A DNA stretch of 64,000 bases from Achromobacter sp. MYb9. Lineage in GTDB: Bacteria; Pseudomonadota; Gammaproteobacteria; Burkholderiales; Burkholderiaceae_B. Position 1 is the first letter of the stretch, and the number at the start of each line of letters is the position of its first letter. Shown here piece by piece: positions 1 to 64,000 of the stretch. The position numbers and the translations under genes are program-made. The notes beneath the pieces are model-generated. The model did no database searches. It saw nothing but the letters and a program-made list of their open reading frames with translations, and was not told where the DNA came from. The DNA lies in NCBI RefSeq assembly GCF_002975275.1, contig NZ_PCOQ01000004.1, positions 62,001-126,000 on the forward strand, in the 5' to 3' direction.

Positions 1-318
1 CGTGTGAAGAGCCGCGACACCTGCACGCCGCTGGGCCCATGGTTGGTAGACCGCGACGACGTGCCCGATCCCATGAACCTGGCCCTGCGCACCACCGTCA
101 ACGGCATCGAGACGCAGCGCGGCAACACGCGCGACATGGTGTTCGACGTGCCCGCGCTGATCCAGTACTTCAGCAGCTTCATGACGCTGTCTCCCGGCGA
201 CCTGATCCTGACCGGCACGCCCGACGGCATCGTGAACGTCATGCCCGGCGACGAAGTCGTGACCGAGATCGAAGGCGTGGGACGACTCGTCAACACGCTG
301 GCCCCCTTCCCTTCCTGA
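1..318 (+). CDS. hpaG: HpaG-like FAH-family decarboxylase/isomerase, C-terminal part
   Basis: Only the last 105 codons are present; the reading frame is open from base 1, so the gene begins before the window. The piece carries the fumarylacetoacetate-hydrolase-family signature TGTPDGIV followed by [17 protein letters not shown], which is the metal-site and C-terminal region of this fold. In the homoprotocatechuate pathway HpaG decarboxylates 5-carboxymethyl-2-oxo-hex-3-ene-1,7-dioate and isomerises the product. The next two genes in the same direction are hpaH and hpaI, the following steps of that pathway, which supports this assignment over other FAH-family enzymes. The missing N-terminal half prevents deciding whether it is a one-domain or fused two-domain HpaG. 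Confidence 0.75.
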
Positions 319-335
319 TTCACCGTGGACACCCG

Positions 336-1139
336 ATGCTAGACATCCAAACCGTGCGCGCCCTTGCCGCGCGCCTGCACGACGCCGAACGCACCCGCAC
401 GCAAATCCGTCAGATTTCGCTGGAACATCCGGATATCGGCATTGCCGACGCCTATGCCATCCAGCGTGCGTGGATGGACCTGAAACTGGCGGAAGGCCGC
501 GTCAAACGCGGCCACAAGATCGGGCTGACGTCCCGCGCCATGCAACAGGCTTCACAGATCGACGAGCCCGACTTCGGCATGCTGCTGGACGACATGTTCT
601 TCGAGGACGGCGGCGATATCCCAGCCGGCCGCTTCATCCTGCCGCGGCTGGAAGTCGAACTGGCGTTCGTGTTGGGCAAGCGCCTGCAAGGCCCCGGCGT
701 GACGCTGTTTCAGGTCTATGACGCCGTCGACTACGTGATCCCCGCGCTGGAGATCATCGATGCGCGTTCGCACGGCATCGATCCCGACACCAAGCGCCCG
801 CGCAAGGTATTCGACACGATCGCGGACAACGCCGCCAACGCGGGCGTGGTCATGGGCGGACGCCCTGTGAAAATAGGCGAATTGGACCTGCGCTGGATCG
901 GCGCCATCCTGTCGCGCAACGCCATCATCGAGGAAACGGGCGTTGCCGCGGGCGTCTTGAATCACCCCGCCAATGGCGTAGTATGGCTGGCTAACAAGCT
1001 GGCCGCCCACGATGTGGCGCTGGAGGCCGGAGAAATCATCCTGTCGGGGTCTTTCACCCGACCGGTAGCCGCCCGGCCCGGCGACACGTTCAATGTCGAT
1101 TACGGCGTGCTGGGTTCCGTCAACTGTCATTTCATTTAA
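336..1139 (+). CDS. hpaH: 2-oxo-hept-4-ene-1,7-dioate hydratase HpaH
   Basis: A 267-residue cytosolic hydratase that adds water to 2-oxo-hept-4-ene-1,7-dioate, giving 4-hydroxy-2-oxoheptanedioate. The sequence keeps the MhpD/HpaH core: [13 protein letters not shown] with Glu106 and Glu108, and ALEIIDAR with Glu139, which match in position the three Mg-binding glutamates known in E. coli HpcG. The ATG at 336 was chosen because it lies 18 bases after the upstream stop and gives the family length; the same frame stays open further upstream, but that part overlaps hpaG. It sits between hpaG and hpaI, probably as one transcript. Confidence 0.93.
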
Positions 1140-1145
1140 CACGGC

Positions 1146-1955
1146 ATGCAGTCCATGGACATCCTCACCAATACCTTCAAGCAAGCCTTGCGCGACCGTC
1201 AGCCCCAAATCGGCCTGTGGGCCGGCCTGGCCAGCGCCTATACCTCGGAAATCGTCGCGGGCGCGGGCTTTGACTGGCTGCTGATCGACGGCGAACACGC
1301 TCCCAACACGTTGCAGACCACGTTGGCGCAACTGCAGTCGGTGGCGGCCTATCCGGTGGCGCCCGTCGTGCGCCCGGCCTGGAACGACCCGGTGCAGATC
1401 AAGCAGATCCTCGACACTGGCGCGCAAACCCTGCTGGTCCCCATGATTCAATCCGCGGAAGAAGCCGCAGCCGCCGTCGCCGCCGTGCGCTACCCGCCCG
1501 CGGGCATCCGGGGCGTGGGCAGCGCCTTGGCGCGCTCGTCACGCTGGAACCGCATTCCCGATTACCTGGAACGCGCCAACGACCAGATGTGCGTATTGGT
1601 GCAGATCGAAACGCCGCGCGGCATCGACGCCCTGGACGAGATCCTGGCGGTGGACGGCGTGGACGGCGCCTTCATCGGCCCCGCCGACCTCTCGGCCAGC
1701 ATGGGTTACCTGGGTCAGCCGGAACACCCCGAGGTTCTGAAGACCATCGATGACGCCATCACCCGCATCGTGCGCAGCGGCAAGGCCGCGGGCATCCTGC
1801 ACAGCGGCGTTTCGCAGGCCAAGCACTACCTTGCCCTGGGAGCCACCTTCGTGGCGGTGGGCGTCGACGCCGTGCTGCTTGCGCGGGCGGCGGAAAGCCT
1901 GGCGGGAGAGTTCAAAGACGTGAAGACGGTGGCGGCGGGCAAAGGCCCGTACTAA
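1146..1955 (+). CDS. hpaI: 4-hydroxy-2-oxoheptanedioate aldolase HpaI
   Basis: A 269-residue class II pyruvate aldolase of the HpcH/HpaI family, which cleaves 4-hydroxy-2-oxoheptanedioate to pyruvate and succinate semialdehyde, the last step of homoprotocatechuate breakdown. It contains [10 protein letters not shown] with His51, VVRPAW with Arg76, VQIETPRG with Glu155 (metal) and FIGPADLS with Asp181 (metal). All four are offset by six from the E. coli enzyme. An in-frame ATG at 1155 is an equally good start and would bring the N terminus closer to the family. No clear ribosome site precedes either. It lies 6 bases after hpaH and faces the response-regulator gene. Confidence 0.95.
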
Positions 1956-1982
1956 ACCGCCTTCGAAGCCGGCCCCGGGAAT

Positions 1983-2624
1983 TCAGACGCCCTCGGGGCC
2001 CGGCACGCCAAGCAACGCGTTGCGCTTGGCGAATTCGGCCAGTTCCAGCACCGATTCCATCCCCAGCTTTTGCAGCAAGCGCGTCTTGTACGTGCTGACC
2101 GTCTTGTTGCTAAGCAAGAGCAGTTCGCCGATTTCCTTGTTCGACCGGCCCTGCGCCAGGTATTGCAGCACCACCATCTCGCGGTCGGACAAGCGCTTGA
2201 CCATGTCCGAGTCCGACAGGCGCCCATGCTCGGTCGCCACCGCCATCGACGGAAAGACGCTATAGCCCGCCATCACGGCCTTGATGGCGTTGACCAGCTT
2301 GTTCAGGTCTTCGTCCTTGCTGATGAACCCTTTGGCGCCCGCCTGCATGCAACGATGGCAGAACGCCTCCGACGACTGTGACGTCAGCACCAGGACATGA
2401 CAGTCCGGGTTGATGGCCAACATGCGCGCGATGACGCTCAGGCCGTCCAGCTTGGGGATGCCGATGTCCAGGATCACCACGTCGGGAGACAAGTCGCGCA
2501 GCGCCTGCACGGCGTCAATACCGTTGCCGACTTCACCAACAACGTGAAAGCCGTTCGTCTCAAGCAGCATCCGCACCGCGAGTCTTACCAGAGGATGGTC
2601 ATCGACAATCAGGATCGTATTCAT
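1983..2624 (-). CDS. NarL/FixJ-family response regulator, BvgA/RocA-like
   Basis: A 213-residue two-component response regulator. The receiver domain covers about residues 1-120 with the acid pocket Asp8-Asp9, phosphoacceptor Asp53 in VILDIGIPKLDG, Thr81 and Lys103. A LuxR-type helix-turn-helix follows at about 145-205 (LSDREMVVLQYLAQGRSNKE, then LSNKTVSTYKTRLLQKLG). The receiver motif and the recognition helix are nearly those of Bordetella BvgA, and the protein is also of the size and type of Pseudomonas RocA1. It is transcribed away from the fimbrial operon; the shared upstream region carries a BvgA-type inverted heptamer. The sensor that best fits it is the BvgS-like kinase at 10851-14507. 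Gene symbol left empty because orthology to bvgA or rocA cannot be settled by eye. Confidence 0.9.
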   Translation of the reverse strand: MNTILIVDDHPLVRLAVRMLLETNGFHVVGEVGNGIDAVQALRDLSPDVVILDIGIPKLDGLSVIARMLAINPDCHVLVLTSQSSEAFCHRCMQAGAKGFISKDEDLNKLVNAIKAVMAGYSVFPSMAVATEHGRLSDSDMVKRLSDREMVVLQYLAQGRSNKEIGELLLLSNKTVSTYKTRLLQKLGMESVLELAEFAKRNALLGVPGPEGV

Positions 2625-2946
2625 GGCCGGCTACCGCATTTCCTTTGAGTAAGCATCCGCAGTCGCGCCTCAGGCCTTGACCTGCCAGCGTCACGTATCG
2701 GGACCTCTAATTCTAGTCGCACAGCGTATTCCTTTAGAACCACAACGGAGTCGGCGGGCCGATTAGGAAATTTCCTACAAGCGACTGCTACCCATCCTAT
2801 TTTCGCCCGTTGCCACGGTCCATACACTGCTTTCAGCTAAAAGACAGCGGCGAAAAAAAGGCGAATGTGGCTGTAGATTGAAGTCTCACTGCATCGCCAC
2901 ATGATCGCTGTCCTGAAGGCTGAAACCCCTTTACATGGACACCGTG
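2625..2946. other. divergent regulatory region between response regulator and major pilin
   Basis: About 320 bases without a gene, placed between the leftward regulator and the rightward fimbrial operon. It holds a perfect 14-bp palindrome (2764-2777) plus further heptamer-like sequences at 2639-2645, 2728-2734 and 2793-2799 that resemble BvgA half-sites. Possible -10 elements for the fimbrial side include TACACT at 2823 and TAGATT at 2874, but neither has a convincing -35 box, as expected of an activator-dependent promoter. A GAAGG at 2915-2919 may serve as ribosome site for an ATG at 2935. Confidence 0.6.
2764..2777. promoter_or_regulatory. BvgA-type inverted heptamer operator
   Basis: TAGGAAATTTCCTA is a perfect palindrome made of two inverted TTTCCTA heptamers. 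The known BvgA-binding heptamer in Bordetella is (T/A)TTC(C/T)TA, and an inverted pair of such heptamers is the high-affinity site at the fhaB promoter. A weaker copy, CATCCTA, ends at 2799, exactly 22 bases downstream in the same orientation; 22 bases is the phasing of successive BvgA dimers at fhaB. Seen: the palindrome and its spacing. Inferred: that the neighbouring BvgA-like regulator binds here and activates the fimbrial operon. Confidence 0.7.
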
Positions 2947-3483
2947 ATGAAACTCAATAAACTGGCCCTGCTCCTCGCAACGATGGCCCTGGGCACCGCT
3001 TCCTCGGCAAGCTTTGCCGCCAATGATGGCGGCGAAATCACCTTCAAGGGCTCGATCATCGAAGCCCCTTGCTCGATCACCGCCGAAAGCGCGAATCAGA
3101 CCGTGCAAATGGACAAGATCACGAAGTCCGCACTGAAGGATGGCGGCAAGTCCGCGCCGAAGACCTTCCAGATCCGCCTGACCGAATGCGACCTGACCGA
3201 TGCCAAGAAAAACGTCACCGCCACGTTCAGCGGCCAGACGTCGGTTCCTCAGCCCGACCTGCTGGCGTTCACCAGCGGCGCGGCTTCCGGCGCCAGCCTG
3301 GCTATCGCGGATAGCCACGGCAACCTGATCAAGGCCAACACCCCGTCCCCGGCCTCGAAGCTGATCTACACGGAAAACGTACTGCAGTTCCAGGCCTATC
3401 TGCAAGGCGACGGCCAAACCGGCGGCACCGTCGTTCCGGGCGACTTCACCACGTCCGCGACCTTCACCCTGAATTACCAGTAA
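2947..3483 (+). CDS. major type 1 fimbrial subunit
   Basis: A 178-residue pilin of the FimA family, exported and assembled by the chaperone-usher route. The signal peptide MKLNKLALLLATMALG ends near SFA/AND. The mature part starts with a short donor strand, then EITFKGSIIEAPC, the second cysteine in LTECDLT giving the usual disulfide, and the C-terminal beta-motif TFTLNYQ with the penultimate tyrosine used for chaperone binding. An ATG at 2935 in the same frame adds four residues and has a distant GAAGG; 2947 was chosen because it gives a standard signal peptide. First gene of the operon and the only one followed by a strong terminator-like hairpin, which fits the most abundant subunit. Confidence 0.9.
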   Translation: MKLNKLALLLATMALGTASSASFAANDGGEITFKGSIIEAPCSITAESANQTVQMDKITKSALKDGGKSAPKTFQIRLTECDLTDAKKNVTATFSGQTSVPQPDLLAFTSGAASGASLAIADSHGNLIKANTPSPASKLIYTENVLQFQAYLQGDGQTGGTVVPGDFTTSATFTLNYQ

Positions 3484-3503
3484 GTCCCTCAGGGATCCAA
3501 CTG

Positions 3504-3543
3504 CCCGAAGCGCGCGAGGTTTGCGCGCGTCGGGCTCCTTTTT
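3504..3543 (+). terminator. intrinsic terminator/attenuator after the major pilin gene
   Basis: CCCGA-a-GCGCGC (3504-3515) pairs with GCGCGC-g-TCGGG (3523-3534), leaving a 7-base loop and one internal mismatch, and is followed by CTCCTTTTT. The stem is 11 base pairs, GC-rich, with a U tract, so it should stop much of the transcription between the major pilin gene and the rest of the operon. In fimbrial operons such an element lets the major subunit be made in excess over usher, chaperone and minor subunits. Confidence 0.8.
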
Positions 3544-3565
3544 GGAGAACTGGGGGAAACAGCCG

Positions 3566-4114
3566 ATGCATCGGTTCAAGTCTGCTTCACGCCCTGGCCT
3601 GCTGATTCTGTTCATTGCCCTGAACGCCTGCATGGCAGGCACGGCCAGCGCGCATGCACTGACGGCGAAGGTCAGCCTGAACGGCGCCATTGTGAGCTCG
3701 CCATGCTCGCTACAGGTGGAGTCCAAGGATCAAACCGTCAGCATGGCGCCCGCCGCCATCAGCGGGCTGATAAGTGGCGTAGCCACCCTACAACAACCAT
3801 TCAAAGTTCAACTGCTTAATTGCAGCCCCCCACGTACCCATTCCGGCGACCTCGGCAGCAACACGTTCACCCTGATATTCGAAGGCACCGGAGACCACCA
3901 AGGGTTCTTGCCCCGAGGGTCGGCCAAAGGCATCGCGATTCGAATCAAAGACAGCCGCGGCAAACAAGTGGTGCCCGGCGTCCCCGTGCAACAGCGCTTG
4001 CCGTCATCCGGCGACTTGGCATTGCTCTACGCGCTTAGCTTGACCGGCACGGGCGCCGCGCTTCAAGCGGGCGATTACCAGATCACCATCCGGCTCCGGA
4101 TGAACTACTTCTGA
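3566..4114 (+). CDS. fimbrial subunit (second pilin)
   Basis: A 182-residue type 1 pilin-like protein. A signal peptide with a hydrophobic stretch near residues 12-28 ends at TASA/HAL; the mature protein has KVSLNGAIVSSPC, a second cysteine in LLNCSPP and a closing beta-strand TIRLRMNYF. The ATG at 3566 has a GGGGGAAA ribosome site 7 bases upstream; the open frame starting at 3521 runs back into the terminator and was discarded. It follows the major pilin behind the attenuator, so it is probably a lower-abundance subunit: adaptor, anchor or terminator. Confidence 0.85.
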   Translation: MHRFKSASRPGLLILFIALNACMAGTASAHALTAKVSLNGAIVSSPCSLQVESKDQTVSMAPAAISGLISGVATLQQPFKVQLLNCSPPRTHSGDLGSNTFTLIFEGTGDHQGFLPRGSAKGIAIRIKDSRGKQVVPGVPVQQRLPSSGDLALLYALSLTGTGAALQAGDYQITIRLRMNYF

Positions 4115-4155
4115 GCCGCCACATTTTTGTTGAGACGCTAAAGGACGCCGTTCAC

Positions 4156-6618
4156 GTGATTCGCCTCAGGGTGCTGAACATAGTTGTTTTGATGCTGATT
4201 GCCTGCTCCGCTGAAGCTGCCGAGGAACTCGAATTCAACACGGACGTCCTGGACATCAAGGACAGGCAGAACATTGACCTGAGCGTCTTCGCGCGGGCGA
4301 ACTACATCATGCCGGGCACGTACAACCTGACCCTGCACGTCAATCAGAATCAGCTGAACGACCTTGATGTCTCGTTCTTGGCGCCTGCCGACGATCCGAA
4401 GGGTAGCGCGGCCTGCCTGTCTCCGGAGCTGGTGGCCCAACTGGGCCTGCGCGCAAGCTCAGAGCGAAAGCTGACCTGGTGGAACGGCGGCAAGTGCCTG
4501 GATCCCGATAGCGTTGCCGGCATGACGGTGCGCGCCGATCTCGGCACCTCGGGGCTGTACGTGGTCATCCCGCAAGCCGCACTTGAGTACAGCGCCCCAA
4601 ACTGGGATCCACCGTCGCGCTGGGATGAAGGCATTCCCGGCGTATTGCTGGACTACAACTTGAACGCGCAATCCACGCGACGCACTCGCGGCGAGGGCAA
4701 CTCCACACGCCTAAGCGGCTATGGCACGCTGGGCATGAACCTGGGCGCCTGGCGCATGCGTGCCGACTGGCAAGCGCAGGCAGACCGTATCACCGGACAA
4801 ACGCGCCGCCAGAGTTTCGACTGGAGCCGCTTTTACGCCATGCGAGCCGTTCCCTCGATGCGCTCGAGCCTGATTGTGGGCGAAGACTACCTGAACTCCA
4901 ATCTGTTCGGCAGCTTCCGATACACAGGCGCCAGCCTGACCAGTGACGACAGCATGCTGCCGCCAAACTTGCGCGGCTACGCACCCGAAATTTCGGGCGT
5001 TGCCCGCAGCAACGCGCGCGTCATCGTGCGGCAGCTGGGCCGCGTGCTCTACGACACCCAAGTACCTCCCGGCCCTTTCCGCATCCAGGACTTGAACGAC
5101 GCGGTCAGCGGCAAACTGGACGTGCGCGTGGAAGAACAAGACGGCACCAGCCAGCAATTTCAGGTCGATACCGCCAACATCCCCTACCTGACCCGTCCCG
5201 GCTCGGTGCGGTTTCAATTCGCGGGGGGCAAGCCTTCCGAATGGAACCACCGCATGAACGGTCCAGCCTTCGGGTCCGGCGAGTTCTCCTGGGGCGTCAG
5301 CAACGGCTGGTCGCTTTACGGGGGTGGCCTGGGCGCGAAGGACTATGCCGCGGTTGCCGTCGGCGTGGGCCGCGACCTGATGGCGTTCGGCGCGCTGTCC
5401 GTTGACGTCACGCAATCGCGCGCCGTGTTGCCGGGCCGCCGCATCCTTTCCGGGAAGTCCTACCGCGCCAGCTATTCCAAGCGCTTCGAGGAATTCGATA
5501 GTCAAGTCACGTTCGCCGGCTACCGGTTTTCGCAGCGGGACTTCATGACCATGAACGAGTTTATCGACGCCCGCCACGGCGGCACGCCGGTGAACCAGAG
5601 CAAGGCCATGTATACCGCCACGGTAAGCAAGCAGTTCCGTGGCGCGAATACCAGCGTCTATGCCAACCTCAACCATCAGACCTACTGGAACAGCCGGTCA
5701 AGCAACCGCTATAGCCTGTCGGCATCACGCTATTTCGACTTGGGCCGCCTGAAGAACTTGAGCCTGTCGGTCACGGGCTACCAGACGCAAGCCGACGGTG
5801 CGTCGGATCGTGGCGCGTATCTGTCGTTGAGCATTCCGTTGGGCAACAGCGCATCCGTCAGCTACAGCGCGTCGGTGGACCGCCGCAACGCCACGCACAA
5901 CGTGAGCTACTACGACCGCCTGGACGAACGCAACAACTACATGATCAGTGCAGGCGCGGGCGGCGGCGGCAAGGCCAGCGGTTATCTGACGCACGAAGGC
6001 ACGCTGGCGCAGGTCGTGGCCAGTGTCAGCCATGAATCGGGCGCCTACAGCTCGGGCGGCTTGTCCATGCAGGGCGGCGCCACGCTTACCGCCAAGGGTG
6101 CCGCGCTGCACCGGACGTCCGTCGCAGGCGGCACCCGCCTGATGATCGACACCAACGGTGTCGCCGGCGTGCCGGTGCGTGGCTACGGCATGACAACGAA
6201 GTCGAACCTGTTCGGCACCGCCGTGATCACCGACGTCAACAGCTACTACCGCAACCAGGCCAGCATCGACCTCGACGCGCTTGCCGATGACGTCGAAGCG
6301 ACCCAATCGGTGGTGCAGGCGACGCTGACCGAAGGCGCCATTGGCTACCGCTCCCTGGACTTGATTTCCGGAGTAAAGGCCATGACGACCATCCAGCTGA
6401 GCGACGGCGCGCATCCTCCCTTTGGCGTGACCGTGCGCAATAGCCGCAACCAGGCCACGGGCATCGTCGGCGATGACGGGGTTGTCTACCTGAGCGGCAT
6501 GAAACCCGGCGAGACCATGACGCTGCAATGGAACGGCAAGCCGCAATGCTCGTTTGACATTCCCAAAACGGATGCAGCCGGGTCGCCTGAACGGTTCCTC
6601 TGCCACCCCACGCCGTAA
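4156..6618 (+). CDS. outer-membrane fimbrial usher
   Basis: An 820-residue usher of the FimD/PapC family, the outer-membrane pore that receives chaperone-bound pilins and exports the growing fibre. After a signal peptide ending at AEAA come the N-terminal chaperone-binding domain (about 25-165), the 24-strand barrel with plug (about 185-735; SRFYAMRAVPSMRSSLIVGE and PPNLRGYAPEISGVARSNA are typical) and C-terminal domains with a cysteine pair (CSFDIPK and FLCHPTP). The start is GTG with AAGGA about 10 bases upstream; no ATG is available before the signal peptide. Sole usher in the cluster, so it must export all six subunits. Confidence 0.96.
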   Translation: MIRLRVLNIVVLMLIACSAEAAEELEFNTDVLDIKDRQNIDLSVFARANYIMPGTYNLTLHVNQNQLNDLDVSFLAPADDPKGSAACLSPELVAQLGLRASSERKLTWWNGGKCLDPDSVAGMTVRADLGTSGLYVVIPQAALEYSAPNWDPPSRWDEGIPGVLLDYNLNAQSTRRTRGEGNSTRLSGYGTLGMNLGAWRMRADWQAQADRITGQTRRQSFDWSRFYAMRAVPSMRSSLIVGEDYLNSNLFGSFRYTGASLTSDDSMLPPNLRGYAPEISGVARSNARVIVRQLGRVLYDTQVPPGPFRIQDLNDAVSGKLDVRVEEQDGTSQQFQVDTANIPYLTRPGSVRFQFAGGKPSEWNHRMNGPAFGSGEFSWGVSNGWSLYGGGLGAKDYAAVAVGVGRDLMAFGALSVDVTQSRAVLPGRRILSGKSYRASYSKRFEEFDSQVTFAGYRFSQRDFMTMNEFIDARHGGTPVNQSKAMYTATVSKQFRGANTSVYANLNHQTYWNSRSSNRYSLSASRYFDLGRLKNLSLSVTGYQTQADGASDRGAYLSLSIPLGNSASVSYSASVDRRNATHNVSYYDRLDERNNYMISAGAGGGGKASGYLTHEGTLAQVVASVSHESGAYSSGGLSMQGGATLTAKGAALHRTSVAGGTRLMIDTNGVAGVPVRGYGMTTKSNLFGTAVITDVNSYYRNQASIDLDALADDVEATQSVVQATLTEGAIGYRSLDLISGVKAMTTIQLSDGAHPPFGVTVRNSRNQATGIVGDDGVVYLSGMKPGETMTLQWNGKPQCSFDIPKTDAAGSPERFLCHPTP

Positions 6619-6678
6619 GGCCTGGCGCCCGAACCCTCCCGAAACGAAACACGCAACATTCAACCAGCCCCAACTACC

Positions 6679-7428
6679 ATGACCCCTCTCATCTTGAAAA
6701 AATTCGCGTCCACCGCCCTGCTCTGCCTGTTCGCCTCGCAGCCTGCCTTGGCGGCGGTGTCCCTGGACAGGACACGCATCGTCTTTCCTGGCCAGGATAA
6801 ATCCGTCAGTTTGAACATCAGCAATCAGAACGATCGATTGCCCTATCTGGCACAAGCCTGGATCGAGAACGACAAGGATGAAAAGACCACCGGTCCACTG
6901 GTCGTGCTGCCTCCGCTGCAACGGCTTGAGCCCGGCGCCAGGAGCCAGGTGAAGATCCAGGCATTGCCCGCTGCCAAGCAATTGCCTCAAGACCGGGAAA
7001 GCCTCTTCTATTTCAATCTACGCGAAGTGCCGCCCCGCAGCGATCAGGCCAATAGCTTGCAGATCGCGCTGCAGACGCGGGTCAAGCTTTTTTATCGCCC
7101 CGAGGCATTGGACATTCCGTCCGGATCGTCGGCAGCCCTCTGGCAAGAACGCATCCGCCTGACGCGTGAGGGTGACCGGTACACCGTCGACAACCCTACC
7201 CCCTACTACCTGACACTGATCGACGCCTCAAAGAACGCGAGCGGATCATCAATCGCAAACTTTGAACCGCTGATGATCGCGCCGTACTCGCAAGCCCCGC
7301 TGGGCATCGGGGCCGGCAGCCTCGGCAACGCCCCCGTGCTGACCTACATCAATGACTATGGTGGCCGGCCCAAGCTGGAATTCCGCTGCACCGGGCAGGA
7401 GTGCACGGCAAAGCAAATCAGCAACTGA
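6679..7428 (+). CDS. periplasmic fimbrial chaperone, FGS type
   Basis: A 249-residue PapD/FimC-family chaperone that folds pilins in the periplasm by donor-strand complementation and hands them to the usher. A signal peptide ends at PALA/AVSL. The two basic residues that anchor the pilin C terminus are visible in LDRTRIVF (Arg) and TRVKLFYRP (Lys). The G1 strand motif ESLFYFNLREVPP and the short F1-G1 loop place it in the FGS subfamily, which builds rod-like pili. It lies 60 bases after the usher and overlaps none of its neighbours. Confidence 0.95.
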   Translation: MTPLILKKFASTALLCLFASQPALAAVSLDRTRIVFPGQDKSVSLNISNQNDRLPYLAQAWIENDKDEKTTGPLVVLPPLQRLEPGARSQVKIQALPAAKQLPQDRESLFYFNLREVPPRSDQANSLQIALQTRVKLFYRPEALDIPSGSSAALWQERIRLTREGDRYTVDNPTPYYLTLIDASKNASGSSIANFEPLMIAPYSQAPLGIGAGSLGNAPVLTYINDYGGRPKLEFRCTGQECTAKQISN

Positions 7429-7457
7429 TCGCGCCCCTAACGCTGCCAGGCCTTTCC

Positions 7458-8069
7458 ATGACCACAAACTCCCGTCGTACAACAAATGCCCGCGCCGGCT
7501 TGCACGCCGCGCTGCTCTGTGTGGCCGCCGCCATCTCAAGCGCGGCCGTCGCCACGGAGTTCGGTAACGCCGATGACTTCAACGCCCAGTTCCATGTAAT
7601 TGGCTCCCTATTGGAAAGCGCCTGCCATCTGGACATGAGGTCGGCCTACCAGGAAGTCGCGCTAGGCGAAATCAGCACCGCGGACCTGCCACAGCCTGGC
7701 GACCAAGGCGTGTCTGTCGCGGTGCAGCTGAAGCTGCGCGGCTGCGTCCGAACCGAGGGCGGCAGGCGCGAGGCAAACGGTGGGGCGCTGGCCTGGAGCC
7801 GCGCTGAACCCGTGGTCGGCATCACCTTCCGGGCACAAACGGACCCCGACACGCCCGAACTGGTGGGTGTGCTCGGCGCATCGGGATTTGGCTTGCGTTT
7901 AAGCGACGCCAGTCGGCGGCGCATTGCCGTGGGCCAGCAAACGCGCGCCTGGTTCGTTGCGCCCGGAGATTCCACACTGACCTACTACATCACCCCGGAA
8001 CGCACGGCCGCGGCCCTGCAGCCCGGCCACTTTCAAGCCTATATCAATCTCTTCCTGACTTATGACTAA
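7458..8069 (+). CDS. fimbrial minor subunit
   Basis: A 203-residue pilin-domain protein. Signal peptide from about residue 12 to AVA/TEF, then a long N-terminal arm before LLESAC, a second cysteine in LRGCVRT and the terminal strand YINLFLTYD. The ATG at 7458 was preferred to the in-frame ATG at 7401, which would lie inside the chaperone gene. The gene ends with ATGACTAAG, where the next subunit already starts, so the two are translationally coupled. It is the largest subunit but still single-domain and too short for a FimH-like two-domain adhesin. Confidence 0.8.
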   Translation: MTTNSRRTTNARAGLHAALLCVAAAISSAAVATEFGNADDFNAQFHVIGSLLESACHLDMRSAYQEVALGEISTADLPQPGDQGVSVAVQLKLRGCVRTEGGRREANGGALAWSRAEPVVGITFRAQTDPDTPELVGVLGASGFGLRLSDASRRRIAVGQQTRAWFVAPGDSTLTYYITPERTAAALQPGHFQAYINLFLTYD

Positions 8070-8574
8070 GCGCCTGCTCCATAAGCCCGCATATCTACGG
8101 CTGCCTGGCTTGGCGGTCGCCTTGGTTTTTGCCGCGTCCGTGCCCGCCCAGACCCGCATCTCGATCAAGGGAAAGATCTTTGCGGCCATTCCCTGCGTCG
8201 TGACCGGTAATCAAGGCAGCATGATCGACGTCCCGTTTGGCGAAGTCCTGACGACACGGGTTGATGGCGCTTACCTGACCAAGGACATTCCTTACGGCCT
8301 GGATTGCCGCAACGCCTCGACGAATTCACTGCGCATGCAGATTACCGGCAATATCGCCCGCTTCGGCGACGGACAGTTTTTGGGCATCGCGTCCAATCCC
8401 CATTTGGCGATCGCGCTGAAAAATGGCAATACGCCGATCGCGCCAAAGAAGTGGTTCGATTTCGACAGCAACGTGCCTCCGTTATTGCGGGCGGTGCTGG
8501 TGAAAGACCCCGCAGGCGACATCGAGGCCGGCCACTTCAACGTCGGAGCCACTCTGGTGGTGGAATATCGATGA
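8062..8574 (+). CDS. fimbrial minor subunit with short N-terminal arm
   Basis: A 170-residue pilin-like protein starting inside the end of the preceding gene (8-base overlap). The signal peptide ends near VPA/QTR; the mature chain has only about 15 residues before the first cysteine (IFAAIPC), then GLDCRNAS, and ends with the strand GATLVVEYR. E. coli FimA has about 20 residues before this cysteine, so the donor-strand extension looks shortened. Such a subunit could cap one end of the fibre; this is inference. It and the next gene resemble each other (both have an Ile-Pro-Tyr-x-Ile/Leu-x-Cys segment), suggesting duplication. Confidence 0.8.
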   Translation: MTKRLLHKPAYLRLPGLAVALVFAASVPAQTRISIKGKIFAAIPCVVTGNQGSMIDVPFGEVLTTRVDGAYLTKDIPYGLDCRNASTNSLRMQITGNIARFGDGQFLGIASNPHLAIALKNGNTPIAPKKWFDFDSNVPPLLRAVLVKDPAGDIEAGHFNVGATLVVEYR

Positions 8575-9080
8575 ACCTCTCCCGCGACAGACATTCGCTT
8601 ACCGCCCTGGCGCTGTTCGCCCTGCTTGCGGCCAGCCCGTTGCCGGCTGCCGCCGAAGAAAACATGCGATTCACCGGAACGCTGATCACGCCGGGATGCA
8701 CCGTCAGCGACAAAGGCGGGCGCATCAATGTGGCATTCAAGACCAACCTGGGTATTGAAAAGATCAATGGCGAGAACTATCGGCAGACCATCCCCTACCA
8801 GATCGACTGTCCGGGCAGTGCCCCGTGGCGGATGAAGATGACGCTGATTGCGCCCGAAACGAAATTCGATCCTCCCGCCGTGCAGACGTCCATCGATGAC
8901 CTGGGCATTCAGATATGGTTGAACGGCGAGGCGTTGGCGCTTAATCGCCCCAAGACCGTCGAGATGACCGACCGGAACCGCCCCCCCCTCCTGGAGGCAG
9001 TGCCCGTGAAGAGGCTTGGATCGCGCTTGCCTGAAGAGAGCTTCGAGGCGACGGCGCTGCTGATCGCTGAACTTTACTAG
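8571..9080 (+). CDS. fimbrial minor subunit with short N-terminal arm
   Basis: A 169-residue pilin-like protein whose ATG overlaps the stop of the previous gene (ATGA), showing translational coupling. The signal peptide ends at PAAA/EEN; the mature arm before the first cysteine (LITPGC) is about 15 residues, short as in the previous subunit. The second cysteine is in YQIDCPGS. The C terminus ALLIAELY ends in tyrosine instead of having it one residue before the end. The frame is open upstream to 8304, but that stretch lies inside the previous gene. Probably a paralogue of the 8062 subunit. Confidence 0.78.
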   Translation: MNLSRDRHSLTALALFALLAASPLPAAAEENMRFTGTLITPGCTVSDKGGRINVAFKTNLGIEKINGENYRQTIPYQIDCPGSAPWRMKMTLIAPETKFDPPAVQTSIDDLGIQIWLNGEALALNRPKTVEMTDRNRPPLLEAVPVKRLGSRLPEESFEATALLIAELY

Positions 9081-9090
9081 GAGGCCACGA

Positions 9091-9627
9091 ATGAGGATCC
9101 TCACCATAGCGGCGGCGTTCCTGGCGGCAATGGCAGCAGGCACAGCGTCGGCACAATCTGCCGGGTCGAACAATATGTCCTTTTCCGGGCGCTTGGTGGC
9201 CGAGCCCTGCACCTTGGACCCCGCCGACGCGATGCGCGAGCTGAATTTCCGCGGCGTCACGACAAGCGAGATCTATGCCAAAGGCCGCAGCGCCGGCCGC
9301 CCGATCACGCTCCATTTGCAGAACTGCGATATCGGCGAAGGCCGAACGCGCGTCAACGTGACATTGACCGGACACCCCAGTTCCCTATTGCCGGGGCATC
9401 TGAACCTGAATGCCGGCGGCGCCGTCGGCGTGGCAATCGGCTTGGAGACCAGCCACGGCATTGCGCTGCCGTTGAATCAAGCCAATCCCATCGGGACGCT
9501 TACCGCCGGCGGCAACGACATTGTCATCAATGCATTCTTGCGGGGTGAACCGGCAGCGCTGGCCAACAGGACGATCCACCAGGGCGCCATCAACGCCACC
9601 GTGACATTCGCGTTCAGCTATGACTGA
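9091..9627 (+). CDS. fimbrial subunit (last of the operon)
   Basis: A 178-residue pilin-like protein with a strong ribosome site, AGGAGG at 9079-9084, six bases before the ATG. The signal peptide ends at ASA/QSA. The mature chain has MSFSGRLVAEPC, a second cysteine in LQNCDIG, a segment very like the major-pilin fold (GGAVGVAIGLETSHG) and the closing strand TFAFSYD. Its strong translation signal contrasts with the coupled genes before it and suggests more copies per fibre than them. It is followed 27 bases later by the EAL-domain regulator, which may share the transcript. Confidence 0.83.
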   Translation: MRILTIAAAFLAAMAAGTASAQSAGSNNMSFSGRLVAEPCTLDPADAMRELNFRGVTTSEIYAKGRSAGRPITLHLQNCDIGEGRTRVNVTLTGHPSSLLPGHLNLNAGGAVGVAIGLETSHGIALPLNQANPIGTLTAGGNDIVINAFLRGEPAALANRTIHQGAINATVTFAFSYD

Positions 9628-9654
9628 ACGGCATTCGCGTTCGAGACCTGTTCC

Positions 9655-10845
9655 ATGAAGAACCTTAGCGTGCTGGTGTTGGAAGATCACCCGTTTCAGC
9701 GATTGATGGTGGTCACCGCCCTGCGATCTGCCATCACGGGAAGGATCTACGAAGCATCCGAAGGCGGCGAAGCCTTGTCGCTGCTAAAGGCCTGCGGTGG
9801 CGTGGACATCGCTATCTGCGACTTGCAGATGGCAGGCAAGGACGGGCTGGAGTTCCTGCGAGAATCCGGCAACGCCCGGCTGGTGCATTCCGTCATTCTC
9901 AACAGCGCGTTGGACCCGGCGCTGTGCCAGGCTTCGGCTGCCATGATCGAATGCCTGGACCTGAATTTTCTGGGCGAACTTGCCAGACCGCTGGACATCA
10001 ATGGCCTGACCGCGTTGCTGGCGACGTTCCAGCGCACCCGTCGACGGGCGCCTGCCGCTCCGGTTGAACCGCCTCCCGCAAGTGAGGTGCGGCAAGGGTT
10101 GGCGCGCGGCGAATTCAAGGCGTACTACCAGCCCAAGGTCAGTATCAATGGCGAATCCCTGGTAGAGGCGGAGGTGCTGGCGCGCTGGCATCACCCGCAA
10201 CACGGCGTGCTGCCCCCGTCGCATTTCCTTCCCGCGATGCAAACCCACGGCCTGATGGAACCGCTGTTCTGGCGCATGCTGGATCAAGGACTGGAACTTC
10301 AGGCCCAGCAGAAACGCACCCACCCACCGGCCACACTCGCCTTCAATCTGCACCCGTCCCAACTTGCCTCGCGGCTGTTGACCTCGGGCATCGAGCACGC
10401 GCTGGCCCAACGCCAGTTATCGGCAAGCGACATTACCCTGGAAGTCACCGAAGACGGCCTGGAGAGCACGCCCGCCGCCACGCTGGAAAACCTGGTGCGG
10501 TTGCGCGTCATGGGTTGCGGCCTGGCCATGGACGACTTCGGCGCGGGCTATTCGTCCCTGGACCGCCTATGCGCCTTTCCCTTTAGCCAGATCAAGCTGG
10601 ACGCCAGCTTCGTGCGCCGGCTGAAAATCCAGCCGCGCACCGCCGCGGTGATCCGAGGCGTTGCCAGCATGGCCGAGGCCTTGGGTTTGGACTTGGTGGT
10701 GGAAGGCGTGGAAACGCTGGAACAGCGAACGCAGCTACAGCAGCTGGGATGCAAGATCGCCCAGGGATATCTGTACGCCCGCCCGATGGACCAGGCGCAG
10801 TTCCTGGGATATTGCCAGACGCACCCGCCTGGCGCGTTGCACTGA
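9655..10845 (+). CDS. REC-EAL cyclic-di-GMP phosphodiesterase, RocR-like
   Basis: A 396-residue response regulator with a receiver domain (about 1-125, phosphoacceptor Asp56 in AICDLQM) and an EAL domain (about 145-390). Catalytic positions are intact: Glu173 in EVLARW (EVL in place of EAL, as in RocR), Asn231, Glu263, the DDFGAG loop with Asp293-Asp294, Lys314 and Glu350. Length and motif order match Pseudomonas RocR closely, including LNFLGEL in the linker and LENLVRLRVMGCGLAMDDFG. It should hydrolyse cyclic di-GMP on phosphorylation and so oppose fimbriation or biofilm formation. It is directly behind the fimbrial genes and converges with the BvgS-like kinase, five bases apart. Confidence 0.93.
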   Translation: MKNLSVLVLEDHPFQRLMVVTALRSAITGRIYEASEGGEALSLLKACGGVDIAICDLQMAGKDGLEFLRESGNARLVHSVILNSALDPALCQASAAMIECLDLNFLGELARPLDINGLTALLATFQRTRRRAPAAPVEPPPASEVRQGLARGEFKAYYQPKVSINGESLVEAEVLARWHHPQHGVLPPSHFLPAMQTHGLMEPLFWRMLDQGLELQAQQKRTHPPATLAFNLHPSQLASRLLTSGIEHALAQRQLSASDITLEVTEDGLESTPAATLENLVRLRVMGCGLAMDDFGAGYSSLDRLCAFPFSQIKLDASFVRRLKIQPRTAAVIRGVASMAEALGLDLVVEGVETLEQRTQLQQLGCKIAQGYLYARPMDQAQFLGYCQTHPPGALH

Positions 10846-10850
10846 CCGCA

Positions 10851-13800
10851 CTAGCTGCGTTCGCTGCCCCGCAGCCTGATCAATGCTTGCTCCAATTGAC
10901 GCAAAGACGATTGAAGACCGTCGACTGCGCGCGCCAATGCCCCATCATTGGCGCGCCCGGCGCCGCATGCGTGCTCGAGCTCGCTGCACGCCTGGACCAC
11001 GCCTTGCGCCCGGATCACATTCGCCGCCCCCTTGATACGGTGGGCGATTTCCGCAATCTGACCGACCCGCCCCGTCGACGCGTAAGCCTCCAACCGCTGC
11101 GCATCTTCGCGGTTGGCGCGCACCAACTCGTCGAGCAGCAGCCATTGCTGATCGAGATTGCCGCCCGACACCTCCTGCAAAGGCCGCAAATCGAATAAGG
11201 GCGCGTCGGCCTGGGCGTCAAGAGGATCGCGGCTTTCCGGGACGATGCCCGTAAGGCGTGCCGCCAGCGCATCCAGACCGACCGGCTTGATCAGGCATTC
11301 ATCCATGCCGGCCTGCACGCAGCGTGCGATCTCTTCCGGTTGGGCGTCCGCCGTCACGCCGATGATCAGGGCCCGATCTTCGCCACGTTCCTGTTCCCCC
11401 TGCCTGACGGCCCTGGCCAGTTCCGCACCACTCATGCCTGGCATGCGGAAATCAGTGAAAATCACGTCGAACGGATGCGTCGCGCATCGGGCCAAGGCCG
11501 CGATGCCGTCCGGCGCCTCTTGCACATCGTGGCCCAGGAAGGTCAGCTGCTGCGTCAATATGCGCCGGCTGACCGCATGGTCGTCCACTACGAGGATCTG
11601 CAAGACGCGTTCGCTTCCCGGCGGTGCCAGCGCCGGTTTTGGCGCCGCCATCACCGGGTCGAGGACCTGCAAGCGCAGCTCCGCCAAGACCGTCGTGCCG
11701 CGCCCCGGAACGCTCGACAAGGTCAAACGCCCGCCCATCATTTCGCACAATGAGCGGCTGATGACGAGACCCAGTCCCGTCCCGCCGGCGCCCCGCTCGC
11801 CCCCGTCAACCTGGACGAACGGCCGGAACAGGCGTTGCTGGTCTTCGTCGGAAATCCCGACCCCGGTGTCCTCGACGACGACGCTGACCTGCAGGAGCGA
11901 CGTTTCCGCTTGCACGGCCTGCACACGCACCCTGACGAATCCCGAGTCCGTGTAGTTGATCGCGTTGCCAACCAGATTGGACAGGATCTGCTTGAACCGC
12001 AGCGCGTCGATCAGCACGTCGGCCTGGGCCTCGGCATCGATCTCCAGCAACAGGTTCAGGCCCTTCTGGCGCGCCAACCCTTCGAATACCCGCGCCACGG
12101 ATTCCACCTGTTCGCGCAAATTGGCGCGCCCGGGCGTGAGGCTCAGGCGTCCGGATTCGATCCGGACGATATCCAGGATGTCGCCGATCAGCGCAAGCAG
12201 GCTTTGTGCCGAGGCGAAAGCGATCTCGATGCTGTGGCGGTCGATGGGCTTGGCGTCGGCGCGCTTGAGCGCAAGCTCCAACGTGCCGATGATGGCGTTC
12301 ATCGGCGTGCGTATCTCGTGGCTCATCGTGGCCAGGAAGGTCGTCTTGGCCCGGCTGGCCGCCAGCGCCTGGTCCTTTGCGGCTTCGATCTCCTGGATCA
12401 GATGGCGATGCTCGGTAATGTCGATCCACCCGCAGATCACGCCACCGTTCACGCCGGCGGAATCCTGGAAAGGCTGGATCCAGTGCTGAATCCAGATCTC
12501 TTTGCCATGCAGGCGGACGGCATGCACGCCGGTCGTGCTTCGGTTGGTCTTCAACGCTTCGAGATAGCTCGCGTGAAAGCGTTCGGCGGCTTCGAATGCG
12601 TCGCTGGGCATTTCCAGCGCGGTCTTGCCCAACACGTCTTCGGCAGTCAGCCCGGCGCTGTCCAGGTAGCTTCGGTTGCACGCCAGCATGCGCCCTTCGG
12701 TGTCGCGCACGTAAATCGGCGGCGGCATGCTGTCCATCAGCGTCCTGACGAATTGCAACTGGTCTTTCAGCAGCTTCTTGGCGTGCTCCTTGGCGCGGAC
12801 GGTCCGTCTTAGCGAGACCGCCCAGGCCAATGCGATCAGCAAGAGCAAGGCCGCGGCCGCAATGACTTCGGCGATGATGACGGCGTAGTCGCGCCAGGTC
12901 TCGCCCGCCATGCCGGGGATTGCTTTCCAACGGTTGTTGAATGCGTTGATCTGATAGGGCGTCAGCACGGCAAGCGTCTTGTCCAGGATCGATTGCAGTT
13001 CCGGATCGCTGCGACGCACGGCGAAGCTGATGCCGACAGGCGCAAGGTCCAGCATATCGCTCACGACCAGACGGTCGCCGAACAAGCGGCCGTTGTAGTA
13101 ACGCGCTGACGGCAGCGCCATGACGGCGGCGTCTGCTTCGTCGGTGTCGACCTTGTGCAGGGCGTCCAACGAGGAGCCGACGCGGGTAATCGTGGCCTGG
13201 GAATAACGCTCGGCGACAAACCCGCTTGCGAAATGCCCCTCGGCAATGGCGATGCGGCGCGGATCCGGCGGCACGCCCGCGTCGCGTGCGCCGCGCCTCA
13301 TGACCAGCACCAGCGGATCCAGGGAGATCGGTTTGGTGAAGCGCAGGGACTGTTCCCGCTCGGACGTGACGGTCATGATGCCGACGTCGGCCCCATGTTG
13401 CTGGATCAGGTCGATCTGGGCGGGAAAACTGCCCCGGCGGCTGACCACATCGAACGTCAGCCCTGTCTGGAAGGACACCATTTCAAGCACGTCGGACGCC
13501 AGACCCGAGAAATGGCCGTTGACGTTGAAGAACGCGATCGGCGCCAGATCGTCGTTGATCACCAGACGCAATCGGGGATGCTGCGCGATCCAGCGCAGCT
13601 CGTCTGGCGTGAGGGGAATGTTTCGGCTATCGGGGATAAAACCGCTTCCCGCCCAACTGCGGGTGATCTCCGGCAAAGCGCCACCGATCGCCACGATGGC
13701 CTCGTTGATCACCTGCCGCAGGCGCGCATCGTCGGCGTTCAACGCGTAACGATACTGCGTGGACATATCCGTGAAACGATCGAACCGGACATAGCCGTAA

Positions 13801-14507
13801 AAGGCGCCGTTGATCCGGTGATAGGCCGTCAGCACGCCTCCCAGATAGGCGTCGCTGTGGCCAAAACCCAGCGCCGCGATGGCTTGATCGTCGGTCCCGT
13901 ACTCCACGACCTTGGCGTCGGGATAGCGCCGGGAGGCTTCAGCCGCCGTTGCGGCGCCCGCGACCGCAACGGTGATGCCGCGCAAATCCGCGCGGAATTG
14001 CCGGGTTTCGCTCGTGCGGCGGAACAACGCGATCTTGTCGGTCACATAGGGCGTGCTGGGCAGAAAGCCGGCTGCGGCAGCGGGCTCCAGGTCTCCAGCC
14101 AGCAGGTCGATCTTCTTGTCGGCCAGCGCGGCCAGTGCAGCCTTGTCGTCCGGAAACGCCACCAGCCGGACGCTCAAGCCAAGCAGTTGCGCCACCAGCG
14201 AGGTCACGTCGGCGTTGATACCCTTGTAGGTGCCGTCGCGGTAAACCATTTCGAAGGGCGCTTGCGCCTTGTCGACGACGCCCAGCACCAATTCGCGCTT
14301 TTCGCGCAACCAGACCCAATCGCTTTCGGAAATTGCAGGGGTGACATGCTGCCAATGCACTTGGCTTTGCAGCGTCAGCAGGGAAAGGCCTGGCGGCTCG
14401 GCGGCCCTTGCCGGCAACAAGGCGGCCACCATCGATAGCAGGCTCACGAGCAGGAGTCGCCGCAAGCTCGAGTCCCGGATGACAAACTGCCTCATGGGCA
14501 ATCCCAT
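10851..14507 (-). CDS. BvgS/RocS-like unorthodox hybrid sensor histidine kinase
   Basis: A 1218-residue inner-membrane sensor with the full BvgS architecture: signal peptide to about 35, two periplasmic solute-binding (Venus flytrap) domains at about 65-290 and 300-535, a membrane helix at about 541-565, PAS at about 585-705, HisKA with His730 in MSHEIRTPMN, HATPase with ATP-lid motifs ending GGTGLGLVISRSL near 920, receiver with Asp1019 and a C-terminal Hpt with His1156. B. pertussis BvgS has His729, Asp1023 and His1172, almost the same spacing. It should phosphorylate the BvgA-like regulator and possibly the REC-EAL protein. An ATG four codons in (14495) is an equally possible start. Confidence 0.95.
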   Translation of the reverse strand: MGLPMRQFVIRDSSLRRLLLVSLLSMVAALLPARAAEPPGLSLLTLQSQVHWQHVTPAISESDWVWLREKRELVLGVVDKAQAPFEMVYRDGTYKGINADVTSLVAQLLGLSVRLVAFPDDKAALAALADKKIDLLAGDLEPAAAAGFLPSTPYVTDKIALFRRTSETRQFRADLRGITVAVAGAATAAEASRRYPDAKVVEYGTDDQAIAALGFGHSDAYLGGVLTAYHRINGAFYGYVRFDRFTDMSTQYRYALNADDARLRQVINEAIVAIGGALPEITRSWAGSGFIPDSRNIPLTPDELRWIAQHPRLRLVINDDLAPIAFFNVNGHFSGLASDVLEMVSFQTGLTFDVVSRRGSFPAQIDLIQQHGADVGIMTVTSEREQSLRFTKPISLDPLVLVMRRGARDAGVPPDPRRIAIAEGHFASGFVAERYSQATITRVGSSLDALHKVDTDEADAAVMALPSARYYNGRLFGDRLVVSDMLDLAPVGISFAVRRSDPELQSILDKTLAVLTPYQINAFNNRWKAIPGMAGETWRDYAVIIAEVIAAAALLLLIALAWAVSLRRTVRAKEHAKKLLKDQLQFVRTLMDSMPPPIYVRDTEGRMLACNRSYLDSAGLTAEDVLGKTALEMPSDAFEAAERFHASYLEALKTNRSTTGVHAVRLHGKEIWIQHWIQPFQDSAGVNGGVICGWIDITEHRHLIQEIEAAKDQALAASRAKTTFLATMSHEIRTPMNAIIGTLELALKRADAKPIDRHSIEIAFASAQSLLALIGDILDIVRIESGRLSLTPGRANLREQVESVARVFEGLARQKGLNLLLEIDAEAQADVLIDALRFKQILSNLVGNAINYTDSGFVRVRVQAVQAETSLLQVSVVVEDTGVGISDEDQQRLFRPFVQVDGGERGAGGTGLGLVISRSLCEMMGGRLTLSSVPGRGTTVLAELRLQVLDPVMAAPKPALAPPGSERVLQILVVDDHAVSRRILTQQLTFLGHDVQEAPDGIAALARCATHPFDVIFTDFRMPGMSGAELARAVRQGEQERGEDRALIIGVTADAQPEEIARCVQAGMDECLIKPVGLDALAARLTGIVPESRDPLDAQADAPLFDLRPLQEVSGGNLDQQWLLLDELVRANREDAQRLEAYASTGRVGQIAEIAHRIKGAANVIRAQGVVQACSELEHACGAGRANDGALARAVDGLQSSLRQLEQALIRLRGSERS

Positions 14508-14557
14508 TGTTCGAATGCAATGCGGAGGGGGAACAGCGCCGCCGTCCCCGTGCCGAC

Positions 14558-15277
14558 TTACGAGCGTCCGCCCAGACTGCCTCCGCCGTCCACGCCCAGT
14601 ACCTGGCCGGTGATGAAACCCGCATCATCCGACAGCAGGAAAGCGATGGCGGCGGCAACTTCGGCCGGCGTGCCCAGCCGCTTCATGGGCACCGATGCCA
14701 GCGCGCGCTTTTCGCCGTCGCTGCCCGCCGGACGCGTGGCGCGGAACATTTCGGTTTCGATCGGGCCTGGCGCGACCGCGTTGGCGGTGACGCCGTATTC
14801 GGCCAGTTCCAATGCCCAGGTGCGGGTGCAACCGACCAGCGCGTTCTTGGCGGCGGAATAGGCCGTGCGGTCCAGGCCGCCGTAGATGGCGCGGCTGACC
14901 ACGTTGACGATGCGGCCGGCGCGGCGCACTTTCATGGACTCAACGAAAGCCTGCGTCACTTGCACCGCGACGCGGACGTTCAAATCCAGCACGTTGTACA
15001 GCGTGGCAAGGTCGATCTCGCCCAACGGCTGCGGAGACGCGATGCCGACATTATTGACCACGGCGTCGACGGGGAATTTTTCGCGGATTTCCCGCAGGAC
15101 TTCTTCAGTGCGCCCGGCGTCGGCCAGGTCACAGGCATACAGATATCCCGGGAAGTCGACGTCGGTGGTGTTGCGCGCAATGCCGACCACGTGACAGCCC
15201 ATGTCGGACAGCCGCTGCGTAAGCGCCCAGCCGATGCCTTTCGTGGCGCCCGTAATGAGCACGCATTTGTCCTTCAT
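14558..15277 (-). CDS. SDR-family NAD(P)-dependent oxidoreductase
   Basis: A 239-residue classical short-chain dehydrogenase. It shows the cofactor motif TGATKGIG near residue 9, a CDLADA segment, NNVGIASP in place of NNAG, a catalytic Ser in VVSRAIYGG, and YSAAKNALVG with the catalytic Tyr-x3-Lys. The C terminus GQVLGVDGGGSLGGRS is FabG-like. The substrate cannot be read from sequence; FabG-type acyl or sugar/polyol oxidoreductases are possible. It lies downstream of the alanine racemase gene on the same strand, but a terminator separates the two, so it probably has its own promoter in 15278-15309. Confidence 0.88.
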   Translation of the reverse strand: MKDKCVLITGATKGIGWALTQRLSDMGCHVVGIARNTTDVDFPGYLYACDLADAGRTEEVLREIREKFPVDAVVNNVGIASPQPLGEIDLATLYNVLDLNVRVAVQVTQAFVESMKVRRAGRIVNVVSRAIYGGLDRTAYSAAKNALVGCTRTWALELAEYGVTANAVAPGPIETEMFRATRPAGSDGEKRALASVPMKRLGTPAEVAAAIAFLLSDDAGFITGQVLGVDGGGSLGGRS

Positions 15278-15309
15278 GGGTGGAAACCTCGCAGTCTGTT
15301 TTCTGGGTC

Positions 15310-15332
15310 AAAAACGGGCGCTTGAGCGCCCG
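15310..15332 (-). terminator. intrinsic terminator downstream of alanine racemase
   Basis: CGGGCGC (15315-15321) pairs perfectly with GCGCCCG (15326-15332) around a TTGA loop. Read on the minus strand, the stem is followed by five T residues (A at 15310-15314). This fits a rho-independent terminator ending the alanine racemase transcript before the SDR gene. Confidence 0.72.
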
Positions 15333-15453
15333 GTGTTCCAAGTAGACACCATCCGGCGTCGGCTGTCTTGTAAATTGCGTAGCAATTCTTGCACGCCGGA
15401 CACTCCCGAACGGCAGCCGTCTTGCCTGGCGGGCGGGCGGAAAACCCGCGCGA

Positions 15454-16581
15454 TCAGGCGTCGCGGGTGACCGGGACGCGCGGCGCCAAGGCGCAGAGAA
15501 GCTCGTAGCCGATCGTGCCGGCGGCTTGGGCCACTTCGTCGACGGACGGGCCATCTTCGCCCCAAAGCACCGCGGGCGCGCCGACGCCCGCCGCCGGGAT
15601 GGGGTCCAGGTCGACGATCAGCATGTCCATGGAGACGCGGCCAACCAATTGGGTACGGATGCCCGCCACGACGACCGGGGTGCCCGTGGTGGCGTGGCGC
15701 GGATAGCCGTCGGCATAGCCGCAGGCCACGATGCCGATGCGCATGGCGCGTTCGGCGCGGAAGATGGCGCCGTAGCCGACGGAATCGCCCGCCTTGAGCT
15801 CTTGCACCGCGATGATCTCGGAACTGAGCGACATGGCCGGCTTCAGGCCGAACGACGCGGCGTCGGCGTCGGCGAACGGCGAGGCGCCGTACAGGCAGAT
15901 GCCCGGACGCACCCAATGGGTCTGCGTCGGCGACCCGATGGCGATGTCGGCGAAACGCAGCGTGGCCGCGGAGTTGCAGACGCTGATCGTGCCCGGCAGC
16001 TTATGCGTCACCGAATTAAATACGGCCAATTGCTCGTTCACCCCCTGGGGGCCGTCGGCGCAGGCGAAATGGGTCATTTTTCCGATCGAGCCTACCGTGC
16101 CCTGCTGTTGCAGCAGCATGGCGCGTTCATGCGCGGCGGGATAGGCGGCGGGGCTGAAGCCCAGCCGGTTCATGCCACTGTTCAGCTTCAGCATGATGTC
16201 CACCCGGCGCGCGAAGCGCGCGCGGGCCAGCATGTCGAGTTGTTCGCGATTGTGAACCGTGGTGCTGAGGTGATAGCGATCGATCAGGTCGAGGTCCGAC
16301 GGATTGAAGAAGCCTTCAAGCAGCAGGATGGGCCCGCCCCAGCCAGCCTCGCGACAGCGCACGGCTTCATCCAGGTCCAGCATCGCCAGGCCCTGCGCCT
16401 TGGAAAACCCCGTTACCGCTTGCTCGATGCCATGCCCGTAGGCGTTGGCCTTGATGACCGCCCAGATGGAGGGCGGCAGGCCGGAGGCGGCCGCGGCGGT
16501 CTGTTCAAGGTGGCGGCGCACGGCGGCAAGATTGTGCGCAAGGGCAGAAACGGAGACGGTGGCTGAAATTGGGCGCGGCAT
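15454..16581 (-). CDS. alr: alanine racemase
   Basis: A 375-residue PLP-dependent racemase that makes D-alanine for peptidoglycan or converts D-alanine back for catabolism. The PLP lysine is Lys44 in [12 protein letters not shown]; other family marks are [29 protein letters not shown] and the second catalytic tyrosine in [17 protein letters not shown]. The ATG at 16581 was chosen because AGGATCTCACATC places a ribosome site just upstream and the protein then starts like family members; the frame is open to 16638. No dadA neighbour is seen, so whether it is the biosynthetic (alr) or catabolic (dadX) type cannot be decided. Confidence 0.93.
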
Positions 16582-16711
16582 GATGTGAGATCCTGTGGCG
16601 CTTAAGTCTAACTGATCACGCCCCCGCCGGCACGGCATCGTGCCTTGGCGAAACGACTACTCTAAAATGATGCGGACACGGTCCCCGGGGACCCCGCCCG
16701 AGCTGCTTATT

Positions 16712-17542
16712 ATGTCTATCGATCACTACGAGAACTTTCCCGTCGCCTCGGTGCTGCTGCCGCGCCGGCTGCGTGGCGCCGTGACCGATATCTACCGGTT
16801 CGCCCGCGCCGCGGACGATATCGCCGATGAAGGCAGTGCCACCGACGACGAACGCCTGGCCCAGTTGGCGGCGTTCCGCACGGAACTGCACCGCATTGGC
16901 GCCGAACCCGGCACGGCGCCCCCGCCCGGCCTGCCGCCACTGGCCGACATCTTCACGCCACTGGCCCGGACCATCGCCCGGCACCAGTTGCCGATCACGC
17001 CGTTCTTCGACTTGCTGTCCGCCTTCGAGCAGGACATCACCGTCAAACGCTATGAAGACTACGCCACGCTGGCCGACTACTGCACGCGCTCGGCCAATCC
17101 GGTCGGCCGGCTGATGCTGCATTTGTTCGACGCCACCACCCCTCAGGACACGGCCGAAAGCGACGCCATCTGTTCGGGACTGCAACTGGTGAACTTCTGG
17201 CAGGATGTGCGGGTGGATTGGCACAAGCATCGCGTCTACCTGCCGCAGGAAGACCTGCGCCGCCATGGCATCTCTGAAGATGACCTGGCCGCCTGCCGGC
17301 TGACGCCGGCCTGGCGCGAACTGATGGCCTTCCAGGTCGAACGCACGCGGGCGCTGCTACACTTCGGCGCTCCGCTGGCGCGCCGCCTGCCGGGCCGCAT
17401 CGGCCTGGAGTTGCGCCTGGTGGTGCAAGGCGGGCTGCGCGTGCTGGAGCGTATCGAGGCGAGCGGCTACGATGTATTCATGAATCGCCCCGAATTGGGC
17501 GCCAAAGACTGGGCCATCATGCTGTGGCGCTCTATCAAGTAA
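16712..17542 (+). CDS. hpnC: hydroxysqualene synthase HpnC
   Basis: A 276-residue squalene/phytoene-synthase-fold enzyme. In the bacterial HpnCDE route HpnC converts presqualene diphosphate to hydroxysqualene. It starts SIDHYENFPVASVLLP, the usual HpnC beginning, and carries the two aspartate-rich motifs RAADDIADE and FWQDVRVDW. The frame is open 24 codons further upstream, but the ATG at 16712 matches the family start. It is followed 16 bases later by hpnD and then hpnE, an intact three-gene module. It is divergent from the alanine racemase gene, with a promoter region in about 16582-16711. Confidence 0.92.
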   Translation: MSIDHYENFPVASVLLPRRLRGAVTDIYRFARAADDIADEGSATDDERLAQLAAFRTELHRIGAEPGTAPPPGLPPLADIFTPLARTIARHQLPITPFFDLLSAFEQDITVKRYEDYATLADYCTRSANPVGRLMLHLFDATTPQDTAESDAICSGLQLVNFWQDVRVDWHKHRVYLPQEDLRRHGISEDDLAACRLTPAWRELMAFQVERTRALLHFGAPLARRLPGRIGLELRLVVQGGLRVLERIEASGYDVFMNRPELGAKDWAIMLWRSIK

Positions 17543-17558
17543 CAGGCCCTGCCTATCT

Positions 17559-18422
17559 ATGACCCCTGACGAATATTGCCAGGAGAAAGCCGCCAAGAGC
17601 GGTTCCAGCTTCTACTATTCTTTCCTGTTCCTGCCGCCCGAACGCCGCCGGGCGATCACCGCGCTGTACGCGTACTGCCGCGAAGTGGACGATGTGGTCG
17701 ATGAATGCACCGACCCGTCGCTGGCCCGCGTCAAGCTGGCCTGGTGGCGCACGCAGGTCGACCAGATGTTCGACGGCAAGCCGGACCACCCCGTGACGCG
17801 CGCGCTGCAGCCGCATCTGCAAAGCTGTTCGATCACCCGCGAGCGCCTGCTGGCCGTGGTCGACGGCATGGAAATGGACCTGGACCAGACCCGCTACCTG
17901 GATTGGCCGGGCCTGCGTAAATACTGCTGGCACGCCGCAGGCGTCGTGGGCGAGCTGTCCGCCGGCGTCTTCGGCTACAGCGACCCCAAGACGCTGGTCT
18001 ATGCCGAAAAATTGGGCCTGGCGTTCCAGATGACCAACATCATCCGGGACGTGGGCGACGACGCGCGCCGCGGCCGCATCTACATTCCCGTCAACGAGAT
18101 GCAGCAATTCGAGGTCAAGGCCTCGGACATCCTGAATGGCGAATACTCGGAACGTTTCACCGCCCTGATGAAGTTCCAGGCCGACCGCGCCCGCGAGCTC
18201 TACCGGGAAGCGATGCGCAATCTGCCCGAGGCCGACCGCCGCTCGCAACGCCCGGGACTGATGATGGCCGCCATCTATCACGCCTTGCTGGACGAAATCG
18301 AGCGGGACAACTGGCAGGTGCTGCACCAGCGCATCTCGCTGACCCCGCTGCGCAAGCTGTGGCTGGCATGGAAAACGTGGGTGGGCGGCGGACGCGGACT
18401 GGTCCGCCGGTTGGCGCGGTGA
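17559..18422 (+). CDS. hpnD: presqualene diphosphate synthase HpnD
   Basis: A 287-residue squalene/phytoene-synthase-family enzyme that condenses two farnesyl diphosphates to presqualene diphosphate. Visible motifs are the N-terminal TPDEYCQEKAAKSGSSFYYS, the first aspartate-rich motif REVDDVVDE near residue 45, NIIRDVGDDARRGRIYIP for the second, and WRTQVDQMFDG. Its stop overlaps the GTG start of hpnE (GTGA at 18419-18422), showing tight coupling. Confidence 0.94.
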   Translation: MTPDEYCQEKAAKSGSSFYYSFLFLPPERRRAITALYAYCREVDDVVDECTDPSLARVKLAWWRTQVDQMFDGKPDHPVTRALQPHLQSCSITRERLLAVVDGMEMDLDQTRYLDWPGLRKYCWHAAGVVGELSAGVFGYSDPKTLVYAEKLGLAFQMTNIIRDVGDDARRGRIYIPVNEMQQFEVKASDILNGEYSERFTALMKFQADRARELYREAMRNLPEADRRSQRPGLMMAAIYHALLDEIERDNWQVLHQRISLTPLRKLWLAWKTWVGGGRGLVRRLAR

Positions 18423-19765
18423 AGGCGGCGGTCATCGGCGCCGGCTGGGCGGGGCTGGCGGCCAGCGTCGCCCTGCGTGAAGCCGGTGCCAAGGTCACTG
18501 TGTTCGAAGCCGGCCATACGCCCGGCGGCCGTGCTCGCCGCGTGTTCCACGGCGATTTCGACGCGCCGCTGGACAATGGCCAGCATCTGCTGTCGGGCGC
18601 CTACAAGCAGACGCTGGCGCTGATGCGCCGGGTGGGCCGCAACCCCGATGCGCTACTGATGCGCCGGCCGCTACGGCTGGCCACCCTGGACGGCCGTTTC
18701 CGCCTGTCGGCCCCGCGCCTGCCCGCGCCGCTGCATATGGCGATCGCTATCCTGCAGGCGCGTGGCCTGTCGTGGCCCGACCGTTTCGCGACCTTGCGCC
18801 TGATGCGCGGCCTGAAAACGATGTCATGGATGCCGCCTCGCGACTGGACGGTGCAGCATCTGCTGCATTACCACGCGCAATCCGACGCGTTGATCCGCCA
18901 GCTCTGGGAACCACTTTGCCTGGCCGCCCTGAACACGCCGGCCGCCACGGCCAGCGCGGGGCTGTTTGCCCGCGTGCTGCGCGACAGCCTGGCCGGCACC
19001 CGCGAAGACAGCGACTTGCTGCTGCCCTGCACCGACCTGTCCGCCCTGTGGCCCGATGCCGCGGCGCGCCAGGTGACGATGCGCTACGGCAGCACCGTGC
19101 GCCAGCTGGACCCTTCCGACGACGGCATCGTCGTCAACCAGGAACGCTTCGATGCCGCCGTGCTGGCGGTGCCGCCGGCTTTCGCGGCGCGATTGCTGGA
19201 CGCGCCCCTGCGGCAGGCCGGCGCGACTGGGTTGCTGAATGCACTGAAGGCGTTCACCTATCTGCCCATCGCCACGCTGAACCTGCGCTTGGCGGAACCG
19301 TGGAGCCTGCCCGAACCCATGATGATGCTGCGCGAGGAAGCCGCGCGCGGCCACGTCGGGCAATGGCTATTCGACCGCGCGCAATTGGCGGGCGACACCA
19401 AGGCGGGCGAACTGGCTGTCGTGGCCAGCGCCGCCACCAGCATCGCCGAGCGCAACCGCCATCAGGTGATCGAGGCCCTGATCGACCAGGTAGCCGAGCA
19501 GGCGGCGCGCCATCCCGCGCGGCTGCCCGCCATGCCGGAAGTGACGGCATCCGAACTGCTGATTGAAAAGCGCGCTACCTTCGCCGCGGTGCCGGGCCTG
19601 ACCCGCCCGTTGAATTCGACGCCTTGGTCCACCTTGGCGCTGGCCGGCGACTGGACCGACACGGGTTATCCGGGCGTACTGGAAGGCGCGGTGCAAAGCG
19701 GCCTGCAGGCTGCCCGGGTCTTGAACCCGCGCGCGGACCTGGCAGCGGATCTGGCCGCGGATTGA
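18419..19765 (+). CDS. hpnE: hydroxysqualene dehydroxylase HpnE
   Basis: A 448-residue FAD-dependent amine-oxidase-fold enzyme that reduces hydroxysqualene to squalene. It begins with the dinucleotide-binding motif AVIGAGWAGLAASVALREAG followed by VFEAGHTPGGRARR, and ends with LALAGDWTDTGYPGVLEGAV, the C-terminal FAD motif. The GTG start at 18419 overlaps the hpnD stop and puts the FAD motif at the N terminus; the frame is open to 18359 but that part lies inside hpnD. No squalene-hopene cyclase is present in the window, so the fate of squalene here is unknown. Confidence 0.92.
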   Translation: MKAAVIGAGWAGLAASVALREAGAKVTVFEAGHTPGGRARRVFHGDFDAPLDNGQHLLSGAYKQTLALMRRVGRNPDALLMRRPLRLATLDGRFRLSAPRLPAPLHMAIAILQARGLSWPDRFATLRLMRGLKTMSWMPPRDWTVQHLLHYHAQSDALIRQLWEPLCLAALNTPAATASAGLFARVLRDSLAGTREDSDLLLPCTDLSALWPDAAARQVTMRYGSTVRQLDPSDDGIVVNQERFDAAVLAVPPAFAARLLDAPLRQAGATGLLNALKAFTYLPIATLNLRLAEPWSLPEPMMMLREEAARGHVGQWLFDRAQLAGDTKAGELAVVASAATSIAERNRHQVIEALIDQVAEQAARHPARLPAMPEVTASELLIEKRATFAAVPGLTRPLNSTPWSTLALAGDWTDTGYPGVLEGAVQSGLQAARVLNPRADLAADLAAD

Positions 19766-19767
19766 TC

Positions 19768-19792
19768 CGGCGGCGCATCGTGCGCGCCGCCG
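19768..19792. terminator. hairpin between convergent hpnE and crcB
   Basis: CGGCGGCGC pairs over nine bases with GCGCCGCCG around a seven-base loop, just after the hpnE stop and facing the crcB end. There is no T run on either side, so it may be a weak or Rho-assisted bidirectional terminator. Confidence 0.45.
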
Positions 19793-19814
19793 CTTGCCAT
19801 GATGCCTTCGACGC

Positions 19815-20207
19815 TTAGCGCAGCAGGTGCGCCGTGGCGATGCCCGCGGCCGTCAGCACCAGCGATCCGGCCAGGCTAAGCCCGGCGTAACCCAACGCGC
19901 TGCCGTAGGCGCCGCGTTCGAGCATGCCCACGGTTTCGGCCGAGAACGTCGAAAACGTGGTCAGGCCGCCCATGAAACCGGTGATGGCGCCCAAGCGCAC
20001 CCAGGCCGGCCATTCGGGGTGGCCCGCCACCATCGCCAGCGCCAATCCCACCAGATATCCGCCCGCCAGGTTGACGGCTAACGTGCCCCAAGGCCAGGAC
20101 TCGACATTCAGCCACAGGCTGACAAGCCAACGCGTCCAGGCGCCAAGAACGGCGCCCAGACCGACGGCCAGGAAATTCAGGGGAATCAGGGTTTGGTAGG
20201 CGGACAT
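19815..20207 (-). CDS. crcB: CrcB/Fluc-type fluoride channel
   Basis: A 130-residue four-helix inner-membrane protein that expels fluoride. It has the family signatures GLGAVLGAWTRW in helix 1, NLAGGYLVG in helix 2 and GFMGGLTTFSTFS in helix 3 (the Phe-box and the polar track). Fluc channels work as antiparallel dimers of such single-domain chains. The ATG at 20207 lies five bases after the HdeD-like gene, with which it is probably co-transcribed. No fluoride riboswitch was recognised upstream. Confidence 0.93.
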   Translation of the reverse strand: MSAYQTLIPLNFLAVGLGAVLGAWTRWLVSLWLNVESWPWGTLAVNLAGGYLVGLALAMVAGHPEWPAWVRLGAITGFMGGLTTFSTFSAETVGMLERGAYGSALGYAGLSLAGSLVLTAAGIATAHLLR

Positions 20208-20212
20208 GGTCG

Positions 20213-20764
20213 TCAAGAGGCGCGGTGCTGTTTGAGCCGCAGGGAAAAGACCAGCAGCAGTATGCCAAAGAACACGGCGTAGATGCCGATGACCCATACC
20301 AGCGCCAGCGCGCCGGCGCCGGGCTGCATGACCAGCATGGCGCCGAAGAGGATCGACACCACGCCGGACAACGCGAGCAGCCATTCGTTGCGGATTTCCT
20401 TGCGGAAGCGGATGGCGGCGATGACCTGGAACACCCCGGCCGCAAGCGCCCAGAACGCGATGATGTAGAGCAATAGCAACGCCGTCAGCCCGGGCCACAG
20501 GAAGGTCACGATACCCGCCGCCACGCCCAGCAGCCCAACGATGATCAGGGCCCACAGCGGTTTGCCGTTCTCGCGGATGCGCACCCCCGCGATCAGGGCC
20601 AGCGCGCCATCCACCAGCGCAAACGCTCCCCATACCAGCACCAGCGCCGACAAGGTGATGGCCGGCATGAACAAGGCCATCAATCCGAACAGGATGGCGA
20701 CGACGCCGCGCAAGGCGACCCACCCCCAATGACGACCGATATCCCCCCATTGCGGTTCCAGCAT
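20213..20764 (-). CDS. HdeD-family (DUF308) membrane protein
   Basis: A 183-residue protein with six predicted membrane helices arranged in pairs, separated by short charged loops (RIRENGKPLW, RFRKEIRNEW). The repeated pattern LFGLMALFMPAITL and LFGAMLVMQPGAGAL is typical of the HdeD/DUF308 family, whose E. coli member is linked to acid resistance at high cell density. The molecular function is not known. GGAGG lies six bases before the ATG. It is the first gene of a pair with crcB and divergent from the Fur-box operon. Confidence 0.85.
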   Translation of the reverse strand: MLEPQWGDIGRHWGWVALRGVVAILFGLMALFMPAITLSALVLVWGAFALVDGALALIAGVRIRENGKPLWALIIVGLLGVAAGIVTFLWPGLTALLLLYIIAFWALAAGVFQVIAAIRFRKEIRNEWLLALSGVVSILFGAMLVMQPGAGALALVWVIGIYAVFFGILLLVFSLRLKQHRAS

Positions 20765-20897
20765 GACGCACCTCCGGTGTTGGTAACGGTGGCCTATCTT
20801 ATCCCCGCCGAACCGCAGCCGCCACGCCGCGGGCGGCCGGATCGATGGCGCCCAGCGAAACAGATTGAAATTTCCATGTTCGCCAAGCCTGGGGTTT

Positions 20898-20916
20898 TAT
20901 AAGAGTAATTCTCATT
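20898..20916 (+). promoter_or_regulatory. Fur box
   Basis: TATAAGAGTAATTCTCATT matches 15 of 19 positions of the form AATGAGAATNATTCTCATT seen for Fur boxes in proteobacteria, including a full right arm ATTCTCATT. A TAGAAT (-10 like) follows at 20923-20928, so bound Fur would cover the promoter of the PepSY-to-reductase operon. Match counted by eye; not tested against a weight matrix. Confidence 0.7.
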
Positions 20917-20952
20917 AAATGTTAGAATCCGCGCCTTCAAATCGAATCCCTC

Positions 20953-21579
20953 ATGGACAGTCAACCCGCCCCACGGCGCCGGGCCTATTGGCTCAAGACG
21001 CTGCATCAATGGCACTGGATCAGCTCGGCGCTATGCCTGCTGGGGATGCTGCTGTTCGCCGTCACCGGCTTGACGCTGAACAACGCCTCGCACATCGAAT
21101 CGAAAGCCGTGGTGACCAGCCGGCAGACGCAATTGCCCGAACCCGTGTTGAAGCAATTGTCCGTGCCCGCCGGGCAAAAGAAGGCGCCGCTGCCGGCTCC
21201 CGTGGCGCGATGGCTGGATGAATCGCTGGATGCCGCCACGGCCGGCAAGACCGCCGAATGGTCGGCCGACGAGGTGTATTTGTCGCTGCCGCGCGCCGGT
21301 GGCGATGCCTGGCTTTCCATCGACCTTGCCAGCGGCGAGGTGGAATACGAACGCACCGACCGTGGCTGGATCTCGTACCTGAACGACTTGCACAAGGGCC
21401 GCAACACCGGTCTGGCCTGGAGCTGGTTCCTGGATATTTTCGCCGTCGCCTGTCTGGTCTTTTCGCTGACCGGGCTGGTACTGCTGAAGATGCACGCAGA
21501 CAACCGCAGCGCGACCTGGCCCATGGTCGGGATGGGCGTCGTGATCCCCGTGGTGCTGGCCCTACTGTTCATCCATTGA
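20953..21579 (+). CDS. PepSY-associated transmembrane protein
   Basis: A 208-residue inner-membrane protein of the PepSY_TM-like group. Helices are at about 23-43 (HQWHWISSALCLLGMLLFAV), 155-178 and 187-206, with a periplasmic domain of about 110 residues between the first and second. Histidines at the membrane edges (LHQWHW, NDLHKGRN) could bind haem, as in related ferric-siderophore reductases; this is inference. First gene of an operon with DUF2271, DUF4198, apbE and a flavoprotein reductase, behind a Fur box, so a role in moving electrons across the membrane for iron use is likely. Confidence 0.82.
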   Translation: MDSQPAPRRRAYWLKTLHQWHWISSALCLLGMLLFAVTGLTLNNASHIESKAVVTSRQTQLPEPVLKQLSVPAGQKKAPLPAPVARWLDESLDAATAGKTAEWSADEVYLSLPRAGGDAWLSIDLASGEVEYERTDRGWISYLNDLHKGRNTGLAWSWFLDIFAVACLVFSLTGLVLLKMHADNRSATWPMVGMGVVIPVVLALLFIH

Positions 21580-21608
21580 TTCCATCCGATCCGCCCCTGG
21601 AGAATTCC

Positions 21609-22124
21609 ATGCGCAAACTGCTCTTGCCCGCCCTCCTGGCCGGCCTGATCGCCCGAACGGCCCACGCGGCCGATATCGGCCTGAACATTGAAGTGCCGCG
21701 CCTGGACGTGGCCGAGTACCACCGTCCCTATGTGGCGATCTGGATCGAAAACCCCGACCAGAGCGTCGCGGCCGACCTGGCCGTCTGGTACGACGTGGCC
21801 AAGAAGAACAACGAAGGCGCCGAGTGGCTGAAAGACATGCGCCAATGGTGGCGCCGCAGCGGCCGCAACCAACAGTTTCCGGTGGACGGCGTCAGCGGCG
21901 CGACCAAGCCCGTGGGCAAGCACGCGCTGAGCTTCGACGCGGCCAGCCAGCCCCTGTCCACGCTCAAGCCCGGCCAATACGCCGTGGTTGTCGAAGCCGC
22001 CCGCGAAGTCGGCGGCCGTGAACTGCTGCGTATCCCCTTCCAGTGGCCGCCGCAGAAAGCCGAGCAACTGACGGCGCGCGGCGAACATGAACTGGGCGCC
22101 ATCGCGCTCGACCTCAAACCCTGA
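21609..22124 (+). CDS. DUF2271 periplasmic protein with flavinylation motif
   Basis: A 171-residue exported protein; the signal peptide ends at AHA/ADI. The family is DUF2271. Residues 93-99 read DGVSGAT, which fits the D-x-x-(S/T)-G-A-(S/T) sequence recognised by ApbE in NqrC and RnfG; FMN would be linked to Thr99. The apbE gene lies two genes downstream in the same operon. The protein is therefore a likely periplasmic FMN-carrying electron shuttle or acceptor. The ATG at 21609 is preceded by CTGGAGAATTCC, a good ribosome site. Confidence 0.85.
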   Translation: MRKLLLPALLAGLIARTAHAADIGLNIEVPRLDVAEYHRPYVAIWIENPDQSVAADLAVWYDVAKKNNEGAEWLKDMRQWWRRSGRNQQFPVDGVSGATKPVGKHALSFDAASQPLSTLKPGQYAVVVEAAREVGGRELLRIPFQWPPQKAEQLTARGEHELGAIALDLKP

Positions 22125-22156
22125 TGCCCATCGAATCGCCTTCAAGGAGCGCAACC

Positions 22157-22957
22157 ATGAAATCCGCCGCCAAACTGGCCGCCGCCCTGGCGCTGTGCCT
22201 GCCCTTTGCCTCGCACGCGCATGATGTCTGGATCGTGCCGTCCTCCACCGTGCTGTCGGGCACCGACAGCTGGATCACGGTCGACGCCGCCGTGGGCAAT
22301 GACAAGTTCTATTTCAACCATGCGCCGATGCGCCTGGACGGCCTGGCCATCGTTGCCCCGGACGGCAACGCCGCCGAAGCCGAAAACCTGAACCGCGGCA
22401 AGCTGCGCAGCACCTTCGACCTGCAACTGAAGCAAAGCGGCACCTATCGCGTGGCGGTCGTGAATGACGGCGTGTTCGCGCGCTGGAAGGAAGACGGCAA
22501 GAACAAGCGCTATTTCGGCAAGGTGGAAGGCATGGCCCAGGCCGTGCCCGCCAACGCCCAAGAGCTTGAGGTGTCGCAAAGCCTGGGCCGCGTCGAGACG
22601 TTCGTGACGGCCGGGAAACCGACCGCCATCAAGCCGGTGGGCCGGGGCCTGGAACTGGCGCCCATCACGCACCCGAACGATCTGTTCACGGGTGAAGAAG
22701 CCACCTTCCAGATGCTGGTGGATGGCAAGCCGGCCGCGGAACTGGATGTGAACGTGGTGCCCGGCGGCAGCCGTTATCGCGACAAAGTTGGCGAGATCAA
22801 GCTGAAGACGGACAAGGACGGCAAGTTCTCCGTGAAGTGGGCGCAACCGGGCCTGTACTGGATCGAAGCGGGCATGGAAGACGCCAAGATCACCGTGCCG
22901 CAAGCCAAGAAGCGCCGCTTGTCGTACGCCGGCACGGTCGAAGTGCTGCAGCCCTAA
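22157..22957 (+). CDS. DUF4198 domain periplasmic protein
   Basis: A 266-residue exported protein of the DUF4198 family (nickel/cobalt-uptake-associated type fold), with a signal peptide to SHA/HDV and a mature start AHDVWIVPSSTVLSG typical of the family. The first mature residue would be histidine, a common metal ligand at such N termini. AAGGAG lies eight bases before the ATG at 22157; an upstream ATG at 22124 overlaps the previous gene and was discarded. The role is unknown; its steady company with DUF2271 and PepSY proteins suggests metal binding or support of the electron-transfer complex. Confidence 0.82.
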   Translation: MKSAAKLAAALALCLPFASHAHDVWIVPSSTVLSGTDSWITVDAAVGNDKFYFNHAPMRLDGLAIVAPDGNAAEAENLNRGKLRSTFDLQLKQSGTYRVAVVNDGVFARWKEDGKNKRYFGKVEGMAQAVPANAQELEVSQSLGRVETFVTAGKPTAIKPVGRGLELAPITHPNDLFTGEEATFQMLVDGKPAAELDVNVVPGGSRYRDKVGEIKLKTDKDGKFSVKWAQPGLYWIEAGMEDAKITVPQAKKRRLSYAGTVEVLQP

Positions 22958-22971
22958 GACGCGACGGGCGC

Positions 22972-23997
22972 GTGGCCACCTCTCCTTCCTATGCGCCGCG
23001 CGGCGCGGCGGCGCCTGCCCTCCGCGTCGCGTATGGCGCCATGCCGGCCGCACGACTGACCCCGGCCGCGTTGGCCGGCGCCACCATGGGCACCACCTGG
23101 TCGGCGCGCATGGCGCTGCCCGCCGGTTGCAGCGACCACGCGGCGCGGCTGGCGATCCAGGCCGCGCTGGACGAGGTCGTGGCCCAAATGAGCACCTGGG
23201 AAGCCGGTTCCGACATCAGCCAGTTCAATCAGGCGGGTCCGGGCTGGCGCGCCTTGCCCGACGCGTTTTTCCATGTCCTGCGCCATGCGATGGCGCTGGC
23301 GGGCGACACCGCCGGGGCCTATGACCCGACCGTGGGCCCGCTCGTGAACGTGTGGGGTTTCGGTCCGCATCAACGCGCCTTTGAACCGCCCTCGCCCGCC
23401 GCCGTCGACGCGGCGCGCCTGCGATGCGGCTGGCGGCGCGTGGCGCTGGATGCCGAAACGCAGCGTGCCTATCAGCCGGGCGGCGCGTATCTGGACTTGT
23501 CATCCATTGCCAAGGGCTATGGCGTCGACCGCGCCGCGATGGCGCTGGACGCCCTGGGCATCACGCAATACCTGGTGGAGGTCGGCGGCGAACTGCGCGC
23601 GCGCGGCAGCCGGCCTGACGGTCAGCCCTGGCGCGTGGCCGTCGAGGTGCCCGACGCCAGCGACGACCATGCCCTGGCCTTGCCGCTGGAAGACGTCAGC
23701 ATCGCCACGTCCGGCGACTATCGGCGCCACGCCGGCAGCGGCGACGCGCGCTACGCGCACACCATCGACCCGCGCACCGGCCAGCCCGTGCGCAACAACG
23801 TCGCATCCGTTTCCGTGCTGCATCCAGTCTGCATGCATGCCGACGCATTGGCCACCGTGCTGACGGTGCTGGGCGAAACGGACGGCCTGGACTATGCCCG
23901 CCGCCATGATCTGGCGGCCCTCTTCATCCTGCGCGACGCCGGCGCCTATCGCGTCATCGCCACGCCGGCATTCCAGGCGCGGGCGACCCCTCGTTAA
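22972..23997 (+). CDS. apbE: FAD:protein FMN transferase ApbE
   Basis: A 341-residue flavin transferase that splits FAD and links FMN to a Ser/Thr of a target protein. Recognisable parts are ATMGTTWSARM, the GGELRARG segment, SIATSGDYRRH and YAHTIDPRTGQPV with the metal-binding residues. The start is uncertain: GTG at 22972 or ATG at 23041 (318 residues); neither has a clear ribosome site. No lipobox or signal peptide is evident with either start, although the target motif is on an exported protein; an N-terminal export signal might be missed. Its likely substrate is the DUF2271 protein two genes upstream. Confidence 0.9.
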   Translation: MATSPSYAPRGAAAPALRVAYGAMPAARLTPAALAGATMGTTWSARMALPAGCSDHAARLAIQAALDEVVAQMSTWEAGSDISQFNQAGPGWRALPDAFFHVLRHAMALAGDTAGAYDPTVGPLVNVWGFGPHQRAFEPPSPAAVDAARLRCGWRRVALDAETQRAYQPGGAYLDLSSIAKGYGVDRAAMALDALGITQYLVEVGGELRARGSRPDGQPWRVAVEVPDASDDHALALPLEDVSIATSGDYRRHAGSGDARYAHTIDPRTGQPVRNNVASVSVLHPVCMHADALATVLTVLGETDGLDYARRHDLAALFILRDAGAYRVIATPAFQARATPR

Positions 23998-24001
23998 GCC
24001 C

Positions 24002-25390
24002 ATGAGCCTGACCCGGTTGATCGCTGCGGCATGCGTGGTGGGGCTTTGGCTGCTGCTCTGCCTGTGGGCATGGCGCCGCGCCAGACGGCACGAGGCGCTG
24101 CACGCACAAGCCCTCCAGGCCCTGAACGCGCCCACACCCGAAGACACCCTGCTGGTCGCCTACGCAACCCAGACCGGCTACGCCGAAACGCTGGCCGCCC
24201 AGACCGCCGAATCGCTGCGCGCCGGCGGCCTGACCGTCCGGGTGGCCGCGTTGGACCAGTTGGACCTGGCGCGCCTGTCCTCGTATCGCCGCGTCCTGTT
24301 CGTGGCCAGCACCTATGGCGAAGGCGACCCGCCCGACGCCGCCGCAGCCTTTGCCGGCCAGATGCAGGCCGCGTCCGCCGCTCCCGGTACGGCTCCGGCG
24401 CTGGCGGGCCTGCAATACGCCGTGCTGGCGCTGGGCGACAGCGAATACGCCCAGTTCTGCGGATTTGGCCACCGGCTTGACGACTGGCTGCACGCGCAGG
24501 GCGCGACGCCGCTGTTCGACCGGGTGGACGTGGACAACGGCGACCCGGCCGCGCTGCGCCATTGGCAGCACCACCTGGGTTTGCTGGCCGGCCGCAGCGA
24601 CCTGCCTGACTGGCAAGCGCCGGTCTATGACGCCTGGCGGCTGACGGACCGCCGCCTGATGAATCCCGAGAGTCAGGGCGGCCCTTGCTATCTGCTGACG
24701 CTGACACCTCCCCCGGGCGGCATGCCGCCATGGACGGCGGGCGACATCGCCGAGGTCGGCCCCCGGCATGCACGCGGCGGCCCGGTGCAGGCGCACCGCG
24801 AATATTCAATCGCGTCCTTGCCGGAAGATGGCGCGATCCAGTTGCTGGTGCGGCAGATGCGCAGCGCCGACGGCGGATTGGGAGTGGGCAGCGGATGGCT
24901 GACCCATATCGCGCAGACCGGCGACGAGATCGCGCTGCGCGTGCGCGCCAACCGCAATTTCCACGTGCCAGAAGACGGACGGCCGTTGATCCTGGTGGGC
25001 AATGGCACCGGACTGGCCGGTCTGCGGGCCCTGATCAAAGCCCGCCGCGCCGCCGGCCACCGGCGCAACTGGCTGATCTTCGGCGAGCGCAATGCCGCGC
25101 ACGATAACTTCTGCCAAACGGATATCGACGCCTGGCGGCAGGAAGGCACGCTACCGCGCGTGGACGCCGTGTACTCGCGCGACCAGCCCCAGCGCCGGTA
25201 CGTGCAGCATTTGCTGCGCGAACAGGCGGACGCCGTCAGGTCGTGGGTGGAAGCCGGCGCCGCGATTTATGTCTGCGGCAGCCTGCAAGGCATGGCGAGC
25301 GGCGTGGATGCCGCCCTGCAAGACATCCTGGGCGACGACCGCCTGCAAGCCATGCAGCACGGCGGCCGTTACCGCCGCGACGTGTACTGA
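24002..25390 (+). CDS. membrane-anchored flavodoxin/NADPH reductase (CysJ-like)
   Basis: A 462-residue diflavin reductase. An N-terminal membrane helix (about 4-23) is followed by a flavodoxin domain (about 48-190; YATQTGYAETLA, STYGEGDPPD, ALGDSEYAQFCGFG), an FAD domain (REYSIASLP) and an NADPH domain (GNGTGLAGLRALI, YVCGSLQGMASGV). It resembles the flavoprotein of sulfite reductase but no CysI partner is nearby. As the last gene of the operon it can pass electrons from cytosolic NADPH to the PepSY-type membrane protein and then to the flavinylated periplasmic partner. Confidence 0.87.
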   Translation: MSLTRLIAAACVVGLWLLLCLWAWRRARRHEALHAQALQALNAPTPEDTLLVAYATQTGYAETLAAQTAESLRAGGLTVRVAALDQLDLARLSSYRRVLFVASTYGEGDPPDAAAAFAGQMQAASAAPGTAPALAGLQYAVLALGDSEYAQFCGFGHRLDDWLHAQGATPLFDRVDVDNGDPAALRHWQHHLGLLAGRSDLPDWQAPVYDAWRLTDRRLMNPESQGGPCYLLTLTPPPGGMPPWTAGDIAEVGPRHARGGPVQAHREYSIASLPEDGAIQLLVRQMRSADGGLGVGSGWLTHIAQTGDEIALRVRANRNFHVPEDGRPLILVGNGTGLAGLRALIKARRAAGHRRNWLIFGERNAAHDNFCQTDIDAWRQEGTLPRVDAVYSRDQPQRRYVQHLLREQADAVRSWVEAGAAIYVCGSLQGMASGVDAALQDILGDDRLQAMQHGGRYRRDVY

Positions 25391-25397
25391 CGCGCGC

Positions 25398-26360
25398 TTA
25401 CTGAAGCTTGATCTGCGCGCGATCGATCACGGTCTTCCAGCGGTCGCGTTCGCTGCGGATCTGTTCGGCGAATTCAGCCGGCGTGTTGCCCAGCGGGAAC
25501 GCGCCCGTCTCTTCCATCTTTGCCGCGGTCGCGGGGTCGCGAACGGCTTGGGCGAACGCCTGCGCCAGCTTGTCGCGCACATCGGCCGGCATGCCGGCCG
25601 GTCCCACCACGCCGTACCAGGCAGTGACGTCGTAGTCTTTGTAGCCTTGCTCGGCGAAGGTCGGCACGTCGGGCAGGCGCGGGTTGCGCGCGGTGCCCGT
25701 AATGGCCAGCGCGCGCAGGTGGCCGCTTTTCAGGTAAGGCAACGACGACGGGAAATTGTCGAAAATCACCGGGACCACGCCGCCCACGGTGTCGGTCAGC
25801 GCAGGCGCCGACCCGCGATACGAAATGCTGTTCATCTTGCCGCCGATGATCTGCAGGAACCAGATCATGCCCAGATCATTCACGCCGCCCGCACCGGCAT
25901 TGGCGTAACCGTCCTTGTTGGGATTGGCGCGCACGTGCGTCACGAAGTCGGCCAGCGTCTGTGCGGAGAACTTCGGGTTCACGCTCAGGATGTTGGGGCT
26001 GGTGACCAGGTTGCTGATGGGCGTGAAATCCTTCACCGGGTCGTAAGCCAGGTTGGGGAACAGGTGCGGCGCGGTGCCGTGCGTGCTGACGGTAGCCAGG
26101 CCCACGGTGTAGCCGTCCGGCTTGGCGCGCGCGGTTGCGACCATGCCGATGGTGCCCGAGGCGCCAGTGCGGTTTTCCACCACGATCTGCTGACCCAGGA
26201 TCTCACCCGCTTTCGCTGCCGCCACGCGGCCAACGATATCCGTGGGGCCACCAGCCGGGAACGGCACGATCAGCGTAATGGGATGGTCGGGAAAAGCGGC
26301 GTGGGCGGCGGGCAGCACGGCGGCCAGCAGCAGGGCCATACAAGTCTTGCGCATCATCAT
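25398..26360 (-). CDS. Bug/TctC-family tripartite tricarboxylate transporter binding protein
   Basis: A 320-residue periplasmic solute-binding protein. The signal peptide ends at AAHA/AFP; the mature start FPDHPITLIVPFPAGGPTDIVGR holds the Bug-family ligand loop. AGGAG lies 11 bases before the first of three successive ATG codons. The gene follows the D-aminoacylase gene by 34 bases on the same strand, so its ligand may be an N-acyl-D-amino acid or the freed acid. No TctA or TctB membrane gene lies nearby, common for the large Bug families of Bordetella and Achromobacter. Confidence 0.9.
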   Translation of the reverse strand: MMMRKTCMALLLAAVLPAAHAAFPDHPITLIVPFPAGGPTDIVGRVAAAKAGEILGQQIVVENRTGASGTIGMVATARAKPDGYTVGLATVSTHGTAPHLFPNLAYDPVKDFTPISNLVTSPNILSVNPKFSAQTLADFVTHVRANPNKDGYANAGAGGVNDLGMIWFLQIIGGKMNSISYRGSAPALTDTVGGVVPVIFDNFPSSLPYLKSGHLRALAITGTARNPRLPDVPTFAEQGYKDYDVTAWYGVVGPAGMPADVRDKLAQAFAQAVRDPATAAKMEETGAFPLGNTPAEFAEQIRSERDRWKTVIDRAQIKLQ

Positions 26361-26394
26361 GATGGGGGAGTCTCCTGAGGGGTGGTTGCTGTTG

Positions 26395-27843
26395 TTATTC
26401 ACTATCTTGGCCGCGCGCGGCAGGTTCCCGCCGCAGTATCTTGCCGGGACGCGCCGTGCCGCCTGCCGCCGGAAACACCGGATGCCCATTGACCAGCACG
26501 TGCTCGACGCCGGCGGACGCCAGCGTGGGAGATTCCCATGTCGCGCGGTCCACCACCGTGTCGGCATCGAACACCGTGATGTCCGCCCATGCGCCCACGC
26601 TGAGTTGTCCGCGCCCGGCCAGGCCAAATACGCGCGCCGGCAACGCCGTCATCTTGGCGACCGCGGCCTCCAGCGTCAGCAGTTCGGCTTCGCGCACATA
26701 GCGGCCCAGCACGCGCGTGAAACTGCCCCACAGGCGAGGATGCGGATGCGCGTCATTCGGCAGGCCGTCCGAGCCCACCATGCAGCACTCGTGCTGGAAG
26801 ATGCGCCGTACTTCGGCTTCATCCATGGCGAAGTAGATGGCGCCCGCCGGGCACAGCTTGCGGGCCGCGGCGGTCTTGTCGCAGCCCCAGCGTGCGGCGA
26901 TGTCGGCCAGCGATTCGCCGCTACATTCCGGATGCGGCGTGGACCAGGTGATGCGGATATCGTCGATGCTCTCGGCTCGCTCCGGGATCAGGATGGTCGA
27001 ACTGCCCGGGTACGGATAGATGTCCAACGCCACGTCCACGCCTTCGGCGCGGGCGCGGTCGATATTGGCCAGGGTGGCGCGGCTTTTGCCCCAGTTGCGC
27101 GGCATCATGCATTTGTGATGCGACAGCACCGTGGCGCAGCCCGTCTGGCGGCCGACGGCCAACACTTCGTCCACGGCGGCTTCGACCTCGTCGCCTTCAT
27201 TGCGGATATGGCTGGTATGCAGCGCGCCGTGGGCCGCCGCCACGCGGGCCAGCCCCTCTAGTTCAGCGGATTCCGCCACGCCGCCGGGCTGGTACGCCAG
27301 ACCCGTGCTGAACCCCACTGCGCCGGCGGCAAGCGCGTCGGCCAGCATCCGTTGCATGGCCGCCTGCTCTTCCAGAGTGGGGGCTGCCGTCGGGTCTCGC
27401 ATGGCCGCCAGGCGCAGATTCGCGTGGCCCACCAGGGCCGCCACGTTGATCATCGGGCGCTGCACGCGCACTTCGTCGAAGTAGGCCTGCATGTCGGCAA
27501 ACAACGGCGTTTCGCCCAGCAGCGCCAAGGCCGCGGCGGTGTTGCCGGGCAACGGCGCAGGCGCGCCGCTGACGCCGCAATTACCCACCACGACGGACGT
27601 GATGCCCTGGCTGGTCTTCCATTCCAGGCCCGGTTTCTCGACGAACATCAGGTCGTCATGGCCATGCACATCAATGAAACCCGGCGCCACGATCTTGCCC
27701 CGGGCATCCAGCCGCCGGACAGCGGCCACGCCGGACAAGTCGCCAATGGCCGCGATGCGCTCGTCCGCTACGCCGATGTCGGCGCGTTGCCGAGGCCCGC
27801 CCAGCCCGTCGATAACCCAGCCGCCTTCAATAATCAGATCCAT
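26395..27843 (-). CDS. N-acyl-D-amino-acid deacylase (D-aminoacylase family)
   Basis: A 482-residue zinc amidohydrolase. It shows the metal motif FIDVHGHDD (His60, His62), the conserved bridging cysteine in GNCGVS (Cys89), then GHANLR, TSHIRNEG and GSDGLPND with the catalytic aspartate. These correspond to residues known from the Alcaligenes D-aminoacylase. It should release D-amino acids from N-acyl forms. Two starts are possible: ATG at 27843 (CAGGA four bases upstream) and ATG at 27858 (AGGA five bases upstream). It is divergent from a LysR gene, its probable regulator. Confidence 0.9.
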   Translation of the reverse strand: MDLIIEGGWVIDGLGGPRQRADIGVADERIAAIGDLSGVAAVRRLDARGKIVAPGFIDVHGHDDLMFVEKPGLEWKTSQGITSVVVGNCGVSGAPAPLPGNTAAALALLGETPLFADMQAYFDEVRVQRPMINVAALVGHANLRLAAMRDPTAAPTLEEQAAMQRMLADALAAGAVGFSTGLAYQPGGVAESAELEGLARVAAAHGALHTSHIRNEGDEVEAAVDEVLAVGRQTGCATVLSHHKCMMPRNWGKSRATLANIDRARAEGVDVALDIYPYPGSSTILIPERAESIDDIRITWSTPHPECSGESLADIAARWGCDKTAAARKLCPAGAIYFAMDEAEVRRIFQHECCMVGSDGLPNDAHPHPRLWGSFTRVLGRYVREAELLTLEAAVAKMTALPARVFGLAGRGQLSVGAWADITVFDADTVVDRATWESPTLASAGVEHVLVNGHPVFPAAGGTARPGKILRREPAARGQDSE

Positions 27844-27908
27844 TGTTTCCTGCCGCATGATCGTCCTGCCAGATGAAGCCCAGGGCCTGTAGACACGAGA
27901 AAAAGCCG

Positions 27909-27923
27909 TCACAGGCCGTGTGA
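27909..27923. promoter_or_regulatory. LysR-type operator candidate
   Basis: TCACA-GGCCG-TGTGA is a perfect five-base inverted repeat in the divergent region between the deacylase and the LysR gene. Shape and place fit a LysR-type regulator site; no further evidence. Confidence 0.45.
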
Positions 27924-27995
27924 ACAGGCGCTAGTATCGTCGGCGCGATCAATCTGGGAAAATTGTTTTTACTGATCCATCTATCGTGGTTTGCA

Positions 27996-28952
27996 ATGAA
28001 TCGCCTGCCCAAGCACGTCACTTTGAAGCACCTGACCGCCTTTGTCGCGGTGGCGCAGGAATCCAGTTTCACGCATGCCGCCAAGCGCCTGTTCCAGACG
28101 CAATCGTCGGTGACCAGCCTGGTGCGCCAGCTGGAGGACGCGCTGGCGACCCAGCTTTTTGCGCGCACCAGCCGCCGCGTGCTGCTGACCGCGGCGGGCG
28201 AAGAGTTTCTACCCCGGGTGATGCGGCTGCTGGCGGATTTCGACGGCGTGATCGAAGACGTAGTGCGTTATGGCGCGCTGGAGCGCGGGCGCGTGGGCGT
28301 GGCGGCGGCGCCCTCGGCCATCACGCAGATCATCGCGCCGGCGGCGGCCGGCTTCTCCGCCCAGTATCCCGCCGTGCGCCTGTACCTGAGCGATGACAAT
28401 TCCGGCCGCATCCAGCGCAAGGTCGCCACGCGTGAGGTGGACTTCGGGTTGACCAGCCGCTGGGCCGATGCGCCGGGACTGCGCTTCGACCCGGTACTGG
28501 AAGACCGGTTTGGCGTGCTGTACCGCGCCGACGACGACAGCCTGCGGCCGGGGCGCGACGGCACCATGCGCTGGTCGGACCTGGCGCAACGCAAACTGGT
28601 GGGCGTGGTGGACGAAACAGGAATCATGGCGCTGCTGCGCGCCCGTGCGGACTTGCCCATCGAGGCGGGCGCGCCGTTCTACGAGGCGTCCAGCACAACG
28701 TCGCAGGCCGCGTTGGTGAAAGCCGGCCTGGGCGTGGCGCTGCTGCCGGCGCTGGCCGCCGAACGCGTGCTGGAACCCGGCTTGGCCTACGCGCTGCTGA
28801 CGCGGCCGACCGTCGTGCGCACGGTCTGCATCATCCGGCACAAGGAATATCCGCTAAGCCCCGCCGCGCAGGCGCTGATCCGCGCCATCCACGACTACCT
28901 GCGGGATGCGCCGCTGCCGGCCGGCTGCAAGCGCTTGCCGCCGCTTCCCTAG
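27996..28952 (+). CDS. LysR-family transcriptional regulator
   Basis: A 318-residue LysR regulator: N-terminal winged helix-turn-helix (about 5-65; LKHLTAFVAVAQESSFTHAA, QSSVTSLVRQLEDAL) and a type 2 periplasmic-binding-fold effector domain (about 90-300). The ATG at 27996 was taken; a TTG 33 bases upstream extends the frame but adds residues foreign to the family. It is divergent from the D-aminoacylase/Bug receptor pair and most likely controls it in response to a related ligand. Confidence 0.9.
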   Translation: MNRLPKHVTLKHLTAFVAVAQESSFTHAAKRLFQTQSSVTSLVRQLEDALATQLFARTSRRVLLTAAGEEFLPRVMRLLADFDGVIEDVVRYGALERGRVGVAAAPSAITQIIAPAAAGFSAQYPAVRLYLSDDNSGRIQRKVATREVDFGLTSRWADAPGLRFDPVLEDRFGVLYRADDDSLRPGRDGTMRWSDLAQRKLVGVVDETGIMALLRARADLPIEAGAPFYEASSTTSQAALVKAGLGVALLPALAAERVLEPGLAYALLTRPTVVRTVCIIRHKEYPLSPAAQALIRAIHDYLRDAPLPAGCKRLPPLP

Positions 28953-28994
28953 GGTTAGCCGCAATTTGCGTGTTCGCGTCTGCCTCGTACCGTA

Positions 28995-29010
28995 GATAAA
29001 TATGTTTATC
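28995..29010. promoter_or_regulatory. inverted repeat upstream of Bug receptor gene
   Basis: GATAAA-TATG-TTTATC, followed directly by GTAC. On the opposite strand the sequence TACGATAA (29006-29013) is identical to half of the palindrome at 36808-36822 in front of the GntR gene. This suggests that GntR regulator may also act here, 70 bases before the Bug receptor gene. Short match; chance cannot be excluded. Confidence 0.4.
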
Positions 29011-29080
29011 GTACAAAGTCCGAGGCACATCGATTGGAGCAGCACGTGAAGCAGTAGGTCTAACCCAAGGGGAAGTCGTC

Positions 29081-30073
29081 ATGAAACGTCGCAGTGCGTT
29101 AAAGCTGATCGGAACCGCAGCCGGCCTGAGCCTGACAGGCAGGGGCTGGGCGCAGAGCGGACCTTATCCGTCCCGAGTCATCAGGATCATCGTCTCGTCC
29201 ACGCCCGGAAGCGCCACCGATCTTGCGGGGAGGCTGGTCGGAGACCTGCTCTACGCGAAATATGGCCAGAGCGTGGTGATCGAAAACCGCGCCGGCGCCG
29301 GCGGCGTCATCGGCATGCAGGCCGCAGCGGCCGCCAAGCCAGACGGCTACACCCTGACCACCGGCGGCCTCGGTCACAACGTCCTGCCGCCGGCAACGCT
29401 GCGCGGACTGCCTATCGACATCCCCACCGCGCTGCTGCCCATCGCCCAGGTCGCGGAATTCGTCAATGCGCTGGTCGTGCGCGCGGACCACCCCGCCAAT
29501 ACGGTGTCCGAGCTGATCGAACATCTGCGGGCCAGCAAGCGCAAGCCGCTGTACGGCAGCAACGGCGTGGGCAGTTCGTCGCAGATGACAGCGGAACTCT
29601 TCGCCATGCGTACCGGCCTGAAGTTCGACCACGTGCCCTACAAGGGCGCGGCCGACGCCCTGGTAGGCACGGCCAACGGCGACCTGGATCTCTGTTTCAT
29701 GAATCTGCCGCCCACCCTGCCCATGGTGGAAGGCAAGCGCCTGAAGGCCCTGGCGGTAACCAGCGCCTATCGCGCGCGGCAACTGCCCAAGGCGCCGACG
29801 ATGCAGGAACAGGGCATGGCGGACTTCGACGTGACCAGTTGGCTGGGCATGTACGCGCCGTCCCAGATCGATCGCGCCATCGTCGCCCAGTTGTCGGACA
29901 CCATCGTGACCGGGCTGGCGACGCCTGAATTCCAGGCTCGCATCATCAACGCCGGTTTCGAGCCCAAGCTGCGCAACTCGGCCGAATTCCAGGCCTTCTC
30001 GGCTGCGGAGTTCAAGCGCTGGAGCGAGGTGGCCAAGCAGGCGGGCGTTGTCGTGGACTACGGCGCCAAGTAA
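29081..30073 (+). CDS. Bug/TctC-family solute-binding protein
   Basis: A 330-residue periplasmic binding protein with a twin-arginine-like leader (KRRSALKLIGTAAGLSLTG, ending near GWA/QSG). The mature region has YPSRVIRIIVSSTPGSATDLAGR and PDGYTLTTGGLG, the ligand-loop positions of Bug proteins. It stands alone on the plus strand, next to an eight-gene dioxygenase operon that carries its own Bug gene. The preceding AAGGGGAAG is a plausible ribosome site. Ligand unknown. Confidence 0.88.
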   Translation: MKRRSALKLIGTAAGLSLTGRGWAQSGPYPSRVIRIIVSSTPGSATDLAGRLVGDLLYAKYGQSVVIENRAGAGGVIGMQAAAAAKPDGYTLTTGGLGHNVLPPATLRGLPIDIPTALLPIAQVAEFVNALVVRADHPANTVSELIEHLRASKRKPLYGSNGVGSSSQMTAELFAMRTGLKFDHVPYKGAADALVGTANGDLDLCFMNLPPTLPMVEGKRLKALAVTSAYRARQLPKAPTMQEQGMADFDVTSWLGMYAPSQIDRAIVAQLSDTIVTGLATPEFQARIINAGFEPKLRNSAEFQAFSAAEFKRWSEVAKQAGVVVDYGAK

Positions 30074-30074
30074 A

Positions 30075-30110
30075 CGGCACGGGCCGCCCCGGCGTGGGCG
30101 GCCCGTGCCG
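30075..30110. terminator. 15-bp hairpin between convergent operons
   Basis: CGGCACGGGCCGCCC (30075-30089) pairs perfectly over 15 bases with GGGCGGCCCGTGCCG (30096-30110), loop CGGCGT. It begins right after the stop of the Bug receptor gene and ends 26 bases before the end of the leftward dehydrogenase gene. There is no T run, but stem strength and position between converging transcripts argue for a bidirectional terminator. Confidence 0.68.
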
Positions 30111-30136
30111 GCATGGCGCGACGGCCCGGGAAGCCG

Positions 30137-31114
30137 TCAGGCGCGCGCTTGCCACACCTCCGGATTGACCATGGCCTGCGGCGTCTTGTTGCCCAGCGCA
30201 TCCATCAGATTGGCGACGGCCAGGTCTATCATGGCGCGCCGCGTCTCGTGCGTGGCGCTGCCCACGTGTGCCTGCAGCACCACGTTGGGCAACTGGCACA
30301 GCGGGCTGGCGGCCGGCAACGGCTCTTGCTCCATCACATCCAGGCCTGCGCCCGCGATGGTTCCGGCGCGCAGCGCCTCGATCAGCGCCGCTTCGTCGAT
30401 GACCGGGCCGCGCGCCGTATTGATCAGGTAGGCGGACGGCTTCATCAGCGCCAGCTCGCGCTGACCGACGGAGTGGCGCGTTTCGGCGGACAGCGGAATA
30501 TGCACGCTCAGCACATCCGACACCTTGAACAGCTCGTCGCGTTCGACGTAGGTGGCCAAACCGTCGGCTTGAGGATCCTGGCGGCGGTTGTGATAGACCA
30601 CTTTCATGTCGAACGCGTGCGCCGCGCGCGCCACCACACGGCCGATGCGGCCCATGCCCAGCAGCCCCAGTGTCTTGCCGCGGATGTCGCGAGTCAGGGG
30701 AAAAGCCCCCTTGGTCCATTCGCCGCTACGCACGAACGCATCGCCCGCCACCAGGTTGCGGGCCAGACACAGCATGAGGCCGATGGTCACGTCGGCCACC
30801 GCGCCGTCAAGCACTCCGGGCGTGTTGCAGATCAGCACCTTGCGCCGGGTGGCGGCGGCCAGATCGACGTTGTCGAAGCCCACCGCGAAATTCGAACTGA
30901 CGGTCAAGGCGGGAAAGGCGTCCAGCAGCGCCTGATCGACTTTGGTGCGCATGGTGCAGACCATGCCGACGATCTGCTCGCGCAACGCCGCCGGCACGGT
31001 CTCGGCAGGATTCTGCCCGGTGGGCACATCGACGATTTCGCACCGTGCGGCGAGGCGTTCGCGCAGATCCGCCGGCAGCGGCGCGGACACGATGACTTTG
31101 GGCTTTTGGTTCAT
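30137..31114 (-). CDS. D-2-hydroxyacid dehydrogenase (GhrB-like)
   Basis: A 325-residue NAD(P)-dependent reductase for glyoxylate, hydroxypyruvate or a related 2-oxo acid. The Rossmann motif is GLLGMGRIGRVVARAA; catalytic Arg is in SSNFAVGFDNVD/TARGPVID, Glu in DVMEQEPLP and His in LQAHVGSATHE (Gln-Ala replaces the usual Leu-Pro before the His). It is the last gene of the dioxygenase operon, 17 bases after the small protein gene. Its place suggests it reduces or oxidises a 2-oxo/2-hydroxy acid formed downstream of ring attack. Confidence 0.88.
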   Translation of the reverse strand: MNQKPKVIVSAPLPADLRERLAARCEIVDVPTGQNPAETVPAALREQIVGMVCTMRTKVDQALLDAFPALTVSSNFAVGFDNVDLAAATRRKVLICNTPGVLDGAVADVTIGLMLCLARNLVAGDAFVRSGEWTKGAFPLTRDIRGKTLGLLGMGRIGRVVARAAHAFDMKVVYHNRRQDPQADGLATYVERDELFKVSDVLSVHIPLSAETRHSVGQRELALMKPSAYLINTARGPVIDEAALIEALRAGTIAGAGLDVMEQEPLPAASPLCQLPNVVLQAHVGSATHETRRAMIDLAVANLMDALGNKTPQAMVNPEVWQARA

Positions 31115-31131
31115 TTACGGCTCCGGTAAGG

Positions 31132-31341
31132 TCAAGGTTCGATTGCTTCGACGTCGGTGGCGAACACCTGCTGCTCACCGGCGTCGACCAGCGCGGGTTC
31201 GGCCGGATGTTCCAGGTATCGGACAATCAGCCAGAACCCGTCCTGCGGGTTCTCTACGATCTCGGCCAGCGCGCCGCCGGCCATGCGCACGCGCACGCCT
31301 GCCTGGAGATCGACGAGGTTGATGGATTTGTTGTCGGCCAT
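31132..31341 (-). CDS. small conserved-looking protein in the dioxygenase operon
   Basis: A 69-residue acidic protein, not recognised. It has no membrane helix, signal peptide or cysteine. The sequence GVRVRMAGGALAEIVENPQD then FWLIVRYLEH looks like a small beta-barrel (SH3- or KOW-like) fold. It lies between the ferredoxin and the dehydrogenase genes with gaps of 25 and 17 bases, and the codon use is like its neighbours, so it is probably real. It might help assembly of, or electron transfer to, the dioxygenase; this is a guess from place only. Confidence 0.65.
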   Translation of the reverse strand: MADNKSINLVDLQAGVRVRMAGGALAEIVENPQDGFWLIVRYLEHPAEPALVDAGEQQVFATDVEAIEP

Positions 31342-31366
31342 GGCGGTTTGCTCCGTCGCGCCACCG

Positions 31367-31693
31367 TTACAGTTCCAGCTGCGAAGACGGCACGCGCACG
31401 CGAATGCCGTCCAGCGCTGGCGTCATAATCACCTGACAGGACAGGCGGCTGGTGGCGCAACGCTCCGGCACCACCTCAAGCAGAGCTTCCTCTGCCATGC
31501 CCGGCGGTTCCAGCCGCGCATGCCAGGAGGCGTCCACTTGCACATGACAGGTACCGCAGATGGCGCCGCCGCCGCAGTCGGCGACGATGCCATCCAGGCC
31601 GTCGCGGCGGGCCGCCTCCATCAGTGACCAATCATCGGGAACGTCCAGCACCTGTTCGGCGCCGTCGGGCAACTCAAATATGGCAAAGGGCAT
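31367..31693 (-). CDS. [2Fe-2S] ferredoxin, adrenodoxin type
   Basis: A 108-residue ferredoxin. The cluster ligands are Cys40, Cys46 and Cys49 in ADCGGGAICGTCHV and Cys86 in RLSCQV, the spacing of adrenodoxin/putidaredoxin-type ferredoxins rather than Rieske ferredoxins. It should carry electrons from the FAD reductase just upstream to the Rieske dioxygenase, which would make this a class IIA ring-hydroxylating system. One additional cysteine (Cys79) lies near the last ligand. Confidence 0.9.
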   Translation of the reverse strand: MPFAIFELPDGAEQVLDVPDDWSLMEAARRDGLDGIVADCGGGAICGTCHVQVDASWHARLEPPGMAEEALLEVVPERCATSRLSCQVIMTPALDGIRVRVPSSQLEL

Positions 31694-31718
31694 GATGCCT
31701 CCCTGGCTTCACTACGGT

Positions 31719-32912
31719 TCATGACGCGGATTCGGGCGAGCCGATGCGCGGCACGCTCTTGATGAATTCCACCGGGCTGTCGACCGCTTCGATGGCAGCC
31801 AGCCGGCCCTGTTGATAGCGCTCCACCAGCCACCCCTTGGCGGTGGGCAGTAGTACGTCGCGACACGCCTCGGCGGGATTGACCAGGCCCGCCATCTGCA
31901 GGCGCCGGCCCTGCTGCTCTGACCAGAACGTGGGCGGACGCGGCGCCGGCGGACTCTTGCCGGCGATGGCGGCCGCCGCCGTGCGTGCCTGCATCAGCGC
32001 GTTCTGCACGCTCTCGATGCGCGCATGGCGCTGCAATTCGCCGCGAAACGCGCTGGCGCAGTCGCCAATGGCGTAGACATCGGGCGCCGACGTCCGGCAG
32101 CACTCGTCCACCACCACCCCATCCAGGCAGATCAGGCCTGCCGCCTCGGCCAGCGCGGTCTCGGCGATGGCGCCGATCGACACCAGCACCAGATCGGCGT
32201 CCAACGCCGTTCCATCGGCCAAGTTGGCGCGCCAGCCTGTCGCGGTGCGCTCCCATCGCGCCACCGCCGCGCCGTGGCGAATTTCTATGCCGGCTTCGCG
32301 GTGCAGGGCGCCGATGCGCGTGGCGGTCGGCTCGGACACCTTGCCCGCCATCACGTTGCCGCCCTGCTCCAGCACCACCACCTGGGCGCCCAGCTTGCGC
32401 GCCGAACATGCGGCCTCCAGGCCCAGGTAACCCGCGCCGACCACCAGCAGCCGGACGCCGGGACGCAGCGCCTGGCGCAACCGGTGCGCGTCGTCCAGGC
32501 CGCGAACCGAATAGGTCTGCTCACCCGCCACCTCCGCGATAGGGCGGGCGCTGGCGCCCGTGGCCAGCACGCAATGCTCGTAGCCGACCACCCGGCCGGA
32601 GCGCGTGGTGAGGGTATGCGCGGCCGTATCGATGCTGGCCACCGGGTCGCCGGCCACGACCACCACGCGCGACTTTTCGTAAGCGCTGTCGGCCCGCAAT
32701 GCGATGCGCTCGGCGCTGGTTGCGCCGGTCAAAAGCGCCTTGGACAGCGGCGGCCGCTCGTAGGGCGCATGCGCCTCGGCGCCGAACAGCGCCACGTCGC
32801 CTTCAACGCCGGCCGCGCGCAAGGCCCAGGCGCACTCTACCCCCGCATGCCCCGCGCCGATGATGGCCGTATGGACGTGCCGCACCCGAGAAGACGATTC
32901 CATGGCCGTCAT
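31719..32912 (-). CDS. FAD-dependent ferredoxin reductase
   Basis: A 397-residue reductase of the BphA4/putidaredoxin-reductase family. The FAD motif AIIGAGHAGVECAWALRAAG is at about 16-35, the NADH motif LLVVGAGYLGLEAACSARKLG at about 155, and DVYAIGDCASAF near 280 contacts the flavin. It passes electrons from NADH to the adjacent ferredoxin. It starts inside the end of the Bug receptor gene (4-base overlap); a second ATG three codons in is possible. Confidence 0.93.
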   Translation of the reverse strand: MTAMESSSRVRHVHTAIIGAGHAGVECAWALRAAGVEGDVALFGAEAHAPYERPPLSKALLTGATSAERIALRADSAYEKSRVVVVAGDPVASIDTAAHTLTTRSGRVVGYEHCVLATGASARPIAEVAGEQTYSVRGLDDAHRLRQALRPGVRLLVVGAGYLGLEAACSARKLGAQVVVLEQGGNVMAGKVSEPTATRIGALHREAGIEIRHGAAVARWERTATGWRANLADGTALDADLVLVSIGAIAETALAEAAGLICLDGVVVDECCRTSAPDVYAIGDCASAFRGELQRHARIESVQNALMQARTAAAAIAGKSPPAPRPPTFWSEQQGRRLQMAGLVNPAEACRDVLLPTAKGWLVERYQQGRLAAIEAVDSPVEFIKSVPRIGSPESAS

Positions 32913-33901
32913 GCTCCGAATTTCAGGGAAATGTTGGCGCGCGTGGCAACCTGCTTCCAGCGTGCCAGCTCGGCCCGGTTCAATTCCGCAAAGGCGTCCG
33001 CCCCCGACGGCCTGGGTTCAAACCCCGCCGCGCTAAGCGTTTCCACCGCCTGCGGCTGCGCCATGCCTTCCTGCAGCGCCGCGCTCAGCTTGCTGACCAA
33101 TCCAGCCGGCAATCCCGCCGGGCCGTACAGCCCCAGCCAGCTTGTCACATCGAAATCCGCCACGCCCTGCTCGGCCATCGTCGGCACGTCCGGCAATTGC
33201 TTGCTGCGATAGCTGCTGGTCACGGCAATCGCGCGGATAGCCCCCTTGCGGACCAACCCCATCACGGGCGGCAGATTGCTGAAGCTGAAATCCAGGTTGC
33301 CGTTGACCACGTCCACCAGCATCTCGCCGCTGCCCTTATAGGGCACGTGCAGCAGATTGGTGCCGGTGCGCTGCGCGAAGAAGGCGGTGGTCAGGTGCAC
33401 CGACGTGCCGACGCCGTTGGAACCGTAGTTCAATCCGTCCTTGTTGCGGGCACGCGCGGCGGTGATCAGGTCGTCCACGCTGCGTACCGGGGAATCGGCC
33501 CGCACGATCAACACATTGATGAACTCGGCCATCTGCCCGATGGGCGTGAAGGCGCGCGACATGTCCAGCGGCAGCCCCGTCACCGTGGCCATGGGCAACA
33601 CCATGCCACCCAGGCCATTGAGCAGCAGCGTGTACCCATCCGGCGGCGCGGTAGCCACCTGCTGACTGCCTATCATGCCGTTGGCGCCGGGACGGTTCTC
33701 CACCACGACGGGCTGGCCGAACTTGCGGCTAAGGATGTCCCCTGCCAGCCGGCCCGCCACATCGGTCACGCCGCCAGGCGGATAGGGTACGATCAGGCGC
33801 ATGGGCTTGGCGGGAAACGCGCCGTCGGCCGCCCGCGACACGCCGGCCGTCGCCACGGCAATGCCGGCGGCCATGGCCTTCAGTACAGTACGTCTATGCA
33901 T
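32909..33901 (-). CDS. Bug/TctC-family solute-binding protein within the dioxygenase operon
   Basis: A 330-residue periplasmic binding protein with a twin-arginine-like leader (HRRTVLKAMAAGIAVATAG, cleavage near SRA/ADG). FPAKPMRLIVPYPPGGVTDVAGR is the Bug ligand loop. Unusually, its gene is embedded between the dioxygenase beta subunit and the ferredoxin reductase, overlapping the latter by four bases. Its ligand is therefore very likely the aromatic or aryl-carboxylic substrate of the operon. It resembles the 29081 protein strongly (same length, same PDGYTL and VTSSYR segments), pointing to duplication. Confidence 0.9.
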   Translation of the reverse strand: MHRRTVLKAMAAGIAVATAGVSRAADGAFPAKPMRLIVPYPPGGVTDVAGRLAGDILSRKFGQPVVVENRPGANGMIGSQQVATAPPDGYTLLLNGLGGMVLPMATVTGLPLDMSRAFTPIGQMAEFINVLIVRADSPVRSVDDLITAARARNKDGLNYGSNGVGTSVHLTTAFFAQRTGTNLLHVPYKGSGEMLVDVVNGNLDFSFSNLPPVMGLVRKGAIRAIAVTSSYRSKQLPDVPTMAEQGVADFDVTSWLGLYGPAGLPAGLVSKLSAALQEGMAQPQAVETLSAAGFEPRPSGADAFAELNRAELARWKQVATRANISLKFGA

Positions 33902-33990
33902 GCTGCGACTCCAGGTATGGACGAGTCTCGTCCTGTCGGCGGACTGGCCCCGAGTGGAAAGAAAACGATCGAACTGCGGCAGGGGCGGCG

Positions 33991-34560
33991 CTAGAAGAAG
34001 ATCGTGAGCGCCTTGGAAAGCAGGACGTTCTGGTCCAGATGGATCTCCCGCGCCAGGATCGTCCAGCGTCCGTCACGGCGGCGCAGGACGTCCTCGCGCT
34101 TGCCGACGAACAAGTTGACCTCGGTCTGCAGGCGGTTCTGGTAGATCAGAAACCGCGAGCGCACTCGCACGCGCTCGCCGCCGCCCTCGTCCGGCGCGAG
34201 GTCCAGCACGCGGATGTTGGTCACCAGGCGCGATACGCGCGAGGCCGGTTCCTCGGCCCAGTGAATGCCGGTCTTGATCTGCGCGACACGCTGGCGCAAC
34301 GTATCGATGCCCTCGTCAAACCACGCGGCATCCTGCGTGCTCGAATATTCTTGTGCCATGGCGTCGCGCCGCACGTTGCGGGTAAGCGGCATGCGGTAGG
34401 AAATGTCCTCGTCCAGCAGGCCCAACCAGGCGTCGAAGTCGCGATGGTCCAGCAGATCGGCTTCGTAGTGCAGAAAGCGCTGCGCCTGCCACCAGACCTG
34501 CATGTCGTCCACGCTGGAATCCCGCGCCTCGGCCGGTGCATTTTCGATGCTTGCGTTCAT
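33991..34560 (-). CDS. aromatic-ring-hydroxylating dioxygenase beta subunit
   Basis: A 189-residue small subunit with the SnoaL/NTF2-like fold: FLHYEADLLDHRDFDAWLGL, EDISYRMPLTRNVR and VRSRFLIYQNRLQTEVNLFVGKREDVLRR are typical. It is structural and helps assemble the alpha3-beta3 oxygenase. The ATG at 34558-34560 overlaps the alpha-subunit stop (ATGA), giving equal synthesis. The frame is open further upstream, but that part lies inside the alpha gene. Confidence 0.92.
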   Translation of the reverse strand: MNASIENAPAEARDSSVDDMQVWWQAQRFLHYEADLLDHRDFDAWLGLLDEDISYRMPLTRNVRRDAMAQEYSSTQDAAWFDEGIDTLRQRVAQIKTGIHWAEEPASRVSRLVTNIRVLDLAPDEGGGERVRVRSRFLIYQNRLQTEVNLFVGKREDVLRRRDGRWTILAREIHLDQNVLLSKALTIFF

Positions 34561-35924
34561 GCCGCCCGCTCCTCGAGGCGCACGGCGCCGGCCATCAACT
34601 GTTCCCAGGACAGGCCGTTCATGAACTGCGCCCAGCGCCGGTAATAGATACGCGCGTTCTCTTCCGTGTACTCGCCGTTGACGGCACAGCCCGGAATTTC
34701 CGGCACGGGCTGTGCATGCCCCACGCCCATCTGATAATTGAAGTAAAGCTCGCGCGACATGGCGCCCATGCTGGCCTCGGTCGCCCCCGTCCAGTTCTCC
34801 ATGTCGTCCGACTCGGTCATGCCGCCCGGCCCCGAATAGCGCAGAAAGTAGTGGCGCATGGCTTCCTTCACGGCTTCGGGCGCGTCCTTGTCCACCAGAT
34901 ACATGCGCCACATCTCCATCTCGGTCGCGCTGATGGGATGGAAGACCGCAAGCGTGCGCGGCTGGCGCCCGTGAAACGACATGTTCGGGAAAATCGTGCC
35001 CACGCTGGTCTGCACCCGCATGGCCGACCCGAGCGTGCGTTCACGCTGCTCGTGGATCTGGCGGAAATAAGCCTCCACCTCGGGATAGCGCGCATACTGC
35101 GGCGCGTAGGGCCCCTCTTCATAAAACGGCAAGCGCCCCAGCAACCCATGTCCGAGCTCGGGAAAGCAGATGGCCGATCGGCTGACGGACGCATCGCGAC
35201 GCCCCTTGCCTCCCCCTGGCCCGATGCCCACGATGTCCACCGAGCGATGGCTGATGTCGTGGTACAGGTCGCCGATGAAATTCTCGGGCGCGAACTTCCA
35301 ATTGCACTTCACGCGCCACTTCTGCACCCCGCCGATGACCTCGGAACCGCCCGGGCTGCCATCGCGATGGTCCAGCGCCGCGTCCAGGTACAGGCGCATA
35401 TTGCCCAGATAGTCCTCGAACGGCGGCGCGTCCGCGTCCCACGTCGCAAAGACCGCGCCCTTGTAGTTCACCACTTGCGCCACGGTCTTCAGGCCCCACT
35501 GCTTCTTGTCCAGCTCGCCCTTGTAGTGCGTCGCGTGGCCGGGCACACCGACCAGCTCGCCGGGCCGCTCCACCAGCTTGCCGTCGGTGGAAAAGCTCCA
35601 GCCATGGTACGGACAGGTAAAGGTCCGATTGTTGCCGTGGTCATAGCGGCACAGCTTCATGCCACGGTGCGCACAGCTGTTGAGCATGACCTGTATCAGG
35701 CCCTGCCGGTCGCGCGTCAGGATTACGGACTCTGTTCCCATGCGCGACACAAAATAATCATCCGGCTTGGGCACCAGGCTCTCGTGTCCCACGAACAACC
35801 ACGCCCGCGAAAACACCTGCCTGAGTTCCTGCTGGAATATGTCGTCGTCCACGAAGATAGACCGGCTGACCAGCCCTTCGTCGGCGCGCACCAACTCATC
35901 GATCGTCTTATGACCCATCACCAC
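34557..35924 (-). CDS. Rieske-type ring-hydroxylating dioxygenase alpha subunit
   Basis: A 455-residue oxygenase. The Rieske cluster motif is C-x-H-x17-C-x2-H (CAHRGM to CPYHGW) at about 83-106. The catalytic iron region is ENFIGDLYHDISHRS near 215, where the two histidines are separated by three residues, whereas four or five is usual in well-known dioxygenases. It should insert O2 into an aromatic ring, with electrons from the reductase and ferredoxin encoded downstream. The substrate is unknown; the phenylpropionate/biphenyl/carboxylate-type families are all possible. The gene follows the GntR gene by 33 bases. Confidence 0.92.
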   Translation of the reverse strand: MVMGHKTIDELVRADEGLVSRSIFVDDDIFQQELRQVFSRAWLFVGHESLVPKPDDYFVSRMGTESVILTRDRQGLIQVMLNSCAHRGMKLCRYDHGNNRTFTCPYHGWSFSTDGKLVERPGELVGVPGHATHYKGELDKKQWGLKTVAQVVNYKGAVFATWDADAPPFEDYLGNMRLYLDAALDHRDGSPGGSEVIGGVQKWRVKCNWKFAPENFIGDLYHDISHRSVDIVGIGPGGGKGRRDASVSRSAICFPELGHGLLGRLPFYEEGPYAPQYARYPEVEAYFRQIHEQRERTLGSAMRVQTSVGTIFPNMSFHGRQPRTLAVFHPISATEMEMWRMYLVDKDAPEAVKEAMRHYFLRYSGPGGMTESDDMENWTGATEASMGAMSRELYFNYQMGVGHAQPVPEIPGCAVNGEYTEENARIYYRRWAQFMNGLSWEQLMAGAVRLEERAA

Positions 35925-35957
35925 TTCCCCTTGGAGGATGCCCCCAAACCCGGGCGC

Positions 35958-36722
35958 CTACGGTCTTTCCGCCGTGGCCGCCGCTGTACGCAGACGTGCT
36001 TCCGTGTTGTCGACGTGGGTACGCGCATGCTGTCGCGCAAGCTCCACGTCGCCTTTCTCGATGGCGGCGAACAACGCCTCGTGCTCTTTCTGCGCCTGTG
36101 CGCCGCGGCCCGCGATCTTGGCCGACCGCGAGCGCGAGACGCGCAGGTTCTTCTTCAGAAGAACCGCCAGGAAATCGAAGAAATTCAGGTAGTGTTCGTT
36201 GCGGGTGGCACGCGCCACGCAGCGATGGAATTCCATGTCGGCATCCACGCCCACCGCAACATCGCCGGACGCGATCGCGTCGGCCATCTTGCGCAAGGCC
36301 TGGCGCATGGCGGCCAGGTCTGCTTCGCTGCGGCGTTCGGCCGCAAGCGGCGCGGCCTCGATCTCGAAGCCCCGGCGCAGTTCAACGATACGCAGCACCT
36401 GGTCGGCATCGCCGATATCCGCCGCTTGCATGCGCAGTACCGACGGCCGCGCCGTCTGCATGACGGTCAGGCCACGGCCCTGCTTGCTTTGTACGATGCC
36501 ATCGCCCTTCAGGCGGGAAACCGCTTCGCGCAGCACCGTGCGCGAAACGCCAAGCCGGGTCGCGATGGTCTGCTCCGGAGGGAGGACCTCGCCGACTTGA
36601 TAGTCGCCACTGGTGATCTCATCCAGCAGCATCTCGGTCACCCGGTCCGTCAGGTTGGGTTCTGACTGGAACGGAGCGACAGAGTCCTTTTTCAACAGTA
36701 CTCGGGAAGCTGAAGTAGGCAT
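35958..36722 (-). CDS. GntR-family regulator, FCD (FadR) subfamily
   Basis: A 254-residue regulator: winged helix-turn-helix at about 25-90 (DYQVGEVLPPEQTIATRLG, SRTVLREAVSRLKGDGIV) and an all-helical FCD ligand domain (about 100-235) with a metal/ligand set in DMEFHRCVARAT and HEALFAAIEKGD. It is the first gene of the dioxygenase operon. A perfect palindrome at 36808-36822 lies 86 bases upstream and is a probable autoregulatory operator. Confidence 0.9.
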   Translation of the reverse strand: MPTSASRVLLKKDSVAPFQSEPNLTDRVTEMLLDEITSGDYQVGEVLPPEQTIATRLGVSRTVLREAVSRLKGDGIVQSKQGRGLTVMQTARPSVLRMQAADIGDADQVLRIVELRRGFEIEAAPLAAERRSEADLAAMRQALRKMADAIASGDVAVGVDADMEFHRCVARATRNEHYLNFFDFLAVLLKKNLRVSRSRSAKIAGRGAQAQKEHEALFAAIEKGDVELARQHARTHVDNTEARLRTAAATAERP

Positions 36723-36807
36723 AAGGAAGATCGTCCGAAAACGTGCATCTCATTGCCAGCCCGCGTTGCCTCGGCTGTGTACGTGCCCCGGAAGGGGCGC
36801 GTTGAAA

Positions 36808-36822
36808 ATACGATAATCGTAT
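36808..36822. promoter_or_regulatory. GntR operator candidate
   Basis: ATACGAT-A-ATCGTAT is a perfect 7+7 palindrome about one central base, located in the 163-base gap upstream of the FCD-type GntR gene. Size and symmetry suit this regulator family. The half-site TACGATAA recurs before the Bug receptor gene at 29081. Confidence 0.65.
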
Positions 36823-36885
36823 AAGAATAGAGGTGGGTATTAGGGGAAGTGCGGATACGGGGGTGAAGGGCTACCGCCGCGCAGC

Positions 36886-37716
36886 TTAGAAAGTCAGGTT
36901 CTTGAACTCGCGCGTGGCGGCGGTCAGGGCCTGTTCGGTGGGCAGGCGCTCCATTGAACTGGCGCCGTAGAAGCCGTGGCAATGCTTGCAGGCGCGCAGC
37001 ACATGCGTGGCGTCTTCGGGTGTGGCGATGGGTCCGCCGTGGCACAACACGATGATATCCGGGCGCACCGCCAGCGCGGCGGCGGCGATGCGGTCGATCG
37101 CGGCCACGCAATCGTCCAGCGTCTGCGCGGTTTCGGCGCCGATGGCGCCGCCCGTCGTCAGGCCCATGTGTGCCACGATGATGTCCGCGCCGGCCTTCGT
37201 CATCGCCACCGCGTCGTCTTCATTGAAGACGTACGGCGTGGTCAGCATGCCCTTCTGGTGAGCCAGGCGGATCATGTCCACTTCCAGCGCGTAGCCCATG
37301 CCGGTCTCTTCCAGGTTGGCGCGGAAGGTGCCGTCGATGAGGCCTACGGTGGGAAAGTTCTGCACGCCGGAAAAGCCTTGGCGCTTCAAGTCGTCCAGGA
37401 ACACGTCGAAGTCGCAGAACGGGTCGGTGCCGTTCACGCCGGCCAGTACCGGCGTCTTCTTCACCACCGGCAGCACTTCACGCCCCATGTCGACGACGAT
37501 CTCGTTGGCGTTGCCGTAGGCGAGCAGGCCGGCCAACGAGCCCCGCCCGGCCATCCGGTAGCGCCCCGAGTTATAGATCACGATCAGGTCGATGCCGCCC
37601 GCCTCTTCGCACTTGGCCGACAGGCCCGTGCCCGCGCCGCCGCCCACGATGGGTGTGCGCGCGCGCACCATGGCGCGAAACTTGTCCAGCAGTTCGTTAC
37701 GGTCAAAACGGGGCAT
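36886..37716 (-). CDS. phosphoenolpyruvate-hydrolase-family TIM-barrel protein
   Basis: A 276-residue protein of the PEP_hydrolase-like family (related to the isocitrate-lyase/PEP-mutase barrel). Family marks are [65 protein letters not shown] and LCHGGPI. Function in bacteria is not firmly known. It is 11 bases after a Tm-1-like ATP-binding protein gene; the two are commonly neighbours or fused in bacteria and fungi, so they likely act on the same small molecule. Confidence 0.85.
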
Positions 37717-37727
37717 GGCGGCAATCC

Positions 37728-38939
37728 TTAATGGCTAGCGATTTCAAGAAAATGGTCGACCGCCGTTTTCGCGAACAGCGGGTCGTTGATATGGCAGGGC
37801 ACGCGCACCAGCCGCCGCTGCGGTGTCTGCACCAGGTTGGCTTCCAGCGCGGCGAACAGGGCGGCGTCGGCCTCGGGATCCCAGAACGCCTGGCCCGGCG
37901 CATCCAGCGCCGAGACGCCGCCCTCGGGAATCAGGAAGCGCACCGGCCCTTCGCACTGATTCAGCCTGGCGGCGATCCACTCGCCCTGGCGGGTGTTCTC
38001 CTCGACGGTGGTGCGCATCAGCGTCACCTGCGGATTGTGCGGATAGAACTTGCGGCCCTGATAGGGCTCGGGAATGGTCTCCATCCCGCCGAAGTTCACC
38101 ATGTCCAGCGCGCCGCACGAGCCGACGTAAGGCGCGCGGGTGCGGGCCACGGCGCCGAAGCGGTCTTCCGTGCAGGCCAGCACGCCGCCGAACAGGAAAT
38201 CGCAGACTTCGGTCGTGGTCAGGTCCAGCACGCCGCCCAGCAAATGGCTGTCCAGCAGCTTTTCCATCGACTGCCCGCCCGTGCCCGTGGCGTGGAACAC
38301 CAGGCAGTCATAACGGGATTCCAGCAACGGCGTCACCTGCTGCACGCAGGCGGTGGTCACCCCGAACATCGTGATGCCGACCGCGGGCCGTCCATCGTCT
38401 TCAATGGCAACGCCCGCCTGACGGAATGCGCCGCCGATCGCGCCGGCGGCATTGGCCAGCACGCGGCGGGAAATGCGGTTCAGCCCGGCCACATCCGTCA
38501 CCGAATACATCATGGCGATATCCGACGGGCCGACATAGGGCGCGACATTGCCCGAGGCCATCGTCGACACCATCAGCTTGGGCGTGCCGATGGGCAGTGC
38601 GCGCATGGCCGGCGTGATCAACGCCGTGCCGCCCGACCCGCCCAGCCCCAGCAAAGCGCCGATGGCGCCGTTGCCGGCCGCGTAGCGTTCAAAGGCCAGG
38701 GCCATGGCGGCGATCGCCGTGCCGCGGTCGCCCGTGAACACCGCTTCCGGGCCGTCGGGATGGCTGCCAGCCACTTCGCGGGCCTGTACCTGCGCGGCGC
38801 TGGCGGCGCCCGACGTGGACACGTCCACCGACACCACGTCCAGGCCCTCGCGTTTGAGCAGATCCACCACGTATTCCGCTTCGTGGCCCTTGGTGTCGTA
38901 GGTGGCGGCGACAAACACCCGCCGGTTCGATTGCGTCAT
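37728..38939 (-). CDS. Tm-1-like ATP-binding (UPF0261) protein
   Basis: A 403-residue protein of the UPF0261 family, named after the tomato Tm-1 resistance protein. Motifs include [20 protein letters not shown] at the start, [32 protein letters not shown] ([20 protein letters not shown]) and [13 protein letters not shown]. The N-terminal half binds nucleotide. The enzymatic role is unknown. It is divergent from the TetR gene and forms a two-gene unit with the PEP-hydrolase-like gene, ending close to the dioxygenase operon. Confidence 0.85.
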
Positions 38940-39011
38940 GGCTCCTCCGCGGGCGGCTACACTCGGTGCGCGCCTCGATATGTGAGGCCGCTAGGCCTGT
39001 AGAATCAAGAA

Positions 39012-39752
39012 ATGAGACGAAAGAATCATACTGAGACACCTGTCTCACGTCAAACCTCCCTCCCCTCCACGTCCCCTGCTTCCGCCGCAGGCGGCGCCGC
39101 GCGCCTGATCGCACCTGCCAGCCGGCAGGCCGCCGCCAGCGGGGAACCGCCCCACGGACCGCGCGCCCGCATGCGCAAGACACTGCTGGACGCAGCGCAA
39201 CAGCTGATGGCGCAGGGCATCACGCCCTCTGTCGCCGAGCTGGCCGAGCATGCCCGGGTATCGCGCGCGACCGCCTACCGCTACTTCCCCAGTCAAAGCG
39301 CGCTGATCGCCGCCGTCGTGGACGAAAGCCTTGGGCCCATCCTGGCCTGGGACTCCACATCGTCCGACGCCGCCACGCGCGTCGACGAATTGCTGCGCTT
39401 TGCTTTTCCCCGGCTGGAGGCACACGAAGCCTCGTTGCGCGCGGCCATCATGGTGTCTTTGCAACAGCACGCCGAAGCCAGCGCAGGCAAGACCGGCAAC
39501 GAACCGCGCCTGGTGCGCGGACATCGGGTCGACATCCTGAAACGCGCCATCGCGCCGCTGGCCGCCGACCTGACGCCGGCGCAGCAAGACCGCGTGGCGC
39601 AGGCGTTGTCGCTGGTGTATGGGTCCGAGGTGTTCCTGGTGTTGAAAGACATCTGGGAGCTGGAACTGCCCGAGATCACGGACGTGGTGCGCTGGACAGC
39701 GCAGGCCATCATCGCGCAGGCGGTTTCCGAAACACGGCCTGCCAAGAAATAA
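39012..39752 (+). CDS. TetR-family transcriptional regulator
   Basis: The DNA-binding part is RKTLLDAAQQLMAQGITPSV then HARVSRATAYRYFPSQSAL; the C-terminal ligand domain is alpha-helical. From the ATG at 39012 the protein has 246 residues with an unusual 50-residue Ser/Pro/Ala-rich leader. The next ATG, at 39171, gives 193 residues, a normal TetR length starting just before the first helix. The palindrome at 39032-39047 would lie in the coding part for the long form and upstream of the gene for the short form, which favours the short form or an alternative start between them. Divergent from the Tm-1-like pair. Confidence 0.82.
   Translation: MRRKNHTETPVSRQTSLPSTSPASAAGGAARLIAPASRQAAASGEPPHGPRARMRKTLLDAAQQLMAQGITPSVAELAEHARVSRATAYRYFPSQSALIAAVVDESLGPILAWDSTSSDAATRVDELLRFAFPRLEAHEASLRAAIMVSLQQHAEASAGKTGNEPRLVRGHRVDILKRAIAPLAADLTPAQQDRVAQALSLVYGSEVFLVLKDIWELELPEITDVVRWTAQAIIAQAVSETRPAKK
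39032..39047. promoter_or_regulatory. TetR operator candidate
   Basis: TGAGACA-CC-TGTCTCA is a perfect seven-base inverted repeat; a further TGAGAC direct copy lies at 39013-39018. A TAGAAT (-10 like) at 39000-39005 is just upstream. Position next to the tetR start and the divergent operon makes it a likely binding site for that regulator. Confidence 0.6.
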
Positions 39753-39837
39753 GCGGGGAAGCGCCGCGCAAGGACGTGCCCGCGCCGCCGTCATTCCCCA
39801 TCACGGGCGAGCGCGACGCCGCGCCGTTCCCGGCCGA

Positions 39838-41142
39838 TCACAAGGCGGCCAGGGTCTCGTCCAGCGCCGACACCAGCCGGTCCGCGTCGGCTGCCGAGAA
39901 CGGAAGCGGCGGCCGGATCTTCAGTGTGTTGGCGTGTTCGCCCGCGCTGCCCGTTAACACTTGACGGTCCCGCAGTCCGTTGACAACGCGCACGGCCTCC
40001 ACCGTGGCGGGCTCACGCGACCGGCGGTCGCGCACCAGTTCCACGCCAATGAACAGGCCCGCGCCGCGCACGTCGCCGATGATGTCGTGCTTGGCGGCCA
40101 GCGTACGCAGGCATTCTTGCAGATACGCGCCGACGCACTCAGCGTTCTCCATCAGCTTTTCCTGTTGCACGGCACGCAGCACGGCCAGACCCGCGGCAGC
40201 CGACACGGGGTTGCCGCCGAACGTATTGAAATACCGTCCATTGCGGCCGAACGCCTCCAGCACTTCCGGCCGCGCGGCCACGCCCGCCACGGGGTGGCCA
40301 TTGCCCAGCGGCTTGCCCATGGTGATCAGGTCAGGCGCGACGCCGTGCCGCATGAAACCCCACATCGCCTGGCCGGTGCGGCCCATGCCTGCCTGCACTT
40401 CGTCGGCGATGAAAAGGCCGCCGGCCGCGCGCACGGCATCAACGGCGCCACTCAGGAATCCCGCTGGCGCGGCCTGGACGCCATCACTGGAAAAGATCGT
40501 GTCGACCAGCAACGCCGCTGGCCGCAAGCCTTGCCGGCCCAGGTCGGCAATGGCCTCTTGCACCGCATTCGCCAACGCCGGGCCAACGCCGTCGCCCCCC
40601 TGCCGGTACGTATCCGGCGGGGTCACCGTGCGCACCGTCGGGCCCAGCGTGACATAGCGCCCCAACGACGGCGACGCCTGCGCGATCGATAACGTGACGC
40701 CGTGGTACGCAAACCGCGTGACGATCAGTCCGGTGGCGCCGGTATGCGCCTGCGCGATCCGCAGCGCCAAATCGTTGGCTTCGCTGCCGGTGCAGGTGAA
40801 CATCACCTGCCCTGGCCCCGCCGGAAAGGTTGCGAGCAGGGCTTCGGCATAGTCCAGCACGGTCTCGTGAACATACCGCGTGTGCGTGTTCAGGATGGCG
40901 GCCTGCCGCGCTATCGCGTCGACCACGGCGGGATGGCAATGCCCAAGCGGCACGACGTTGTTGTAGGCATCCAGATAGGGCTTGCCTTGCGCGTCATACA
41001 GCCAGACGCCCTCGCCCCGTACCAAATGCACGGGCGAGTCATAGAACAAACGGTAAGCCGGGCCAAGCAGACGCTGGCGCCGCGCGATCAGGGCGGCGGT
41101 CTGATCAGCGCCCTGCCCGTCGTCGAAATTCGGCAAAGTCAT
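39838..41142 (-). CDS. class III aminotransferase-fold enzyme, AGXT2L phospho-lyase type
   Basis: A 434-residue PLP enzyme. Class III marks are NNVVPLGHCHPAVVDAI, TCTGSEANDLALRIAQ, FIADEVQAGMGRTG and the PLP lysine in ITMGKPLGNGHPVAG. The beginning (RRQRLLGPAYRLFY, VRGEGVWLYD, LNTHTRYVHE) resembles the vertebrate AGXT2L proteins, which are phospho-lyases for phosphoethanolamine and phospho-hydroxylysine rather than transaminases. An APH-type kinase gene lies 12 bases upstream, matching the kinase plus phospho-lyase pairing known for those pathways. A plain omega-aminotransferase is the alternative. Confidence 0.85.
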   Translation of the reverse strand: MTLPNFDDGQGADQTAALIARRQRLLGPAYRLFYDSPVHLVRGEGVWLYDAQGKPYLDAYNNVVPLGHCHPAVVDAIARQAAILNTHTRYVHETVLDYAEALLATFPAGPGQVMFTCTGSEANDLALRIAQAHTGATGLIVTRFAYHGVTLSIAQASPSLGRYVTLGPTVRTVTPPDTYRQGGDGVGPALANAVQEAIADLGRQGLRPAALLVDTIFSSDGVQAAPAGFLSGAVDAVRAAGGLFIADEVQAGMGRTGQAMWGFMRHGVAPDLITMGKPLGNGHPVAGVAARPEVLEAFGRNGRYFNTFGGNPVSAAAGLAVLRAVQQEKLMENAECVGAYLQECLRTLAAKHDIIGDVRGAGLFIGVELVRDRRSREPATVEAVRVVNGLRDRQVLTGSAGEHANTLKIRPPLPFSAADADRLVSALDETLAAL

Positions 41143-41154
41143 GGAGGCGTCCTT

Positions 41155-42207
41155 TCAGTGAAATCCACAAGCCGCGCGCAACCGTTGCTGCGCATGCTCG
41201 CGGGCCATGCCGTCGCACGCTTGCAGGCGCGACCAGGACACGGCGTTGTTGCGCAGGATGTAGTCGCGGTTTTCCGGGTAGCGCGCGGCCCGCCACCCCC
41301 CGATGGCGACCACCATCACCAGCCGCGCCATCATCAGGTCGAACAGGATGTCGACCTCGGCCCGCGCAAGCGGATTGACCTCGTGATAGGCCGCCACGAA
41401 CCGCACCGCTGGCTCAAGCAGCTCGGCGCCCGGCTCCAGCTGATAGGACGCAGCCACCGCCACGTCATTGATCAGCGGCGCTCGCACCATGTCGCCAAAA
41501 TCCAGGATGCCGGCGATCGTGTCGGGGTCATGCGGGTCGACCAGCACGTTGTACAGGTTCAAGTCGTTGTGGATCGCCTGGGCGCGCAGGCCGCACAATG
41601 CCGGCTTCGCATGGTCGGTGAAACGCGCCAATGCGCGTTGCGCCAGCGCGCGTCGCGCCGGATCGGCGATGTGCGTGAGTAATGGGGCGACCTCATCGGT
41701 GCGCTGGATGTCCCAGGGCAGGTTCAATGCCCCGGCGGGATGCTCGAAGCCGCGCAGCGCCAGCCCCAGCCGGGCCAGGACTTGGGCCAGATTGCGCCGC
41801 TGCGCGTCCGAACGCGGGGCATCGGGCAACGGCCGCCCAGGAAGATACGTGAACAGCCGCAGCACGCGCGGCGGCGCGCCGGGCGCCTGGTACCAGACCG
41901 ACGGCGCGCCGTCCGCCGCGGGCATCACGCGCTGCACGGGCAGGCCTGGATCCACGCGCTCCACATGCTGCAAGGCCCTGGCCTGGAAATCCGCCACGCG
42001 CGGGTCTTCAGCGGGGTGGGAGAACTTCAGTACGTATTCGCGGCCGGCGCCAGCGCGCAAGTGGAAGTTGCGGTCTCGCTCGCCGGTCAGCCGGCGCACC
42101 TCGGCCTCCACGCCGAAGTGCTGCCGCGCCAATTGCGCGGCCCGCGATTCATCGATGTCCGGCGACGCCGTGGCCAGCACGTCCTCGGCGCAGTCCTGAT
42201 CCGTCAT
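41155..42207 (-). CDS. APH-family small-molecule kinase, hydroxylysine-kinase-like
   Basis: A 350-residue aminoglycoside-phosphotransferase-fold kinase. Catalytic loop IHNDLNLYNVLVD (H-x-D-x4-N) and metal motif ILDFGDM are intact. The N-terminal ERDRNFHLRAGAGREYVLKF and QARALQHVE recall the kinase part of bacterial kinase/phospho-lyase fusions and vertebrate hydroxylysine kinase. It is not expected to be an antibiotic-resistance enzyme. AAGGAGG lies six bases before the ATG. It sits between the HDAC-like hydrolase (10-base gap) and the phospho-lyase-like gene (12-base gap), so the three are one operon. Confidence 0.82.
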   Translation of the reverse strand: MTDQDCAEDVLATASPDIDESRAAQLARQHFGVEAEVRRLTGERDRNFHLRAGAGREYVLKFSHPAEDPRVADFQARALQHVERVDPGLPVQRVMPAADGAPSVWYQAPGAPPRVLRLFTYLPGRPLPDAPRSDAQRRNLAQVLARLGLALRGFEHPAGALNLPWDIQRTDEVAPLLTHIADPARRALAQRALARFTDHAKPALCGLRAQAIHNDLNLYNVLVDPHDPDTIAGILDFGDMVRAPLINDVAVAASYQLEPGAELLEPAVRFVAAYHEVNPLARAEVDILFDLMMARLVMVVAIGGWRAARYPENRDYILRNNAVSWSRLQACDGMAREHAQQRLRAACGFH

Positions 42208-42217
42208 GGCGGCCTCC

Positions 42218-43246
42218 TTAAGCGGCGGATGCGAAGCCGCGCAGCGCGCTGGCAAGATTGGGGCCCAGGTCGTCGGACAGGTAGCCGCCTTCCTGCACCA
42301 GTACCGTGGGCAGGCCCAGCCCCGCCACTTCCGCCAGAATCGCGCCAAAGCCCTCGGTGGTGACGGCCAGGCCCTTGTAGGGATCCCTTTCGTGCGCGTC
42401 CAGGCCCAATGCCACCACCAGCGCGCCCGGCGCAAAGGCCTTGATGTCCAGGAAGACGCGCCGCAGCGCCGCCAGATAGCCGGCGTCACCCGTGCCCACC
42501 GGCAGGGGGCGGTTGATGTTGTAGCCCAGCCCGTCGCCTTCGCCGGTTTCGTGCGCATGACCCACGAAGAACGGCGTGGTGTTGTGCGCGTCCGCATGCA
42601 TCGACACCGTCAGTACATCTGAGCGGCGGTAGAAGATGCCCTGCGTACCGTTGCCGTGATGCACGTCCAGGTCCAGGATAGCCACGCGGCGATACCTTGT
42701 GCGCAGATGCTGGGCAGCGATTGCCGCATTATTCAGGTAGCAAAAGCCATTGGCGCGGTCCACGTAGGCATGGTGCCCAGGCGGACGGCACAACGCATAC
42801 GCGGCGCGCTCGCCATCCAGCACCAGTTGCGCCGCATGGGTCGCGCAATGCGCCGACCAGGCGGCGGCTTCCCACGTGCCGGCTCCGATGGGACAAGCCG
42901 TGTCGCCCATGTGATAACCCGCCAGCCCCACGATGTGCTCGGGATACGTGCAGGGTTGCCCCGGAAACGGATGCACGTTGGCCACGACCTCTTCGGACGC
43001 GTCGGGCAGTTCCTGCCACCGGGCATGGGCGGTTTCCAGGAAACGCAGGTACTGCGGCGTGTGGACGGCCGCGCGCGGCGCGGCGCCGTGATCATCCGGC
43101 GCGATGATCTCGTGGCCGTCACGCTGCACGGCCGCCAACAGCCGGGCGCCGCGCTCGGGCTGCTCGTTGCTGCGCTTGACCTTGCCGCGCGCGATGAAGA
43201 ATTGCGGATCGTGAAGCTGATGCTTATCGCTATAGACAACTTTCAT
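42218..43246 (-). CDS. histone-deacetylase-like amidohydrolase (acetylpolyamine amidohydrolase type)
   Basis: A 342-residue zinc hydrolase of the arginase/deacetylase fold. Visible are the catalytic His pair in RPPGHHAY, the zinc ligands in ILDLDVHHGNGTQ and GLDAHERDP, and the transition-state Tyr in VQEGGYLSDDLG. The start KVVYSDKHQLHDPQFF and the loop IARGKVKRSNEQPERG are those of acetylpolyamine amidohydrolases, which remove acetyl groups from small amines. Its start overlaps the GntR stop by four bases. In this operon it could deacetylate an N-acetylated amine or amino acid before phosphorylation. Confidence 0.87.
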   Translation of the reverse strand: MKVVYSDKHQLHDPQFFIARGKVKRSNEQPERGARLLAAVQRDGHEIIAPDDHGAAPRAAVHTPQYLRFLETAHARWQELPDASEEVVANVHPFPGQPCTYPEHIVGLAGYHMGDTACPIGAGTWEAAAWSAHCATHAAQLVLDGERAAYALCRPPGHHAYVDRANGFCYLNNAAIAAQHLRTRYRRVAILDLDVHHGNGTQGIFYRRSDVLTVSMHADAHNTTPFFVGHAHETGEGDGLGYNINRPLPVGTGDAGYLAALRRVFLDIKAFAPGALVVALGLDAHERDPYKGLAVTTEGFGAILAEVAGLGLPTVLVQEGGYLSDDLGPNLASALRGFASAA

Positions 43247-43968
43247 GGCTTGCCGCTGCCCCTTGGTTTTTCGCCCGCCGCGCCGTGCTGCGAGACGAAC
43301 AGGTTGCGGACGTGCTCCCAGGCATCGTCCAGATGAACCTTCATGCAGGCCTGCGCGGCCTGCACATCGCGCCGCGCCAACGCGTCCAGGATGGGCTGGT
43401 GCGTGGCCGCGACCATTTCCGGATCCTGGTAGACGTTATCGATCAGCGAAATAATCATGCGCATTTCAGTCTGCGTGCTGGAAAACAGACGCAGCAAATA
43501 CGCGTTGCCCGACAGCTCGCAAATCAGGGTGTGGAAGCTCAGGTCCAGTTCGATGCGGCGATGCTGCGGCGCGTCGGCGGCTTCGGCGATCATCAGGTCA
43601 AGCAATTGCGACAACCGCGCCATGCCGGCTGTGTCCGCGTGCTCGCAGGCTGCCGCCACCGCGGTCATTTCCAGGCTCAGGCGAACCTGAAACAAGTCAT
43701 CGATTTCGCGCACGGACATTTCGCGCACGAAGAAGCCGCGGCGCGGCTTGGACACGAGGATGCCCTGGCGTTCCAAACGGCGCGAGGCCTCGCGCACCGG
43801 CGCCCGGCTGATCGCCATCTGCCGCGCGATCTCGGCTTCGACCACGCGACTGCCCGGCGGCAGCCTGCCCTGCACGATCGCTTGGGTGAGCCTTTCCTCC
43901 ACCACGCCGACCAGGTCGGGGACATTGACGGATTCGAACGTACTGGAAGCGGCCGGGTTCTCGGTCAT
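43243..43968 (-). CDS. GntR-family regulator, FCD subfamily
   Basis: A 241-residue regulator: helix-turn-helix at about 20-85 (PPGSRVVEAEIARQMAISRA, REASRRLERQGILVSKPRRG) and a helical FCD domain with DLSFHTLICELSGNAY and ATHQPILDALARRD, which hold the metal-binding residues. First gene of the leftward deacetylase-kinase-lyase operon and divergent from the aldolase/transporter operon. A perfect 14-bp palindrome lies between the two operons, so it probably controls both. Confidence 0.91.
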   Translation of the reverse strand: MTENPAASSTFESVNVPDLVGVVEERLTQAIVQGRLPPGSRVVEAEIARQMAISRAPVREASRRLERQGILVSKPRRGFFVREMSVREIDDLFQVRLSLEMTAVAAACEHADTAGMARLSQLLDLMIAEAADAPQHRRIELDLSFHTLICELSGNAYLLRLFSSTQTEMRMIISLIDNVYQDPEMVAATHQPILDALARRDVQAAQACMKVHLDDAWEHVRNLFVSQHGAAGEKPRGSGKP

Positions 43969-44054
43969 GGAATTCTCTATCAGGGTGATGAAAGACGGAC
44001 TGCGCGTGAGCGGTATAACACCCCGTTTTTTTCCAGCATATCAGTACTACTGCT

Positions 44055-44068
44055 AACTGTCGACAGTT
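44055..44068. promoter_or_regulatory. GntR operator candidate between divergent operons
   Basis: AACTGTCGACAGTT is a perfect 14-bp palindrome in the 166-base gap between the GntR gene and the class II aldolase gene. Its TGT-CG-ACA core resembles the T-x-GT-x3-AC-x-A pattern of FadR-type regulators. Confidence 0.65.
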
Positions 44069-44134
44069 GACTATCAGCACATAATGCGTCGCATCCGGCC
44101 GCTTCTGACAGCCGATCTCAACGAGGACGCATCA

Positions 44135-44908
44135 ATGGTCAATTCCCAGGAAACCGCGCCGGACACGATGAGCGCGACCGAGCAGAAAGTCCGGCACGAT
44201 TTGGCCGCTTGCTATCGGCTGATCGCCCATTTCGGCATGGACGACAGCATCTACACGCATATTTCTGCCCATGTGCCCGGCGAACCGGGCGTGTTCCTGA
44301 TCAACCCCTACGGCCACCTGTTCCGGGACATCACGCCAGAATCGCTCGTCAAGGTCGGCATGGACGGGCGGCCGGTCGCCCCCACGCCTTACGACGTCAA
44401 TCCGGCCGGGTTCACCATTCACAGCGCCGTGCACGGCGGGCGCCCCGAAGTGGGCTGCGTGCTGCATACCCATACGGTCGCGGGCGTGGCCGTGTCGTCG
44501 CTGGCCTGCGGCCTGCAGCCGGTGAACCAATGGGCCCTGCAGTTCTACAACCGCGTGGCCTATCACGACTACGAGGGCATTGCCCTGGACCTGGACGAGC
44601 GCGAACGGTTGGTGGCAGACCTGGGGCCGCACAAGGTCATGATCCTGCGCAACCACGGTCTGCTGACCACAGGCGCTACGGTCGCCGAAGCCTTCATCCT
44701 GATGCTGAACCTGGACCGCGCGTGCCGGGTGCAGTTGGCCATCCAATCGACCGGGCAGGCGACCTATCCGGTCAGCCCGCAAGTTAGCGAACGCACCGCG
44801 CGCCAGTACGCCAGCGGCGACACCAATCGCCTGCCCGGCGCGCCCGACGCCAGCGAACGCGAATGGCGCGCGCTGCTGAAGCTGGTCGAACGCCCGCCCG
44901 CCGCCTGA
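44135..44908 (+). CDS. class II aldolase/adducin-family protein
   Basis: A 257-residue protein with the class II aldolase fold. Zinc ligands are visible in VLHTHTVAGVAVS (two His) and later in LRNHGLLTTG (His). Early residues SIYTHISAHVPG match the family. The start at ATG 44135 has GAGGA eight bases upstream; the open frame from 44084 adds residues with no family support. Possible reactions are aldol cleavage or decarboxylation of a sugar- or hydroxy-acid derivative. First gene of the rightward operon with a peptide-type ABC importer. Confidence 0.88.
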   Translation: MVNSQETAPDTMSATEQKVRHDLAACYRLIAHFGMDDSIYTHISAHVPGEPGVFLINPYGHLFRDITPESLVKVGMDGRPVAPTPYDVNPAGFTIHSAVHGGRPEVGCVLHTHTVAGVAVSSLACGLQPVNQWALQFYNRVAYHDYEGIALDLDERERLVADLGPHKVMILRNHGLLTTGATVAEAFILMLNLDRACRVQLAIQSTGQATYPVSPQVSERTARQYASGDTNRLPGAPDASEREWRALLKLVERPPAA

Positions 44909-44980
44909 ACGGCCGCATCGTCCTTCCTATCTTTCTGCCCCCTCTTTCGCCCTCTGCGGCCCGTCACCAGGAGAACCCCC

Positions 44981-46546
44981 ATGAATCGACGCGACTTTCT
45001 GATTGCCGGCGCCGCCACGGCCGGATGGTGGAGCGGCAGCGCCGCCCTGCCCGCCTGGGCGGCGGCCGCCCGCAACGGCGTGCTGAACATCGCCGTGCAG
45101 CCGGAGCCGCCCGGGCTCATGCTAGGCATCATCCAGAACGGCCCCACCCAGATGATCGGGGGCAACATCTACGAAAGCCTGCTGCGTTACGACGAAAAAC
45201 TGGCGCCGATGCCCGGCCTGGCCACGTCCTGGACCGTCAACGACGCGGCCACCGTCTACACCTTCAAGCTGAAGGAAGGCGTGCTTTGGCACGACGGCAA
45301 ACCCTTCAACGCGCACGACGTGGTCTTCAGCGTGGACCAGTTCCTGCGCAAGACCCATGCGCGGCTGCGTGCGGGTCTGGCCTTCGTGGACAGCATCAAG
45401 GCGCTGGACGATCACACCGTCGAATTCCGCCTGCCGCGGCCCTTCGGCCCGTTCCTTGGCCTTTTCGAAGTCGGCACGATGCCCATGGTGCCGCGTCACA
45501 TCTATGAAGGCACCGACTACCTGAGCAACCCGGCGAACAACACGCCCATCGGCACCGGTCCCTACAAGTTCAAGGAATGGCGCCGCGGTTCGTTCATCCA
45601 ACTGGTGCGCAACGAGCAGTACCACGAGCCCGGCTTGCCCAGCGTGGAAACGGTGTACTTCCACGTCATTCCCGACGCCGCGTCGCGCGCCGCCGCCTTC
45701 GAATCCGGCAAGCTGGACATCCTGCCTGGCGGCACCGTCGAGTACTTCGACATCGAGCGCTTGAAGAGCCTGCCCAATGTTGAAATCACCACCAAGGGGT
45801 GGGAGTTCTTCGGCCCCCACTCGTTCATGTGGCTGAATAACCGCCACCCCGTGCTGGCCGATGTGCGCGTGCGCCGCGCCATCATGTATGCGCTGGACCG
45901 CGAAGCCATGCGCAACGTGGCCTGGTACGGCTTCGGCAAAGTTGCAACCGGCCCCTTCAACAGCACCGTCCGCTACCACACCGACGAGGTCACCCGCTAT
46001 CCGCGCGACGTGGCGCGCGCCAAGCAACTGCTGAAAGAAGCCGGCTACAAAGGCCAGACGCTGCGCCTCTTGCCCCTGCCCTATGGAGAAACCTGGCAGC
46101 GCTTCGCCGAAATCGCGCGGCAGAACCTGGCCGAGGCCGGGATCAAGCTGGAAATGACTGCCACCGACGTGGCCGGCTGGAGCGAAAAGACCGCCAACTG
46201 GGAATACGACATCGCCTTTTGCTACCTGTACCAGTACGGCGACGCGGCGCTGGGCGTCAGCCGCAACTACCTGAGTTCCACGATCGCCAAGGGCTCGCCG
46301 TGGAACAACGTCGAGGGCTACAGCAACCCGAAGGTCGACGACCTGTTCGAACGCGGTTCGCGCGAGGCCGATCCGGAAGCCCGCCGCAAACTTTACGAAG
46401 AAGCGCAGCGCATCCTGGTCGACGAGGTTCCCGTGGCGTGGCTGCTTGAGCTGCAATTCCCCACGCTCTACCGCAACAACATCAAGAACCTGATCAATTC
46501 GGGCATCGGCATGAACGATAGCCTGGCGCGCGCCACGCTGGCCTAA
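44981..46546 (+). CDS. ABC transporter substrate-binding protein, family 5
   Basis: A 521-residue extracytoplasmic binding protein of the DppA/OppA family. The leader NRRDFLIAGAATAGWW is a twin-arginine signal ending near AWA/AAA. Family parts: YESLLRYDEKLAPMPGLATS, WTVNDAATVYTFKLKEGVLW, and WEYDIAFCYLYQYGD. It would capture a peptide, amino-acid conjugate or opine-like ligand for the permeases encoded next. Ribosome site: CAGGAGAA seven bases before the ATG. Confidence 0.92.
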   Translation: MNRRDFLIAGAATAGWWSGSAALPAWAAAARNGVLNIAVQPEPPGLMLGIIQNGPTQMIGGNIYESLLRYDEKLAPMPGLATSWTVNDAATVYTFKLKEGVLWHDGKPFNAHDVVFSVDQFLRKTHARLRAGLAFVDSIKALDDHTVEFRLPRPFGPFLGLFEVGTMPMVPRHIYEGTDYLSNPANNTPIGTGPYKFKEWRRGSFIQLVRNEQYHEPGLPSVETVYFHVIPDAASRAAAFESGKLDILPGGTVEYFDIERLKSLPNVEITTKGWEFFGPHSFMWLNNRHPVLADVRVRRAIMYALDREAMRNVAWYGFGKVATGPFNSTVRYHTDEVTRYPRDVARAKQLLKEAGYKGQTLRLLPLPYGETWQRFAEIARQNLAEAGIKLEMTATDVAGWSEKTANWEYDIAFCYLYQYGDAALGVSRNYLSSTIAKGSPWNNVEGYSNPKVDDLFERGSREADPEARRKLYEEAQRILVDEVPVAWLLELQFPTLYRNNIKNLINSGIGMNDSLARATLA

Positions 46547-46577
46547 GCCGCGACGACCCAGACAGGGGGAATGCTTC

Positions 46578-47548
<971 letters not shown>

Positions 47549-47552
<4 letters not shown>

Positions 47553-48394
47553 ACAACGGATTCTGGCGGCGCTTCCGCCGCAACAAAGGCGCCGTGGCAG
47601 GCTTGGCCGTCATGGCAGCGGTGCTGCTACTTGCCCTGACCGCGCCGCTGATCGCCGCGCACGATCCCTGGGCCATGGTGCAGCGACCGTTCCTGCCCCC
47701 GCTGAACATCGTGGGCCTGCCGTTCGGCACCGACACGCTCGGCCGGGACATCGGTTCGGGACTGGCCTACGGCGCCCGCATCTCGCTGCTAATCGGGCTG
47801 ATATCCACCTTGGCCGGGCTGCTGATCGGGGTATCGATCGGCGCCTTGGCGGGCTATTACGGCGGCTGGATCGACAACAGCCTGATGCGCTTCACCGAAC
47901 TGTTCCAGGCCATCCCCAGCTTTGCGCTGGCCATCGTGCTGGTGGCGATCTTCCAGCCCTCGGTGGGGTCCATCGTGACCGCCATCGCGCTGGTCTCGTG
48001 GCCGCCCGTGGCCCGCCTCGTGCGCAGCGAATTCCTGACGCTGCGCCATCGCGACTTCGTCCACGCCGCGCATCTGGCGGGCGAATCGAACCTGCGCATC
48101 ATCATTACGCAGATCCTGCCCAACGCCGCCGCCCCCATCGTCGTCATGGGCTCGCTGATGGTGGCCACCGCGATATTGCTGGAGTCCAGCTTGAGCTTCA
48201 TGGGGCTGGGCGACCCCAACGTCATGAGCTGGGGCTACATGATCGGCGCCGCGCGCACCGCGCTCAGGCAAGCGTGGTGGATCAGCCTGTTTCCCGGCAT
48301 CGCCATCCTGCTGACCGTGCTTGCGTTGAACCTGATCGGGGAAGGCCTGAGCGACGGCCTGAACACCCGCCTGGACGCAAGGAGCCGCGCATGA
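47549..48394 (+). CDS. ABC transporter permease, DppC/OppC type
   Basis: A 281-residue permease with a cytosolic N terminus (FWRRFRRNKGAVAGLAVMAA), about six helices, PFGTDTLGRDIGSGLAYGAR and the EAA loop LRHRDFVHAAHLAGESNLRI. The start at 47549 overlaps the previous stop and the next gene overlaps its own stop (ATGA at 48391), so the permeases and ATPase are translationally coupled. Confidence 0.94.
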
Positions 48395-50034
48395 ACGCCT
48401 CCCCCTCCCTTCTGGACATCCAGGGCTTAAGCATCCAATTGCCGGCCGGCGCTGACCGCGCCCTGGCCGTCAAGGAAGCCAGCCTGTCCATCGCCAGCGG
48501 CGAAACGCTGTGCATCGTGGGCGAAAGCGGCTCGGGAAAATCCATGATCGCCAATGCGGTCATGGGCCTGTTGCCACAGCCCCTGGTGCGCCCCGTCGGG
48601 GGCAGCATCGTTTTCCAGGGCCATGACCTGTTGGCGCTGGCTGAACCGCAGTGGCGCGCGCTGCGCGGCAACCGCATCGGCATGATCTTCCAGGACCCGA
48701 TGTCGGCGCTGAACCCCGTCATGCGGATCGGCGACCAACTGGAAGAAGCGCTGGATGCGCACGTAAAGCTGTCGTCCGCCGAAAAGCGCGCGCGCATCAT
48801 TGCGGCGTTGACCGACGTGCGCTTGCCAGACCCGGCGGGCATTGCCGCCAGCTACCCGGGCCGGCTGTCCGGCGGGCAACGGCAACGCGTCATGATCGCC
48901 TGCGCGCTGATGCTGGAACCCGCGCTGTTGATCGCGGACGAACCCACGACCGCCCTGGACGTAACCACCCAGGCGCAGATCCTTGACCTGATCCGCGATT
49001 TGCAGGCCAAGCGCGGCACCGCCGTGCTGTTCATCACGCACGACTTCGGCGTCGTGTCGCAAATTGCCGACCGCGTGGCGGTCATGCAACTGGGCCAGAT
49101 CGTCGAGGCCGGCACCGCGGACCAGGTGCTGGGCCATCCGCGCCATGACTACACGCGCAAGCTTATCGCCGCCATTCCGCATGGCGTGCCCGCCCTTGGC
49201 GCCGCCGCCTCGCAGCACCCGGTGCTGCTGGATGTGCGCGACCTCAGCAAGACCTACGTTTCCGGCGGCGGCGTGTTTAGGCGGGGCCGGGAAACGCCCG
49301 CCATGCGCGGCATCAGCTTCAGCCTGCGGCGCGGCGAAGTGCTGGGGCTGGTCGGCGAATCCGGCTCCGGCAAATCCACCTTGGGCCGTTGCATTGCAGG
49401 ACTGCTGGCCCAAGACAGCGGCCAGATCTTGTTCAACGGCAAGGACCGTGGCGTCCAGGGCGGCGCTCGGCCCGACCCTGGCCGCATCCAGATGGTGTTC
49501 CAGGACCCCCAGGCATCGTTGAACCCGCGGCATACCGTCGGCCGTTCGATCATGGCCGGTCCTATCGCCCAAGGCATGGCGCCCGCCGACGCGCAGGCGC
49601 GCGCGGCCGAATTGCTGCAGTGGGTCGGGCTTAGCCCGGATGCCGTCAAGCGCTACCCGCATGAATTCTCCGGCGGCCAGCGCCAGCGCATCGGCATCGC
49701 CCGCGCGCTGGCATCCGACCCCGAGCTGATCGTGGCCGACGAACCGGTTTCAGCGTTGGACGTGTCGGTGCAAGCCCAAGTCCTCGCGCTGTTCGCCAGC
49801 GTGCGCGAACAATTCAAGCTCAGTATGCTGTTCGTCACGCACGACTTGCGCGTCGCCGCGCAGATGTGCGACCGCATCGCCGTCATGCAGCAGGGCCGCA
49901 TCATCGAATGCGGCCCCGCCGCCCAGATCATCCAGGAACCTCAACAGGCCTATACGCGTGAACTGGTACAGGCGGTACCCGATTTCACCCGGATCGTCTC
50001 CGGGCGCCACGGAAGCGAGGCGGCCGTCGCATGA
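48391..50034 (+). CDS. fused dual ATPase of peptide-type ABC importer (DppD-DppF)
   Basis: A 547-residue protein holding two complete ABC cassettes. First: Walker A GESGSGKSM, signature LSGGQRQRVM and Walker B LLIADEPT. Second, from about residue 275: Walker A GESGSGKST, signature FSGGQRQRIG and Walker B LIVADEPV. Each is followed by the oligopeptide-transporter C-terminal region. Such fusions (GsiA, YejF type) replace the separate DppD and DppF subunits. It powers the two permeases encoded just upstream. Confidence 0.95.
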   Translation: MNASPSLLDIQGLSIQLPAGADRALAVKEASLSIASGETLCIVGESGSGKSMIANAVMGLLPQPLVRPVGGSIVFQGHDLLALAEPQWRALRGNRIGMIFQDPMSALNPVMRIGDQLEEALDAHVKLSSAEKRARIIAALTDVRLPDPAGIAASYPGRLSGGQRQRVMIACALMLEPALLIADEPTTALDVTTQAQILDLIRDLQAKRGTAVLFITHDFGVVSQIADRVAVMQLGQIVEAGTADQVLGHPRHDYTRKLIAAIPHGVPALGAAASQHPVLLDVRDLSKTYVSGGGVFRRGRETPAMRGISFSLRRGEVLGLVGESGSGKSTLGRCIAGLLAQDSGQILFNGKDRGVQGGARPDPGRIQMVFQDPQASLNPRHTVGRSIMAGPIAQGMAPADAQARAAELLQWVGLSPDAVKRYPHEFSGGQRQRIGIARALASDPELIVADEPVSALDVSVQAQVLALFASVREQFKLSMLFVTHDLRVAAQMCDRIAVMQQGRIIECGPAAQIIQEPQQAYTRELVQAVPDFTRIVSGRHGSEAAVA

Positions 50035-50999
50035 ACGCCCCGCATCCCGCCGCCATCCGGCCGCCCTGCGTCGCCCTGCTCAGCCGCGTCCTTGACATGC
50101 GTTACCTGGTGCCCGCCTTTCAGGCGTTGCGCCCGGACATCGCCTGGCGCACCGTCGACAACCTGGGCAAACCCGAAGACATCGACGCCGCCGTCTGTTG
50201 GCTGCCGCCCGCCGGCCTGCTGCGCACCCTGCCCAACCTGCGTCTGATCCAATCGATCGGCGCGGGCGTGGATCATATCTACGCCGACCCCGGCATCCCG
50301 CTTGGCGTTCCCGTCTGCCGTATCGCGGAAACCGGCATGGCCGACGGCATGACGACCTACGTGACCTGGGCGGTTATCAACCACCACCGCCATTTTCCCG
50401 ACTACGTCCGAAACCATGCGCAAGGCCTGTGGCGCGAAAGCCCTATCGTCCCGCCGTCCGCGCACCGTGTCGCCATCGCGGGGCTGGGCCGGCTGGGCTT
50501 GAAGGCGGCAAGCGCGCTGGCCGCCCTGGGCTACCCCGTTTCGGGCTGGAGCCGCACGCCCAAACCCGATCTTCCCGAAGGCGTCACCGGCTATCACGGG
50601 ACGGACGGACTGCCCGCGCTGTTGGCCAATGCCGACACGCTGGTGTGCTTACTGCCCCTGACAGGCGAAACGCGCGGATTTCTGAACGCCACGACGTTTT
50701 CCCAGTTGCCCAAGGGCGCCCATGTCATCAACGCGGGCCGCGGCGAACACCTGGACGCGCAAGCCCTGCTGAACGCCTTGGACACAGGGCAGCTTTCCTA
50801 CGCCACGCTGGACGCCACCCCCGAAGAACCTCTACCCGCCGACCACGTGCTGTGGCGCCACCCGCGCGTGCTGGTCACGCCCCACATCGCTACCCGCACG
50901 CCGGCCGCAGCCATCGCCGCGCAGACCCTGGAGAACCTGAATCTTGTGCTGTGCGGCAAACGTCCGGATACCTGCGCGGACGCCACGCTGGGGTACTGA
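50031..50999 (+). CDS. 2-hydroxyacid dehydrogenase (GhrA-like)
   Basis: A 322-residue NAD(P)-dependent reductase of the glyoxylate/hydroxypyruvate reductase A type. Cofactor motif VAIAGLGRLGLKAASALAAL; catalytic Arg in INAGRGEHLD, Glu in DATPEEPLP and His in VLVTPHIATRT. SIGAGVDHIYADP is typical of GhrA. The ATG overlaps the ATPase stop by four bases, so it belongs to the transporter/aldolase operon and probably handles a 2-oxo acid from that pathway. It converges with copA, ten bases apart. Confidence 0.9.
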   Translation: MNAPHPAAIRPPCVALLSRVLDMRYLVPAFQALRPDIAWRTVDNLGKPEDIDAAVCWLPPAGLLRTLPNLRLIQSIGAGVDHIYADPGIPLGVPVCRIAETGMADGMTTYVTWAVINHHRHFPDYVRNHAQGLWRESPIVPPSAHRVAIAGLGRLGLKAASALAALGYPVSGWSRTPKPDLPEGVTGYHGTDGLPALLANADTLVCLLPLTGETRGFLNATTFSQLPKGAHVINAGRGEHLDAQALLNALDTGQLSYATLDATPEEPLPADHVLWRHPRVLVTPHIATRTPAAAIAAQTLENLNLVLCGKRPDTCADATLGY

Positions 51000-51009
51000 T
51001 ACCCGAGGT

Positions 51010-53493
51010 TCATTGCCCCATAGGCGGCTGGAAGCGGCGAAGGCGCAGCGCGTTGCCAAGCACGAACACGCTTGACATCGCCATGGCGCCCGCTGCGAAC
51101 ACCGGCGACAGCAGCACGCCCCAGGTGGGATACAACGCCCCGGCCGCCACGGGGATCAGCGCCGTGTTGTAGGCGAAGGCCCAGAACAGGTTCTGGCGGA
51201 TGTTGCCGATGGTAGCCTTGGACAGCGCGATGGCGTTGGGCACGCCCAGCAGGTTGCCGGACATCAGCACGACGTCGGCGGACTCGACCGCCACATCGGT
51301 GCCGGTGCCGATGGCCAGGCCGACATCGGCCTCTGCCAGCGCCGGCGCATCGTTGATGCCGTCGCCCACGAACGCGATCTGGCCATACGCCGCCTTCAGC
51401 CGGCGCACGGCATCCACCTTGCCTTCCGGCAACACCTCGGCCACGACTTCATCGATGCCCAATTGCTTGGCAATGGCCTGTGCGGTGCGGGCGTTGTCGC
51501 CGGTGATCATGGCCACCTTCAGCCCCAGCTGATGCAGCGCCGTGATGGCCGCAGGCGTGCTGGGCTTGATCGGGTCCGCGACAGCGATGATGGCGGCCAG
51601 CCGGCCATCGACCGCGGCATACAGCGGCGACTTACCTTCGTCGCCCAGGCGCTCGGCGGTTTGCGCGAAGGCGCCCACATCCAGGCCCAATTCACGCATG
51701 TAGCGGTCAGCGCCCACTTCCACGCGGGTGCCCCCCACCGTGGCACGCACGCCCATGCCCGTGACCGACTCGAAGTCCGTCATCGCCGGCAGCGCGATGC
51801 CGTCTTCCACGGCGGCCTCGACGATGGCGCGGGCGATGGGATGTTCCGACCGCGATTCCACCGCGGCCACCTTCGCAAGCACCTCGTTGCGGTCGAAGTC
51901 GGCGGCGATCTCCAGATCGGTCAGCACCGGGCGGCCTTCAGTCAGCGTGCCGGTCTTGTCCACGGCCACGACCCGGGCATCCTTAAGCAGTTGCAGCGCC
52001 TCGCCCTTGCGGAACAGCACGCCCATCTCGGCGCCTCGGCCGGTGCCAACCATGATGGAGGTTGGCGTCGCCAGGCCCATGGCGCAAGGGCAAGCGATGA
52101 TCAGCACCGCCACGGCATTGACCAGCGCAAAGGTCAGGGCCGGTGACGGCCCGAACGCCAGCCACACCAGGAAGGTCGCCACGGCGGCAATCATCACCGC
52201 CGGCACGAACCACAGCGTCACCTTGTCGACCACCGCCTGGATGGGCAGCTTGGAGCCTTGGGCCTGTTCAACCAGGCGGATGATCTGCGCCAGCATGGTC
52301 TGACCGCCCACGGCGGTGGCGCGCAGCGTCAGCGCTCCCTTCTGATTGACGGTGCCGCCGACGACGGCGCTGCCGGCCTGTTTCTCGACGGGAATGGGCT
52401 CGCCCGTGATCATGGACTCATCCACGAAGCTGCGGCCTTCGGTCACTTCGCCATCGACCGGCACCCGCTCGCCTGGCCGGACTTCCACCAGATCGTCCAG
52501 AGCCACGTCGGTGATCGGAATGTCCACGGCCCGGCCATCGCGCAGCACGTGCGCAACCTTGGCCTGCAGCCCAACCAGACGCTTGATGGCCTCGGAGGTG
52601 CGCCCCTTGGCGCGAGCCTCCAGGTAACGACCCAGCAGGATCAGCGCGACGATGACGGCGGCCGCCTCGTAGTAGACGTTCACCGTCCCGGCCGGCAGCA
52701 GCCCCGGCGCGAAGGTGGCCACCAGCGAATAGCCGAACGCCGCCGCGGTGCCAACCGCGACAAGCGAATTCATGTCCGGCGCCAGGCGCGCCAGCGCCGG
52801 AAACCCCTTCAGGTAGAAGCGCCTGCCCGGTACGGCCAGCACCAGCAGCGTCAGCACGAACTGCAAATACCAGCTTTCCTGCATGCCGATGGTATTCATG
52901 ACCCATTCATGCATGCCGGGGATGACGTGCGAACCCATTTCCAGCACGAACACCGGCAAGGCCAGCACGCTGGCCAGGATGAGGTCGCGCTTGAGTTCGG
53001 CCCGCTCGGCGTCCTTCTTTTCCGCGGCGGCCGCTTCGGCCTGCGCGCCGGTATCGACGGGACGCGCCTCGTAGCCGGCCTTCTCGATGGCCGCGATCAG
53101 GTCTTGCGCGGCCGCCACGCCATGCACGGTGGCGCGTTCGGTCGCCAGGTTCACCGTGGCCTGCGTGACGCCGGGCACCGCCTTCAGCGCCTTCTCGACG
53201 CGACCCACGCACGACGCGCAGGTCATGCCCCCGACCGCCAGTTCGACGGCGCCGGCAGGCACGTCGTAGCCCACCTTTTCGACCGCCTGGACCAACGCCA
53301 TGCGATCGACCGGCCCCACCGCGACGATGTCCGCCCGTTCGGTGGCAAGGTTCACGGAAACTTTGCCGACGCCCTCGACCTTGGTCAGGGCGGCCTCCAC
53401 CCGGCCGACGCAGCTTGCGCAGGTCATGCCCTCGATCGGCAGGCTTATCGTGGCGGCAAACGCGCGAGCGTCACGGGTACTTGGCATGCTCAT
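51010..53493 (-). CDS. copA: Cu(+)-exporting P1B-type ATPase CopA
   Basis: An 827-residue copper pump of the inner membrane. Two N-terminal heavy-metal domains have GMTCASCVG at Cys25/Cys28 and [10 protein letters not shown] at Cys92/Cys95. Eight helices follow; the metal site is [12 protein letters not shown], the phosphorylation site [10 protein letters not shown], and the hinge [18 protein letters not shown]. It exports monovalent copper (possibly also silver or gold) to the periplasm. GGGAG lies seven bases before the ATG; a second ATG two codons in is possible. Its promoter at 53530-53560 has the CueR form. Confidence 0.95.
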
Positions 53494-53529
53494 GGCGTGC
53501 TCCCATTGTTCAAAGTAGGCATAAGGGAT

Positions 53530-53560
53530 ACGTTAAAGCTTCCAACGTTGGGAAGGTCAA
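53530..53560 (-). promoter_or_regulatory. CueR-type promoter of copA
   Basis: On the minus strand, TTGACC (-35, 53560-53555) and TAACGT (-10, 53535-53530) are separated by 19 bases, the overlong spacer of MerR-family promoters. The spacer carries the inverted repeat CTTCCCAACGTTGGAAG, nearly the CueR operator of E. coli copA (CCTTCC...GGAAGG). The copA ATG lies about 30 bases past the expected transcription start. Confidence 0.82.
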
Positions 53561-53665
53561 GCGCTTGTTTTCATACCGCCGCTTCGGACGCGGCTTGCTT
53601 CTGCGGCGTGAAAAACACATCGGCGTTCATGCCTTCGGCGTTCAGCCCTTGCGCAAACGAACACC

Positions 53666-53696
53666 TTGACCTTCCAACCATTGCAGTACCTAACCT
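53666..53696 (+). promoter_or_regulatory. MerR-type promoter of the RND efflux operon
   Basis: TTGACC (53666-53671) and TAACCT (53691-53696) are separated by 19 bases, again the MerR-family spacing, and the spacer starts TTCCAAC like the copA operator. The right half of the dyad (GCAGTACC) is poor, so binding by the same regulator is less sure. The promoter would start transcription near 53703, about 60 bases before the periplasmic-adaptor gene. Confidence 0.6.
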
Positions 53697-53762
53697 TTCC
53701 GAAAAATGCGGCAGAAACGCTTCGGAAGGGCCGACGCCCTGCTGCACGGAAGGGACTTGTAC

Positions 53763-54995
53763 ATGCGTCGAAAATTCAAGATTGCCATGCTGGCGGGGCT
53801 CATCGCAGCGGCCGGAGCCATCGCGTTCGCCCCCGGCGAAGTCTCGGGGGACGAAGGTAAAACGGGAGCGCCAACGGCGCCTCAAGTTCCCGTGGCCGAG
53901 GTCATCGTGCGGACCATCGCGCCGTCGACCGATTTCACGGGATTCCTGGCGGCTCCCAAGACCGTCGAACTGCGCTCCCGCGTTGGCGGGGCCGTCGATG
54001 CGGTCACCGTTCCCGAAGGCAGTCTGGTCCGTAAGGGACAACAGTTGTTTCAGATCGACCCGCGGCCGTTTCAGGTCGCGCTTGATACCGCCACGGCGCA
54101 ATGGCGCCAGGCGGAAGTGCTGGCCGGCCAGGCCCAGGCGGATTTTGACCGGGCCCACCGGCTGGTGTCCACCGGCGCGGTCTCGCGCAAAAGCTACGAC
54201 GATGCCGTTTCAGCGCGCAACGCCCGGCAAGCCCAGGTGCAGGTGGCCAAGGCCGCCGTTGCCGCTGCGCGGCTCGACCTCTCTTACGCGCGCATCACCG
54301 CGCCGATCTCAGGGCGCGTCGACCGGGTGCGGGTGACCGAAGGCAATCTGGTCAGCGGCGGCGCGGCCGGGGCCGCCACGCTGCTGACCACGATCGTGTC
54401 GATCGACCCCGTGCACGTTTACTTCGACATCGACGAAGCCACCTACCTCAACGCCGTGAGGCACGCCCGTCCCGATGCCGGCAGCGGCAATCCGGCGCTG
54501 CCGGTCGCCGTGGGGCTGACCACGGACAAGGGCTTCCCCTACACAGGCACGCTCGACTTCGTCGCCAATCAGATCGATCGCAGCACGGGCACGATCCGCG
54601 CCCGCGCCGTGATACCCAATCCCGACGGCCAACTGGCACCGGGATTGTTCGCTCGGGCCCGCCTGGCGACGGGCGTCGAGCGCCCGGCCATCCTGATTGA
54701 CGACCAGGCCGTTGGCACTGACCAGGGAAAAAATTATGTGCTGGTGGTCGGAAAGGACAACCTGGCCCAGTATCGCGCGGTGGAGCTGGGCCAAATAGAG
54801 CAAGGGCTGCGCGTCATCAATACCGGCTTGCAACGCGGCGACCGGATTGTCATCAAGGGCCTGGTGCGACCCGGCATGGCGGTCACGCCCAGGCCGGTAC
54901 CCATGCAGCAGGCCGACGGCTCAAGCGTGCCCCAGGCGCTCGCCGCGGCAAGCGCCAAGGCTGACGACGCCGGTCTTGCAGAGGCGCGCCCATGA
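53763..54995 (+). CDS. RND efflux periplasmic adaptor (MexE/GesA-like)
   Basis: A 410-residue membrane-fusion protein. A signal or anchor segment (KIAMLAGLIAAAGAIAFAPG) is followed by lipoyl half-domains (SRVGGAVDAVTVPEGSLVRK and LDLSYARITAPISGRVDRVR), a helical hairpin (about 100-165), beta-barrel and membrane-proximal domains. GGAAGGGA lies seven bases before the ATG at 53763; the frame is open to 53706. It links the inner-membrane pump and the outer-membrane channel encoded next; the stop overlaps the pump start (ATGA). Confidence 0.93.
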   Translation: MRRKFKIAMLAGLIAAAGAIAFAPGEVSGDEGKTGAPTAPQVPVAEVIVRTIAPSTDFTGFLAAPKTVELRSRVGGAVDAVTVPEGSLVRKGQQLFQIDPRPFQVALDTATAQWRQAEVLAGQAQADFDRAHRLVSTGAVSRKSYDDAVSARNARQAQVQVAKAAVAAARLDLSYARITAPISGRVDRVRVTEGNLVSGGAAGAATLLTTIVSIDPVHVYFDIDEATYLNAVRHARPDAGSGNPALPVAVGLTTDKGFPYTGTLDFVANQIDRSTGTIRARAVIPNPDGQLAPGLFARARLATGVERPAILIDDQAVGTDQGKNYVLVVGKDNLAQYRAVELGQIEQGLRVINTGLQRGDRIVIKGLVRPGMAVTPRPVPMQQADGSSVPQALAAASAKADDAGLAEARP

Positions 54996-57900
54996 AGTTC
55001 CCTCACTTTTTCATCGCGCGGCCGATCTTCGCCATCGTCCTGTCGCTGCTCATGCTGCTAGCGGGCGCCATCGCCTTCTGGCAACTGCCCCTGAGCGAAT
55101 ACCCGGCCGTCACGCCGCCCACGGTCCAAGTTACCGCAAGCTACCCCGGCGCCAATCCCGAGGTGATCGCCGACACCGTCGCCTCGCCCCTCGAGCAAGT
55201 GATCAATGGCGTCGAGGGAATGCTCTACATGAATTCCCAGATGGCCACCGATGGCCGGATGGTGCTTACCATCGCGTTCAAGCAGGGTACGGATCCTGAC
55301 ATGGCGCAGATCCAGGTGCAGAACCGGGTCTCTCGCGCCTTGCCGCGTCTGCCCGAGGAAGTGCAACGCATCGGCGTCGTCACGCAGAAGACGTCTCCGG
55401 ACGTGTTGATGGTCGTGCACATCGTCTCGCCGGAAAAGCGGTACGACCCGCTCTATCTGTCCAACTTTGCCATCCGGCAGGTCCGCGACGAACTCGCGCG
55501 CCTGCCCGGCATCGGCGATGTGCTGGTGTGGGGCGCCGGGGAATACTCCATGCGAGTCTGGCTGGATCCCTCCAAGGCTGCCACGCGCGGGTTGACCGCC
55601 AGCGATGTGGTCGCCGCCCTGCGCGAACAGAACGTGCAGGTTGCCGCAGGCTCCGTCGGACAGCAACCGGATACGTCGGCCGCGTTCCAGGTAACGGTCA
55701 ATACACTCGGACGCCTGGCCAGCGTGGAACAGTTCGGTGAAATCGTCGTGAAAACTGGCACGGATGGCCAGGTCACCCGTCTTCGCGACATCGCCCGCGT
55801 GTCCCTGGGCGCGGACGCCTATACCCTGCGCAGCCTGATCGATGGCGAGTCGGCGCCTGCCTTGCAGATCGTCCAGAGCCCCGGCGCCAACGCCATCGAC
55901 GTTTCCAATGCCGTCCGCGCCAAGATGCAGGAGCTTCAGCGCGGCTTTCCGCAGGATATTGCGTACCGGATCGCCTATGACCCCACGGTCTTCGTGCGCG
56001 CCTCGCTGCAATCCGTGGCCATCACGCTGCTGGAGGCCATCGCGCTGGTCGTGATCGTCGTGGTGCTGTTCCTGCAGACCTGGCGTGCGTCGATCATTCC
56101 ACTTGTGGCCGTGCCCGTGTCGCTGGTGGGTACCTTCGCCATCATGCACATGTTCGGCTTCTCGCTGAACACGCTGTCCCTGTTCGGGCTGGTGCTATCG
56201 ATAGGCATCGTGGTGGACGACGCCATCGTGGTGGTCGAGAACGTGGAGCGCCATATGGCGCTGGGCGAGCCCCCCAAGGAGGCCGCGCGCAAAGCCATGG
56301 ACGAGGTGACCGGGCCAATCCTGGCCATTACGTCGGTGCTGGCGGCGGTGTTCATCCCGTCGGCGTTCCTCTCGGGCCTTCAAGGCGAGTTCTACCGCCA
56401 GTTTGCCTTGACGATCGCCATCTCGACCGTACTGTCGGCCGTCAATTCGCTCACGCTGTCGCCGGCGCTCGCCGCCATCCTGCTCAAGCCGCATCACGAG
56501 GCGGCCAAATCCGATTGGCTCACCCGCGTGATGGGAAGCATGCTGGGCGGCTTTTTCCAGCGCTTCAACCGCTTCTTCGACAGGGCTTCGAACGCCTACG
56601 TCGGGTCCGTGCGGCGGGCGGTGCGCGGCAGCGCCATCGTCCTGCTGCTGTATGCCGGCTTCGTGGGTCTGACGTGGCTGGGCTTCAGTCAGGTGCCCAA
56701 TGGGTTCGTGCCGGCCCAGGACAAGTATTTCCTGGTCGGCATTGCCCAGTTGCCAAGCGGCGCTTCGCTCGACCGCACGGAGGCCGTCGTCAAAGAGATG
56801 TCCCGGATCGCGTTGGCGGAACCTGGCGTGGAAAGCGTCGTGGCCTTTCCAGGACTCTCGGTGAATGGCCCGGTGAATGTGCCGAACTCGGCACTGATGT
56901 TCGCCATGCTCAAACCGTTCGACGAGCGCAAGGATCCTTCGCTTACGGCCAATGCCATCGCGGGAAAATTGATGGGAAAGTTCAGCCAGATCCCTGACGG
57001 CTTCGCCGGCATCTTCCCCCCGCCGCCCGTGCCGGGCCTGGGTGCCATGGGCGGCTTCAAGTTGCAGATCGAGGATCGGGCAGGATTGGGCTTCGAAGCG
57101 TTGGCGCAGGCGCAGGGCGAGATCATGGGCAAGGCCATGCAGGTGCCCGAGCTGGCGAACATGCTTGCCAGCTTCCAGACCAACGCCCCGCAATTGGGGG
57201 TGGAAGTCGACAGGGTGAAGGCCAAGTCCCTGGGCGTGTCGCTGACCGACGTATTCGAGACCCTGCAGATCAACCTGGGGTCGCTCTACGTCAACGACTT
57301 CAATCGCTTCGGGCGCACCTATCGGGTCATGGCCCAGGCGGACGCGCCGTTTCGCATGCAGGCCGAAGACATCGGCCTGCTCAAGGTGCGCAATGCGGCC
57401 GGCGACATGATTCCGCTTAGCGCGTTCGTGACCATCACCCGTGGATCAGGCCCCGACAGGATCGTTCACTACAACGGCTTCCCCTCCGCGGACATCAGCG
57501 GAGGCCCAGCGCCAGGCTATTCATCGGGTCAGGCCACCGATGCGATCGAGAAGATCGTACGCGAGACGCTGCCGGAAGGAATGATCCACGAGTGGACCGA
57601 CCTGGTCTACCAGGAAAAGCAGGCAGGCAATTCGGCGCTGTACATCTTCCCGCTGGCGGTGCTGCTGGCTTTCCTGATTCTTGCAGCCCAATACAACAGT
57701 TGGTCGCTGCCGTTCTCGGTGCTGCTGATTGCCCCAATGGCGCTGCTTTCCGCGATCGCGGGGGTTTGGGTTTCCGGTGGCGACAACAACATCTTCACGC
57801 AGATCGGCTTCGTGGTGCTGGTCGGCCTGGCCGCCAAGAACGCGATCTTGATCGTCGAGTTTGCCCGGGCCAAGGAAATCGAAGGCGCTGATCCGCTGGC

Positions 57901-58168
57901 GGCGGTGTTGGAAGCGGCGCGTTTGCGCCTGCGCCCCATCCTGATGACCTCGTTCGCCTTTATCGCTGGCGTGGTTCCGCTGGTGCTGGCTACCGGCGCC
58001 GGCGCCGAAATGCGCCACGCCATGGGCATAGCGGTGTTCGCCGGCATGCTGGGCGTGACGCTGTTCGGCCTGTTGCTGACGCCTGTGTTCTATGTCGTCG
58101 TGCGCAAACTGGCGCTGCGTCGCGTCGCCCCTGAAACCCGCAGCAACGCAAGCGACCAGCGCGCCTGA
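54992..58168 (+). CDS. RND efflux inner-membrane transporter (MexF/GesB-like)
   Basis: A 1058-residue proton-driven pump of the HAE1 family with twelve helices and two large periplasmic loops. N-terminal FFIARPIFAIVLSLLMLLAG, the helix-4 motif GIVVDDAIVVVENVERHM with the proton-relay Asp pair, and LVGLAAKNAILIVEFARAKE in the C-terminal half are visible. Residues such as FPPPPVPGLGAMGGFKLQIE match MexF and GesB more than AcrB/MexB. Likely substrates are chloramphenicol-like, quinolone or gold-stress related, but specificity is inference. Confidence 0.95.
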   Translation: MKFPHFFIARPIFAIVLSLLMLLAGAIAFWQLPLSEYPAVTPPTVQVTASYPGANPEVIADTVASPLEQVINGVEGMLYMNSQMATDGRMVLTIAFKQGTDPDMAQIQVQNRVSRALPRLPEEVQRIGVVTQKTSPDVLMVVHIVSPEKRYDPLYLSNFAIRQVRDELARLPGIGDVLVWGAGEYSMRVWLDPSKAATRGLTASDVVAALREQNVQVAAGSVGQQPDTSAAFQVTVNTLGRLASVEQFGEIVVKTGTDGQVTRLRDIARVSLGADAYTLRSLIDGESAPALQIVQSPGANAIDVSNAVRAKMQELQRGFPQDIAYRIAYDPTVFVRASLQSVAITLLEAIALVVIVVVLFLQTWRASIIPLVAVPVSLVGTFAIMHMFGFSLNTLSLFGLVLSIGIVVDDAIVVVENVERHMALGEPPKEAARKAMDEVTGPILAITSVLAAVFIPSAFLSGLQGEFYRQFALTIAISTVLSAVNSLTLSPALAAILLKPHHEAAKSDWLTRVMGSMLGGFFQRFNRFFDRASNAYVGSVRRAVRGSAIVLLLYAGFVGLTWLGFSQVPNGFVPAQDKYFLVGIAQLPSGASLDRTEAVVKEMSRIALAEPGVESVVAFPGLSVNGPVNVPNSALMFAMLKPFDERKDPSLTANAIAGKLMGKFSQIPDGFAGIFPPPPVPGLGAMGGFKLQIEDRAGLGFEALAQAQGEIMGKAMQVPELANMLASFQTNAPQLGVEVDRVKAKSLGVSLTDVFETLQINLGSLYVNDFNRFGRTYRVMAQADAPFRMQAEDIGLLKVRNAAGDMIPLSAFVTITRGSGPDRIVHYNGFPSADISGGPAPGYSSGQATDAIEKIVRETLPEGMIHEWTDLVYQEKQAGNSALYIFPLAVLLAFLILAAQYNSWSLPFSVLLIAPMALLSAIAGVWVSGGDNNIFTQIGFVVLVGLAAKNAILIVEFARAKEIEGADPLAAVLEAARLRLRPILMTSFAFIAGVVPLVLATGAGAEMRHAMGIAVFAGMLGVTLFGLLLTPVFYVVVRKLALRRVAPETRSNASDQRA

Positions 58169-58188
58169 TGGCTAGGAAGATATTTGAC

Positions 58189-59655
58189 ATGAAGACACTT
58201 TTCACACTCTCCCGCCCAGCCCGGCCGCTGGCGCCGCTTGCCCTGGCGGCCGCCTTGGCGGGATGCTCGCTGGCACCGACGCATGAGCGCCCCGTGGCCC
58301 CTATCGCAGCGGCCTATCCGTCCGGCGCCGCCTATGATCCCGTCGCCTCAGCCCCCCCCGGCGAGGCGGCCGCCGCCGATATCGGGTGGCGGGACTTTTT
58401 CCGCGATCCGCTATTGCAGCAATTGATCGACATCGCCTTGCACAACAACCAGGATCTGCGCAAAGCCGCGCTCAACGTCGAAGCAGCGCAAGCGATGTAC
58501 CGTATCCAGCGCGCCGAGATGTTGCCTGACCTTGGGGCGTCCGCCAGCGCCGCGGCCGAGCGGGTGCCGGCCGACCTTGACGCCACGGGCGCTTCCCGTA
58601 TCAGCCGGCGTTACGAGATGGCAGGCGTGACCACCGCCTGGGAGCTGGACCTGTGGGGCCGCATCCGCAGCCTCAGCGATCAGGCCCTGGCCTCATATCT
58701 GGCCCTGGCTGAAATCCGCACCGCCACGCAGATGAGCCTGGTGTCGGAAGTGGCCAATGCCTACCTCACGCTACGGGCCGACCAGGAATTGTTGCGGCTG
58801 ACAAACGATACCCTGGCCGCGCAGATGCGGTCGTACGAACTGACCGCCCGGCTTGTGGAAGCCGGCAACTCCACGCAACTCGACCTGCGCCTTGCGGAGA
58901 TTGCGCTGCGCAATGCCGAGACCCTTCACGCGGCCTACACGCGACAGGCGGCCAAGGACCGCAACGCCCTTGTGCTGTTGATGGGCCAGCCGCTGACGCC
59001 TGAGCTATCGCGACAGTTGGACGAGGCCATCACGCTACCCGACGGTATCGTGCCACCCGACCTGCCTGGCGGATTGCCATCGGAACTGCTTGCGCGCCGC
59101 CCAGACATTCGCGCGGCCGAGCAGACGCTGCGCGGCGCGAACGCCAATATCGGCGCCGCGCGCGCCGCGTTCTTCCCTACGATCAGCCTGACGGGGTCGG
59201 CGGGGACGGCCAGCGCTTCATTGGACGGGCTTTTCGGGGCGGGCTCGGGGGCCTGGAGCTTCTTGCCCCGGATCACGGTGCCCATCTTCCGTGGCGGCGC
59301 GCTGAAGGCGAACCTGGACGTCGCGCATGTGCAAAAGCGCATCGAGATCGCCAACTACGAAAAAGCCGTTCAGGTAGCCTTCCGCGACGTGGCCGACGGC
59401 CTGGCGGGCAAGCGAACGCTCGACGCGCAGATTCGTTCGGAGCAGCTATCGGTGACGGCCAGCCGCAGCGCCTACGACCTGGCCGAGCAGCGCTTCGCGG
59501 AAGGCGAAGACGACTACCTCACCCTGCTCGACGCCCACCGCATGTTGTATGGCGCGCAGCAGGCGCTGGTGCGAACACGCCTGGCACGGTTGAACAACCT
59601 CATCGAACTGTACAAGGCGCTGGGCGGAGGCTGGACCGAGCACACGGTGCAATAA
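58189..59655 (+). CDS. RND outer-membrane factor lipoprotein (OprN/GesC-like)
   Basis: A 488-residue outer-membrane channel of the NodT/OprN family. The leader ends in the lipobox LAGC, so the mature N terminus is probably acylated. Two OEP repeats follow (about 60-250 and 265-470), with WELDLWGRIRSLSDQALASY, ANAYLTLRADQELLRL and RPDIRAAEQTLRGANANIGA. The ATG at 58189 has AGGAAG eight bases upstream; the in-frame ATG at 58168 overlaps the pump gene and is less likely. It completes the tripartite pump. Confidence 0.93.
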   Translation: MKTLFTLSRPARPLAPLALAAALAGCSLAPTHERPVAPIAAAYPSGAAYDPVASAPPGEAAAADIGWRDFFRDPLLQQLIDIALHNNQDLRKAALNVEAAQAMYRIQRAEMLPDLGASASAAAERVPADLDATGASRISRRYEMAGVTTAWELDLWGRIRSLSDQALASYLALAEIRTATQMSLVSEVANAYLTLRADQELLRLTNDTLAAQMRSYELTARLVEAGNSTQLDLRLAEIALRNAETLHAAYTRQAAKDRNALVLLMGQPLTPELSRQLDEAITLPDGIVPPDLPGGLPSELLARRPDIRAAEQTLRGANANIGAARAAFFPTISLTGSAGTASASLDGLFGAGSGAWSFLPRITVPIFRGGALKANLDVAHVQKRIEIANYEKAVQVAFRDVADGLAGKRTLDAQIRSEQLSVTASRSAYDLAEQRFAEGEDDYLTLLDAHRMLYGAQQALVRTRLARLNNLIELYKALGGGWTEHTVQ

Positions 59656-59690
59656 GCAGCCGTCAACCGCCACTCAGGTGGAGGCAGGAA

Positions 59691-60194
59691 CTACATGACC
59701 TGCTTCCACCGCCGCAGCTTCGACAATGCGTCAGCGTAGGCCATGCAGGTGAAGCACTGAATCTTTCCGCCAAGGGTCTTGACCGGCCCAACCGAGGGGT
59801 CGAAGAGCGACGTTTCCGAGTGACGCGCCACGCTGTCGACGATCCGCGCCTGGCCGACCATTGTCAGTGCCTCCAATTCGTGAAGACTACTGGCAGCGAA
59901 ATGGCGTTGGAACAACGACGACAGGTGATCGACCCGGCTCAACATCGCGTCGGCCCGGTAGTAGGACGCCAAAGGGCCCGACGACAGGTCGTTCGCGAAC
60001 TGCAGGATCATCGTGTTCCAGAGGATCACGTCGGTCAGCACCATCGCCGCATCAGCGTGCAGGCCATGATCCGGCCAAAGTCGGACGGCCTGGCGAAAAT
60101 GGCTTGCGGGAATGGTGGCGATTTCCAAGCGAAACTGCCGGTGCCTTGCGTGAATATTGCAAAGGAGCTCTTGCCTTGAAGCGGGGGGTTTCAT
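59691..60194 (-). CDS. hypothetical protein, possible ClbS/DfsB-type four-helix bundle
   Basis: A 167-residue, mostly helical soluble protein. Start ASRQELLCNIHARHRQFRLE and end YADALSKLRRWKQVM recall the ClbS/DfsB (DUF1706) family, whose members begin with a PT-x-x-ELL helix and end with a KIRxW motif; the colibactin self-resistance hydrolase ClbS belongs there. The middle is not convincing by eye, so the family call is weak. It converges with the efflux operon and has no good ribosome site. No signal peptide or membrane helix. Confidence 0.5.
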   Translation of the reverse strand: MKPPASRQELLCNIHARHRQFRLEIATIPASHFRQAVRLWPDHGLHADAAMVLTDVILWNTMILQFANDLSSGPLASYYRADAMLSRVDHLSSLFQRHFAASSLHELEALTMVGQARIVDSVARHSETSLFDPSVGPVKTLGGKIQCFTCMAYADALSKLRRWKQVM

Positions 60195-60399
60195 GAGGTT
60201 GCCGTACCCATTCGTCGCGGGATTATGTGTCCACGGCGGGAATTCTGGTGGGTACCATCATTGGACTGTCAAGGATCGGAGCACGCGAATCAGCTGCTCG
60301 CCCGTCCCTGGAGGCATGCCACTTGCTGCGGACACCCTGGCGCGCAAGGCCCCGGCGCGCCGCGTGCCGCGTTTCCGGGGCCAACAACCAGGAGCAACC
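60195..60399. other. intergenic region, no recognised feature
   Basis: About 205 bases between the leftward hypothetical gene and the rightward PfpI gene. The frame of the PfpI gene is open through it, but the translation does not look like the family. No clear promoter or operator was found. Confidence 0.5.
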
Positions 60400-60951
60400 A
60401 TGGCAACACTTAAAGATCTGAACGTGGCGATTCTTGCGGTCGACGGCTTTGAACAGGTGGAATTGACCGGCCCCCGCCACGCCCTTCAAACGGAAGGCGC
60501 CCGGACGGTGCTGATTTCCGCCCGTACCGACCCCATCCTGGGCATGCATCATGACAAGCCGGGCGACCGTTTCCCGGTCGATCTGACCTTCTTGCAAGCC
60601 GCAACCGAGCCCGAGCGCTTCGACGCCCTGCTACTGCCGGGCGGCGTGGTCAATGCCGACGAAATTCGCATGCACCCTAAAGCGCAGGAGTTCGTGCAGG
60701 CGATGTTCAAGGCCGACAAGCCGGTGGCGGTCATCTGCCACGGCCCCTGGCTGCTAATTTCCGCAGGGGTGGTGAAAGGCCGGAAGATGACGAGCTGGCC
60801 ATCGCTTCAGGACGATTTACGCAACGCAGGGGCCCAGTGGGTTGACGAAGAGGTCGTCGTTGACCGGACCCTGGTCTCCAGCCGCAAGCCGGACGATATT
60901 CCGGCCTTCAATCAGGCCTTCATCAACCTGCTGCGGGCGGCTCGGCGCTGA
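60400..60951 (+). CDS. DJ-1/PfpI-family protein
   Basis: A 183-residue class I glutamine-amidotransferase-fold protein of the PfpI/YhbO/YraA type (deglycase, chaperone or stress protease-like). The nucleophile elbow is AVICHGPW with Cys113 and His114; a Glu lies in the first helix region (GFEQVELTGP) as in the family. AGGAGCAACC directly precedes the ATG at 60400. It is the first gene of a plus-strand group with AhpD-like, NmrA-like and Ohr proteins, pointing to reactive oxygen or carbonyl stress. Confidence 0.9.
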   Translation: MATLKDLNVAILAVDGFEQVELTGPRHALQTEGARTVLISARTDPILGMHHDKPGDRFPVDLTFLQAATEPERFDALLLPGGVVNADEIRMHPKAQEFVQAMFKADKPVAVICHGPWLLISAGVVKGRKMTSWPSLQDDLRNAGAQWVDEEVVVDRTLVSSRKPDDIPAFNQAFINLLRAARR

Positions 60952-61138
60952 CTTGATTCCCGGTCGGCAGGGCCCTGCCCGCCACGAGGGGCATTGTTGC
61001 CATTGCGGCAACACGGTGGTCCCCTGGCCGGGTCTTCTGCCGATCGTGGTGCCGACCTACGATTTGGGCGTTGTCCAAGCATGCGCCGCGCCCGGCCTTT
61101 GCCGCCGGACCACGCCAACCCATCTCTAGGAAGTCACC

Positions 61139-61618
61139 ATGAGTCAACGTCTGAACGCCTTTGCCCAATCGCCCCAGCTATTCAAGAAATTCGTGGAATT
61201 TGGCATGCTCTTGAAGTCCGGGGCGATCGAGCAGCCGATCCTGAGTCTGGTCGAGATCCGCGCCTCGCAAATCAACGGCTGCGGCTTCTGCCTGGACATG
61301 CACGTGAAAGAGGCCAAGATCCACGGCGAACGTGAACTGCGGCTGCACCACGTCGCGATCTGGCGCGAATCCACCGAATTCTCGCCGCGCGAACGCGCCT
61401 GCCTGGCCTGGACCGAGGCCCTGACGACGCTGGGCGCGCATGGCGTGCCCGACGAAACCTACGAGCGGGTTCGGGCCGAACTGTCCGAAAAGGAAATCTC
61501 GGACCTCAGTTTCGCCATCATGGCGATCAATGGCTGGAACCGCCTGAATGTGGGTTTCCGGACGGTTCCCGGTTCGGCCGATAAGGCCTATGGCCTCGAC
61601 AAAGCCAAGTTCGCCTAA
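61139..61618 (+). CDS. AhpD-like carboxymuconolactone-decarboxylase-family protein
   Basis: A 159-residue alkylhydroperoxidase-type protein. The redox motif is NGCGFCLDMHVKEAK with Cys48, Cys51 and His55, the AhpD core signature. All-helical fold, likely trimer or hexamer. It would reduce peroxides or serve as thiol reductant. It follows a 187-base gap with no recognised feature and precedes the NmrA-like gene by nine bases. RBS: AGGAAG seven bases upstream. Confidence 0.9.
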   Translation: MSQRLNAFAQSPQLFKKFVEFGMLLKSGAIEQPILSLVEIRASQINGCGFCLDMHVKEAKIHGERELRLHHVAIWRESTEFSPRERACLAWTEALTTLGAHGVPDETYERVRAELSEKEISDLSFAIMAINGWNRLNVGFRTVPGSADKAYGLDKAKFA

Positions 61619-61627
61619 GGAGTCGCC

Positions 61628-62383
61628 ATGAAAATCCTCGTCATCGGCGGCACGGGCCTCATCGGCTCCAAACTCGTCAAGCTTCTTATCGAACGCGGCC
61701 ACGACGCCATTGCCGCGTCGCCCGCCACCGGTGTGAATACGATCACGGGCGAAGGGCTGGACGACGCGCTGGCGGGCGTCGACACGGTGGTCGACGTGGC
61801 CAATTCCCCATCCTTCGAAGATAAGGCCGTGCTGGAGTTCTTCCAGGTTTCCGGCCGCAACCTGCTGGCGGCGGAAGCCCGCGCCGGCGTGCGCCACCAT
61901 GTGGCGCTTTCCGTGGTGGGCACCCACCGTCTGACCGAAAGCGGGTACTTCAGGGGCAAGATCGCCCAAGAACAATTGATCACCGCCGGCGGCATCCCCT
62001 ACACCATCGTTCACAGCACGCAGTTCTTTGAATTCCTGGGCGGCATTGCGCAATCGGGCGCTCAGGGCGACGACGTGCGGCTGTCGCCCGCCTTCGTTCA
62101 ACCGATTGCGTCCGACGATGTGGCCCTGGCCATGGCCGACGCCACATTGGCGGCCCCGGTGAACGGCACGGTGGAAATCGCCGGACCCGAACGCGTGCGC
62201 CTGGCCGAACTGGTGCAACGCTACCTGCGCAAAACCGGCGACGCACGCTTGGTGCGGGCAGACCCCGGCGCGCGCTATTTCGGCGCCCTGCTCGACGACG
62301 ACACCCTGGTGCCAGGGCCCAATCCGCGCCTGGGCAACATCGACTTCGAAACCTGGTTCAGCCAGTCGGGCACAAAAAAGTAG
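61628..62383 (+). CDS. NmrA-like NAD(P)-binding protein (atypical SDR)
   Basis: A 251-residue Rossmann-fold protein starting MKILVIGGTGLIGSKLVKLL (G-x2-G-x2-G motif). The sequence lacks the Tyr-x3-Lys pair at the usual place, and VHSTQFFEFLGGIAQSGAQG resembles NmrA/HSCARG-type redox sensors or quinone oxidoreductase-like proteins. AAGGAG precedes the ATG. Between the AhpD-like and Ohr genes, so a role in oxidative stress is likely. Confidence 0.85.
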   Translation: MKILVIGGTGLIGSKLVKLLIERGHDAIAASPATGVNTITGEGLDDALAGVDTVVDVANSPSFEDKAVLEFFQVSGRNLLAAEARAGVRHHVALSVVGTHRLTESGYFRGKIAQEQLITAGGIPYTIVHSTQFFEFLGGIAQSGAQGDDVRLSPAFVQPIASDDVALAMADATLAAPVNGTVEIAGPERVRLAELVQRYLRKTGDARLVRADPGARYFGALLDDDTLVPGPNPRLGNIDFETWFSQSGTKK

Positions 62384-62399
62384 CCACACGAGCTCTTTC

Positions 62400-62894
62400 A
62401 TGCGCAAACCGCAGCCCCCTTCCCTGACGCTCCTGGACAAGTACCGTGGGCGGGATTTCCTTCCCCTGTACACGACCAGCGTGACGGTGCGGGGCGGCGA
62501 GGCCGCGCATGGCCGCGCCTCCGGCATTGCCATTTCGGATGATGGCGAACTGCTCGTGGAACTACGATTGCCGGTCGAATTGGGGGGAACCGGCGGTGGA
62601 ACCAACCCCGAACAGCTGTTCGCGGCCGGCTATGCGGCGTGCTTCCACGGCGCGTTAAGCATGTTGGCTGCGCGCGCCGGCCTATCCATTCCGGATGCCT
62701 CGGTGACGGCCACGGTCTCGTTCGGTCGCGACCCCGTCGATGGCTTGTTCGCGGTGATCGCGAACATCAACATCCACCTGCCCGGCGTGGCCAAGGCCGT
62801 GGCCGAAGAGCTGGCGCGCAATACCGAACGCCTATGCCCGTACTCCAAAATGGCCCAGAACGGGATCGAATGCGTGGTGATGTTGACGCAATAA
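62400..62894 (+). CDS. organic hydroperoxide resistance protein Ohr
   Basis: A 164-residue Ohr/OsmC-family thiol peroxidase that reduces organic and fatty-acid hydroperoxides with lipoylated partners. Peroxidatic Cys81 in AACFHGALS and resolving Cys146 in LCPYSKM are conserved, as are YTTSVTVRGG and GTNPEQLFAAGYAACF. It has an N-terminal addition of about 20 residues compared with typical Ohr (140-145 residues). No OhrR gene is adjacent; the LysR gene at 62903 converges instead. Confidence 0.92.
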   Translation: MRKPQPPSLTLLDKYRGRDFLPLYTTSVTVRGGEAAHGRASGIAISDDGELLVELRLPVELGGTGGGTNPEQLFAAGYAACFHGALSMLAARAGLSIPDASVTATVSFGRDPVDGLFAVIANINIHLPGVAKAVAEELARNTERLCPYSKMAQNGIECVVMLTQ

Positions 62895-62902
62895 GCAGGG
62901 CG

Positions 62903-63898
62903 TCAGGCCTGTTTCACCAACAGGCTGTCCAGTATCTGCAAATCCCGCGCGCGGATGCCTTCGGTCATGTAGTCGATGAAGACGCGTATGCGCGCGGGCA
63001 GATGCTCACGGCTTAGAAAGCACAGATAATGCCCGCGGTCGTCCGGCGCGTATTGCGGCAGGCAGGCCACCAGGTTGCCGGCGCGCAAGTGGTCGCAAAC
63101 CTGGTAACCCGCCATCTGCGCGATACCGTGGCCGTCCAGCACGGTCTGCAGCACCAGATCGGCGTCATTGAACGTCAGCATGGCGGGCGGCGCGACCTTG
63201 CGCAGTTGGCCGTTCACCTTGAATTCCCATTCGTAGACACGCCCCGATGCGAACAGGAAGTTCACGCAACGATGGGCGGAGATTTCCTCGACGCTAGCCG
63301 GCAAGCCATGTTTGGCTGCATAGGCTGGCGAGGCGCATAGCATCATCTGCATCGGTATCACTTTCTTGGCGATCACGCGGCTGTCTTCCATGCGGCCATT
63401 GCGGAACGACACATCGACGCGGTCCGTCGTGAAGTCGGTGGGCCCGTCATCAAGCAACAACTCTACCGAGATATTCGGGTTGGCCTCGCGAAACCCGTTC
63501 AGCAGCGGCGCGACGACCTTGCGCCCAAAACCCACGGTGGCGCACACGCGCAGTTTCCCCGAAGGCGGGCCCTCGCGCAGATCACGCATGTCGTCCAACG
63601 CCCCGATGATCCGTTCCACGCCGGGATGGCACTGTTCATAGAAGCGCTTTCCCTCTGCGGTCAGGGAGGTGCTGCGCGTGGTGCGAACGAACAACCGGAT
63701 GCCAAGCTGGTCTTCCAGCTTTTGCACGCTGCGGCTGACAGCGGACCGGCCGATGCCCAGGCGGTCACCGGCCTTGGCGAAGTTGCCTTCGACGGCGACG
63801 GCGATGAACGCCATGACGCCGGCATAGCTGGTGGCGAAGCTGTCGGCCAGGGAATCTGGTCCGTTGGCCGGAGGGGAAGCTGAGACGGGTGTCGGCAT
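62903..63898 (-). CDS. LysR-family transcriptional regulator
   Basis: A 331-residue LysR regulator. Helix-turn-helix near 25-80 (FIAVAVEGNFAKAGDRLGIG, SAVSRSVQKLEDQLGIRLFV) and a C-terminal effector-binding domain with FRNGRMEDSRVIAKK. ATG 63898 was chosen; the frame is open to 63973, but the added residues are not family-like. It has a 20-residue Ser/Ala/Pro-rich leader. It converges on the Ohr gene with an eight-base gap, so its target may be this stress operon or genes beyond the window edge. Confidence 0.88.
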   Translation of the reverse strand: MPTPVSASPPANGPDSLADSFATSYAGVMAFIAVAVEGNFAKAGDRLGIGRSAVSRSVQKLEDQLGIRLFVRTTRSTSLTAEGKRFYEQCHPGVERIIGALDDMRDLREGPPSGKLRVCATVGFGRKVVAPLLNGFREANPNISVELLLDDGPTDFTTDRVDVSFRNGRMEDSRVIAKKVIPMQMMLCASPAYAAKHGLPASVEEISAHRCVNFLFASGRVYEWEFKVNGQLRKVAPPAMLTFNDADLVLQTVLDGHGIAQMAGYQVCDHLRAGNLVACLPQYAPDDRGHYLCFLSREHLPARIRVFIDYMTEGIRARDLQILDSLLVKQA

Positions 63899-64000
63899 GG
63901 TGGCGGCATCGCAAAGTAGGTGGGTCCTACCGATAAGACGGCGCGCCGGGCCGTTTTGTGACATCGAACGCAAAAAAAGCTGGCTTTCCAGGGGAAAGTC

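Follow-up and report, generated by a model that had tools for sequence, protein, structure and literature searches.

A Roc1-type three-component system beside a fimbrial operon in Achromobacter, with a conserved DNA site before fimA

The Roc network of Pseudomonas aeruginosa is scattered: separate loci encode its sensors, its regulators and its cup targets, and there is cross-talk among them. Clusters in which regulator and EAL genes accompany a fimbrial operon were already known (PMC2696094; PMC12051241). The cupD-rcsBC-pvrRS cluster of strain PA14 joins a fimbrial operon to an adjoining regulator and a REC-EAL protein (PMC2696094), and at the roc3 locus of P. paraeruginosa / P. aeruginosa clade 4, rocA3-rocR3 stand beside cupB, the sensor gene rocS3 having been proposed lost (PMC12051241). 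Within P. aeruginosa, cupC is under RocA1 control, and RocS1-3 have earlier been called homologues of BvgS (PMC3083521). When RclS, the sensor of the RclSAR system, was lost in P. capeferrum WCS358, adhesion was reported to rise 3.57-fold with biofilm unchanged; the available portion of that paper makes no mention of a linked fimbrial operon (PMC9331949).

The window (i.e., the whole 64-kb stretch of Achromobacter DNA that was analysed) contains a close relative of the Roc1 type, with a conserved DNA site and some unusual rewiring. One 12.5-kb block comprises a NarL-type regulator, a fimbrial operon, a REC-EAL gene and a sensor gene, and open reading frames are present at all of the coordinates from which the block was first described; together with the Pfam domains, they confirm the original prediction of a BvgA/RocA-like regulator, a REC-EAL protein and a BvgS/RocS-like sensor around one fimbrial operon. 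The rocA-like response regulator (1983..2624, minus strand, 213 aa; Pfam Response_reg and GerE, i.e., REC plus a LuxR/GerE helix-turn-helix) retains residues D8/D9, D53, T81 and K103. The operon, delimited by Pfam matches and reading frames, occupies 2935-9627 on the plus strand, as do all of its genes. It begins with a fimA-like major subunit (2935..3483, alternative start 2947; Pfam Fimbrial, 78 bits) and a fimI-like minor subunit (3566..4114, in a frame open from 3521), whose Pfam Fimbrial score of 24.8 bits is just below the cut-off of 25.6 and which, in the comparison of Achromobacter loci, is matched in UMC46, A. marplatensis and genome G016, with no match in strain Bel.

The usher (4156..6618; Pfam Usher) is of the StfC/SteB kind, scoring 1049 bits against a cut-off of 972 for NF011812, which, like NF011804, we take to denote StfC/SteB ushers; a second usher elsewhere in the genome is 28% identical to it. 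The partner genes have their best matches in the same group but fall below the equivalog cut-offs: the StfD/SteC-like periplasmic chaperone (6679..7428; PapD_N and PapD_C; StfD the top NCBIfam match, 269 of 447 bits), the SteD/StfE-like minor subunit 2 (8062..8574; Pfam Fimbrial; 56.7 of 250 bits) and the StfG/SteF-like minor subunit 4 (9091..9627; Pfam Fimbrial; 64.7 of 253 bits). Minor subunit 1 (7458..8069, in a frame from 7401) also matches Pfam Fimbrial, and minor subunit 3 (8571..9080) is an open frame with 70% identity in UMC46 (locus L017). Because the rocR-like gene for a predicted REC-EAL phosphodiesterase (9655..10845, plus strand; Pfam Response_reg and EAL) starts only 27 bp past the last fimbrial gene, it is by position a member of the operon. 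It and the sensor gene (10851..14507, minus strand) meet tail to tail, their ends 5 bp apart, and the sensor gene lies 50 bp behind a co-directional gene for a short-chain dehydrogenase. The rocS-like unorthodox sensor carries SBP_bac_3 in two stretches, PAS, HisKA, HATPase_c, Response_reg and Hpt, and its His730, Asp1019 and His1156 are H1, D1 and H2 of the phosphorelay, aligned with those of RocS1 and EvgS as well as with those of BvgS, near which they had been expected.

Phylogeny places all three proteins with Pseudomonas RocS1, RocA1 and RocR, relatives having been drawn from genome collections only; a Roc-type three-component set beside one fimbrial operon is thus what the locus holds. 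The quick trees contained rows with long branches. In the careful sensor tree (25 of 42 rows, with EvgS, RocS2 and others dropped), the Achromobacter sensors form one clade (100/100) that joins eight Pseudomonas RocS1-type sensors at 100/99, and the window sensor, with two SBP domains, PAS and H1-D1-H2, lies within the RocS1 clade. In the corresponding tree of regulators (21 of 37 rows, with EvgA and others dropped), the NarL-type regulator groups with P. aeruginosa RocA1 and the RocA1 types at 99/99. The EAL protein matches P. aeruginosa RocR from end to end (57% identity, 483 bits), has the catalytic residues, and unites with RocR in a 13-row group (SH-aLRT 92) of a quick tree that left out a fragmented EAL gene (L139) as well as stretches that were short or duplicated.

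The block therefore shares with Roc1 of P. aeruginosa its three proteins by tree, their domains and the type of operator, which lies there between rocA1 and rocR. It differs from Roc1 of PA7, one P. aeruginosa genome, in which no such fimbrial operon is present at the locus, the ushers of the genome are 28-31% identical, and the sensor and EAL genes are co-directional. A homologous fimbrial operon does adjoin the regulator at a locus of P. capeferrum WCS358 (L021), which we infer to be rclSAR, although its gene order is not that of Achromobacter. Like roc3, the block has a regulator and a RocR-type gene beside a chaperone-usher operon, but its sensor is complete where that of roc3 is missing, and the cupB-side usher of PA7 is only about 31% identical. 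It resembles cupD-rcsBC-pvrRS in its general composition, whereas that cluster has two sensors, and the EAL protein here, at 245.8 bits against an equivalog cut-off of 580 (NF052596), is not PvrR.

We estimate a probability of roughly 0.8 that these genes form a three-component system of the Roc1 type accompanied in cis by a fimbrial operon of its own, which the regulator would turn on. Judging from domains and residues, the sensor would detect a periplasmic signal and pass phosphate from H730 through D1019 and H1156 to D53 of the regulator. Phosphorylated regulator dimers would then bind a palindrome at 2764-2777 and a half-site 22 bp further on, adjoining the fimA promoter, and, in line with the conserved operator and with the behaviour of BvgA and RocA1, would activate fimA together with the genes for usher, chaperone and minor subunits. 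The REC-EAL protein, last on the same transcript by position, would lower c-di-GMP as fimbriae form, and may serve as a brake that sets in late, the role that RocR has towards cup genes. The phenotype of RclS loss reported for WCS358 (PMC9331949) is unlike what would be predicted for a simple activator of fimbriae.

The c-di-GMP arm might instead be decaying, which would in practice leave a two-component switch for the fimbriae, with any effect of the EAL protein depending on its amount rather than on phosphorylation. The window protein and that of UMC46 have Arg (Arg111 in the window) where the REC domain of RocR has Lys, and neither gene has an operator of its own; Asp56 of REC has become Ser and Gln in A. 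marplatensis and strain Bel, receiver residues are lost in P. spelaei too, and G016 has no EAL gene while retaining the sensor and the fimbrial operon. Yet the window protein has kept E10, D11 and D56 along with the full list of EAL catalytic residues, and these catalytic residues persist even in relatives with a degraded REC. The Asn at residue 83 says little, since Cys occupies this position in most Pseudomonas relatives. We consider this alternative rather unlikely.

What is new is the evidence in cis, i.e., a palindrome and a half-site before fimA. The perfect palindrome TAGGAAATTTCCTA (2764..2777, 0 mismatches), proposed as the primary site of the phosphorylated regulator, lies in the region shared by the regulator gene and fimA and could serve the regulator gene as well; the secondary half-site TGCTACCCATCCTA (2786..2799, plus strand) is centred 22 bp downstream of it. 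The palindrome is conserved in five Achromobacter promoters, across which ATCCTATTT of the half-site and the string TACACTG are invariant, the latter including a probable -10 element TACACT (2823..2828, plus strand). A sigma-70 consensus scan did not pick this element and did no better than shuffles (2 vs. 2.4), and neither did a terminator scan (6 vs. 11.3). At up to three mismatches, TAGGAAATTTCCTA has 2 matches in the 64 kb, a number attained by 4 of 100 shuffles and compared with an expectation of 0.25; the second match is at 34397 with 2 mismatches. In the 6.7-Mb draft genome, where counting was limited to at most one mismatch, there is a single copy, before fimA; to this extent the description of the block as a dedicated fimbrial switch is sustained.

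The operator stands at fimA in all five Achromobacter genomes that have the sensor and the operon, whereas a copy at any position occurs in just 6 of the other 38 (Fisher 4.8e-4, 43 genomes, kinship ignored), and a control pattern, the palindrome reversed, was found in 1 of 43. No operator was found before the sensor gene (all five that were tested have 5-7 mismatches at best), nor, in the operator scan, before the window EAL gene. Across the loci scanned, an operator with 0-1 mismatch precedes 8 of 11 fimA genes, centred 151-185 bp before the start, and one with at most 2 mismatches precedes 9 of 14 Roc-type rocR genes; most of the related Pseudomonas loci have it before fimA and/or rocR. The paired sites of P. 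capeferrum fimA (22 bp apart) and P. putida rocR (21 bp apart) can be likened to the 22-bp spacing reported for BvgA dimers (PMC7250471). The sites of P. lactis and P. protegens FD6 fimA are poor, with 4 mismatches each (p = 0.12 and 0.07), that of fimA in a second P. putida set has 3 mismatches (p = 0.03), and none was found before the RocR-type genes of Bordetella (best 5 mismatches, 7 of 7). The region that rocA1 and rocR share in PA7 contains one site with 2 mismatches (p of 0.001 or less), and another is upstream of cupC1 (p = 0.002); the sites at cupB1 all have 4 mismatches (p = 0.17), and a site is also present at a gene on the cupA side (p = 0.038), as a result of which the site alone cannot tell Roc-controlled from other cup promoters.

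The three signalling genes plus the operon occur in 4 of 43 Achromobacter genomes, G016 being a fifth that lacks the EAL gene. The block is accessory in Achromobacter and not a feature of the genus, and the idea of a genus-wide fimbrial switch has to be given up. Because the block recurs with the same gene order and the same flanking genes in three further Achromobacter genomes, and as a homologous signalling set with a homologous fimbrial operon in five Pseudomonas genomes, its arrangement is not due to chance. Sensor matches lie within 10 kb of an usher in 11 of 48 cases against 0.69 expected, a count that is biased, since the genomes were reached via Roc-type loci, and that is confined to genomes searched for ushers, which leaves out one B. 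hinzii sensor match. It could be argued that the signalling genes and the operon merely share an island, with the system mainly controlling other genes in trans as does P. aeruginosa Roc1; the three genes occur in PA7 but this operon does not, and P. capeferrum RclS is reported to alter many genes (PMC9331949). We regard this as improbable, given that the linkage survives the differing gene orders of Achromobacter and Pseudomonas and that the one operator copy in the genome at up to one mismatch, the level counted genome-wide, is at fimA.

That the system is of the Bvg type, or intermediate between Bvg and Roc, is very improbable. In favour of it, its sensor has the domain order of BvgS and finds its best solved-structure match in the periplasmic part of BvgS, its recognition helix SNKTVSTYKTRLLQKL is identical to that of B. 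pertussis BvgA (and of PA7 RocA1), its EAL and sensor genes lie tail to tail as in B. pertussis, and B. pertussis bvgA is preceded by a site with 1 mismatch. Against it, a tree constrained to unite BvgS with the Achromobacter sensors is worse by 143 log units (p-AU 4.3e-5), the corresponding union of BvgA with the regulators is rejected too (p-AU 8e-4; AU tests covered sensor and regulator only), and the EAL protein has both a REC domain and the full catalytic set, whereas BvgR has no REC and not one of the listed catalytic residues (cf. PMC11537037). Because the trees place sensor and regulator in clades separate from BvgS and BvgA and inside those of Roc1, the block is a Roc1-type system, and the bridge between Roc and Bvg suggested by the original prediction is rejected for these two proteins. 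The tail-to-tail order of bvgR and bvgS was indeed seen in the B. pertussis genome; however, BvgR is reported to be without 12 of 13 EAL residues (PMC11537037) and is too divergent to place (with a branch of 9.6 in the quick EAL tree, its position there is meaningless), so that the shared layout is a mere resemblance.

Outside the window, synteny at Bordetella bvg loci revealed a RocR-type gene upstream of bvgA in 6 of 7, one of them in pieces, which raises the question of the origin of BvgR. A joint reading, which we offer tentatively and at somewhat less than even odds, is that Roc and Bvg are sister three-component systems with one common operator, and that Roc1 originally had this Stf/Ste-like fimbrial operon as its partner in cis. 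The operon would later have been lost from P. aeruginosa, and Roc1 re-aimed there at cupB and cupC in trans. The phosphodiesterase arm would be the unstable part, repeatedly re-wired or lost: in Achromobacter joined to the fim operon, with a dead receiver, or deleted, and in classical Bordetella replaced by inactive BvgR, while the RocR-type gene or its pieces persist upstream of bvgA at those six loci.

Since sensor, regulator, phosphodiesterase and one target operon are together at this locus, with what is apparently the sole strong operator in the genome, one could study in isolation what the signal is, how the operator works and what the phosphodiesterase does. Natural variants (G016 without the EAL gene; A. 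marplatensis and strain Bel with a dead receiver) allow a comparative test of the role of phosphorylation. In the five Achromobacter genomes the ushers branch in the same order as the sensors; the two trees conflict over P. protegens FD6, indicating that parts of the system are exchangeable.

The block at 1983–14507 comprises eleven genes: a rocA-like regulator gene (minus strand), eight fimbrial genes and a rocR-like REC-EAL gene (plus strand), and a rocS-like sensor gene (minus strand). A fumarylacetoacetate-hydrolase/aldolase pair (39–1955) flanks it on one side and a dehydrogenase/alanine racemase pair (14558–16638) on the other. A gap of 27 bp separates the last fimbrial gene from the start of the EAL gene, and 5 bp lie between the end of the EAL gene and the sensor gene. 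The sensor gene begins 50 bp behind the dehydrogenase gene, which has the same orientation. G+C content differs slightly between the block (62.3%) and positions 14558–64000 (66.1%). Three signalling genes do enclose a fimbrial operon, as originally predicted, and the block is a real, conserved Roc1-type fimbrial switch (i.e., of the RocS1-RocA1-RocR type of Pseudomonas aeruginosa), which is probably functional. Among the papers listed by our literature searches, within the text available, no Roc-type fimbrial locus from Achromobacter was seen; the main text of the paper on the roc3 locus and its proposed loss of rocS3 (PMC12051241) contains no occurrence of Achromobacter, putida, protegens or fluorescens. 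Related systems with published accounts include cupD (PMC2696094) and RclSAR (PMC9331949).

RocS1-3 have been called homologues of BvgS (PMC3083521), and the original prediction was that the locus may be a bridge between the Roc and Bvg systems. Phylogenies of all three signalling proteins place them with RocS1, RocA1 and RocR. In a careful tree of 25 sensors, those from the window, UMC46, A. marplatensis, strain Bel and a further Achromobacter genome, G016, form one clade (100/100), which joins eight Pseudomonas RocS1-type sensors, including that of P. aeruginosa PA7 (100/99), and the four Bordetella BvgS proteins are separate (100/100). The window regulator groups with RocA1 types (99/99, 21 sequences). 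In a quick tree of 42 EAL proteins, 13 unite with RocR (SH-aLRT 92), and a separate clade of seven Bordetella proteins (99) lies inside a wider RocR group (96). The bridge is not borne out, since a single clade of Achromobacter sensors and BvgS is rejected (p-AU 4.3e-5), as is the grouping of the regulator with BvgA (p-AU 8e-4).

Along its entire length the EAL protein aligns with P. aeruginosa RocR (483 bits, 57%), and the best 80 of its 133 relatives in a genome scan include loci from P. aeruginosa PA7, P. capeferrum, P. putida, P. protegens, P. lactis, three Bordetella and others. Five Pseudomonas loci (PH1b, capeferrum, putida 31303, protegens FD6 and lactis) have a homologous operon, with a 65–68% identical usher, beside the regulator-EAL-sensor set, whereas PA7 has no such operon there and the ushers found in its genome are 28–31% identical. 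Gene order also differs: Achromobacter has the operon between the regulator and EAL genes, with the sensor inverted; four Pseudomonas have it after the regulator on the same strand, and in FD6 it lies on the regulator's far side, pointing towards it. Behind its sensor, a second set in putida 31303 carries an usher of 44% identity. The Achromobacter branching order is the same in the usher tree (17 sequences) as in the sensor tree; for FD6 the two trees are incongruent. Within the sensor clade, PA7 falls outside the other seven Pseudomonas sequences (97/96). The operon adjoins the sensor in all five Achromobacter and in five of those seven Pseudomonas; the sensors FD6_b and 14B2_a have no operon beside them. 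By a hand count that includes one P. aeruginosa genome, a linked ancestor would require two losses and an unlinked ancestor three changes. Because the nearest relatives outside Achromobacter are in Pseudomonas, transfer of the block between the two groups, in either direction, is likely.

Within Achromobacter, the REC-EAL protein occurs in 4 of 43 genomes, the window's included (E ≤ 1e-60), and the sensor in 6 of 43 (E ≤ 1e-150). A synteny search found regulator, operon, EAL gene and sensor in identical order and with identical flanks in all four EAL-bearing genomes. The operon itself varies: the third minor subunit is unmatched in A. marplatensis, and strain Bel lacks matches to fimI and the first minor subunit and matches minor subunit 2 twice, the second match replacing the third subunit. 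G016 retains the sensor and fimbrial operon with no EAL gene between them, its fimA and regulator lying on the other side, and in another genome, G024, the sensor and regulator are more distant and belong to another clade. The dehydrogenase locus was matched in 43 genomes; among the 30 loci returned, its neighbour is the sensor in five, the aldolase gene adjoins it directly (an empty site) in 15 and lies about 1.4 kb away in one, and neither occurs within about 1.5 kb in nine. The block is accessory. Across the family sample, 11 of 268 genomes encode RocR-type proteins (E ≤ 1e-75), four of them from Achromobacter and the other seven sharing a second genus; one of these seven, G094, is probably B. 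hinzii.

The regulator-fimA intergenic region contains the palindrome TAGGAAATTTCCTA (2764–2777), which is invariant across the five Achromobacter promoters save for one change in two of them. The stretch ATCCTATTT, at a half-site (2786–2799) 22 bp past it, and a third stretch, TACACTGnTTTCAGCT, are invariant in all five, and the DNA around these three stretches is otherwise diverged. P. capeferrum, P. putida and PH1b keep the palindrome ahead of fimA as well. Dimers of BvgA bind head to head at a spacing of 22 bp, with an inverted heptad as the best site (PMC7250471), and the recognition helix is identical in the window regulator, BvgA and RocA1; we infer that the palindrome is a RocA/BvgA-type operator. 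Scanning 350 bp upstream of each gene gave 0–1 mismatch for 8 of 11 fimA genes and 3–4 for three; for Roc-type rocR genes, 9 of 14 had at most two mismatches, two had three and one had four. Upstream of bvgA, the best match has one mismatch in B. pertussis and 4–7 in the other four tested.

Elsewhere in the window the palindrome has one match, at 34397 (2 mismatches), and the genome holds one copy at ≤1 mismatch. At this threshold the operator stands at fimA in 5/5 Achromobacter genomes with sensor and operon, vs. a copy anywhere in 6/38 of the others (Fisher 4.8e-4); a backward control pattern occurs in 1/43. Nine other genomes have 0–6 operator copies and no control copies. In five of the six other copy-bearing Achromobacter, which lack the block, the copies (L191, L194, L195, L197, L186, L189/L199) stand beside genes for a different regulator, sensor or EAL protein, suggesting further BvgA/RocA-type regulons. 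The sixth, G006, has copies (L185, L196) with no such genes adjoining.

In PA7, gene names at operator sites are those we presume from position. The shared rocA1-rocR region has a single site with two mismatches (p = 0.001 from rocR, 0/1000 from rocA1), and two mismatches also occur upstream of cupC1 (p = 0.002) and rocR3 (p = 0.009). Values for cupB1 (4 mismatches, p = 0.17), rocA3 (4, p = 0.10), rocS1 (5, p = 0.14) and the cupA side (4 and 6, p = 0.04 and 0.8) are weaker. A perfect operator copy in PA7, at G043:C1:1440685 (L208), lies roughly 150 bp ahead of a response-regulator-like open frame, which precedes a gene for a BvgS-family sensor that is neither RocS1 nor RocS2. Sensors of this family also stand beside unrelated ushers (G054:C59, G047:C1:958154, G044:C14, G044:C8, G043:C1:4542246); in all, 11 of 48 sensor matches lie <10 kb from an usher (0.69 expected), in a selection-biased sample.

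RocR represses cupC (PMC3083521). The window EAL protein has every listed EAL catalytic residue intact and its receiver keeps E10, D11 and D56. In that receiver Arg111 replaces the Lys of RocR, and N83 corresponds to Ser in RocR and to Cys in most Pseudomonas relatives. Residue 56 is Ser in A. marplatensis and Gln in strain Bel; in both, loop 6 has His for Tyr and the EAL gene has its own 2-mismatch operator. In the window and UMC46 no operator occurs in the 350 bp upstream of the EAL gene (best 6–7 mismatches), which closely follows the operon. Since window/UMC46, A. marplatensis/Bel and G016 (EAL gene absent) differ, the EAL arm is wired three ways among five loci. Worth testing are the operator in cis, its occurrence as one strong copy in the genome and the unstable phosphodiesterase arm. 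In strain Bel, the EAL and sensor genes are separated by about 1 kb that contains an additional open frame, and a second palindrome (1 mismatch) lies between them (L019, 12134–12147). A RocR-type receiver in P. spelaei (L027, 9995–11206) has Asn for the phospho-acceptor Asp and has lost one acidic residue, its EAL residues being kept; receiver loss is therefore not confined to Achromobacter.

Seven of 268 genomes have a BvgS match at E ≤ 1e-90. B. pertussis has the order bvgA-bvgS-bvgR (for BvgR, see PMC11537037) and, in G096, no RocR-type match at E ≤ 1e-75. In the other six (L137, L029, L138, L139, L140, L141), a RocR-type REC-EAL gene lies directly upstream of bvgA, and the few kb fetched at each locus hold no BvgR-like match behind bvgS. 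We found no published description of this arrangement in the available text of open papers, and the main text of one comparative Bordetella study (PMC5045587) has no occurrence of bvgR. None of the seven Bordetella RocR-type genes has an operator within 350 bp upstream (5 or more mismatches). The seven Bordetella RocR-type proteins checked, five bvg-linked and two beside a regulator only, keep all listed REC and EAL residues, with DDFGTGFSS as loop 6. Bordetella genomosp. 1 (L028) and 5 (L026) pair the EAL gene with a BvgA-like regulator and have no BvgS-like match at the thresholds used. In B. hinzii, the only BvgS-like periplasmic match (40%, E ≤ 1e-20) lies in a row of REC-EAL, regulator and sensor genes on one strand. 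The RocR-type gene of L139 is split into two frames (about 5145–6343), and bvgS is interrupted in L141 (about 7466–11082).
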